DNA from: an uncultured Lachnospiraceae bacterium
GTDB lineage: Bacteria > Bacillota > Clostridia > Lachnospirales > Lachnospiraceae
Assembly: GCA_948444865.1 (NCBI GenBank)
Contig: CAOJVE010000003.1
Location: 1-41,812, forward strand
Length of the DNA: 41,812 nucleotides
Direction of reading: 5' to 3'
Under the pieces are notes generated by a model that had not been told where the DNA came from, made no database searches, and saw only the letters and a program-made list of their open reading frames with translations. Positions 1 through 41,812 of this stretch are shown piece after piece (the first letter of the stretch is position 1; each line of letters begins with the position of its first letter). The translations under genes and the position numbers were made by a program.

Positions 1-783
1 ATATTCCTCTTCCTTAAGCGCCGCCACCCCCGCCGCCTGGGCCAGGGAGGACACGTTCCAGGGCTGCACCGCCGACTCCATCCGCTCTAACAGCTCTTCA
101 TTGGCCGACAGGCCGTAGCCCAGGCGAACGCCCGGTATGGCATAGCGCTTGGTGAACGCTTTCAGTATGAAAAGGGACGGATGGTCCGCCAGATAAGGCT
201 TCATGGTGTACTGGTCACGGTCCTGGATGAAATCATTGAAACACTCATCCAGCGCCAGCAGCGCGCCTGTCTCCTCGCAGACTTTTAACGCCTCCCGCAG
301 AAATTCTGCGGACGCAACCACGCCTGTGGGATTGTTGGGATTGCACAGAAAAACAATCTGCGGCCGCTCCCGGCGAATGGCCTGGATGAAACCGTCGCCC
401 ACGCAAAAACCCTCTTCGTCCTTCAGATACTCGTGAACCGCCTGACAGTCCACATTGGAGAGCGCCTGCTCGTATTCCGCAAACGTGGGGGCGGGTACCA
501 GAGCCTTCTTCGGCTTTAAGGCCAGGCACAGCGCAAAAATCACTTCCGCCGCGCCGTTTCCAATAAACAGCGCCGAAGGGCTGACGTCTTCATACGCGGC
601 CAGCGCGTCCCGCAGATCCTGACAGCGCACATCTGGATAATCCGACATTCTGGACGCGCTTTCTTTCACCGCCTCCACCACGCTTTGCGGCGTTCCCAGC
701 GGATTGCAGTTGGATGAAAAATCGATGCATCCTTTATAGCGGTACACGTCCCCTCCGTGCTGGTGCTTTTTTATCTCTTTCAT
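1..783 (-). CDS. cobD: Threonine-phosphate decarboxylase / histidinol-phosphate aminotransferase-like, C-terminus outside window
   Basis: Manual minus-strand translation from ATG at 783: MKEIKKHQHGGDVYRYKGCIDFSSNCNPLGTPQSVVEAV...VFLCNPNNPTGVV...ILKAFTKRYAIPGVRLGYG. Class I/II PLP aminotransferase motifs, adjacent to cbiB. Absent from the ORF track because no stop lies inside the window. Confidence 0.88.
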   Translation of the reverse strand, partial: MKEIKKHQHGGDVYRYKGCIDFSSNCNPLGTPQSVVEAVKESASRMSDYPDVRCQDLRDALAAYEDVSPSALFIGNGAAEVIFALCLALKPKKALVPAPTFAEYEQALSNVDCQAVHEYLKDEEGFCVGDGFIQAIRRERPQIVFLCNPNNPTGVVASAEFLREALKVCEETGALLALDECFNDFIQDRDQYTMKPYLADHPSLFILKAFTKRYAIPGVRLGYGLSANEELLERMESAVQPWNVSSLAQAAGVAALKEEEY

Positions 784-1763
784 AGTAAAGCAATTACCCC
801 CATCCTGATTAGTGTAAAAAAGATCGTCCCCAGAAACGCGGCGGCATACATCAGCCGGTTCATCCGCATAATGTCCGCGGGCTCAATCTCCCGGTCCTTA
901 TCGCCAATGGCCGGCTTCTTGTGCAGTTTGCCAAAATACCAGGCGTCCCCGGCCAGCTGCAGATGCATCGCGCCCGCCGCCACCGACTCGGTTTGGGCGG
1001 AGTTGGGGCTGGCGTGGCATTTCCGGTCCCGCCAGTAGATGCGCCAGGCGTTTTTCCCGTCCATCTTCACCAGGAAGCTTCCCAGAATCATCAGCATGGC
1101 CGTCAGCCGCGCCGGGATAAAGTTGGCCGCGTCGTCCAGCCGGGCCGCGCATCTGCCGAAATACAGATAGCGGTCGTTTTTGTAGCCCAGCATGGAGTCC
1201 ATGGTGTTGATGGCCTTGTACATGAACATCCCTGGCACGCCCAGCAGCGCCTGGTAAAACATAGGAGCCGCCACGCCGTCGGACGCGTTCTCCGCAATCG
1301 TCTCCACCGTGGCTTTTACAACGCCTTCCTGAGATAACTGGTCCGTATCCCTTCCCACGATCATGGACACGGCGTAGCGCGCCCCGGGCAAATCCCCTTT
1401 TTCCAGCTCTTTATGGACTTTGCCGCTTTCTTCCTTCAGCGAATGCGCGGCCAGAAGCTGCCAGCACCAGAAGATTTCCAGAATCAGCGCCGCCGCGGGC
1501 CATCTTTTTTCCAGCGCAAAGAGAACCGCAAAGGGTATGACAAATGAGCATGCGCACATGACAAGCGCCAATACGCCGCCAGAGATCACCTCCCGGACGG
1601 GATGTTCTCCTGGATTTTTGCATCCGCCTATTTTGCGCAAAATTTTCTCCAGGCGGGAAATCCCTTTTCCCAGAAAGCAGATGGGATGATACAGCCACCG
1701 GGGGTCCCCCAGCAGCAAATCCAGCAGGAAGCTTGCCGGCAAAACCCAAATATGTAAATTCAT
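780..1763 (-). CDS. cbiB: Adenosylcobinamide-phosphate synthase
   Basis: MNLHIWVLPASFLLDLLLGDPRWLYHPICFLGKGI; ENASDGVAAPMFYQALLGVPGMFMYKAINTMDSMLGYKNDRY motif; 4-bp overlap with cobD. Confidence 0.95.
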   Translation of the reverse strand: MNLHIWVLPASFLLDLLLGDPRWLYHPICFLGKGISRLEKILRKIGGCKNPGEHPVREVISGGVLALVMCACSFVIPFAVLFALEKRWPAAALILEIFWCWQLLAAHSLKEESGKVHKELEKGDLPGARYAVSMIVGRDTDQLSQEGVVKATVETIAENASDGVAAPMFYQALLGVPGMFMYKAINTMDSMLGYKNDRYLYFGRCAARLDDAANFIPARLTAMLMILGSFLVKMDGKNAWRIYWRDRKCHASPNSAQTESVAAGAMHLQLAGDAWYFGKLHKKPAIGDKDREIEPADIMRMNRLMYAAAFLGTIFFTLIRMGVIALL

Positions 1764-1769
1764 AGCCTG

Positions 1770-3164
1770 CTACCGTCTGCCCTTTCTATGTGCGTGTTCC
1801 AGACATTTTTCCAGAAAAGCCCTGGCCACCTTTGGATTGCCGTAATAGTGAAAATGGGGATAGCCCACGAACAGCTGGTTTCTGCTGTGCATGCACTCCC
1901 AGGAACGGCTGCTCTGCGGCTTTTTGGCCAGATAATCCGTGCCGCAGTTGGGCGAATCAAAGTAATGGAACTCATGGGCGGGAATCTCTCCCACTTCCTG
2001 CCCGAAAACGCCTTCCACGCCCTGGGACAGATGGATATAGCCGAAACGGTGGTTCAGCTTGGGCGTTTTATACGCGCCCCCCGGTATCACGCCTGCCATT
2101 TTATGGGCGTTTCCTTCCATGTCCTCCATGGATTCATGCAGATACATGAATCCGCCGCACTCGGCGACGCAGGGCATCCCTTCGGTAATCCGCTGGTAAA
2201 TGCTCTTCTTCATGGATTTATTCTTGGACAGTTCCCGCGCATGAAGCTCCGGGTAGCCGCCGTAGAGCATCAGCCCGTGGGCCTCCCTGGGAACCTCTTT
2301 ATCCTTCAGCGGTGAAAAGTATAGGATTTTCGCGCCCATCTTCTCCAGCAGACGGAAATTGTCTTCGTAGAAAAAGCAAAACGCGTCGTCTCTGGCCACC
2401 GCCACGGTCAGGTCTTCCGAAAGCTTCCAGGCAAAATCTGGACTTTCCTGTTCCAGATTCGTTTCCGGCAAATCCTCCGCTCCTTTGGCCAGCTCCAAAA
2501 GCCCGTCCAAATCCAGCGTTTTCTCCAGAATGTTGGCCAGACGCTTTAACCGCTCCTGAAAATCGGGGATTTCCTCCGGCTTCACAAGCCCCAGATGGCG
2601 GCTGTCGATCACGCAGTCGGAGACCTTCGGCACGTAGCCTAAAACCTTTACGTCCAGGTCTTTTTCCAGCATGTTTTTCACCCGCTCATAGAGCATGGGG
2701 GAAAGCCGGTTTAGGATCACGCCCTGGATTAAGTTGTCTTTCTTATACTCCAAAAAGCCTTTCACATAGGCCGCAATGGAGACGCTCATCCCCCGGCAGT
2801 CCAAAACCAGCACGGCCGGCGTGCGGGTCATGCAGGACAGTTCATAGGCGCTGGCCTGGGTGGTCACGCCGCCCACGCCGTCGTAGAGTCCCATCACGCC
2901 TTCCATGACGGCGATGTCTGCGTCTTTGGCGTTTTCCTCCAGAAGATGGCGGGTCACCGTCTCGCCGGTGAAAAAGGTGTCCAGATTCCGGGACTTGGTC
3001 CCCAGCACCCGGCTGTGGAACATGGGGTCAATGTAATCCGGCCCGCACTTGAAGGAAGCCACTTTCAGTCCCCGGTTCAAAAGCGCCTGAAGGATCCCGC
3101 AGGTAATCAGCGTTTTTCCGCTTCCGCTGGAGCCGGCCCCAATTAATATACGGGGAATTTTCAT
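1770..3164 (-). CDS. cbiA: Cobyrinate a,c-diamide synthase
   Basis: MKIPRILIGAGSSGSGKT P-loop start, glutamine-amidotransferase C-terminal half (LMLYGGYPELHARELS, CVAECGGFMYL). Start taken at 3164 (ATGA overlap with the upstream gene) rather than the longer ORF. Confidence 0.94.
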   Translation of the reverse strand: MKIPRILIGAGSSGSGKTLITCGILQALLNRGLKVASFKCGPDYIDPMFHSRVLGTKSRNLDTFFTGETVTRHLLEENAKDADIAVMEGVMGLYDGVGGVTTQASAYELSCMTRTPAVLVLDCRGMSVSIAAYVKGFLEYKKDNLIQGVILNRLSPMLYERVKNMLEKDLDVKVLGYVPKVSDCVIDSRHLGLVKPEEIPDFQERLKRLANILEKTLDLDGLLELAKGAEDLPETNLEQESPDFAWKLSEDLTVAVARDDAFCFFYEDNFRLLEKMGAKILYFSPLKDKEVPREAHGLMLYGGYPELHARELSKNKSMKKSIYQRITEGMPCVAECGGFMYLHESMEDMEGNAHKMAGVIPGGAYKTPKLNHRFGYIHLSQGVEGVFGQEVGEIPAHEFHYFDSPNCGTDYLAKKPQSSRSWECMHSRNQLFVGYPHFHYYGNPKVARAFLEKCLEHAHRKGRR

Positions 3165-5167
3165 TCTGTTTTTCCTCCTGTACAAGAAATAATGTATATG
3201 GGATTTTCACCCATCATCATATGGTATCTGCCCAGCTTTTTGGATCTGGACGCCATGATCTGCACGACCTCCACGTCGGTCAGAGGCATCGTCCGCGCCG
3301 CGTCCATGGCTTCCTGCAGGGTTTCCAACGTGATGCAGTTAATCACCAGCCGGACGGCGGGGTTTTTCTTCAGAATCAGCTCCAGAATCTCTTTTAGATT
3401 ACCGGAAGAGCCGCCGATGAAGCAGTGGGTGGGCGCCTCCAATTCTTCTAACGCCTCCGGGGCCAGGCCCTCGATGATATGCAGATTGTCCCTCCCGAAT
3501 TTACGGGCGTTTTTGTGGATAAGACGCACCGCTTCTGGATTCCGCTCCACGGCGTACACCTTCCCGTCGAAGGCCCGCATGGCCATTTCCACCGAGAGGG
3601 AGCCGGTGCCGGCGCCCACGTCGTAGCAGACGGAATCCTTGGTCAGCTCCAGCTTGGCTAAGGATACCGTGCGCACTTCCTCCTTGGTCATGGGCACGTT
3701 TTTCTCATCGGCATTGTTCCGAATAAACGCCTCGTCCCGGATGCGGCCCGTATAGACGGCCGGATGGGGATTCTCGGCGTAAAACACGCTTAAGGGGTTG
3801 CCCTCATATCCGGTCAGCTCGCTGGCTTTGCCTGAGAATATCTTCTCCTGGGGGTAGGACAGCCGCTCGCCCACGAACAGGGTCACGTCTTCCATACCAT
3901 AGTCGCACAGTTTCTGCGCCAGATCGGCGACGCCCTGCGCCTTTCCAAGTATGCCGAAAGTCCCGGCGCAGGCGCCAATCCGATGCACCAGATTGCAGGC
4001 CCTCCCGTGGGCGCTGGCCAGCTCGGCCTTATCCCAGGCCTTTCCGATTTTCGCCATGAAATAGTTCAGAGAAGAGATGCCCGGCAGCGCCTCAATGACC
4101 GCTTCTTTGGGCAGTCCGTTTGAAAGCTTGTCCATCAGCGCCCTGCTGCCGCTGTAAAAGCCCACGTCGCCGGACAGGGCCACGGCGATTTTCTCGTATT
4201 CTGGATGCTCCAGCAGGTATTCTAAAATCCGGTCGGCCCGGTATTCCCGCAGCACATGCTGGCCCGGACTGGCCACGGCATCCGCCATGCGGTCGGCCCC
4301 AATCAGCAGCTCCGCCTCCTGGCAGGCCTTCTGTCCGGCCAGGGTCAGCGTCCCCGCGTCGCCCATGCCGATGCCCACCAGGGAAACCTGCGGGCGGTAG
4401 GGAATCCCACAGATGGCCTGCAGCTTTCGCTTGCACTGAAAGAATGTATCGCCCTCTTCACGAACCGGACGGCCGATAATTACCAGCTGCGCGCCTTCCC
4501 GGCGGGCCGCCTCGCATTTTTCCTGAAAGCCGCCCGCCTGGCCCGTTTCTTTGGTCACCAGGTATTTGCAGTCCCACTGACGCAGCATGGCCGCGTTCAT
4601 CTCCATAGAAAAAGGCCCCTGCATGCAAATCAGATGGCTCCCGGTAAAGCCAAGCTCCGCGCAGGACTGCGCCACCGACGGCAGGGACAGCACACGGGCG
4701 TACACACGGTTTTCATAATCCGGCAGCTTCGTATAGGCCGCCAGCTCCTTGCTCCCGGTGGACGCCAGGATATTCCCTTTTGTGCCCTTTAAAAACTCCA
4801 CCGCCGCCTCTATGTCGTCCACATAATGCGCCTTCTTGGCGCTCTCGTTTGCAGACTCTCCCTCTCGGATGACCCGCAGATAGGGGATGTTCTGGCTCTC
4901 ACAGGCCTGGCGGATGTTGACGCTGGCCTGGGCCGCATACGGATGGGTGGCGTCCACGACATGGGTGAAGCCCTGCTCTTTCACAAAAGCGGCAATCTCC
5001 GCCTCGTCCATTCTGTGGCCGGAGCAGGTGAAGCCTTCCCGTTCTTTTAAATTTTTCAGACCGTAGTCCGTGGCCGTGCAGATGTGCGCCTTCGCCTGAT
5101 TCTCATACAAATACTCCGCAAGGGCATAACCTTCTGCCGTGCCTGCGAACACAAGTATTTTACACAT
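3161..5167 (-). CDS. Trifunctional fusion: precorrin-6A reductase (CbiJ/CobK) + precorrin-6Y C5,15-methyltransferase (CbiE) + decarboxylating methyltransferase (CbiT)
   Basis: N-term MCKILVFAGTAEGYALAEYLYE (CbiJ); middle VSLVGIGMGDAGTLTLAGQKACQEAELLIGADRM (CbiE tetrapyrrole methylase); C-term TKEEVRTVSLAKLELTKDSVCYDVGAGTGSLSVEMA (CbiT SAM-binding). Confidence 0.92.
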   Translation of the reverse strand: MCKILVFAGTAEGYALAEYLYENQAKAHICTATDYGLKNLKEREGFTCSGHRMDEAEIAAFVKEQGFTHVVDATHPYAAQASVNIRQACESQNIPYLRVIREGESANESAKKAHYVDDIEAAVEFLKGTKGNILASTGSKELAAYTKLPDYENRVYARVLSLPSVAQSCAELGFTGSHLICMQGPFSMEMNAAMLRQWDCKYLVTKETGQAGGFQEKCEAARREGAQLVIIGRPVREEGDTFFQCKRKLQAICGIPYRPQVSLVGIGMGDAGTLTLAGQKACQEAELLIGADRMADAVASPGQHVLREYRADRILEYLLEHPEYEKIAVALSGDVGFYSGSRALMDKLSNGLPKEAVIEALPGISSLNYFMAKIGKAWDKAELASAHGRACNLVHRIGACAGTFGILGKAQGVADLAQKLCDYGMEDVTLFVGERLSYPQEKIFSGKASELTGYEGNPLSVFYAENPHPAVYTGRIRDEAFIRNNADEKNVPMTKEEVRTVSLAKLELTKDSVCYDVGAGTGSLSVEMAMRAFDGKVYAVERNPEAVRLIHKNARKFGRDNLHIIEGLAPEALEELEAPTHCFIGGSSGNLKEILELILKKNPAVRLVINCITLETLQEAMDAARTMPLTDVEVVQIMASRSKKLGRYHMMMGENPIYIISCTGGKTE

Positions 5168-5891
5168 CTTTATATCCTCGGGGCGTAACCATCCGGCCGT
5201 CTATATTCCTAGTCTGTGAATTTCCGATGAATACTGTGGTGAACATATCCACGGCCGTGTCCCGCAGCTCTTTTAAGGTCATGACCTGGCTGGCCTGGCC
5301 TTCCCGGCCGATGTTCACAACGGTGGCGCACACCGTGTCCTCCGCTTTATGGCGCATCATCAGATCGCAGGCTTTCTGCAGGTAATCTTTCCGTTTCCGG
5401 CTGGAAGGATTGTACAGGCAGATCACGAAGTCCGCCTCTGACGCGTGCAAAAGCCGCGCCTCGATTTTCTCCCAGGGAGTCAGAAGGTCGCTCAAGCTGA
5501 TCAGGCAGAAATCATGAATCAGCGGCGCGCCCAGCACAGCGGCGCCTGCGGTGGCGGCTGTAACCCCCGGCAGAACCTCCACCGGAATGTCCGAATAATC
5601 TTTTCCCACTTCATACATCAGGCCGGCCATGCCGTAAACCCCGGCGTCCCCGCTGCAGATCATGGAAACGGTTTTACCCTTTGCGGCCTCGTCAAAGGCC
5701 ATCCGGCAGCGCTGGGTTTCCTTCGTCATGGGAGTCGTGAGAAACTCCTTGCCCGCAAAATGCTCTTTTACCAAATCCACATAAACCGTGTATCCTATGA
5801 TTACGTCACTGTTTTTCAGAGCTTCCGCCGCCTGAATCGTCATCTGCTCATAAGCTCCCGGACCAATGCCCACCACATATATTTTACTCAT
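5160..5891 (-). CDS. cbiH: Precorrin-3B / cobalt-factor III C17-methyltransferase
   Basis: MSKIYVVGIGPGAYEQMTIQAAEAL...CSGDAGVYGMAGL...LPGVTAATAGAAVLGAPLIHDFCLISLSDLLTPW. Confidence 0.95.
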   Translation of the reverse strand: MSKIYVVGIGPGAYEQMTIQAAEALKNSDVIIGYTVYVDLVKEHFAGKEFLTTPMTKETQRCRMAFDEAAKGKTVSMICSGDAGVYGMAGLMYEVGKDYSDIPVEVLPGVTAATAGAAVLGAPLIHDFCLISLSDLLTPWEKIEARLLHASEADFVICLYNPSSRKRKDYLQKACDLMMRHKAEDTVCATVVNIGREGQASQVMTLKELRDTAVDMFTTVFIGNSQTRNIDGRMVTPRGYKDV

Positions 5892-5930
5892 CTTAGGAAA
5901 TCCTCTCTATCTTACTTAAGTATTTTAGGT

Positions 5931-6000
5931 CATTGCGAAACTGACCTTTCGCATTCCCGCGCTTGTTCAAAATAGATAAAACGGAGCCAAAAAACCGTTT
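5931..6000. repeat. Dispersed repeat related to one arm of the 27.6-kb element (copy A)
   Basis: CATTGCGAAA...TCGCAT...TTCAAAATAGATAAAACGGAGC..AAAAACCGTTT aligns with the reverse complement of 27688-27756. Confidence 0.65.
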
Positions 6001-6049
6001 CTGCAAACGCAGGCGAACGAAAGGGGCGCTTCGCAGTTATCTGTATTTT

Positions 6050-7090
6050 TCAGAATACCGGGGTCCACGCTTTCATGGCCAGGGCAACCGTCACCCCATC
6101 CCGGACTGTCTTTCTCAAAATCAACTTTCCATTGCCGCTGGCCAGTACGGCGCTTCGCTCGCACACATTGTCCACCCCGGCAACGGATTTCACAAAGGGG
6201 GAAGGGGTATACGTACCCGCAAGAGCCTGCAATTCCCCCGCTGAAAATGTTTCGTACGGCAGGTTCCACTTTTTGCAGCTTTCCACAATACCCGCCTCGT
6301 CCTTTTTTAAATCAATGCTGGCCGCCCGTTCAAAAGCGTCCGCAGATATCTGCAGGGAATCGGCCGCGCTTTTCACCGCCGCTTCCACCGCCGCGCCGGG
6401 CGTGCCCTTTCGGCAACCGATTCCCACGGCAATCACTTTGGGAATCAGATACAAAGTGTTGGGAAATGGCTGTTTTTTGCAGCTAACCGTCACCGCGATT
6501 CCAAGCTTTGGCCCACCGTCGGCAGTCAGCCCTTTCGGCAGCTGTCCTTCCCAGGAAAAATCGCTGGAAAATCCCACCGGCTCTCCGGCCAGTAGCTGCG
6601 CGGACACCTCTTTGGCCAGCTTCATATCCGCGATATGGCATCCGTTTTTCTTGGCAAACACATCCACGGCAAACAGGCCGTTTAAGTCCGTGGCCGTGGT
6701 GATCACCGGCTGGGCGCCAATGATTTCCGCCGCCGTCTGCGCCAGATCATTTCCGCCGCCTATATGGCCGGACAGAAGGGAGATGGAAAACCGGCCCCGC
6801 TCGTCCACCACTGTCACCGCCGGGTCTGTGGTCTTATGGCGAATGTAAGGCGCGATGCTGCGCACGGCGATGCCGCAGGCGCCTACATAGATCAGAGCGT
6901 CCATCCGGGAGAAACTCTTCCCAGTCCATTCTCCCACCGATTCCTTCACCTGAATCTTTTGCCCTTCGTCTCCCATATAACGGCTCTTTGCATAGACTTC
7001 CACCTGCCATCCCTGCCGCTCTAGGCCCTCTTTAAGCCTCTCCCCCAGCGCAAAGCCCCGGCGGCTGAAGCTGATAATACCTGCCTTCAT
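6050..7090 (-). CDS. cbiG: Cobalt-precorrin-5A hydrolase
   Basis: MKAGIISFSRRGFALGERL; IYVGACGIAVRSIAPYIRHKTTDPAVTVVDERGRFSISLLSGHIGGGNDLA; AVGIGCRKGTP. Confidence 0.95.
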   Translation of the reverse strand: MKAGIISFSRRGFALGERLKEGLERQGWQVEVYAKSRYMGDEGQKIQVKESVGEWTGKSFSRMDALIYVGACGIAVRSIAPYIRHKTTDPAVTVVDERGRFSISLLSGHIGGGNDLAQTAAEIIGAQPVITTATDLNGLFAVDVFAKKNGCHIADMKLAKEVSAQLLAGEPVGFSSDFSWEGQLPKGLTADGGPKLGIAVTVSCKKQPFPNTLYLIPKVIAVGIGCRKGTPGAAVEAAVKSAADSLQISADAFERAASIDLKKDEAGIVESCKKWNLPYETFSAGELQALAGTYTPSPFVKSVAGVDNVCERSAVLASGNGKLILRKTVRDGVTVALAMKAWTPVF

Positions 7091-7105
7091 CTTCGCACCT
7101 CGCTG

Positions 7106-7870
7106 CTACTGGGGTTTCGTGCCGGTCCGGAATTCAGTTGTAAATTCTGGATGATAAAGCTTCGACCTTTCATAAGAACAGGCAGATACCGCGTCGCCGA
7201 TGATCATCAGCGCGGTCTTGGTTATGTTATGCTCTTTCGCCGTCTGCGCCAGCGTTCCCACGGTGCACACGTATGTCTCCTGGTCATCCCAGGTGGCTTT
7301 GTAAACGATTGCCGCCGGCGTGTCCTTGGTATATCCGCCGGTCACCAGACGGTCGCTTAACTCCTCCAGCATGGATGTACTTAAGAACACCACCATGGTA
7401 GCCTGGTGCGCCGCAAAGGATTCGATGCTCTCCTTATCTGGAACCGGCGTTCTTCCCGCCATACGGGTGATAATCACGCTCTGGGAAATGTCCGGCAGGG
7501 TGTATTCCAGATCCAGCGCCGAGGCCGCGCCGCAGAATGAGCTGACGCCCGGACAGGAGTCGTATTTGATTCCGTCTTCGTCCAGCGCATCCATCTGCTC
7601 ACGAATTGCGCCGTAAATGCATGGGTCCCCTGTGTGCAGGCGCACGGTCATTTTCCCGTCTTTCTCCGCCTGGCGCATCACGTCCAGCACCTCTTCCAGC
7701 GTCATCTTCGCGCTGTCGTAAATGCTGCATCCTTCTTTCGCATAGTCCAGAAGCTGCGGATTTACCAGAGATCCCGCGTAAATAATCACGTCCGCCTGCT
7801 CCAAAAATTTCTTTCCCCGCAGGGTAATCAAATCCGGCGCTCCCGGCCCTGCTCCCACAAAATGTACCAT
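7106..7870 (-). CDS. cbiF: Cobalt-precorrin-4 C11-methyltransferase
   Basis: MVHFVGAGPGAPDLITLRGKKFLEQADVIIYAGSLVNP; HTGDPCIYGAIREQMDAL. Confidence 0.95.
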   Translation of the reverse strand: MVHFVGAGPGAPDLITLRGKKFLEQADVIIYAGSLVNPQLLDYAKEGCSIYDSAKMTLEEVLDVMRQAEKDGKMTVRLHTGDPCIYGAIREQMDALDEDGIKYDSCPGVSSFCGAASALDLEYTLPDISQSVIITRMAGRTPVPDKESIESFAAHQATMVVFLSTSMLEELSDRLVTGGYTKDTPAAIVYKATWDDQETYVCTVGTLAQTAKEHNITKTALMIIGDAVSACSYERSKLYHPEFTTEFRTGTKPQ

Positions 7871-7877
7871 AATATTC

Positions 7878-8567
7878 TTATCCTTCCTGTTCTTTTACAA
7901 TAATCAATGAATAGTAGCCTGCCTGATCCGGCATTTCAGCCAGGGACTCATAAACCTTTTCGTCTTCCATTCCGCAGTTCTCAATCATCTTGCAGATGGC
8001 GCCGCGGGCTTCTAATTTCTCCCGCACCTTGCCCATGGTCTTCCCAGCCTTCATCAGCACCTTCACGCCGGGCAGATCCAGCGCTTCCTCGACGCCGTAA
8101 GACGCCGGAATCACATGCAGGGGTTCCGCTTTTTCCACCAGACCTGTGTTCAGACGGGCGGAAACGGCGCAGAACGAGGGAATGCCGCTGACAATCTCCA
8201 GAGGGTACCCCATAGCCTGTATGCGTTTATGTATATAAATATACGTGGAATAGACGGTGGGGTCGCCCAGTGTCAAAAAGGCCACCTGCTTGCCCTCCTT
8301 CAGATATTCCGCAATCATGGCCGCCCCTTTTTCGTGGCTTTCTTCCAGCTTTTTCTTATCCTTGGTCATGGGCATGGGAACCGCCACCAGCTCCTTTTCG
8401 TCCAGCTGCGGGTAGGCGCCTTTTACGATTTTATAAGCCACGCTCTCCCGGGGTTCCTCCCCCGGAACGGCTATAATCGCGCTTTCTTTCACAATGCGCA
8501 GGGCTTTTAAAGTTAGTAATTCTGGATCGCCCGGCCCCACGCCAATTCCATAAAGTTTACCTTCCAT
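7878..8567 (-). CDS. cbiL: Cobalt-factor II / precorrin-2 C20-methyltransferase
   Basis: MEGKLYGIGVGPGDPELLTLKALRIVKES; LTLGDPTVYSTYIYIHKRI; SGIPSFCAVSARL. Confidence 0.94.
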   Translation of the reverse strand: MEGKLYGIGVGPGDPELLTLKALRIVKESAIIAVPGEEPRESVAYKIVKGAYPQLDEKELVAVPMPMTKDKKKLEESHEKGAAMIAEYLKEGKQVAFLTLGDPTVYSTYIYIHKRIQAMGYPLEIVSGIPSFCAVSARLNTGLVEKAEPLHVIPASYGVEEALDLPGVKVLMKAGKTMGKVREKLEARGAICKMIENCGMEDEKVYESLAEMPDQAGYYSLIIVKEQEG

Positions 8568-8579
8568 GTGTGTTTCTCC

Positions 8580-9716
8580 TTATATCTTTTTCATCAGTTC
8601 TCTGGCATTTCTCGTCTCTCCCAGATAGCCCCGGACGCTGGAAAAAAATACCGCGCCCAATTCGATCTGGCTGTAGGAGCGATGCTCCAGATAAAATTGG
8701 ATTTTATCCGCAATCTGCTCCATCGTGGGCTTTAACACATGCTCCCTCTCCAGGATGTCCAAAGCCTCGTCGGTGGTCCTGGTCTTCAGGATGTCCAGGG
8801 CGCCTTCCCGGGAAATTCCCGCCCGCAGCGCATTTGCCGCCATGATCTCGCACCGGCTGTCCGCGCAGTGGGAATGGGTGTTCATGATGCCCCCGGCCAC
8901 TTTGATAAGCTTGCCGATGTGTCCCACAAAGAGGATGCCGGACACGCCCTTTTCCACCGCCAAATCTATGGTTTCCCCAATGTAATTGCTGCACTTCATG
9001 TTTTTCTCAAATGGCAGCGACATATGTTCTTTCAGAAAAGTCTCTCCATAATTTCCGGGAGTCACTAAGAGCGTCTGCCCGCCCTGGGCGATGCGCACAT
9101 TCATTTCCACTTCAATGCTTTTCACCAACGCCTGCTCGCTCATAGGCTCCACAATGCCCGAAGTCCCCAGAATGGAGATGCCGCCTTCGATGCCCAGACG
9201 GGGGTTGAAGGTCTTCTTAGCCCTCTCCTGTCCGTCGGGAACCGTAACCAGCACGTCCATGCCGCCCTCGTAGCCATGCCTGCGGCAGACTTCCTGCACT
9301 TCCCGCGCAATCATCTCTCGGGGCACATGATTGATGGCCGCCTGCCCCGGCGGCTGGTCCAGTCCCGGCAGCGTCACCCGGCCTACGCCCAGTCCGCCGT
9401 CGATGTGAACGCCCGGCTCCTCGCATCTGGACGCCTGTGCGCAGATCAAAAGCCCATGGGTGGCGTCCGGGTCGTCTCCCCCGTCTTTTACCACGCCGCA
9501 GGACACCCGGTCTTTCTCCCGGCAAATGTTCTCCAGGGAAAGCTTCAAAAGGATGCCTTTGGGCGTCATGATCTCCACCGTCTCTGTCAGAGCGCCGCCC
9601 AGGAGCATTTCGACCGCTCCCTTGGCCGCAGCCGCCGCGCAGGAGCCAGTCGTGTATCCCCTGCGCAGTTTTTTATTATTTTTGATTACATATTTATCTT
9701 CTGTCTGCAGGCTCAC
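8580..9716 (-). CDS. cbiD: Cobalt-precorrin-5B C1-methyltransferase
   Basis: LRRGYTTGSCAAAAAKGAVEMLLGG; SILGTSGIVEPMSEQAL; GHIGKLIKVAGGIMNTHS. GTG start, RBS AAGGAGG. Confidence 0.95.
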   Translation of the reverse strand: MSLQTEDKYVIKNNKKLRRGYTTGSCAAAAAKGAVEMLLGGALTETVEIMTPKGILLKLSLENICREKDRVSCGVVKDGGDDPDATHGLLICAQASRCEEPGVHIDGGLGVGRVTLPGLDQPPGQAAINHVPREMIAREVQEVCRRHGYEGGMDVLVTVPDGQERAKKTFNPRLGIEGGISILGTSGIVEPMSEQALVKSIEVEMNVRIAQGGQTLLVTPGNYGETFLKEHMSLPFEKNMKCSNYIGETIDLAVEKGVSGILFVGHIGKLIKVAGGIMNTHSHCADSRCEIMAANALRAGISREGALDILKTRTTDEALDILEREHVLKPTMEQIADKIQFYLEHRSYSQIELGAVFFSSVRGYLGETRNARELMKKI

Positions 9717-9770
9717 CAGTTACCTCCTTGGTCCATTTGTTATGAAAATATTGTCTTTTTCACTGCATTC

Positions 9771-9799
9771 ATTATATAATTATGGACCGTAAAAGTCAA
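9771..9799 (-). promoter_or_regulatory. Sigma-70-type promoter of the cob/cbi operon
   Basis: Minus strand TTGACT - 17 nt - TATAAT, about 50 nt upstream of the cbiD RBS; -35 overlaps the stop of the preceding ORF. Confidence 0.75.
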
Positions 9800-10236
9800 T
9801 ATTTTCCCAGAAAGCCCTTTCTTTTGCGCTTTTTTCTCCTATCCACCGTATCCGCGGGCTTGTCCTCCTTCTCCGACGCGTCCATGCCGCTTAAGGCGGC
9901 GTTGATGTCCGTCAGCTTCAGCTCTCCCAACTGGTAAACCAGGGATCTGCTGATCCAGGTCTGGTAGTCCATCTCTTCCTCTGGATGTTTCTCCCTCCAG
10001 GCGTCGTAATCCCCGTGATGGTCTTTTTTTACAAACTCGTCCTGGATGGCAAAAGTAGCCGAAACAGCCAGGGCCAGGGCTTCTGAAAGGGTCATGTCCA
10101 GCTCCTCAATATAATGGCCGCTTTCCATGGGAACCCCTTTGGACCGCATTTGATTCACTTCCTGGTACAGTCTTTGGAAAAAATATGTTCCATTGTCCGA
10201 ATAGACAAAACCGATCATATCGCTGTAGTTCTGCAT
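9796..10236 (-). CDS. Hypothetical protein (146 aa)
   Basis: ORF MQNYSDMIGFVYSDNGTYFFQRLYQEVNQ... with AGGAGA RBS 6-10 nt upstream; no family recognised. Confidence 0.65.
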   Translation of the reverse strand: MQNYSDMIGFVYSDNGTYFFQRLYQEVNQMRSKGVPMESGHYIEELDMTLSEALALAVSATFAIQDEFVKKDHHGDYDAWREKHPEEEMDYQTWISRSLVYQLGELKLTDINAALSGMDASEKEDKPADTVDRRKKRKRKGFLGKY

Positions 10237-10239
10237 TGA

Positions 10240-10400
10240 TTTTCTCCTGTTTCTAAACCTACACGCGCCCACATGGCAGACTCACTGCCATAAAATGAAA
10301 GCTGTGCGGGCGCATTTGGCGTCCCTGAATATATGCCGCCTGCTCGGCGGCGAACTCTTATAGCAATGTCGCCTACTCCTAGCCTTATAAGTATACCACG
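10240..10400 (-). ncRNA. Candidate structured RNA / 5' leader, family not recognised
   Basis: Minus strand contains three helices between ATAAGGCTAGGAGTAGG and the RBS: GGCGA..TCGCC, GCCGCC-gagca-GGCGGC, and a long GCGCCCGCACA..TGTGGGCGC stem enclosing ATGGCAG-tgagt-CTGCCAT. Confidence 0.5.
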
Positions 10401-10442
10401 GACTGCCGGAAAATGCCATACGCTGTTGGAACTGTTTTGTGC

Positions 10443-10474
10443 AAAAAGGCCGCCCCATCTCAGGGACAGCCTTT
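10443..10474 (-). terminator. Rho-independent terminator of the L,D-transpeptidase gene
   Basis: Minus strand AAAGGCTGTCCC-tgagat-GGGGCGGCCTTTTT, stem with U-tract just after the stop at 10492. Confidence 0.75.
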
Positions 10475-10491
10475 GTCTTTTTATATAATTT

Positions 10492-12810
10492 TTATAAATA
10501 CCCTTTCGCAGCCGGATCGGTGGGGTCCCAGTTATACGCCGCCGTGATCTGGCGGTACGCCTTATGGTCGAAGGGGCCGGCATAGCTGTAATCCTGCACC
10601 TCTATGGTGGCGCCGTTACAGTTCTCGTAGATCCACTTGGCGTCTATAACCGCCACGCGGATGCATCCGTGGGAAGCCGCCTCGCGGCCCAGTTTGTTCC
10701 ACTCGTTGGCCGGCAGACTGTATGGATTCGCCACAGCCCCGGATACGGAATGGATGAAAATGCCGTTGGGCTCACTGACAAGGGTCGCGTACTGGCCCCA
10801 GCTCGGTCCCATGAGAATCTGCCAGCGTCCCGCCCGCGTGCCTCTGAATGTGCCAGTGGGCGTAGGCGTCGCCGGAAGCCCTACGGAACATGGCATCGCC
10901 ACTACCGGTATGTTGTACTGGCCGCTTGTGTCTCTGGCGTAAACAGTGATCTGATTCCTTCTGCGGTCCACGCGCAGCATATAGGGGCCGGAAACCCGCC
11001 CGCGCACATCCTGCACCAGATAGCCTTTGTCATTGAAGAAATATTTATAGCGGGTTCCGTTCTGCACGATGTAAGTCCAGCCCTTGGCAAATTTCCCATT
11101 TTCTTTGGCGTATTTCCACTTGCCGTTGGACTTAATCCATCTCTGAGAGTAAACGCCGCTCCCGTTGATGTAGCCCCATTTGCCGTCTTTCTGCATCCAT
11201 TTGTTGGTGACCATCACGCCGTTCTTTCCCAGATAATAGTAGGAACCTTTATATTTCTTCCATTGCTCGGTGAGAAGGCTGCCTTTTGCGGAAACATAAT
11301 ACCATTTGCCGCCCTTTTTCGTCTGCAGCCACCCCTTCGGGTAAGCATAGCCATTCTGTTTCTTGGAGGTCTGGGCTTTGAAATAATAGAGCTTTCCGTT
11401 TATTTTCTTCAGACCGCCTTTATACATCCTGCCGTTCTTATCGAAAGAATAATATTTCCCGGACACCTTTGCCAGCTCCCGGACTTCCGCCTGGCAGTTG
11501 GTTTTAAAATAATACCATCTGCCGCTGATTTTCTTCCAGCCTTTAATCGCGGACCCTGCCGGCGCCGCGCCTGCCTTGCTGGGGCGGAAATAATATTTCT
11601 TTCCGCTTACGGTCTTCAGTCCGGTAACCATGCGGCCGTTTGCGTCCAGATAATATTTATAGCCGCTTATGGTCTTCAGCTTATTCTTTACGTTTCCCCC
11701 GTCGTCTTCAAAATAATGCCAATATTTTTTGCCGTTCTCCGTGATCTCCTGCCATTTCGTCTTGATTTGACGGTAATGACTCTTATGGAAATAGTACCAG
11801 TTCCCGTTGCTAAGCTTTTGCCAGCCGGTCTCCTCCAGCCGCTTGCCGTCGGGCGAGAAGTAATACTGCTTGCCGTTGATATTCTGGAAACTGTTGGCGA
11901 TCATCGCTCCGTCCGCGCCAAAATAATAATAGCTGCCGCTTACTTTCTTCTGCGCGTTTTTTACTTTCTTCCCATTTTTGTCCAGATAATATGTCTTCTG
12001 ATCGATTTTCTGCATGCCTATTTTGGACGTATCCCACAGGCCGCCTTCTTTCAGATACAGCCATGCGTCTTTGTCGGACGCATACATCCACCCGACTTTT
12101 GTCACCATCTGACCCAGCTGAGAATTTTGCGGCGTGTCGCCATCCACGCTTGCGTAATCTTTTTCCGACAGGAAATAATAGGTCCCGGGCTGGGACACAT
12201 TCACGCTGACTTCGTGGGCGCCTGTAAGCATGTATCCGTTCTTGCCAAATATGTAGGACGCCTTGCCGCCCTGGGAAAGCTTCACCTCCACCCGGCCGTC
12301 TTTTTCCAGGTAGTATTCGCTGGTTCCCGGTTTGCGCAGCCTCCAGTGGCCGTTTAACTCTTCCCAGTATGTATCGTTCACTTCCTCCACAGGGCCTTCG
12401 TTGCCAGAAACGGCCGCCCTCTCTTCTGGCGCAGGGTCCGCCTCATTTTCCGAAACAGCCGCAGCGTCATCCCCGGAAACGGACGGAACATCTGTTTCCT
12501 TTGGCTCCTGCGTCTCTTCCGGTTCAAGCGTCTCTTCTGGAGCGATTGTTTCTTCCGGTTCCTCTATGATATCCTGCGCCGGCGGCGTTTCCACTGCATT
12601 TTCAGACAGATCGGGCTCTTCTTCGTCCAGAACGTTTTCAGATTCTGTGGGCGGCGCCTCCGGTTCTTCTTCCTGTGGGATAAATTCTTCAGCATCCTGC
12701 CGCTCTGCGATCACTTCCTCATTGACGGCCGCACCCACAGGCGCCGCCCCTGAAAAGGCCATGCAAACGGCCAGCGTCCAGGCCAGCAGTCCTTTGCTCT
12801 TCGTTCTCAA
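10492..12810 (-). CDS. Secreted L,D-transpeptidase (YkuD) with N-terminal acidic linker and many cell-wall-binding (choline/glucan-binding type) repeats
   Basis: Signal peptide MRTKSKGLLAWTLAVCMAFSGAAPVGAA; repeated ...G.WYYF...G....GW.. units; C-terminal catalytic motif EAASHGCIRVAVIDAKWIYEN. Confidence 0.9.
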   Translation of the reverse strand: MRTKSKGLLAWTLAVCMAFSGAAPVGAAVNEEVIAERQDAEEFIPQEEEPEAPPTESENVLDEEEPDLSENAVETPPAQDIIEEPEETIAPEETLEPEETQEPKETDVPSVSGDDAAAVSENEADPAPEERAAVSGNEGPVEEVNDTYWEELNGHWRLRKPGTSEYYLEKDGRVEVKLSQGGKASYIFGKNGYMLTGAHEVSVNVSQPGTYYFLSEKDYASVDGDTPQNSQLGQMVTKVGWMYASDKDAWLYLKEGGLWDTSKIGMQKIDQKTYYLDKNGKKVKNAQKKVSGSYYYFGADGAMIANSFQNINGKQYYFSPDGKRLEETGWQKLSNGNWYYFHKSHYRQIKTKWQEITENGKKYWHYFEDDGGNVKNKLKTISGYKYYLDANGRMVTGLKTVSGKKYYFRPSKAGAAPAGSAIKGWKKISGRWYYFKTNCQAEVRELAKVSGKYYSFDKNGRMYKGGLKKINGKLYYFKAQTSKKQNGYAYPKGWLQTKKGGKWYYVSAKGSLLTEQWKKYKGSYYYLGKNGVMVTNKWMQKDGKWGYINGSGVYSQRWIKSNGKWKYAKENGKFAKGWTYIVQNGTRYKYFFNDKGYLVQDVRGRVSGPYMLRVDRRRNQITVYARDTSGQYNIPVVAMPCSVGLPATPTPTGTFRGTRAGRWQILMGPSWGQYATLVSEPNGIFIHSVSGAVANPYSLPANEWNKLGREAASHGCIRVAVIDAKWIYENCNGATIEVQDYSYAGPFDHKAYRQITAAYNWDPTDPAAKGYL

Positions 12811-12865
12811 TTATGAACCTCCTTATGTACCAATTAATTACAAAAAAGTTACATTTATATTTCCT

Positions 12866-12895
12866 ATTGTATCCCCATTCCCCATCTTCTGTCAA
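12866..12895 (-). promoter_or_regulatory. Promoter of the L,D-transpeptidase gene
   Basis: Minus strand TTGACA - 18 nt - TACAAT. Confidence 0.65.
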
Positions 12896-12933
12896 ATAAA
12901 ATTAATATAAAATTTTACGAAACATAAAATTAT

Positions 12934-13197
12934 TTATTCTCCCAGACCGCTCTCAATGGCTTGAACAAGAGCTTGCAGGGCTTCCTTTTCGTCTTCGCCT
13001 TTGCAGATCAGCTCTATTTCATCTCCGCATTTCACGCAGGCCCCCAAAATGCCCAGCACGCTTTTCGCATTGAATGTGCCGCTTCGGAATTTAAAGGTAA
13101 TCGCGGAGTCATATTTCATAGCTTCCTTGCAGAAAATTCCAGCCGGGCGCAGATGCATGCCTGTTGGATTTTTGATACGCACTTTTTTTCTTACCAT
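12934..13197 (-). CDS. HPr-family phosphocarrier protein
   Basis: MVRKKVRIKNPTGMHLRPAGIFCKEA (His-15 site) and NAKSVLGILGACVKCGDEIEL (Ser-46 region). Confidence 0.9.
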   Translation of the reverse strand: MVRKKVRIKNPTGMHLRPAGIFCKEAMKYDSAITFKFRSGTFNAKSVLGILGACVKCGDEIELICKGEDEKEALQALVQAIESGLGE

Positions 13198-13216
13198 ATT
13201 TCATCCCTCGTTTTGT

Positions 13217-14500
13217 TCAGTCGCCTTCCACCGGCTCTACAAGTTTCACCACTGTGCTTGGCTGTTCCACCAGCGTATAGCCTGCAGGCAGTTCGATCTT
13301 CACCGGAATCTGATAACTGCCCTCCGTCTTTCCGGTGAGATCCACGCTGGCTTTTATGTCGCTTTCCTTCAACTGGTCCAATTCGCTGCCGTTTTCCCGG
13401 ATGCGGATCAAAAGCTTCTCCGTCTCATACACCAGCTGCAGCCCGCTGGGCACATTTTCACCGGCGATGCTGGTGGTGGGAATGCTGTATTCCTGGCTGT
13501 CCTGCGGCAGAACGCTCACCGCCGCGATTACCGTGTCGCTGGTGTCTTTGGTCAGCTTGATGTCTTCAGGCAGCAGATTTTCTATATTGATCTTTACTTC
13601 AAAATCAGCGGTTTTCCCGCTCACATCGATCGTCTCGTCCGGCGCCTGAATGCTGTTTCCCGCCGCCGCCAGCGCTTCCAGCGCGCCTTCCCTTCCGGCC
13701 ACGCTGATATGACCCGGCGTGAAGGTGATCTTATCCACTTTGTAGCCCTCGGCCACCTCGCCCACATAGCCGCCTTTGATGGCGATGTCGTTGCGCACGG
13801 TCCACAGATCCACAGATACGTTCACTTCCGGCACGCTGGTGTCGTATTTCAGATAATTCATCTGACTGTCCGAAAATTCCACCTGATTCCGGTCGATGAT
13901 CTTTAAACCCACCGGCTTGACGGCATCCTCCCTAAGATTGGTGGCGTCCACCGTGGCTACCACTTTGTCGATCTTGCGCACCAGGGACTGCGGCCCGGTG
14001 ATCTTGATTTTGTCTGGGCTGGCGCTTAAAGCTCCGATCTCATAGCCTTTGGCCGGCTGCCCTTCCCCGGAGACCACCGTGACGATATATTCCTGGGTCA
14101 TGATCTCGTCGATGTCCACGCTTAGATTCCTGGGATTCGGCACCATATTTTCGGATTTGAGCTTGCTGCAGTTGACGGTGATAGGCACCATAATCGGATC
14201 GGTGTTCATATTCACAATCTGCTTCAAATCCGCCGTGGCCACCAGATCTTCCGCAGACAGGTTATCCACGATGGAGCGCTTCCCCGTCACCTCCACAGTA
14301 ACCACATTCTCCCCTTCCTCGATCATGCTCATCTTCCCGCCGCTCTCGATGTAGGCTTCATTTTGCACCTGCACGATAACATTGGAAATCTGACTGGTGA
14401 TGATCGGATCGTCCACATTGACCACCAAAAGCCAGACAAAAACCGCCACCACCAGAGAAACCACTTTTAAAAGCAAATTATTTGTCAGGGTTTTTCTCAT
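13217..14500 (-). CDS. cdaR: YbbR-domain protein, regulator of diadenylate cyclase
   Basis: N-terminal TM (NLLLKVVSLVVAVFVWLLVVN) followed by repeated YbbR domains; overlaps cdaA. Confidence 0.9.
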   Translation of the reverse strand: MRKTLTNNLLLKVVSLVVAVFVWLLVVNVDDPIITSQISNVIVQVQNEAYIESGGKMSMIEEGENVVTVEVTGKRSIVDNLSAEDLVATADLKQIVNMNTDPIMVPITVNCSKLKSENMVPNPRNLSVDIDEIMTQEYIVTVVSGEGQPAKGYEIGALSASPDKIKITGPQSLVRKIDKVVATVDATNLREDAVKPVGLKIIDRNQVEFSDSQMNYLKYDTSVPEVNVSVDLWTVRNDIAIKGGYVGEVAEGYKVDKITFTPGHISVAGREGALEALAAAGNSIQAPDETIDVSGKTADFEVKINIENLLPEDIKLTKDTSDTVIAAVSVLPQDSQEYSIPTTSIAGENVPSGLQLVYETEKLLIRIRENGSELDQLKESDIKASVDLTGKTEGSYQIPVKIELPAGYTLVEQPSTVVKLVEPVEGD

Positions 14501-15371
14501 CTTGGCTTCTACCCCTTTTCCATAGCCTGAATTTATTATTGCTCACATAGGTCTTATTCTGCACGGCGCATAGCGCTTCTTTCAGCTGGGTCCGGGTCAC
14601 GCCCCGGCGCAGCACACCGCCCTGGGCCATCGACACGTCGCCAGTCTCCTCCGACACGATGATGGTCAGAGAATCGCTGACTTCGCTGATGCCAAGCCCC
14701 GCCCGGTGCCGGGTGCCCAGCTGTTTGCTCAGCTCCCGGTTGTCGGACAGCGGCAGATAGCAGGTCGCCGCCACGATCCGGTTCCCCCGCACGATCACCG
14801 CGCCGTCATGCAGCGGCGTGTTGTGCTCAAAAATGTTGATCAGCAGCTGACTGCTCACCAGAGAGTCCAGCGCAATGCCCGTCTTCTCATACTCCGTCAG
14901 CACCACATTCTGCTCGATGACGATCAGCGCGCCCGTCTTTACTTCCCCCATGCTAAAGCTTGCCCGGCACATCTCGTTGGCCGTCCGGTCCGTAAAGCGC
15001 TCCTGCACGCCCCGGCTGCTGTCAAACGAAAAAATGGAAGACACAAGATTTTTTTCCCCCAGCTGCTCCAGAATCCTGCGAAGCTCCGGCTGAAAGATTA
15101 CGAAAAGCGCGGTAATCAGCACCGCCGCCAGCTTCTCCACAATCCACAGAATCGTGTTCATCCGGAAAATATACGCGATGAACACAAACATCAAAACCAG
15201 CAGAATACCTTTTAACAAAGTGTACGCCCTGGTGTTTTTCACCCAAACCATAAATTCATAGACAAAAAAAGAGATCAATAAAATTTCTATGCTGTCGATA
15301 ACCCCGATCTTTGGAATGGATATTTTAGATATGTAATTTTCAAAGATTTCTCCCCAACTCTTCAATGGCAA
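14478..15371 (-). CDS. cdaA: Diadenylate cyclase (c-di-AMP synthase)
   Basis: Three N-terminal TMs, then DAC domain motifs LHDGAVIV and GTRHRAGLGISE. Confidence 0.96.
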   Translation of the reverse strand: MPLKSWGEIFENYISKISIPKIGVIDSIEILLISFFVYEFMVWVKNTRAYTLLKGILLVLMFVFIAYIFRMNTILWIVEKLAAVLITALFVIFQPELRRILEQLGEKNLVSSIFSFDSSRGVQERFTDRTANEMCRASFSMGEVKTGALIVIEQNVVLTEYEKTGIALDSLVSSQLLINIFEHNTPLHDGAVIVRGNRIVAATCYLPLSDNRELSKQLGTRHRAGLGISEVSDSLTIIVSEETGDVSMAQGGVLRRGVTRTQLKEALCAVQNKTYVSNNKFRLWKRGRSQDEKNPDK

Positions 15372-15398
15372 CTTTTTGCTCCTTTACCTTATTAAAAA

Positions 15399-16463
15399 TC
15401 ACAAATCCTTCAAAGATTCCTCTAATTTTTTTTCAAAATCCACGTGGCCGCCCCCAGAAGCCGGCTGTGCAGGCTGTGTAGGCGGCGCCGGCGGAACAGG
15501 CGGCTGCTCAGGCAGCGGCGGAATTTCCCCGGTCTTCTGCGACACGCCGTTTATTTTCTTAATTTTGCGCTTGGAAGTGCTGATGGACGCTTTCGGAACG
15601 GCCTTCACATAATAAAAATAATCGTCGTCCTCATACTCCAGATGCTCCGTTCTCGTATAGTCTCCCCCAAAGGCAAAAAATTCCAGCACAACCCCAATAA
15701 GCGCGGATACAATGGTGGATATCGTTATAAGCGCCATTTCCACATCCAGCCCCAGGAAAAGCCCGCCGGCCAGCATCATAAACAGATAGGCCACCGCCCC
15801 CACGACGATGGCGACCCGCCACGCGTAATCAAAAGCGCGGGTCCGGATCAGGTAGACCAAAAGCAGCGCCCCCACAAAGGTAATGAGGCAAATCCACATA
15901 TCCTGATTCTTCACCAGACCGTCCATCAAAAGCTTCAGCGCCCGCTGGATCTCGATGCCCTCGCCGCCCAGCACGCCTTCCTGTTCCTTAATAAACGCAA
16001 TCAGATAAGAAAACACCACGCCGCACCCCACCGGCACGGCGGCCACTGGATTTCCCAAAAGCCCGCTCCCAATGGGAATCAGCGGTGAAAGCTGACAGGT
16101 CATGCCCAGAGACGTAAGCGGAAAAGTAATGTTGTATTTCCCACTGAAACGCAGCCCCAGGATCACCATCAAAAGAAGCAGCGCCGCCACAAATCCGGCC
16201 ACTGCGGCTCCCACGGCATAGCAATGTCCCAGGATGAAAAGAAACCCAATCCACATGATCGCATTGCCGGGCAGAATCGAACAGAGGAGCGCCATAATGA
16301 TGATCACAAAAGGATTCGTAAGCCGCTCCATCATCCCCAGCTGCATCCGAATCCACCAGAAATAGCCAAAAGCCAGCAGAAATTTCAAAAGCGGCGTGAG
16401 ATATCCTTCATTCTGCCCGTAAAAATTCTTTAACTTCTGTTTCATCTCCAGCAACGCTGTCAT
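15399..16463 (-). CDS. Polytopic membrane protein, function unknown
   Basis: 354 aa with multiple TMs and a Pro-rich cytoplasmic-type C-terminal tail (PPLPEQPPVPPAPPTQPAQPASGGG). Confidence 0.75.
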   Translation of the reverse strand: MTALLEMKQKLKNFYGQNEGYLTPLLKFLLAFGYFWWIRMQLGMMERLTNPFVIIIMALLCSILPGNAIMWIGFLFILGHCYAVGAAVAGFVAALLLLMVILGLRFSGKYNITFPLTSLGMTCQLSPLIPIGSGLLGNPVAAVPVGCGVVFSYLIAFIKEQEGVLGGEGIEIQRALKLLMDGLVKNQDMWICLITFVGALLLVYLIRTRAFDYAWRVAIVVGAVAYLFMMLAGGLFLGLDVEMALITISTIVSALIGVVLEFFAFGGDYTRTEHLEYEDDDYFYYVKAVPKASISTSKRKIKKINGVSQKTGEIPPLPEQPPVPPAPPTQPAQPASGGGHVDFEKKLEESLKDL

Positions 16464-16894
16464 ACCTTATCCCTCCTGAAAACATTCCGATTCTGGACGC
16501 GCTTTTCTTCCTTTGCGTAAATCTTCGTAAGCCTTCCCAACTGCATGTAATAATTCTTGATGCTTTTCTTCGCCCTGCTGTATTTGACCGTCTGCACGAC
16601 ATATACAATAATGGAATATGCGACCAGCAAAAGCACATATCCAACAACCACTTTTACGCCCAGCCTCACCAGATTCATTTTATGAATATTTTCCAGAAGT
16701 TCATCCAGAAAATAAAGAGAAACCAGCCCGGCCAACGCCACATACGCAATGGATATAAGAAAAAAATTCTTGATCAAGGCCAGCCCTATGTAATCCGTAC
16801 GGTAATATTTGCTGATCGGAAGATAGTCTTTGCCCTCTCCCTTTTCATATGCTGCAAGTTTTGTCATAATTCGGACTTTCTCTTCATTTACCAT
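16460..16894 (-). CDS. Small membrane protein, function unknown
   Basis: 144 aa, two predicted TMs, 4-bp overlap with the downstream gene. Confidence 0.7.
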   Translation of the reverse strand: MVNEEKVRIMTKLAAYEKGEGKDYLPISKYYRTDYIGLALIKNFFLISIAYVALAGLVSLYFLDELLENIHKMNLVRLGVKVVVGYVLLLVAYSIIVYVVQTVKYSRAKKSIKNYYMQLGRLTKIYAKEEKRVQNRNVFRRDKV

Positions 16895-16973
16895 ATACGG
16901 CTCCTTACCTGCTTTTACTCATCCAACGGTTTCCGCCTTCATTGTAACATATATCATTTGCGATGAAAAGACT

Positions 16974-17696
16974 TTAAAATCCATTCCCGATACAAAGAGT
17001 CATCACGTAAACCGTCCCGACCCCGGCCTCTTTCAGACAGCGGGCCGCCTCATCCGCCGTGCTGCCTGTGGTGTATACGTCGTCCACCAGAACAACCCTT
17101 TCAAACGGCTGAAAATCCCTTCCTATAATAAAAGCGCCTTTTAAGTTCGTCCGGCGCTGTCTGGCTTCCAGTTCTTTTTGAGGCCTGGTCTTTCGGGGCT
17201 TCTCAAGCATATGCTCGTAAACCGGAACGTTTAAGCTCCCGGCCAGTTCCCGGGCGAGAACGGCGCTTTGGTTAAATCCCCGCCGCCGCTGCCGCGCTTT
17301 ATGGAGAGGCACGGGCGCGAAAGCCTGGGGCCGCCACCGCTTTAAATATTTCCCGCCGTAGCGCGCCATGGCCTGTCCGTAATAATCCAGGTATTCCCTG
17401 CGCCCGCCGTATTTGCACTTCATCAGAGATTCCCGCATGATTTTATCATAGAGAAAAATCCCCGCCGCCTCCTCGAATGCGTGGCTGCGGCCAGCGCAAT
17501 CCGCGCAATACTCCGTCTCTTCTTTTTCCAGGGGCTTGCTGCATTTCTTACAGCGCGGCTCCTTCGCCAGCCGCATTTTCCCTTTGCAGGACGGGCAGAT
17601 CAGATGGCCGGCCGGCATTACGATATCATGGCAGACCGGACACCGCCTGGGATAAATCGCCTGCAGCGCCCACTTTACCGCGTCCATTCCTCTCAT
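16974..17696 (-). CDS. comF: ComF family protein (phosphoribosyltransferase-like with Zn finger)
   Basis: CPVCHD..CPSCKGK..CKKCSKPL..YCADCAG; PRPP motif VVLVDDVYTTGSTADEAARCL. Confidence 0.92.
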   Translation of the reverse strand: MRGMDAVKWALQAIYPRRCPVCHDIVMPAGHLICPSCKGKMRLAKEPRCKKCSKPLEKEETEYCADCAGRSHAFEEAAGIFLYDKIMRESLMKCKYGGRREYLDYYGQAMARYGGKYLKRWRPQAFAPVPLHKARQRRRGFNQSAVLARELAGSLNVPVYEHMLEKPRKTRPQKELEARQRRTNLKGAFIIGRDFQPFERVVLVDDVYTTGSTADEAARCLKEAGVGTVYVMTLCIGNGF

Positions 17697-19921
17697 GAAA
17701 AACTTTCCCCCAATTCCTGAATTCGGATGTCCAGCGCGCTGTACCGCCCAGCCTCCCGTTTATTCTCGATCATCTGTCGGACGGTCTGTGCGCTTCCCAC
17801 CAGAGTCACGCATTTCCTGGCCCTGGTCACGGCCGTGTAGAGCAGATTGCGGTTCATCAGCATCTGGGGCCCGGTGAGCAGCGGGATTACCACCGCCGGG
17901 TATTCGCTTCCCTGGGATTTATGTATGGTGACGGCGTAAGCCAGCTCCAGCTCGTCCAGCTGCTTAAACGTATAGTCCACAAATTTGCCCTGGTCAAACT
18001 CCACGGTCATAAAACCTGCAAACTCGTTGATTTCCCGCACTCTCCCAATGTCCCCGTTGTAAACGCCCGCGCCTTTCTCCGCGGCAATCCCGTACTTCCC
18101 CCGAATCTCCCATTCCAGCTGATAATTGTTCTTCACCTGCATCACCTTATCCCCCTGGCGAAACAGCGTATTCCCGTATTCTTTCTCTTTTTTGGACGGG
18201 TCCGCGGGGTTCAGATATTTCTGGAGAAAAGGATTCAGCTGCTCCACGCCCAGCGCGCCCTTTCGCATCGGGGTCAGCACCTGGATTTCCATGGGGTCCG
18301 CCTGTATGTATTTGGGTAGCTTCTCCTGAATCAGCGCAATCACCACCCGCAGAACCAGTATCGCTTCCTGCCGCTCCAGGAAAAAGAAATCTCTGCTCTT
18401 ATTGCCAAGCTCCACCTGCTCGCCCCGGTTAATCTTGTGGGCGTTCACCACAATGTCGCTTGCGCCCGCCTGCCGGAATATATGCGTTAGCTCCACAACG
18501 GGAAACGCCCCGGACGCGATAATGTCCCGCAGCACGTTGCCGGGGCCTACGCTTGGCAGCTGGTCCACGTCGCCCACCAGAATCAGACGGGCGCCCACAC
18601 GCAGCGCCGACAAAAGCGCATGCACCAGGTAAATGTCCACCATGGACATCTCGTCGATAATCACCACATCCGCCTCCAACGGATTCTGCTCGTTCCGTTC
18701 AAAACGCACCCCGGCGGAGGATTCCTCCAAATCGCCGGACAACTCCAACAGACGGTGGATGGTCTGCGCCTCCCAGCCGGTGGCCTCGGTCATCCGGTTG
18801 GCCGCCCGTCCCGTAGGCGCCGCCAGCTGAATGCATAAATCCTCGCTTTCAAAGTATCGAATCATGGCGTTAATGGTTGTTGTCTTGCCGGTGCCCGGCC
18901 CGCCAGTGAGCACAAACAGCCCATGCAAAGCCGCTTGCCGCACCGCCTCCCGCTGCCGCTCATCCAGACGAATGCCTGTTTCCTTCTCCATGGCTTGAAT
19001 CCGCCGGCAGATGCGCTTCCGGTCCTGGGAAATCTGCACGTTCAGCTCCGTAAGCATCCGGGCCGCGTTCAGCTCCAGATAGTAAAGCTGGCTTCCGTAA
19101 ACCGCCGTGCCCGCGGCCATCTCCTTCAAAACCGCTTTGCGCTCAATGGCCAAATCCATCAGATGCTTCTCAAGCGCCTCCTCGTCCACCTGCAAAAGCG
19201 CGGCTGTCTGGCGGTAAAGCTCCTGCCTGGGCAGATAGACGTGCCCCTGCCCAGTGGCCAGAAGCAGCGTGTAAAGAAGGCCGCTCTTAATCCGATAAGC
19301 GGAATCCTTTCGGATGCCGATTTTCTCCGCGATTTCATCAGCGGCTTTAAAACCCACCCCGGGAATGTCCTCCGCCATCTGGTAAGGATTTTCCCGCAGG
19401 GTCTGATACAGCTTCTGGCCGTACTGCTGGTAAATCTTCGCCCCCAGATTCAGCGAAATCCCGTATTTCTGCAGAAATATCATGGCCTTTCGCATATCCG
19501 CCTTTTCTTCCATCTGAACCGCGATTTCCTGGGCCTTTCGCTCACTGATGCCTTTCACCTCCGCCAGCCGTTCCGGCTCCTCTTCCACCACCCGGATGGT
19601 GTCTTCCCCGAAATGCTTTACGATTCGGGCCGCCAGAGCGGCGCCCACCCCTTTGATGGCGCCGGACCCCAGATAACGCTCCATGGCGGCCGTGTCCTCC
19701 GGGATTTTCGTCTGAAAGGATTCTATATGAAATTGCTGGCCATAAACGGCATGTTCCGTGTAATGGCCCTGCGCCTCAATGGTTTCCCCCTGGCCGATGT
19801 ACTGGAACGCGCCCACACAGGTGATTTCCGTCCCCTCCTCATTCAGCACAAAAACCGTATAGCCATTTTCCTCATTTCGGAATATGATATGATCCACATA
19901 TCCGGAAACGGTGTCCGTCAT
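17693..19921 (-). CDS. recD2: RecD2-like ATP-dependent DNA helicase
   Basis: N-terminal HhH region, Walker A LTGGPGTGKTTTI, DVVIIDEMSMVD, C-terminal AVTIHKSQGSEYPAVVIPL. Confidence 0.95.
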   Translation of the reverse strand: MTDTVSGYVDHIIFRNEENGYTVFVLNEEGTEITCVGAFQYIGQGETIEAQGHYTEHAVYGQQFHIESFQTKIPEDTAAMERYLGSGAIKGVGAALAARIVKHFGEDTIRVVEEEPERLAEVKGISERKAQEIAVQMEEKADMRKAMIFLQKYGISLNLGAKIYQQYGQKLYQTLRENPYQMAEDIPGVGFKAADEIAEKIGIRKDSAYRIKSGLLYTLLLATGQGHVYLPRQELYRQTAALLQVDEEALEKHLMDLAIERKAVLKEMAAGTAVYGSQLYYLELNAARMLTELNVQISQDRKRICRRIQAMEKETGIRLDERQREAVRQAALHGLFVLTGGPGTGKTTTINAMIRYFESEDLCIQLAAPTGRAANRMTEATGWEAQTIHRLLELSGDLEESSAGVRFERNEQNPLEADVVIIDEMSMVDIYLVHALLSALRVGARLILVGDVDQLPSVGPGNVLRDIIASGAFPVVELTHIFRQAGASDIVVNAHKINRGEQVELGNKSRDFFFLERQEAILVLRVVIALIQEKLPKYIQADPMEIQVLTPMRKGALGVEQLNPFLQKYLNPADPSKKEKEYGNTLFRQGDKVMQVKNNYQLEWEIRGKYGIAAEKGAGVYNGDIGRVREINEFAGFMTVEFDQGKFVDYTFKQLDELELAYAVTIHKSQGSEYPAVVIPLLTGPQMLMNRNLLYTAVTRARKCVTLVGSAQTVRQMIENKREAGRYSALDIRIQELGESFS

Positions 19922-19933
19922 AATGCCGCCCCC

Positions 19934-20917
19934 TTACAGCTCCGCCGCGATTTCCGCGTATTTTCCGGTTCCCACCGCCACCGCCAGCATGGGGTCCTGG
20001 GCGGTCATGGTGTTAATCCCGGTCTTTTGTTCAATCAGGCTTTCGATGCCGCCCAAAAGGGCGCCGCCGCCGGTGAGCACAATCCCCCGGTCCACCACGT
20101 CCGCCGCCAGCTCCGGCGGCGTTTTTTCCAGAACGCCGTGCACCGCGTCCACAATCTGGGATGTGCAGTCGTACATAGCCTGGCGGATTTCCTCGGAAGT
20201 CAGGGTCACCGACTTGGGCAATCCGGTGATGACGTTGCGGCCCTTAATTTCCAGCGTCATCAGCTCCGGCCGCTCGCAGGCCATGCCGATCTGGACTTTG
20301 ATGTCCTCCGCCGTGCGCTCCCCGATGAACAGATTGTGATTTTTGCGCACGTGACGCATGATGGCCTCGTCAAAATTATCCCCGGCCACCTTCACCGAGG
20401 CGGAAACCACCGTGCCCCCCAGAGAAATCACCGCAATGTCCGAGGTGCCGCCGCCGATGTCCACCACCATATTCCCGCAAGGACGCAAAATGTCAATGCC
20501 GGAGCCGATGGCCGCCGCGATGGGTTCCTCAATGAGATGCACTTCCCGGGCGCCCGCCTGGTACGTGGCCTCTTCCACCGCCTTTTTCTCCACCTCGGTA
20601 ACGCCGCTGGGCACGCAGATGCTGATGCGGGGCTTACGAAAGGCCCGCCTGCCGATGGCCTTGGAAATAAAATATTTCAGCATTTTCTCCGTAATGTCGT
20701 AATCGGAGATGACCCCCTGGCGCAAAGGACGAATGGCCACCACATTCCCCGGGGTGCGGCCGATCATCTGGCGTGCCTCTTCGCCGATCGCTTTAATCTT
20801 CTCTGTGTCTTTATCGTATGCTACGACCGAAGGCTCTTTTAGCACAATTCCTTTTCCCGTGGCATATACCAGTATACTGGATGTGCCCAAATCTATTCCA
20901 ATGTCTGTTGACGCCAT
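19934..20917 (-). CDS. MreB/Mbl-family rod-shape actin homolog
   Basis: MASTDIGIDLGTSSILVYATGKGIVLKEPSVVAYD; VVDIGGGTSDIAVISLGG; IVLTGGGALLGGIE. Confidence 0.94.
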   Translation of the reverse strand: MASTDIGIDLGTSSILVYATGKGIVLKEPSVVAYDKDTEKIKAIGEEARQMIGRTPGNVVAIRPLRQGVISDYDITEKMLKYFISKAIGRRAFRKPRISICVPSGVTEVEKKAVEEATYQAGAREVHLIEEPIAAAIGSGIDILRPCGNMVVDIGGGTSDIAVISLGGTVVSASVKVAGDNFDEAIMRHVRKNHNLFIGERTAEDIKVQIGMACERPELMTLEIKGRNVITGLPKSVTLTSEEIRQAMYDCTSQIVDAVHGVLEKTPPELAADVVDRGIVLTGGGALLGGIESLIEQKTGINTMTAQDPMLAVAVGTGKYAEIAAEL

Positions 20918-21022
20918 CGCAATCCCCTTTCCTGCAGCGCATAATCATTTTTTCGCTTATTATCTGTTATTCTATCCAAAATTATTCCGTTCATTCCCAC
21001 ATCCCGTCGGGCAAAGGAAGCG

Positions 21023-23887
21023 CTAATTGCCGGCGCCGTCCAAAAACGCATGAATGGCTTTATCAATGTATTTTCCCGTATAGGACCGCTCACAGGCGGC
21101 CACCTGCTCCGGCGTTCCCTGGGCCACCACCGTGCCGCCCTGATCTCCTCCCTCTGGGCCGATGTCTATAATATAATCCGCCGTCTTGATCACGTCCAGA
21201 TTGTGCTCGATGACCACCACCGAATTTCCGCCCGCGGAAAGCCGCTGCAAAATCTGAATTAGTTTGTGCACGTCGGCAAAATGAAGCCCCGTGGTGGGCT
21301 CGTCCAGAATATAGATGGTCTTTCCCGTGCTGCGCTTGCTCAGTTCCGTGGCCAGCTTCACCCGCTGGGCTTCCCCTCCCGACAACGTGGTAGACGGCTG
21401 TCCCAGGCGGATATAGGGCAGGCCCACATCGTACAAAGTCTGAATCTTTCTGTTTATGGAAGGAATGGGTCCGAAGAACTCCAGCGCCTCCTCCACCGTC
21501 ATGTTCAACACGTCAAAGATACTCTTCTCCTTGTATTTTACCTCCAAAGTTTCCCGGTTATACCGTTTTCCCTGACAAACTTCGCAGGGCACATACACAT
21601 CCGGCAGAAAGTGCATCTCTATTTTCAAAATGCCGTCCCCGCCGCAGGCCTCGCAGCGACCGCCTTTCACGTTGAAGCTGAAGCGCCCTTTCTTATATCC
21701 CCGCGCTTTCGCGTCGGACGTGGCGGCGAACAGATCCCGGATCTGGTCAAAGACGCCCGTGTAGGTGGCCGGATTGGACCGGGGCGTGCGGCCAATGGGC
21801 GACTGGTCAATGTTGATGACCTTGTCCAGCTGGTCCAGGCCGGAAATGCTTTTGTGTTTCCCCGGAATCACCCGCGCCCGGTTCAGGCTTCTGGCCAGCC
21901 CTTTGTACAGAATCTCGTTGACCAGGGAGCTTTTCCCGGAACCGGACACGCCGGTGACGCAGGTAATCACCCCCAGAGGGATATCCACGTTCACATTCTT
22001 TAGATTATTCTCCGCCGCGCCTCGAATTTTCAAGAATCCGGTGGGCTCTTTGCGCTCTTTCGGGACAGGTATCTGTATCCGGCCGCTTAAGTACTGGCCG
22101 GTAATGGACTCCTCGTTTTCCATCAGCTCCTCTGCCGTGCCGACGCCCACCAGCCTGCCGCCGTGCTCCCCGGCGCCCGGCCCGATGTCCACCACGCAGT
22201 CTGCCGCCAGCATGGTGTCCGCGTCATGCTCCACCACAATCAGCGTGTTGCCTAAGTCCCGCAGATGGCAAAGGGTCCGCAGAAGCTTGTCGTTGTCCCT
22301 CTGGTGCAGGCCGATGCTGGGCTCGTCCAGAATATAGGCCACGCCCACCAGCCCAGAGCCAATCTGGGTGGCCAGACGGATGCGCTGCGCCTCGCCGCCG
22401 GATAAAGTGGAGGTGGCCCGGGCCAGGGTCAGGTACTCAAGCCCCACGTCTACCAGAAACCCCACACGCGCGCGAATCTCTTTCAACACCTGCCGTCCAA
22501 TCATCTCCTGCTGGGGCGTCAGCTCCAAATGTTCCAGAAAACCCTGCAGCTTCACCACGGACATGGAAGTGACTTTGAAAATATTCTCTCCGCCCACCGT
22601 CACCGCCAGGGACTCCGGCTTCAGCCGCTGGCCTTTACACTCCCGACAGGGCGTAATCCGCATGAAGCTCTCGTACTCCTGCTTGCTGGTTTCCGACCCG
22701 GTTTCCCGATAACGCCGCTCCACGTTGCGGACCAGCCCTTCAAAGGCCACGGAGTAAACCCCTTCGCCCCGCTGGCCCTTGTAATGAACCTTCACTTCCT
22801 TCCCCTCCGTGCCATTGATAATCACATTTTGGACATCCGGGGGATAATCCTCAAAAGGCGTGTCCAGATCGAAATCGTATTCCTTGGCCAGCGCGTCCAG
22901 AATCGCCCGGGTGAAGCTTCCCTTATTGGCGCAGGACTGCCAGCCCATCACCGCGATGGCCCCCTCTGCAATGCTCAAAGAAGGGTCCGGAATCATCAGA
23001 TCCACATCGAACTCCATCTTATAGCCCAGGCCGCTGCAGGAAGGACAGGCCCCGAAGGGATTGTTAAAAGAAAAGCTTCTGGGCTCGATCTCATCCACGC
23101 TGACCCCGCAGTCCGGGCAGGAAAAGCTCTGGCTGAAATGAATCGCATTGCCGTCCATCGTATCCACGGTCAAAAGCCCTTCCGACAGGGACAAAACATT
23201 CTCGATGGAGTCGGTGAGACGTTTCTCAATTCCGGGCTTCACCATCAGGCGGTCCACCACGATCTCTATGTTATGCTTAATATTTTTGTCCAGGGTAATT
23301 TCCTCGGACAAATCGTACAGACTGCCGTCGACCTGCACGCGGACATAGCCGCTTCTTCTGGCCTGTTCAAAAAGCTTTGCGTGGGTTCCCTTGCGCCCCC
23401 TCACCACCGGCGCCAGCAGCTGTATCTTCGTCCGCTCCGGCAGTTCCATAATCTGATCCACCATCTGGTCCACCGTCTGCCGGGCAATCCGGCGCCCGCA
23501 CTTGGGACAGTGGGGAATGCCGATCCGCGCGTAGAGAAGGCGGAAATAATCGTAAATCTCCGTAACCGTACCCACGGTGGAACGGGGATTGCGGTTGGTG
23601 GACTTCTGGTCAATGGATATGGCCGGGGACAACCCCTCGATGCTCTCCACGTCCGGCTTCTCCATCTGACCCAAGAACTGCCGGGCATAGGAAGTCAGGG
23701 ATTCCATATACCGCCGCTGGCCCTCCGCGTAAATGGTGTCAAAAGCCAGGGAGCTTTTCCCAGAACCGGATAACCCGGTCAAAACCACAAACTCATTGCG
23801 GGGAATGTCCACATCCAGATTCTTCAGATTATTCTCATTGGCTCCCCGGATTTTTATAAATTCTCTTGATTTCTTTGGCGCTGTCAT
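21023..23887 (-). CDS. uvrA: Excinuclease ABC subunit A
   Basis: Full-length 954 aa; [27 protein letters not shown], CPxC Zn motifs, duplicated ABC signatures. Confidence 0.98.
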
Positions 23888-23945
23888 ACTGCTTCTCCTT
23901 ATGATCTACAGGATATAAGATGTCCATTTCCTTGTTTTTCCATAC

Positions 23946-23974
23946 AGTATAACACATGTAAAAAGATTTTTCAA
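23946..23974 (-). promoter_or_regulatory. Promoter upstream of uvrA
   Basis: Minus strand TTGAAA - 17 nt - TATACT. Confidence 0.65.
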
Positions 23975-24090
23975 ACATTTGTTTGTATTTTTTGTCCGGT
24001 TCTCCGCTCATTTTCTCATGGATTGATTCTCATGATAGCACAAACCAAAAGTGTACTCAAGGTTTTCACAGAATTTCCTAAAATACCTGC

Positions 24091-24119
24091 TTGCATTTGG
24101 GGCGCTTCGTGTTTATGAT
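24091..24119 (+). promoter_or_regulatory. Promoter of hisD
   Basis: TTGCAT - 17 nt - TATGAT. Confidence 0.65.
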
Positions 24120-24163
24120 ATAGAATAAACAGTATCCAAATGAACGAGAGAGGACTATTACTT

Positions 24164-25429
24164 ATGAAAATTTTAAAAGAATCCCAAAAACGCACTCCTT
24201 CCGACGCCCGCGCCTTACAGCAGGCCGTATCCGAAATCATCGGCCAGGTCTGTGAAAAAGGCGATGCGGCGTTAAAATCCTACAACCAGAAGTTCGACCA
24301 GTGCCAGCGGGAGGAGCTGCGGGTCAGTAAAGAGGAAATAAAAGCCGCTTACCAACAGCTGGATCCCCAGGAAATCGAGGATATGAAAGCCGCTTTAAGC
24401 AACATCCAGGCGTTCGCCCGGGCGCAGCGGGAAACCATGACGGAGATCGAAGACTTCAGCCCCATGCCCGGCATCCATCTGGGGCACCGCATCCTCCCCG
24501 TCCAGTCCTGCTGCTGCTACGTGCCGGGCGGCAGCTATCCGCTGTATTCCACCGCGCTGATGCTGGCCGCGCCCGCCAAGGCCGCCGGGGTTCCCCGGAT
24601 CGCCGCCTGCTCTCCCGTGGTCAAAGGCAGTGACCAGATTCACCCGAAAACCCTTGTGGCCATGGACTTGGCCGGCGTGGACGAGATTTACGCCGTGGGC
24701 GGCGCCCAGGCGGTGGCCGCTTTCTCCTACGGCACCGAGCAGATTGCCCCGGTGGACCTAATCGTCGGCCCCGGAAATCAATACGTGACTGAAGCCAAAC
24801 GCCAGTGCTACGGACAGGTGGGCATTGACTTTGTGGCCGGACCCAGCGAGGTGCTTGTACTGGCCGACGAAAGCGCCAAGCCGGAAGTCACCGCCGCAGA
24901 CCTGCTGGCCCAGTCGGAGCACGACCCCAACGCCAAGGGCATCGTCATCACCACCGACGAGGCCTTCGGCCACGCCGTCATCGCCTCTGTGGAAAAGCAG
25001 TTGGAAACCCTTCAGACCGCCCCCATCGCCCGTCCGTCCTGGAACGCCTTCGGCGAAGTTTTGCTGGCCGATTCCATCCAGGAAGCCATCGACCTGGCCA
25101 ATACATACGCCCCGGAACACCTGGAGCTTGCCATGGAAAACCCCGGGGAAATCATCCCTAAGCTTTACAACTACGGCTCTCTATTCATCGGCGAAAACAC
25201 GGCGGAAGTGTTCGGCGACTACGCGTCCGGCACCAACCACACCCTGCCCACGCTGCGGGCCTCCCGCTACACCGGCGGCGTATGGGTGGGAACCTTCCTG
25301 AAAACCTGCACCCACCAGAGCATGACCGCAGAAGCTTCCCGGCGCATCGCGCCGCTGGTGGCCCGCATGGCCGAGGGCGAAGGGCTGGCCGGGCACGCCA
25401 AAGCCGCTAAAATCCGTGAAACCCTGTAA
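24164..25429 (+). CDS. hisD: Histidinol dehydrogenase
   Basis: SCCCYVPGGSYPLYSTALMLAAPAKAAGVPRI-type motif, DLIVGPGNQYVTEAKRQ, GIDFVAGPSEVLVLAD, EHLELAMENP. Start at 24164 favoured by GAGAGAGGA spacing (ORF can extend to 24140). Confidence 0.95.
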   Translation: MKILKESQKRTPSDARALQQAVSEIIGQVCEKGDAALKSYNQKFDQCQREELRVSKEEIKAAYQQLDPQEIEDMKAALSNIQAFARAQRETMTEIEDFSPMPGIHLGHRILPVQSCCCYVPGGSYPLYSTALMLAAPAKAAGVPRIAACSPVVKGSDQIHPKTLVAMDLAGVDEIYAVGGAQAVAAFSYGTEQIAPVDLIVGPGNQYVTEAKRQCYGQVGIDFVAGPSEVLVLADESAKPEVTAADLLAQSEHDPNAKGIVITTDEAFGHAVIASVEKQLETLQTAPIARPSWNAFGEVLLADSIQEAIDLANTYAPEHLELAMENPGEIIPKLYNYGSLFIGENTAEVFGDYASGTNHTLPTLRASRYTGGVWVGTFLKTCTHQSMTAEASRRIAPLVARMAEGEGLAGHAKAAKIRETL

Positions 25430-25440
25430 ATAAACTGAAA

Positions 25441-25485
25441 GAAAGCGCGTAACGTTTGCCGTCCGTTTTACGCGCTTTCTCCTTT
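25441..25485. terminator. Terminator after hisD, probably shared with the convergent gene
   Basis: Perfect 12-bp stem GAAAGCGCGTAA...TTACGCGCTTTC (25441-25479) then CTCCTTTTT, between convergent genes. Confidence 0.85.
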
Positions 25486-27060
25486 TTAATCAAAAATCAA
25501 TTCTTTATGGTAATGGGCCCGCTCATCCAATAGCTGCTTAAAGGTCTTTTCCTTCTTCTTCGTCTCATAATCTTCCGACCAGTAATAGCCTTTCAGCTCA
25601 TCCATATACTCTGTATAATCACAGATATACACGTCTATCTTCGACACGTCCCGATCCTGGATGGCAAACGTGTTTGCATTGCCGCTTCCCCCGTAGTCCA
25701 GAATATCACCATCCGCATCCAGCGCGACCGTAAAGTAATCCGCCCCCGGCTGGCCGTCGTCGATGGTAATCTCAAAAGGCGTTTTCGTCACCGATACAAG
25801 GCCCAGCCCGTTTTCATCCAGGTCGCCGATTTCCTTTACGACCGTACCTGTCTGATCCTTGGCCACGTCCAGGGAAAACTCCCAGGGGCCCTCCACCCAC
25901 CAGTTTTCGTATTTGTTGGGATGCTGATTGGTTTCCGGGAAACGCACGCCGTACTGATTCCACATCTCCGTAAAAAACCGATGCTCCATCTCCTTTTGCT
26001 CATCGGTGAAATTCGCGTAATCCTCGTCCGACAGCCCCAACCCCTGGGCCTTCATGGATTTCTCATAATTTTCCCGGAGATCCGCCGGCATCTGAGGCGT
26101 CGTTGCCTGCGCTTTATCCCCCATCACCATGGGAATGGAAAGCCGCATCCGGAAATTCTCCGGAACCTGCGTCGTCTTCTGATAATCCTTCCAGTTAGGG
26201 CCGCCGGCCTGGGCAATGGCCGCATCCGTCAGCTCATCCACGCCCAAAATCTGGCGCGCCCGCGCCTCGGCCGCGGCATAGTCCTCCTCCAACTCCCGCT
26301 CCGTAATGCCCAGCGACTGCAGAAACGCATTCCGCTCCTCCTGGTATTTTTCATAATCCGAAGCGTCCTCCGAGGCGGAAAGGTCGTAGCGGATTACGCC
26401 GGCATAGGTATGGTCGTCCACAAACTTCCCGTCCATGCTCTCGCTGCCCCCGGCGCCCAGCAGGCATTCCTGGGAATTGTAGTCGAATTTCAGCGTGCTG
26501 TTAAACAGGTGAAGAAGGGGCCGCGCGTTTGTGTCCGTCATGGTTTCCGGGAACTTTTCCCTGGACTGGATCACCATGCTGATGTAAAGCGCCGCGTCGT
26601 TGCAGTATACCTCGGACAGCGTGACAGTCACGCCGTTTTTGGTCTGGCTGTATGGAGGCGCATCGCTTTTTTCTCCCTTGGACGCCAACTCATCCGTCTC
26701 GACCGCATTTTCCACAGGCTTCGCGTACCCGCTGTAATCCCCAGAGAATCCCAGGGAATTTCCCACCGCTTCAAACACCCGGCCCACCAGCGGGATCTGC
26801 GCCGCAAACGCCGGGTTGGCCACGCAGACAGCCAGAAAAAGCGCCGCGGCCGCCGCCAGCCCCGCGAAGGATTTCACAAAAAACCGCCGTTTCGGCTTTT
26901 GCTCTTTCGCCTTTTCTTCCTCCGCTTCTGGCCCCTTTTGCGCCTGCCGCCGGATCTGGGAAAACGCCGCCTCCTGGGCGTTTTTCACACTGGGGGGCAG
27001 GGGAAAATCCTTCTTCATGGTTGCGCGGATTTCTTCATCCAGCCGTGTATTTTCTCTCAT
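25486..27060 (-). CDS. DUF4179-type membrane-anchored anti-sigma-like protein
   Basis: Cytoplasmic N-term, one TM (SFAGLAAAAALFLAVCVA), extracytoplasmic domain NPAFAAQIPLVGRVFEAV...NGVTVTLSEVYCNDAALYISMVIQ; overlaps the sigma gene. Start at MRENTRLDEEI. Confidence 0.82.
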   Translation of the reverse strand: MRENTRLDEEIRATMKKDFPLPPSVKNAQEAAFSQIRRQAQKGPEAEEEKAKEQKPKRRFFVKSFAGLAAAAALFLAVCVANPAFAAQIPLVGRVFEAVGNSLGFSGDYSGYAKPVENAVETDELASKGEKSDAPPYSQTKNGVTVTLSEVYCNDAALYISMVIQSREKFPETMTDTNARPLLHLFNSTLKFDYNSQECLLGAGGSESMDGKFVDDHTYAGVIRYDLSASEDASDYEKYQEERNAFLQSLGITERELEEDYAAAEARARQILGVDELTDAAIAQAGGPNWKDYQKTTQVPENFRMRLSIPMVMGDKAQATTPQMPADLRENYEKSMKAQGLGLSDEDYANFTDEQKEMEHRFFTEMWNQYGVRFPETNQHPNKYENWWVEGPWEFSLDVAKDQTGTVVKEIGDLDENGLGLVSVTKTPFEITIDDGQPGADYFTVALDADGDILDYGGSGNANTFAIQDRDVSKIDVYICDYTEYMDELKGYYWSEDYETKKKEKTFKQLLDERAHYHKELIFD

Positions 27061-27580
27061 CTGAGGTCCCTCCTTCCCTGGGCGTTTCCTGAAAATAGGC
27101 AAGCCGTATCTGCTCCCTGGCCCGGACAAGCCGGGTCTTCACCGTATTTTCATTCAATTCCAAAAGCTCTGCAATCTCCGCAATCTTGAATCCCTGTTCG
27201 TAATAAAGCGTCAGTATGACCCGGTATTTCTCATCCACCTGCCCCAGCATCTCCTTAAACTCGAACTCGGCCAGCGACTGGTCGGGCCGGGGCGTCTCCG
27301 GCAGCTCCCCGATGGGATTGACCTTCTTATAATGCCGCAGAATCTGGTTGCACTCATTGATCAGGATCCGCATCAGCCAGGTCTTGAAAAACTCCGGCTT
27401 CTGCAGCGTGTGGATTTTCTCAAAGCTGTGAAGAATCGTATCCTGCACGGCGTCCGCCACATCCGCGTCGCTTCGCAGAATCCCCCGGGCCACTTTGTAC
27501 ATGGACAGCGAATTTTCTTCCATCAGCTCCAGAAACGCGTCCGCGTCCCCCTGAATCGCTTTTTTTACAAGCTCCTCCAT
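27035..27580 (-). CDS. ECF-type RNA polymerase sigma factor
   Basis: MEELVKKAIQGDADAFLELMEENSLSMYKVARGILRSDADVADAVQDTI (region 2) and YRVILTLYYEQGFKIAEIAELLELNENTVKTRLVRARE (region 4). Confidence 0.92.
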   Translation of the reverse strand: MEELVKKAIQGDADAFLELMEENSLSMYKVARGILRSDADVADAVQDTILHSFEKIHTLQKPEFFKTWLMRILINECNQILRHYKKVNPIGELPETPRPDQSLAEFEFKEMLGQVDEKYRVILTLYYEQGFKIAEIAELLELNENTVKTRLVRAREQIRLAYFQETPREGGTSDERKYTAG

Positions 27581-27618
27581 GTTACATTCCCCTCCTCCTC
27601 TCATTTTCTTCATGTATG

Positions 27619-27760
27619 CTAGTCAATCGCGAAATACCCTTTTTTTAACCAGAGTTTGGGCAAAACAGACAAATAAGGAGCGAATTCAAAACGTTTTTGA
27701 GCTCCGCTTTGTCTATTTTGAATAAACTCGGAAGATGCGATGACGCTTTCGCAATTGCCT
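27619..27760. repeat. Near-palindromic MITE-like intergenic element (copy B)
   Basis: Nested inverted repeats: AATCGCGAAA/TTTCGCAATT outer; GAGTTTGGGCAAAACAGACAAA versus reverse complement GAGTTTATTCAAAATAGACAAA; GGAGC/GCTCC; centre TCAAAACGTTTTTGA. Confidence 0.65.
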
Positions 27761-27885
27761 ATCTTCATGTACGCTTATTAGATGAAACAACGCGGGGAAA
27801 AGTTTCACAAATATTTCGGTGGAAGGTTCTATTTCTCTGTGATATGATGGAAACAAAGATTTATAAAAGAAAGGAAGTTTACATA

Positions 27886-28623
27886 ATGCCGAAGACTTGC
27901 CAAATCCTAAACAGAGATCAGATCAAAATGCTGGCCATTGTCGCGATGACGTTCAACCATATCTCCCATATCCTGATGACGCCGGGCGGCGCTCTGGCGG
28001 AAGTCTTTGAGGACATCGGGTATTTCACGGCCCTGACCATGTGCTTTTTTCTCGTGGAAGGCTACCAGTATACCCGGTCAAAGAAAGCGTATACCAAAAG
28101 ACTTTTTATCTTTGCTCTCGTCTCCCAGGTTCCCTATGTCCTGGCTCTGGGGTTTTTCCAGCTCAATGTGCTGTTCACCCTTTTCTTTTGCTTTCTGATC
28201 CTATGGGTGATGGACAGCCCGCTTCAGGCCTGGAAAAAGAAACTGCTGCTGATCGGACTGACACTGGCTACCGTTATCTGTGACTGGGCGGTGGTTTTGG
28301 CCGTAGCCACGATTTTATTTAAGAAAAATCAGGGTTCGCCCCGGGGCCAGGCCGGCGCGTACGGGATTCTCATTGCGCTGTTCTGGCTTTTGAACATCCC
28401 CGGATACGCCCCGCCGGACGCCGCCAATCCGCTGCTTTCCGGCCACGCCATCCTCCATGGATTTTACGCCGCGCTGGGACTCATCGCCTCGGCCGTCGCC
28501 ACATTGATTTTCTACAATGGGAAAAAATCCGAAAAACAATCGAATTTTCACAAATGGTTTTTTTATGTCTATTACCCGGCCCATCTGGCGGTCTTGTGGG
28601 CCATCCATCTCATCCGAGCATAA
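27886..28623 (+). CDS. TraX family membrane protein
   Basis: LNRDQIKMLAIVAMTFNHISHIL...LVEGYQYTRSKKAYTKRLFIFALVSQVPYVLALG. ATG at 27886 with AAGGAAG RBS. Confidence 0.88.
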   Translation: MPKTCQILNRDQIKMLAIVAMTFNHISHILMTPGGALAEVFEDIGYFTALTMCFFLVEGYQYTRSKKAYTKRLFIFALVSQVPYVLALGFFQLNVLFTLFFCFLILWVMDSPLQAWKKKLLLIGLTLATVICDWAVVLAVATILFKKNQGSPRGQAGAYGILIALFWLLNIPGYAPPDAANPLLSGHAILHGFYAALGLIASAVATLIFYNGKKSEKQSNFHKWFFYVYYPAHLAVLWAIHLIRA

Positions 28624-29746
28624 ACTCCACAAACGCCTGGTTGGACAGGGAAATCCCCCGGCGGGTGAGAAATATTCGCTGTCCGTCGTCTTTTAAAAGC
28701 CCCAGCTTTACCAGACGGCGGATGGCCTCCCCGTAGATTTCCTCCAGCTCCGCGCCAAACGTCTCCCGAAAATCCCGCCGCCAAACTCCCTCCATCCGGC
28801 GAAGGCCCAGAATCATCGTCTCCTCCATCTGCTCCCGCACGGACAGCTCTTCTTTGCCCACGCGAATCCGCTCCGGCTCCTGGGCGCCCGCCCGGTATTC
28901 CTCCATGGAATCCGTGTTGTTCCATCTTTGGTTGTTCACCAGAGAAGCCGCCCCTAGACCCAGGCCCAGATAGTCGTCCCGCGCCCAGTAGCCCAGATTA
29001 TGGGCGCAGGCCCATCCGGGGCGCGCATAGTTGGAAATCTCGTACTGGACGTAGCCCTTTTGGCCCAAAATCTCAGCCGTGGACTCGTACATTTCCCGCT
29101 CTTCTTCCTCCCCCGGCAGATTCAGCTCCCGCCGGGCAAAAGGCGTGCCCTCCTCCACAATCAGGCTGTACGCCGATATGTGCTCCGGCTCCAGCGCCAG
29201 CGTCCGGGATAAATTCCGCCGCCAGCTCTTCACCGTCTGGCCAGGGATGCCCGACATCAGATCCACGTTGATATTGGCAAAACCCGCCTGCCGCGCCCAG
29301 ACGTAGCTTTCCAAAAATTCTTCATACGTATGAATCCGGCCCAGTTCTTTCAGCTCCCGATTGTCGGTGGACTGCAGGCCGAAACTGATCCGGTTCAGTC
29401 CCATCCCCCTGTACGCCCGCAGCTTCTCCTGCGTCACCGTGCCCGGATTGGCCTCTATGGACATCTCCGGATTTTCCGAAAAAGAAAACGCGCCGTACAG
29501 ACTGTCCATGATGTTCTCCAGAAGCTTCGGCTCCAGAATGGACGGCGTGCCCCCGCCCAGAAACAGGGAAGACGCCTCCATGGGAAATTTCCCCCGGTAA
29601 GCGCCTATCTCCCTGCACAGCGCCTGCGCGTACAGTTCCTGGTTCTTTTGGCTGTCCGGCCAGGACAGGAAATCGCAGTAGGCGCATTTTTTTATGCAAA
29701 AGGGAATGTGGACGTACAGGCGGAATTTTTTGTCTGTTTTATTCAT
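28610..29746 (-). CDS. hemW: Radical SAM heme chaperone HemW-like protein
   Basis: LYVHIPFCIKKCAYCDFLSW (CxxxCxxC), FLGGGTPSIL, MSIEANPGTVTQEKLRAYRGMGLNRISFGLQS. Confidence 0.93.
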   Translation of the reverse strand: MNKTDKKFRLYVHIPFCIKKCAYCDFLSWPDSQKNQELYAQALCREIGAYRGKFPMEASSLFLGGGTPSILEPKLLENIMDSLYGAFSFSENPEMSIEANPGTVTQEKLRAYRGMGLNRISFGLQSTDNRELKELGRIHTYEEFLESYVWARQAGFANINVDLMSGIPGQTVKSWRRNLSRTLALEPEHISAYSLIVEEGTPFARRELNLPGEEEEREMYESTAEILGQKGYVQYEISNYARPGWACAHNLGYWARDDYLGLGLGAASLVNNQRWNNTDSMEEYRAGAQEPERIRVGKEELSVREQMEETMILGLRRMEGVWRRDFRETFGAELEEIYGEAIRRLVKLGLLKDDGQRIFLTRRGISLSNQAFVEFMLG

Positions 29747-29913
29747 TGCATGTAATCCTCCACCGCTTCTACGAATCTCTTGGCATTTTCCAGCTGCGCT
29801 TCAGCTTCCTCCCTGGACGCTATATAGAAATCATCGTAATCGGATTTTTCCCGCAGAAAAGACGCTTCCTTGACAATTCGCGAGAGATTCCGATCCAATT
29901 TGTGGCTCTTTTC
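29743..29913 (-). pseudogene. Truncated HEPN-domain protein (C-terminal remnant)
   Basis: Minus-strand translation EKSHKLDRNLSRIVKEASFLREKSDYDDFYIASREEAEAQLENAKRFVEAVEDYMQ*, preceded by an in-frame TGA at 29914-29916; only the HEPN C-terminus is present; ATGA overlap with hemW start. Confidence 0.75.
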
Positions 29914-29950
29914 TCATCGCATGAAATATGCCGTAATAAGAACGGTTCCT

Positions 29951-30292
29951 TCATGCTGCCTTCCATAAGACAATTCCCTCTTCGCGAATATTTTTATAAA
30001 ATGGGAGCGCGCTCCCCCACTTCTCGATATTCTTTTCCTCGATATCGATAATGGAAAAAACTTTCTCGTATTTCAAATCCATCTCCGCCGCCCATGCAAT
30101 AAATTTTTTCCGGGTTTCGCTCTCAAACCCGTGACGCATAATAATCGCAATGTCAATATCGCTCTCTGCCGTCTCTTCCCGTCTGGCCGCCGAACCATAC
30201 AGAATAATCCGCCGAACGTTTTTTCCAAATATTGCGCACAGACCGTTCACCAATTCCATGGTCATTTCAGGATCCAAGCTTTCTCCTCCCAT
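29951..30292 (-). CDS. MNT-type minimal nucleotidyltransferase
   Basis: IILYGSAARREETAESDIDIAIIM (GSxxR..SDxD active-site motif). Start ambiguous: ATG at 30292 (ATGA overlap with lepA) or a downstream TTG behind GGAGGAG. Confidence 0.85.
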   Translation of the reverse strand: MGGESLDPEMTMELVNGLCAIFGKNVRRIILYGSAARREETAESDIDIAIIMRHGFESETRKKFIAWAAEMDLKYEKVFSIIDIEEKNIEKWGSALPFYKNIREEGIVLWKAA

Positions 30293-32097
30293 CACTGATC
30301 GTCCAATTTCAAAACGCTCATAAACGCCTTCTGCGGGATCTCCACATTCCCCACCTGACGCATCCGCTTCTTGCCCTCTTTCTGCTTCTCCAGCAGTTTT
30401 TTCTTGCGGGTGATGTCCCCGCCATAGCACTTGGCCAGCACGTCTTTTCTAAGGGCTTTCACGGTCTCGCGGGCGATGATTTTGCTGCCGATGGCCGCCT
30501 GGATGGGGATTTCAAAAAGCTGCCGGGGGATCTCTTCTTTTAATTTCCCGCACATCTTCCGGCCCCGCTCGTAGGCGGTGTCCGCGTGGACGATGAATGA
30601 CAGCGCGTCCACCTCTTCCTTGTTCACCAGAATATCCAGCTTCACCAGCTTGCTGGTCTCGTAGCCGTACAGCTCGTAATCCAAGGACGCATAGCCTCTG
30701 GAGCGGGATTTCAGCGCGTCAAAGAAATCATAGATGATCTCGTTCAATGGCAGATGATACCGCAGCAGCGCGCGGGTTTCTTCCATATATTCCATTCCCT
30801 GGTACTGGCCCCGGCGTTCCTGACAAAGCTCCATTATCGGCCCGATAAACTCGGTAGTCACCATAATCTCCGCCGCCACAATGGGCTCCTCCATATAGTT
30901 AATCTCCGAGGGATCCGGCAGATTGGACGGGTTGGTCAGCTCGATCACCTCGCCGCTGGTCTTATGGACTTTGTAGATAACCCCCGGCGCCGTTGTGACC
31001 AGATCCAGATTGTACTCCCGCTCCAGCCGCTCCTGGATGATCTCCAGGTGCAAAAGCCCCAGAAAACCGCAGCGGAAGCCGAAGCCCAAAGCCGCCGAAG
31101 TCTCCGGCTCATACTGCAGGGCCGCGTCGTTTAGCTGGAGTTTTTCCAGAGCCTCCCGCAGATCCTGGTACTTGGCGCCATCGGCCGGATACAGTCCGCA
31201 GTAGACCATGGAATTCACCTTCTTATAGCCGGGCAGCGCCTCCGCGCAGGGACGCTGGGCGTTGGTGATGGTGTCGCCCACGCGGGTGTCGCTGACGGTC
31301 TTGATGCTGGCCGTGATATAGCCTACCATGCCCGCCTGCAGCTTTTCACAGGGAATGAACTGCCCGGCGCCGAAATAGCCCACTTCCACCACTTCCGCCG
31401 TGGCGCCGGTGGCCATCATCCGAATAGGCGTGCCCTTTTCCACGCTGCCTTCCTTTATCCTGCAAAAAACAATAACCCCTTTATAGGAATCGTAAACGGA
31501 ATCGAAGATCAGCGCCTTTAACGGGGCGCCCGGGTCCCCCGTTGGCGCCGGGATTTTCTCCACGATCTGCTCCAGCACCTGGTCCACGTAGTCCCCGGTC
31601 TTGGCGGAAATCCTGGGCGCGTCCTGTGCCTCAATGCCGATCACATCCTCAATCTCGTTGATCACCCGCTCCGGGTCCGCACTGGCCAGATCGATCTTAT
31701 TGATCACCGGCAGCACGTCCAGATCGTGATCCAGCGCCAGGTACACGTTGGCCAGAGTCTGCGCCTCGATCCCCTGCGCCGCGTCCACCACCAGAATGGC
31801 GCCGTCACAGGCCGCCAGGCTGCGGGACACCTCATAGTTAAAGTCCACGTGCCCCGGCGTGTCGATCAGATTGAAAATATATTCCTCTCCGTTTTTCGCC
31901 TTATATACGGTGCGGACGGCCTGCGCCTTGATGGTGATGCCCCGCTCCCGCTCCAAATCCATATTGTCCAGTACCTGGGACTGCATCTCCCGGTCCGTCA
32001 AAAGCCCGGTCATCTCAATAATCCGGTCCGCCAGCGTCGATTTTCCATGGTCAATGTGCGCAATAATGCAAAAATTCCTGATCTTACTCTGATCCAT
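30292..32097 (-). CDS. lepA: Elongation factor 4
   Basis: [60 protein letters not shown]-term [39 protein letters not shown]. Confidence 0.98.
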
Positions 32098-32207
32098 GAC
32101 TGCCACCTTCTTTCCTCCTTCGCACAACAGTAATGCATGAAATTCAGTATAACATAGAAAAACAGCATTTTCCATTCTTTTCTTTCCTTCTGCGAACGGG
32201 AAATCTA

Positions 32208-32237
32208 TTGACAAGTCTTTTTTCCAAATGTTATAAT
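32208..32237 (+). promoter_or_regulatory. Consensus promoter of tRNA-Leu
   Basis: TTGACA - 18 nt - TATAAT upstream of the tRNA. Confidence 0.85.
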
Positions 32238-32277
32238 GAGTTTCGTTGGATATGCTAGAATTAATGGGATTTTATCT

Positions 32278-32359
32278 GCGGAAATGACGGAATTGGCAGA
32301 CGTGCAGGATTTAGGTTCCTGTGTCGAAAGGCGTGAGGGTTCGAGTCCCTTTTTCCGCA
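32278..32359 (+). tRNA. tRNA-Leu (anticodon TAG)
   Basis: Acceptor GCGGAAA/TTTCCGC, anticodon arm CAGGA-TTTAGGT-TCCTG, extended variable arm, T arm GAGGGTTCGAGTCCCTT. Confidence 0.95.
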
Positions 32360-32365
32360 TAAAAT

Positions 32366-32407
32366 AAGGCTTTGTCTTAATCGAAGGATTCGGGCAGAGC
32401 CTTTTTT
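32366..32407 (+). terminator. Terminator after tRNA-Leu
   Basis: AAGGCTTTGTC...GGCAGAGCCTTTTTTT, 11-bp stem with two G-U pairs, T-tract. Confidence 0.8.
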
Positions 32408-32490
32408 AATTCCATCGCCGCAAAGCCGGTTGCGCAGTCAACGGTAAAATAAACGGGCTTCTCCCACCGTTGACTGCCCCCGTCTGGCCC
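32377..32490 (-). repeat. Coding-like recurrent tail sequence with 12-bp inverted repeat
   Basis: Minus strand reads GGSQRWEKPVYFTVDCATGFAAMELKKALPESFD*; contains GCAGTCAACGGT (32434-32445) / ACCGTTGACTGC (32466-32477), 20-nt loop. Confidence 0.5.
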
Positions 32491-32535
32491 TGCTGTTTGG
32501 TAATTATGATTTTTTCAAGATTGTCTAACGCATTT

Positions 32536-32844
32536 TCATTCGGCAATTCCCAATAAAATATCCACAGCCAGCTGCAATTCCGGCTTAGCGCGATACGCCT
32601 TGATAATCGCCCGCTCTTTTTCATCCAATTCGTCTGAGGATAAATGGACATCCAGTAATTTACTGGGGGAAATATCCAACGCTCTGCATATATCGGCAAG
32701 TATATCCGCATCCGGTCTGTTGATCCCCTGTTCCCAATTTGAAACTCTGCTGTTATTGATGCCCAATTTTTCAGCTAACTGCATTTGGTTCATGCCGCAT
32801 GCCTCTCGATATTTACGGATACGTTCTCCGATTTCGTACTTCAA
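32536..32844 (-). CDS. XRE-family transcriptional regulator
   Basis: KYEIGERIRKYREACGMNQMQLAEKLGINNSRVSNWEQGINRPDADILADICRALDISPSKLL; probable TTG start at 32844 behind AGGTGAT. Confidence 0.85.
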   Translation of the reverse strand: MKYEIGERIRKYREACGMNQMQLAEKLGINNSRVSNWEQGINRPDADILADICRALDISPSKLLDVHLSSDELDEKERAIIKAYRAKPELQLAVDILLGIAE

Positions 32845-32859
32845 TTTTATCACCTGCCT

Positions 32860-33090
32860 TTGTTTTACCAGAAAGTTCGCGCACATATAGACAACAACGG
32901 ATTGAAACAAATATCTGTTGCGGAAAAAGCCGGCATACCCAAGAATACGTTCAATGCAATTTTGGACGGAAAACGCACATTATACGCAGATGATCTGCGG
33001 GCGATCTGCCTTGCGCTGAATGTGAGTCCAGAACTATTTATTGAAGTGAAGCGTTCAGCTCTAAGCGAATGCAATCCAGATTTTCTGTAA
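32860..33090 (+). CDS. Short XRE/Cro-type HTH protein
   Basis: FYQKVRAHIDNNGLKQISVAEKAGIPKNTFNAILDGKRTLYADDLRAICLALNVSPELFIEVKRS; TTG start inferred, no strong RBS seen. Confidence 0.65.
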   Translation: MFYQKVRAHIDNNGLKQISVAEKAGIPKNTFNAILDGKRTLYADDLRAICLALNVSPELFIEVKRSALSECNPDFL

Positions 33091-33174
33091 AAACACAGCG
33101 CATCTACAGACAGCAAAAGCGCAAATGAATTAACCGGTAAAAATCAAATAAATTATACAAGGAGAGGAAGATTT

Positions 33175-33249
33175 ATGAAGTATTGCAGACATTGTGGAAG
33201 TGAAATATTTCTTACTTTATTGGTTGGTTTCTGGATATTGCTTATATAA
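33175..33249 (+). pseudogene. Truncated zinc-ribbon/TM micro-ORF (24 aa)
   Basis: AGGAGAGG RBS then MKYCRHCGSEIFLTLLVGFWILLI*; another frame continues as a TM-like WFLDIAYIIAIFALPYGD*. Confidence 0.45.
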
Positions 33250-33316
33250 TTGCAATCTTTGCGCTTCCGTATGGCGATTAAGAAGAAATTACCCGGACAT
33301 AATAATTTTTACCCAG

Positions 33317-33348
33317 CGGCTCCCATCTTAAAAGGGGGAGCCGTTTTT
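33317..33348 (+). terminator. Rho-independent terminator
   Basis: CGGCTCCC-atcttaaaagg-GGGAGCCGTTTTT. Confidence 0.8.
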
Positions 33349-33390
33349 GGCGCGCCTCAGAGAAGAATATCCGCCCGTCTGACCGCGGCT

Positions 33391-34610
33391 TTTTATTCAT
33401 TTATGGTTATTCCCCTCCCCTTTCACCGTATTCTAATTAAGCACACAATACATGAAAGGGGCGCAAAAAAATGGATACAGAAGTTTCACCCCGCAAAATT
33501 CCCATCGACCGCTTGACGCTTGCGCGCCTTAAAAGCGGTTTCATCGCGCTGGATCTTAAGACCACCGGACTGGATTCCTTGACGGACCGAATCGTTGAGA
33601 TCGGGGCGGCGCGTTTTGCTCATGGAGAGGTCAAAGAAACTTTTTCCACGCGGATGCGCCCGGACGCGCCCACGTCTTCTCACGCCGGGAAGCCTGACGA
33701 CGACGAAACGCGCTTTGACGCGCCCGGCGAGGCCAAAGCCATTTCAAAATTCGTCGAATTCATCAGCGACGCTTTGTCTGGAAAAACCGTGATGTGCGCC
33801 TACAACGCCAGCTTCGGCTTTAACTTCCTGCGCAGGGCGCTCACCCGCTCCCACGTCCACTCAAAAATCGTCTACGTGGACACGCTGGCCGCCTCAAAAG
33901 CCGCCATCGCCGGCCTTAACGACTACCGACTGGAGACGCTCCAAAATTATTTTAAACTAAACAGCCCACAGCCCCTTCGACCGCAGGCGGGCGCGCTTTG
34001 CTGCGGAGAGATTCTGTGCAAATTGCTGCCCCTTATGGAAACGCAGGACTTGTCCTTTGACAATGCTGAACGCGGCGCCAGGTCGAACCGCCCCAGCAAA
34101 GGCAGGCCGATCATAGACTGCCCCGAAAATTACTGCGTGGTCAGCATTGAAACCACCGGCCGCTCCCTGACGTGGGATAAAGTGACGGAAGTGGCGGCGC
34201 TTAAATTTCACAGCGGAACGCTCGCCGACTCTTTTTCCGCCTCCATAAAGCCCGACAACGCAGACGCCCAAATCGTCTGGCGCAGGTTCCTGCGTTTTAT
34301 TGGGAACTCCATTCTCGTGGGGCACAACCTCCATCTCGACATTGATTTTTTATACGACAGCGTACAGCGCTGCCTTCATTTGCCTTTGGCCAACGATTAC
34401 GTCAACGCCTGCAGTCTGGCGCGGCTGCTCCTTCCCCATTTACCCCATCACGGACTATACGCCCTGGCCGATTATTACAACTGCAGGCCCATCACTTTTT
34501 ACGGCGCGTCGTCCAAATCCCAGCTCACAGCCCAATGCTACGCAAATCTTGTGAAAGACATCGTGCGCATATACGGAAGCGCCGAGGAATTTCGCAGGGC
34601 TTTCCCATGT
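33391..34610 (+). repeat. Direct repeat copy 1 (upstream region plus double-DnaQ-like gene)
   Basis: Aligns from TTTTATTCATTTATGGTTATTCCCC through the ORF to ...TTTCCCATGT with 36331-37544. Confidence 0.9.
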
Positions 34611-34622
34611 AAAAGAAAATAA
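33471..34622 (+). CDS. Tandem double DnaQ/DEDDh-exonuclease-fold protein, catalytic motifs degenerate (paralog 1)
   Basis: Domain 1 FIALDLKTTGLDSLTDRIVEIGAARF...MCAYNASFGFNFLRRAL; domain 2 VVSIETTGRSLTWDKVTEVAALKF...LVGHNLHLDIDFLYD. Confidence 0.8.
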   Translation: MDTEVSPRKIPIDRLTLARLKSGFIALDLKTTGLDSLTDRIVEIGAARFAHGEVKETFSTRMRPDAPTSSHAGKPDDDETRFDAPGEAKAISKFVEFISDALSGKTVMCAYNASFGFNFLRRALTRSHVHSKIVYVDTLAASKAAIAGLNDYRLETLQNYFKLNSPQPLRPQAGALCCGEILCKLLPLMETQDLSFDNAERGARSNRPSKGRPIIDCPENYCVVSIETTGRSLTWDKVTEVAALKFHSGTLADSFSASIKPDNADAQIVWRRFLRFIGNSILVGHNLHLDIDFLYDSVQRCLHLPLANDYVNACSLARLLLPHLPHHGLYALADYYNCRPITFYGASSKSQLTAQCYANLVKDIVRIYGSAEEFRRAFPCKRK

Positions 34623-34735
34623 CGTTCCAAAGGTAAAGTTACGCAATTCTGTGGCTCTAATCATCTGTACTTACAGCCGTTTTTCTGATATGATAGAGCA
34701 GAAAAAGCGGCATCTAAAAAAGGAGGCGGCCTCCT

Positions 34736-36310
34736 ATGAAACGGAGAAATAAAATCTATCTTTATATGACCATGTTCTTTCTGTGCCTATATATCGGGCT
34801 GCTGGCGCTCCTCTATTTTTCTGAATATACAGACAGCGATGCGACAATCCGCACATTCAGTGACGCATTCTGGTACTCACTGGTCACGATGACCACGGTC
34901 GGGTATGGCGATGTGACGCCGGTAACTCCCATGGGCCACGCGGTCGGCGTTGTTTTCCTCTTATTTTCCGCGGGCATGATCGTGACATTGATGGGCGCCG
35001 TCCTGTCTTTTGTCACCAGCGAAGGCCTCCCGTTCCTCATGCTCAGCCTGCAGCGGAAGAAAAACTGGTATTATTTTGCAGACTACAGCATAGAATCAAA
35101 TACCCTGGCCGAAAACATCTGCAAGGAAGACCCGGACGCCGTGATCATCTTCGGCGAGAAAAAAGACAGCCAGATGGAATTTCCCGACTATCCCTGCCTG
35201 TTCATCAGCGCGTCTCCGGCGAGGATCGTCGCCTGCAAAAAAAACGCCGGGACAAAGTGTAAGATCTTTTTTATGAAAGAAAACGATATTGGCGTCAATA
35301 TCCGCGCCGTTGACATATATAAATTGCCCGTGGAAGTCTATGCCAGAACCACCAACGGGCAGGAACGCCTCTCAGGGAATATAAGATTTTTCCACAGTTA
35401 CGACTGCTGCGCCAGACAATACTGGCGTTCCAAGCCACTGTGCAGTCACGAAGACACGATCGTGATCATCGGTTTTGGAAACTACGGACGATGCATCCTC
35501 GAACGGGCGATTCTGACAAATGTGCTCTCTGTGAACCAGCGCGTAGCGTATCACATCTTCGGGGATTCCAGCGGATTCCTCGACATGCACCGCCATCTGC
35601 ACAGGATGTTTTCCATAAATGAAACCTCTGAGACTGGTGACTCTCTGCTCTTCCATGAAAAACCCTGGGAAGCGCGTTACGAGATCCTGGAACGGGCGGA
35701 CCGGATCATCGTCTGCGATGATGTGGAAACAAATGGGTGGAATATATACTGGCGGCTGCATAAATATTACAAGATTCACGGCCACATCGACCTGTACAGC
35801 AACCGTCGGGCGCCCGGCGTATCCTATTTTGGAACAAACGAAGAGATCTATACGCCGGATCAGATCATGCGCACATCGCTGAATAAAGCGGCCATCACGA
35901 TCAATGAGATTTTCCGCGCGTCCGTATCCTACCCGACGCTTGACTGGGATGAGCTTGATGATTTTCACCGGGAGTCCAAGATAAGCGCGGCCGACCACCT
36001 TTTGATGAAGATCCGCATCCTCTTAAAAGACGAACAAGTCACAGAATTCACGGCCGAGACGGTGGAACGGGCCTATCAAAGATATTGCGAGACGAAACAG
36101 CTGGAAGGCGCACAGGATATGTACCGCAGACTGGACCATATGCGCTGGCTGCGCTTTTATACATTTTATAACTGGCGTTATGGGCCCGTGCGGGATGACG
36201 CGGCCAGACAGCACCCGATGCTTTGCCCTTACGCAGAGCTGACGCAGGAACAGAGACGGGAACGGGACGCTGCGTGGGAACTTCTGGGAAGCATCGATGT
36301 AGAGATCTAG
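34736..36310 (+). CDS. 2TM potassium channel with RCK/TrkA-N region and C-terminal RyR-like domain
   Basis: Selectivity filter TMTTVGYGD between two TMs; Rossmann IVIIGFGNYGRCILERAI; C-term LDHMRWLRFYTFYNWRYGPVRDDAARQHPMLCPYAELTQEQRRERDAAWELL resembling RyR (PF02026). Confidence 0.88.
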   Translation: MKRRNKIYLYMTMFFLCLYIGLLALLYFSEYTDSDATIRTFSDAFWYSLVTMTTVGYGDVTPVTPMGHAVGVVFLLFSAGMIVTLMGAVLSFVTSEGLPFLMLSLQRKKNWYYFADYSIESNTLAENICKEDPDAVIIFGEKKDSQMEFPDYPCLFISASPARIVACKKNAGTKCKIFFMKENDIGVNIRAVDIYKLPVEVYARTTNGQERLSGNIRFFHSYDCCARQYWRSKPLCSHEDTIVIIGFGNYGRCILERAILTNVLSVNQRVAYHIFGDSSGFLDMHRHLHRMFSINETSETGDSLLFHEKPWEARYEILERADRIIVCDDVETNGWNIYWRLHKYYKIHGHIDLYSNRRAPGVSYFGTNEEIYTPDQIMRTSLNKAAITINEIFRASVSYPTLDWDELDDFHRESKISAADHLLMKIRILLKDEQVTEFTAETVERAYQRYCETKQLEGAQDMYRRLDHMRWLRFYTFYNWRYGPVRDDAARQHPMLCPYAELTQEQRRERDAAWELLGSIDVEI

Positions 36311-36330
36311 CAGTAACGCCTGCCCATGTT

Positions 36331-37544
36331 TTTTATCCATTTATCGTTATTCCCCACGCCTTTTATCGTATTCTGATTAAATACACGAAAGGGGCGAAAA
36401 AAATGGATACAGAAGTTTCACCCCGGAAAATTCCCATCGACCGCCTGACGCTTGCGCGCCTTAAAAACGATTTCATCGCGCTGGATCTTAAGACCACCGG
36501 GCTGGACTCCTTAAAGGACCAAATCGTTGAGATCGGAGCGGCGCGGTTTGTCCATGGGCAGGCCAAAGAAACTTTTTCCGCGCGGGCGCGCCCGGACGCG
36601 CCCACATTTTCCCATGCCGGAAAGCCTGGCGGCGCCGTCGAAAATGTCTTTGACGCGCCCGGCGAGGCCGAAGCCATTTCAAAATTTGTCGAATTCATCG
36701 GCGACGCTCTATCTGGAAAAACCGTGATGTGCGCTCACAACGCCGGCTTTGGCTTCAACTTTCTGCGCAGAGCCCTCACCCGCTCCCACGTTCAATCGAA
36801 GATCGTCTACGTGGACACGCTGGCCGCCTCAAAAGCCGCCATCGCCGACCTTAAAAATTACAGACTGGAGACGCTTGGCAATTATTTTAAACTAAACAAC
36901 CCACTGCCCCTTCGGGCGCAGGCGGGCGCGCTTTGCTGCGGCGAGATTCTGTGCAAACTGCTGCCCTTGCTGGAAACGCGGGATTTATCCTTCGACGACG
37001 CTGTACGCGGCGGCGGGCCGAACCGGCCCGGCAAAGGCAGGCAGGTCATAGACTGCCCCGAAAATTACTGCGCGGTCAGCATTGAGACCACCGGCCGTTC
37101 CCTGACGTGGGACAAAGTAACCGAAGTGGCGGCGCTGAAATTTATCAGCGGAGCGCCTGCCGATTCCTTTTTAGCCTCCATAAAACCCGACTGCCCGGAT
37201 GCCCGAAGCGTCTGGCGCAGGTTTTTGCATTTTATTGGAGACTTTATTCTCGTGGGGCACAACATCCATCTCGATATTGATTTTTTATACGACAGCGTGC
37301 AGCGCTGCCTCCATTTGCCTCTGGCCAACGATTACGTCAGCACGCGCAGCCTGGCGCGGCTGCTCCTTCCCCATTTACCCCATCACGGACTATACGCCCT
37401 GGCCGATTATTACAACTGCAGGCCCATCACTTTCTACGGCGCGTCGTCCAAATCCCAGCTTACAGCCCAATGCTACGCAAAGCTTGTGGAGGATATTGTG
37501 CGCATATACGGAAGCACTGAGACGTTTTGCAGGGCTTTTCCATG
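36331..37544 (+). repeat. Direct repeat copy 2
   Basis: Same organisation as 33391-34610, about 2.94 kb downstream. Confidence 0.9.
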
Positions 37545-37566
37545 TGAGGGAACTTTGTTTCGTTAA
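36403..37566 (+). CDS. Tandem double DnaQ/DEDDh-exonuclease-fold protein, catalytic motifs degenerate (paralog 2)
   Basis: MDTEVSPRKIPIDRLTLARLKNDFIALDLKTTGLDSLKDQIVEIGAARF..., highly similar to 33471-34622; start chosen by alignment to copy 1. Confidence 0.8.
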   Translation: MDTEVSPRKIPIDRLTLARLKNDFIALDLKTTGLDSLKDQIVEIGAARFVHGQAKETFSARARPDAPTFSHAGKPGGAVENVFDAPGEAEAISKFVEFIGDALSGKTVMCAHNAGFGFNFLRRALTRSHVQSKIVYVDTLAASKAAIADLKNYRLETLGNYFKLNNPLPLRAQAGALCCGEILCKLLPLLETRDLSFDDAVRGGGPNRPGKGRQVIDCPENYCAVSIETTGRSLTWDKVTEVAALKFISGAPADSFLASIKPDCPDARSVWRRFLHFIGDFILVGHNIHLDIDFLYDSVQRCLHLPLANDYVSTRSLARLLLPHLPHHGLYALADYYNCRPITFYGASSKSQLTAQCYAKLVEDIVRIYGSTETFCRAFPCEGTLFR

Positions 37567-37612
37567 AAGTCTGGCGGGAGCCGCGCTCTGAAGCAAATCT
37601 CCCGTCCGACTC

Positions 37613-40600
37613 TTACTCCACGCTTTTTAAAGATTCCACCATATCGATTTTTTTCAATTTAAAGTGCATGGTCATATTCACAAAAGCGGAAAATCCCACG
37701 GTAAATAAAATACTGTACAAAAAGCTGGGTCCATAGATGCTGCGCCCAAACATAGCCGCGTCTACCTCCACCGTAACGATGACGAACCGATGGAGCAAAA
37801 TCCCAAGCCCGGCCCCGACAGCCGCTCCGATCAGGGTCAGCAGCACGTTTTCCCGGAATACATACGCGGAAACCTCGCCGTCGTAGAATCCCAGCACTTT
37901 CAGCGTGGCCAGCTCCCGCTTTCTCTCCGTGATATTGATATTGTTCAGGTTGTACAAGACCACGAAGGCCAGCATGCCCGCGGACACGATCAGCACCACG
38001 ATTACGGAGTCCAGGCTGCCTAGCATGTCTTCCAGCTGGTCGGCGATGCTGCCTGTGTAGCTGATGCTCAAAGCCGCCGGGCAGGCGAGAATGTCCCGCC
38101 CCACTTTCTCCGGATCCGAGCGGTATTCTTCCTGCAGAATCACGAGGCTGTCGCTGTACGCCGCCTCCTGGCCAAAAGCTTCCCGATAGGCCTGCGGGGT
38201 CATGTATATATAATGGCTCATGTAATTCTCGCAGATTTTCCCAACGGTCGCCTGGCCGCCGGCCCCTTCTTCCAACTGAAGCTCTATGCGGCCCCCGGGC
38301 TTTACGTCCAGCATTTTCGCCGTTTTCTCGGAGATGGCCACGCCCGCCTCGTTCAGCGAAAACTCCTCCTGGTCTTTGCGGTCCCGCAGCGTCACCAGCT
38401 TGGAAAACCGATTCGTCTCCTCTGGCACAATGAGATAAATGTCCGTATCTTTCTTTTTGCCGGAGGCCGTCATCTTCTGAAAATAAACCTGGCTCGCCTT
38501 CTCGATGCGCTCGTCCGACTCCAGAAAATTGCGAAGCTCGGCCTTTTCCTCCTCGGTGGCGTCCTCGTCCTGCAAAACCGTCGCGTCAAAATGCTGCAAC
38601 TGGCCGTACTGCAAAGTCCCTATGTCCATAATGGAGTCCTGCAGGCCGAATCCCACCAGCATCAGGGCCGTACAGCCGCCGATTCCGATAATGGTCATAA
38701 AAAACCGCTTTTTATAGCGGAAAAGATTCCGCGCCGTGGATTTCCATGTGAAGTTAAGCCGCTTCCATATAAACGGCAGGTATTCCAGCAGCACCCGTTT
38801 TCCCTCCTGGGGAGAGGCTGGGCGCATGAGGGCCGCCGGCGTTTCCATCAATTCCCGGTAGCAGGCGGACAGCGTGGCCAGCAGTGTGCAGGCCACCGCC
38901 GCTATGGAGCCGATCAGCGCATAGAGCGGCTGATACGGGATTTTCACCACGGGCATGTGGGTGTACATAATCCCATAGGCTGTGATTACAATATACGGCA
39001 GAATCTTCTCACCGATGAGCGCGCCGCACACGCTTCCGCCCAGCGTGGCCAGCAGCGCATACCCCAGATACTTGGACGCAATGGCCCCTTTGGAGTAGCC
39101 CAGCGCTTTGAGCGTGCCGATCTGCGTGCGCTCGTCCTCCACCATCCGGGTCATGGTGGTCAGGCTGATAAGAGCCGCCACCAGGAAAAACAGAACCGGG
39201 AACACCCGCCCGATGTTGCGGATTCGGTCCGCGTTGTCGCCGTAACCGCTGTATTCCGGCAGCGCGTCCCGGTCGTCCACATACCATTTCGGTATTTCCA
39301 GGCCGTCCGCGTCTTCCTGCGCCTCCTGGAGCTTTTTCTGGCCGTCCGCGATGCTCTCCTGCGCCTCTTTTTCAGCGTCCTTAAATTCCTTTTCCCCGTC
39401 CTTTAGCTTTTTCTCGTTTTCCTCGATTTCTTTGGCGGCGTCGGCCAGCTTCTGTTCGTTCTCTTCGATGTCTTTTTCCGCCTGGGCAAGCTGCGCTTCG
39501 CTGTCGCTGATCGCGCGGGCCGCCGCGTCCAGCTGGGCCTGCCGCTCATTTAACTGAGTCCGGCCGCTGTTTATCTGGGCCTGGCCGCTGTCAATCTGCG
39601 CCTGCGCCGCATCCAGCTGACTTTTGGCGCTGTCCAGCTCCTGCCGGCCGCTGTCCAGCTGCTTTTTCGCTTCCTCCAACTGGGCGCGGGTCTGGGACAA
39701 CGCCTGTTCCTGGGTCTGAATCTGGGCCGCCTGCGCATCCAGCCTGGCTTGCGTCTGCGGGTCGTTCACGCCCGACGCGGCCACAAACTGGCTATAGGAA
39801 CTGCGCGCCTGCTCCAGCTGCTCTTTCGCGTGGGAAAGCGCGGCCGCCCCGTCCTCGTACTGCTGCCATCCCTGATTATACTCGGCTTCCTTCTGGTCAA
39901 ATTCCTGTTTGGACGCGTTCCAATCCGCGTATCCCTGGCTGGTCTGCTGCTGGGACGCGTTTAGCTGGCTCTGCTGGGCATCCAGCTGGGCTTTGGCGGA
40001 CTCCAGCTGAGGGATGCCGTCCTGCCGCTGTTTCTTAGCGTCCTCCAGCTTTTTCTTCCCATCCTTTAGCTCACGCTTTCCGTCCTCTAGCTTCTTTTTC
40101 CCGTCTTCCAGCTCACGCTTTCCGTCCTCCAACTCCTTTCTGCCGTCGTCCAGCTCCATTTTGGCCTTCACCAGCTCTTCGGTGGCTTTTGCCCTGCCGT
40201 CCTCCAACTCTTTTCTGGCATCGGCCAGTTTCTCTTTTACCTCCTGCTGCACGGAGTCGTAGCGGGCCTGGCAGCGCTCCTCCTCTATGTCCTCCACGCG
40301 GCCTTTCACTTTTTTCACCAGATTTTCATACAGATCCGTATAGCTGGTCTGACCTTTGGCGCCTTTTGCCAGCAAATAGGCCACCGTATATGTATCCCGC
40401 TGGAAATTTTCCTCGGTCACATAGGCGAACCCGCTGACTTCCCCAGAGCCCAGCGTGGTATTTCCCCGGGCAAATGATATGTACATGGGGCTGCTGCAGG
40501 TTCCCACCACCGTGAAATCTTTCTGCTCAAGGATGCTGTTTGCGTCCTCCGTGTAAACTTCTATGGAATCGCCGATTTTCAGGGTTCCGTCGCTGACCAT

Positions 40601-41005
40601 CTCGTCGTCGGCCAGGCACTCGCCCTTTTTCTTTGGCAGCCGGCCCTTCACGACCGTAACCTGATTGACCTGTTCGGGCAGACTCTCCAGGTGGATGACC
40701 CGCTGCTCGCCTTCTTCCCCGCTTAACACGTCCAAAGCGTAGCCGCCCTCTACAAACTCCACGCCTTTAATTTCCCTTAAAGCCTCCAGGTCTTCTTCCG
40801 TCAGGCCGTAAGACCCCATCACCCGCAGGTCCATCAGATTGACGCTGTCGTAGTAAGCGTCCCCGGAATAACGCATGTCCGGAGACGACGCCTGGATTCC
40901 CGAGAAAAACGCCACGCCCAGGGCGACGATAAAAAATATTGAAATAAACCTTGCAAAGCTGTTTTTGATGTCCATAAAGAAATCTTTTCTAAGCGCTCTT
41001 TTCAC
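37613..41005 (-). CDS. FtsX-like ABC permease with very long extracytoplasmic coiled coil
   Basis: KRALRKDFFMDIKNSFARFISIFFIVALGVAFFSGI; two FtsX modules (LVAALISLTTMTRMVEDERTQIGTLKALGYS; LYNLNNINITERKRELATLKVLGFYDGEV); KKLEDGKRELEDG heptads. GTG start at 41005 behind TAGGAGA. Confidence 0.9.
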   Translation of the reverse strand: MKRALRKDFFMDIKNSFARFISIFFIVALGVAFFSGIQASSPDMRYSGDAYYDSVNLMDLRVMGSYGLTEEDLEALREIKGVEFVEGGYALDVLSGEEGEQRVIHLESLPEQVNQVTVVKGRLPKKKGECLADDEMVSDGTLKIGDSIEVYTEDANSILEQKDFTVVGTCSSPMYISFARGNTTLGSGEVSGFAYVTEENFQRDTYTVAYLLAKGAKGQTSYTDLYENLVKKVKGRVEDIEEERCQARYDSVQQEVKEKLADARKELEDGRAKATEELVKAKMELDDGRKELEDGKRELEDGKKKLEDGKRELKDGKKKLEDAKKQRQDGIPQLESAKAQLDAQQSQLNASQQQTSQGYADWNASKQEFDQKEAEYNQGWQQYEDGAAALSHAKEQLEQARSSYSQFVAASGVNDPQTQARLDAQAAQIQTQEQALSQTRAQLEEAKKQLDSGRQELDSAKSQLDAAQAQIDSGQAQINSGRTQLNERQAQLDAAARAISDSEAQLAQAEKDIEENEQKLADAAKEIEENEKKLKDGEKEFKDAEKEAQESIADGQKKLQEAQEDADGLEIPKWYVDDRDALPEYSGYGDNADRIRNIGRVFPVLFFLVAALISLTTMTRMVEDERTQIGTLKALGYSKGAIASKYLGYALLATLGGSVCGALIGEKILPYIVITAYGIMYTHMPVVKIPYQPLYALIGSIAAVACTLLATLSACYRELMETPAALMRPASPQEGKRVLLEYLPFIWKRLNFTWKSTARNLFRYKKRFFMTIIGIGGCTALMLVGFGLQDSIMDIGTLQYGQLQHFDATVLQDEDATEEEKAELRNFLESDERIEKASQVYFQKMTASGKKKDTDIYLIVPEETNRFSKLVTLRDRKDQEEFSLNEAGVAISEKTAKMLDVKPGGRIELQLEEGAGGQATVGKICENYMSHYIYMTPQAYREAFGQEAAYSDSLVILQEEYRSDPEKVGRDILACPAALSISYTGSIADQLEDMLGSLDSVIVVLIVSAGMLAFVVLYNLNNINITERKRELATLKVLGFYDGEVSAYVFRENVLLTLIGAAVGAGLGILLHRFVIVTVEVDAAMFGRSIYGPSFLYSILFTVGFSAFVNMTMHFKLKKIDMVESLKSVE

Positions 41006-41015
41006 AGTCCATCTC

Positions 41016-41726
41016 CTACCATTCAATCTCTTCCACAGGCAACGGCGTTTCGTTCATTTCCATGGCGGACACTTTCCCATTCTTGATCTGAATCACCCGG
41101 TCCGCCATCGGCGTGAGCGCCGAATTATGGGTGATCACAATCACAGTCATCCCTCTTTGCCTGCACATATCCTGCAAAAGCTTCAGAATCGCTTTTCCCG
41201 TCTGGTAATCCAGTGCCCCGGTGGGCTCGTCGCACAAAAGCAGCTTGGGATTTTTCGCCAGCGCGCGGGCAATGGACACCCGCTGCTGTTCGCCGCCGGA
41301 GAGCTGCGCGGGAAAGTTTTTCAGCCGCTCGCTCAAACCCACTTCCTTTAAAACCTGGCCGGCATTCAGCGGATTTTTGCAGATCTGAAGCGCCAGTTCC
41401 ACGTTCTCCAGCGCCGTTAAATTGGGCACCAGATTATAAAACTGAAACACAAAGCCAACGTCCTCCCGCCTGTACGCCGTCAGCTGCCTGGACGAATAGC
41501 CGGCCACATCCTGCCCGTCCACCCACACATGGCCGGCGGAAGCCTGGTCCATGCCGCCCAGAATATTCAAAACCGTCGTCTTGCCCGCGCCGCTGGGGCC
41601 CACAATGATTACAAACTCACCTTTATTTATGGAAAAATCAATGCCGTCCACCGCTTTGATCTGCACGTCGCCCTTTCCATAAACCTTTGTGACCTGTTCC
41701 AGTGTTACAAAACCTTTTTCCATCAT
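41016..41726 (-). CDS. ABC transporter ATP-binding protein (MacB/LolD-like)
   Basis: [55 protein letters not shown]. Confidence 0.96.
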
Positions 41727-41755
41727 GTGCGCAGCTCCTTAAAATTTTATACAAT

Positions 41756-41784
41756 ATTTTACTATAACCTTTATGCTTTTTCAA
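41756..41784 (-). promoter_or_regulatory. Promoter of the ABC/FtsX operon
   Basis: Minus strand TTGAAA - 17 nt - TAAAAT, followed by AAGGAG RBS. Confidence 0.6.
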
Positions 41785-41812
41785 CCGGCGCGTGTTTGAA
41801 ATCCCTTTTGGA

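What the first reader, a model, noticed from the sequence alone, without database searches (positions are those of the whole stretch)
33391..37566. K+ channel-RyR gene flanked by directly repeated double-DnaQ-like genes: candidate undescribed system
Seen directly: gene order exo-like 1 / channel / exo-like 2, all on the plus strand, with the two flanking genes and about 70-80 bp of upstream DNA forming ~1.2-kb direct repeats. The channel couples an ion pore (TVGYGD) to RCK-type sensing and a C-terminal RyR-like domain. Ion channels fused to ligand-sensing domains, next to nuclease-fold proteins, suggest a signalling or conflict function. The functional link and any defence role are inference. 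The repeats could also allow RecA-dependent loss or amplification of the channel.
Basis: partly seen in the sequence, partly recalled or inferred. Interest (0 to 1): 0.75.

Follow-up and report, generated by a model that had tools for sequence, protein, structure and literature searches.

The report
Potassium channel with ADP-ribose-binding-type sensor
A gut bacterium carries a potassium channel ending in the ryanodine-receptor domain that phages use to grip the immune signal cyclic ADP-ribose; its relatives often sit beside the TIR genes that can make such signals, while the duplicated nuclease-like genes flanking this copy are a local accident.

Summary
The anatomy is real: double-DnaQ gene 1 (33471-34622), K+ channel (34736-36310) and double-DnaQ gene 2 (36403-37566), all on the plus strand, with the DnaQ genes forming ~1.2-kb direct repeats. 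The proposed three-gene system is not supported. None of 80 named close orthologs of the channel has a DnaQ-like gene on the sequence held around it (up to 10 kb each side), and only this genome among 397 of its family has the double-DnaQ protein. Both DnaQ copies lack most DEDDh catalytic acids but diverge under purifying selection (dN/dS 0.27), so they look like lineage-specific, nuclease-dead proteins.

The channel is the interesting part. It is a 2TM pore (TVGYGD) with two RCK-type domains, closest in structure to GsuK, a NAD+/ADP-gated K+ channel, plus a RyR domain. That domain's best phage match is RyDEP, which binds and cleaves 2'/3'cADPR; three of its four ligand residues align directly. 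Across the bacterial family, 16 of 45 RyR-membrane-protein loci have a TIR gene within 5 kb (0.27 expected), including one TVGYGD channel. The window's own clade is an orphan branch without TIR neighbours. Best reading: an ADP-ribose-class-nucleotide-gated K+ channel; its relatives are probable effectors of unreported Thoeris-like systems.

The parts
34736..36310 (+). K+ channel protein, 524 aa: 2TM pore with TVGYGD filter (residues 54-59), two tandem RCK-type domains (about 110-235 and 238-400; GFGNYG nucleotide motif at 246-251 in the second), linker, C-terminal RyR domain (about 455-517)
   Evidence: Pfam; conserved columns; AlphaFold2; Foldseek to GsuK
36098..36286 (+). RyR domain of the channel; H468, W471 and H493 align with RyDEP H75, W78 and H100; D511 is the likely equivalent of D117 (one-residue indel)
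   Evidence: D511 invariant in 13 close orthologs
33471..34622 (+). double-DnaQ-like protein copy 1, 383 aa, both domains missing most DEDDh catalytic residues
36403..37566 (+). double-DnaQ-like protein copy 2, 387 aa, 84% identical to copy 1
33391..33470 (+). duplicated upstream region of copy 1 (5' part of the direct repeat)
   Evidence: alignment
36326..36402 (+). duplicated upstream region of copy 2
   Evidence: alignment

Best explanation
The functional unit is the channel alone. It is probably a tetrameric K+ channel of the GsuK/MthK kind: a 2TM pore closed or opened by a gating ring of two RCK domains per subunit, with a RyR domain hung on the C-terminus as an extra ligand sensor. Sequence and anatomy point to an adenine/ADP-ribose-type nucleotide (NAD+, ADPR, or the 2'/3'cADPR isomers made by TIR enzymes) as the ligand. 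Binding would open the pore and let K+ flow, changing membrane potential and cell K+. In related loci the same kind of protein (2TM, RCK, RyR) is encoded next to a TIR protein with a repeat or STAND sensor part; there it would be the effector of a Thoeris-like relay: sensor-TIR detects a trigger, converts NAD+ to a cADPR isomer, and the RyR channel opens. The window's copy belongs to an orphan clade with no TIR neighbour, so in this genome the ligand is more likely a metabolic or stress ADPR-class nucleotide, or a signal made elsewhere. The flanking double-DnaQ genes are a recent lineage-specific duplication of a catalytically degenerate DEDDh protein and are not part of the mechanism. Shown: gene anatomy, fold match, conserved ligand residues, TIR adjacency in relatives, lack of DnaQ association. 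Inferred: ligand, opening on binding, K+ flux, defence role.
For: RyR domain by Pfam and PDB RyR chains. The best phage match is DyoEdafos gp78 = RyDEP, 45% over 53 aa, E 2e-6; RyDEP binds and cleaves 2'/3'cADPR through H75, W78, H100 and D117, and 6 of 8 tested phage homologs bind these ligands (PMC13232231). In the channel family the equivalents are H in 109, W in 104 and H in 110 of 112 sequences. AlphaFold2 model pLDDT 87.7; ten best PDB hits are all GsuK chains, and GsuK is activated by NAD+ and ADP via RCK2 (PMC3510474). TIR_2 within 5 kb at 16 of 45 RyR loci against 0.27 expected, 10 of them within 600 nt. G086 has a TVGYGD channel-RyR gene with a TIR protein (TIR_2 E 7e-13, ThsB_TIR E 1e-8) starting 2 nt downstream. 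Tree.
Against: The window clade itself shows no TIR link: 0 of 13 members of that clade in the tree have a TIR neighbour, one weak TIR-like hit (E 4e-4) in the 80 named loci, no TIR_2 or ThsB_TIR in the window's genome. Only 1 of 17 TVGYGD-type members is TIR-adjacent against 17 of 30 non-canonical ORFs. RyR domains also bind ATP-type ligands in animal RyRs, so ligand identity is open. D117 aligns to D511 only with a one-residue shift. The chance expectation assumes random gene placement; clustering in defence islands would raise it.
Confidence: 0.5

Rival explanations
1. The window channel is a solitary metabolic K+ channel: GsuK-like gating by NAD+/ADP through RCK2, with the RyR domain as an accessory sensor of ATP/ADP/ADPR level, serving K+ and energy homeostasis and unrelated to phage defence.
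For: Standalone gene in 80 orthologs with no conserved neighbour family; no TIR_2 or ThsB_TIR in its genome; TIR_2 in 4 of 13 close-ortholog genomes, two of them weak hits, no higher than the family rate of 87/200; GsuK precedent.
Against: Relatives with the same RyR residues sit next to TIR genes far above chance, including one canonical channel. The patchy distribution (36 of 397 family genomes) and different neighbourhoods are unusual for a housekeeping channel.
Confidence: 0.33
2. One reading: double-DnaQ proteins and channel act together, for example nuclease-fold proteins sense or process nucleic acid and gate the channel.
For: Adjacency and shared strand in this one genome; duplicated copies kept under purifying selection, dN/dS 0.27.
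Against: No DnaQ relative on the sequence held around any of 80 orthologs or around the five further orthologs fetched; double-DnaQ protein found only in this genome among 397 of the family; lepA and ftsX, which bound the locus, lie on different contigs in G001, G002 and G004, so this gene order is a species-specific junction.
Confidence: 0.04
3. The window channel is an intact effector that answers cADPR isomers made by a TIR protein encoded elsewhere, missed in the 92%-complete draft or supplied by mobile elements: an orphan Thoeris-like effector.
For: RyR ligand residues conserved as in RyDEP; TIR-adjacent relatives; genome incomplete, 224 contigs.
Against: TIR_2 also not found in G001, G002, G003, G014, G085, G158, G220 and G252, which carry close orthologs; a repeated absence is not a sampling gap.
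Confidence: 0.13

Closest known systems
GsuK, dual-RCK NAD+/ADP-gated K+ channel of Geobacter sulfurreducens (PDB 4gx0-4gx5)
   Same: 2TM pore plus two RCK-type domains per subunit; ten best structural hits; glycine nucleotide motif in the second RCK domain, as in GsuK RCK2
   Different: The window channel has an additional C-terminal RyR domain; sequence identity only 11-14%
RyDEP, phage RyR-domain cADPR glycosidase/sponge (DyoEdafos gp78; PMC13232231)
   Same: RyR (R12) domain, PF02026; ligand residues H75/W78/H100 match H468/W471/H493
   Different: RyDEP is a small soluble anti-defence protein; here the domain ends a K+ channel. Catalytic D117 aligns to D511 only with an indel
Thoeris anti-phage systems (TIR ThsB plus cADPR-binding ThsA effector)
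   Same: Relatives of the channel sit beside TIR genes, several matching ThsB_TIR; the effector carries an ADPR-binding-type domain
   Different: Effector is an RCK channel-RyR, not SIR2-SLOG or macro-TM; TIR partners carry WD40, LRR, TPR, MORN or STAND parts; no TIR in the window locus
Animal ryanodine receptors
   Same: Share the RyR/R12 domain; ion channels regulated in part by adenine nucleotides
   Different: Pore, size and ion selectivity unrelated; the bacterial pore is a K+ filter with RCK domains
DEDDh (DnaQ/PolC-type) 3'-5' exonucleases
   Same: Fold family of the flanking proteins (PF00929; PADLOC DEDDh)
   Different: Two fused domains with D-x-K/G/G and S-x-E/D/K in place of D-x-E/D/D, and no motif-III His

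Membership tests
RCK-gated 2TM K+ channel (GsuK/MthK kind) | Two TM helices and K+ selectivity filter T-V-G-Y-G | tested here: met
   TVGYGD at residues 54-59; Ion_trans_2 E 1.3e-13; helices 2-31 and 65-94
RCK-gated 2TM K+ channel (GsuK/MthK kind) | Cytoplasmic RCK domain(s) with Rossmann fold | tested here: met
   Not seen by Pfam but the model matches GsuK, MthK and Slo gating rings
RCK-gated 2TM K+ channel (GsuK/MthK kind) | K+ conduction gated by a ligand | not testable with these tools
   Needs flux or electrophysiology
RyR (R12, PF02026) ADPR-binding domain | Pfam match above the gathering score | tested here: met
   31.0 bits against a cut-off of 27.4
RyR (R12, PF02026) ADPR-binding domain | Ligand residues H75, W78 and H100 of RyDEP | tested here: met
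   H468, W471, H493
RyR (R12, PF02026) ADPR-binding domain | Catalytic Asp D117 of RyDEP | tested here: inconclusive
   Direct column is R510; D511 is one residue away and invariant in 13 close orthologs
Thoeris-like TIR system (window locus) | TIR gene adjacent or in the genome | tested here: not met
   No TIR_2 or ThsB_TIR in the window's genome
Thoeris-like TIR system (relatives of the channel) | TIR gene adjacent | tested here: met
   16 of 45 loci within 5 kb against 0.27 expected; G086 TVGYGD channel 2 nt from a TIR gene
Thoeris-like TIR system (relatives of the channel) | cADPR synthesis, effector activation, phage protection | not testable with these tools
   Needs biochemistry and phage challenge
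DEDDh exonuclease (flanking genes) | Four catalytic acids plus motif-III His in a domain | tested here: not met
   Domain 1: D28, K30, G116, G174, with L169 for His; domain 2: S225, E227, D290, K349, with Y344 for His; aligned to relatives that keep the motifs
   0 of 80 orthologs; double-DnaQ only in this genome

The most novel reading that the evidence does not exclude
Bacterial RCK K+ channels with a RyR domain are cyclic-ADP-ribose-gated effectors of a distinct class of TIR (Thoeris-like) immune systems, in which depolarisation by K+ flux replaces NAD+ depletion. They would be a bacterial counterpart of the long-debated cADPR control of animal ryanodine receptors. The window's clade would be effectors that kept the sensor but lost the neighbouring TIR gene.
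Probability: 0.35. Interest if true: 0.85.

Novelty: new variant of a known kind. Interest (0 to 1): 0.6.

Why it matters
Whether cADPR acts on ryanodine receptors directly through a RyR domain is a long-standing question, reopened by RyDEP. A small bacterial K+ channel with the same domain and ligand residues, in a family whose members often sit beside TIR genes, makes it testable: one purified domain, a handful of ligands, one flux assay. It would also add an ion-channel effector class to TIR-based bacterial immunity and suggest one more reason why phages carry RyR-domain sponges.

Tried and rejected
DnaQ/channel system: rejected (0 of 80 orthologs). DnaQ genes as active nucleases: rejected on the motifs; an AlphaFold2 model from the two copies was useless (pLDDT 32). 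DnaQ genes as decaying pseudogenes: rejected, open frames and dN/dS 0.27. Phage or plasmid origin of the channel: no hit in viral contigs or plasmids. Close relatives of the double-DnaQ protein in GTDB contigs, viral contigs or phages: none in GTDB contigs, only a 62-residue weak match in viral contigs, weak partial matches (at most 31% identity, under 60% coverage) in fecal phage records. Conserved operon partner of the close channel orthologs: none. Conserved promoter upstream of the channel: none, only a Shine-Dalgarno-like GGAG. PADLOC hit for the channel: none. Prior description of RyR channels with TIR: none in the held library, which lacks most subscription papers; comparative-genomics work on nucleotide conflict systems (from memory) may mention RyR domains and was not readable here.
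Full report
Observation. The window carries, on the plus strand, a double-DnaQ gene (33471-34622), a 524-aa channel (34736-36310) and a second double-DnaQ gene (36403-37566). The two flanking proteins are 84% identical. About 80 bp upstream of each start is also duplicated, while nothing downstream of the stops is. Pfam gives two RNase_T/DEDDh stretches in each flanking protein, and Ion_trans_2 plus RyR in the channel.

The flanking genes. Neither domain is a complete DEDDh site. Aligned to relatives that keep the motifs (G285, G381, G335), domain 1 reads D28-x-K30, G116, L169/G174, and domain 2 reads S225-x-E227, D290, Y344/K349; the substitutions at the acidic positions and at the motif-III histidine are the same in both copies. 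Between copies dS is 0.31 and dN 0.085, ratio 0.27, with purifying values along the whole gene. So these are not decaying genes; they look like maintained, probably nuclease-dead proteins. In 60 relatives the protein has no full-length counterpart. In 397 family genomes the best matches outside this genome are 37-38% over one domain, and a peptide-pattern scan of GTDB contigs found none. The double-DnaQ architecture is therefore lineage-specific as far as these searches see.

Eighty named channel orthologs (52-82% identity, mostly Lachnospiraceae, several from mouse gut) were fetched with up to 10 kb on each side; contig ends shorten some. None has a protein similar to the double-DnaQ protein at E 1e-3, and none holds a second channel. 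No neighbour family recurs at a fixed place in more than 6 loci. The lepA and ftsX genes that bound the window locus lie on different contigs in G001, G002 and G004, so this junction is specific to the window species. The DnaQ pairing is a local accident.

The channel. Thirteen close orthologs keep the TVGYGD filter or a near variant. An AlphaFold2 model built on a 30-row alignment has mean pLDDT 87.7 and shows two membrane helices, two Rossmann-type domains and a C-terminal helical domain. Its ten best PDB matches are all GsuK chains (E 2.7e-7 to 5.3e-5); Slo2.2, MthK and Slo1 follow among the hits, and an RyR_12 chimera appears at E 1.1e-3. GsuK is a dual-RCK K+ channel activated by NAD+ and ADP through the glycine motif of RCK2 (PMC3510474); the window channel has its GFGNYG motif in the second domain too.

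The RyR domain. The best phage match to the C-terminal 104 residues is gp78 of mycobacteriophage DyoEdafos, 45% over 53 residues, E 2e-6. That protein is RyDEP, shown in a 2026 preprint to bind and cleave 2'/3'cADPR through H75, W78, H100 and D117; six of eight tested phage homologs bind the same signals (PMC13232231). The first three residues align to H468, W471 and H493, and across 112 channel-family sequences they are H in 109, W in 104 and H in 110; some sequences occur twice because two collections overlap. D117 falls on R510, one residue from D511, which is invariant in 13 close orthologs; this point is open.

TIR neighbours in relatives. PF02026 is found in 46 of 299 family genomes but in 10 of 399 of the wider phylum sample, 3 of them from the same family. 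For 45 loci with a RyR membrane protein, TIR_2 positions in the same genomes put a TIR domain within 5 kb at 16 loci, against 0.27 expected by random placement; 10 are within 600 nt, and 16 of 18 TIR-adjacent RyR ORFs share strand with the TIR gene. TIR_2 is otherwise present in 87 of 200 family genomes. The TIR partners carry WD40, LRR, TPR, MORN, Sel1, AAA_16/NB-ARC or nSTAND parts, and several match ThsB_TIR. The closest parallel to the window protein is G086 (locus L090): a TVGYGD channel with RyR domain, 33% identical, ending 2 nt before a TIR protein. The random-placement expectation is generous to the claim because defence genes cluster.

Limits for this copy. A maximum-likelihood tree places the window protein in a fully supported clade of 13 orphans with no TIR neighbour; TIR neighbours occur in 8 of 17 rows of the non-canonical clade and once in the sister group of the orphans. 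TIR_2 was not found in the genomes G000-G003, G014, G085, G158, G220 and G252, and ThsB_TIR was not found in any of these nine. So a TIR relay is well supported as a hypothesis for the family and not for this copy. Five further TVGYGD-type orthologs fetched later also lack TIR neighbours.

Mechanism offered. A tetrameric K+ channel whose gating ring reads an adenine dinucleotide or ADP-ribose-class ligand. In TIR-linked relatives the ligand would be a cADPR isomer and opening would depolarise the cell as an abortive response. In the window species the ligand is more likely metabolic or comes from an unseen source. Ligand, gating direction and biological role are inference.

Known or new. I found no description of RyR-domain K+ channels or of RyR/TIR gene pairs in the held library; that library lacks most subscription papers. 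I rate it a new variant of a known kind: a GsuK-type channel with a RyR sensor, with family members that look like an unreported Thoeris-like effector class.

Noticed in passing
L104 (G261) 5280-7397 and L108 (G182) 9179-11302: 705-707-aa membrane proteins with a pore-like segment (YTITMILDAGC) and, for the L104 one, no Pfam hit, beside RyR membrane proteins and TIR genes; they recall CASTOR/POLLUX-type channels and may be second channel subunits.
   Followed up: partly
L084 (G257) 4310-9275: Three-gene block: TIR-Sel1 protein, 752-aa membrane nSTAND/AAA-like protein (NVYGVKD-type N-terminus), RyR membrane protein. L047 (G025) has a similar NVYGVKD protein near its RyR gene, with a weak Card1-like match and a T4SS coupling-like protein.
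   Followed up: partly
L110 (G115) 7391-11532: 920-aa protein joining a RelA/SpoT synthetase-like domain to a RyR domain, directly beside a TIR-LRR gene: a possible alarmone/ADPR crossover.
   Followed up: partly
L046 6560-8722, L089 5835-7751, L090 5759-7582: TVGYGD channels in G008, G256 and G086 each have a 607-720-aa membrane protein directly upstream on the same strand; two show weak TrkA_N matches. Possible heteromeric partner.
   Followed up: partly
window 32277-33090: tRNA-Leu followed by two oppositely oriented small HTH (Cro/CI-type) ORFs (32536-32910 minus, 32785-33090 plus) just before the DnaQ repeat; this may be a remnant of an element integrated at the tRNA. lepA and ftsX are not neighbours in sister genomes.
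   Followed up: partly
window 37613-41026: 1137-aa FtsX-type permease with a long coiled-coil-like insertion that includes ~21-nt repeats (40017-40242); the protein is 71-77% identical in the genus.
   Followed up: no
L042 7877-8329 and similar ORFs in 12 of 80 channel loci: A family of 'IYIDKTELI...RPRRFGKS' proteins recurs near channel orthologs at no fixed position; probably a common mobile or repeated family in these genomes.
   Followed up: no
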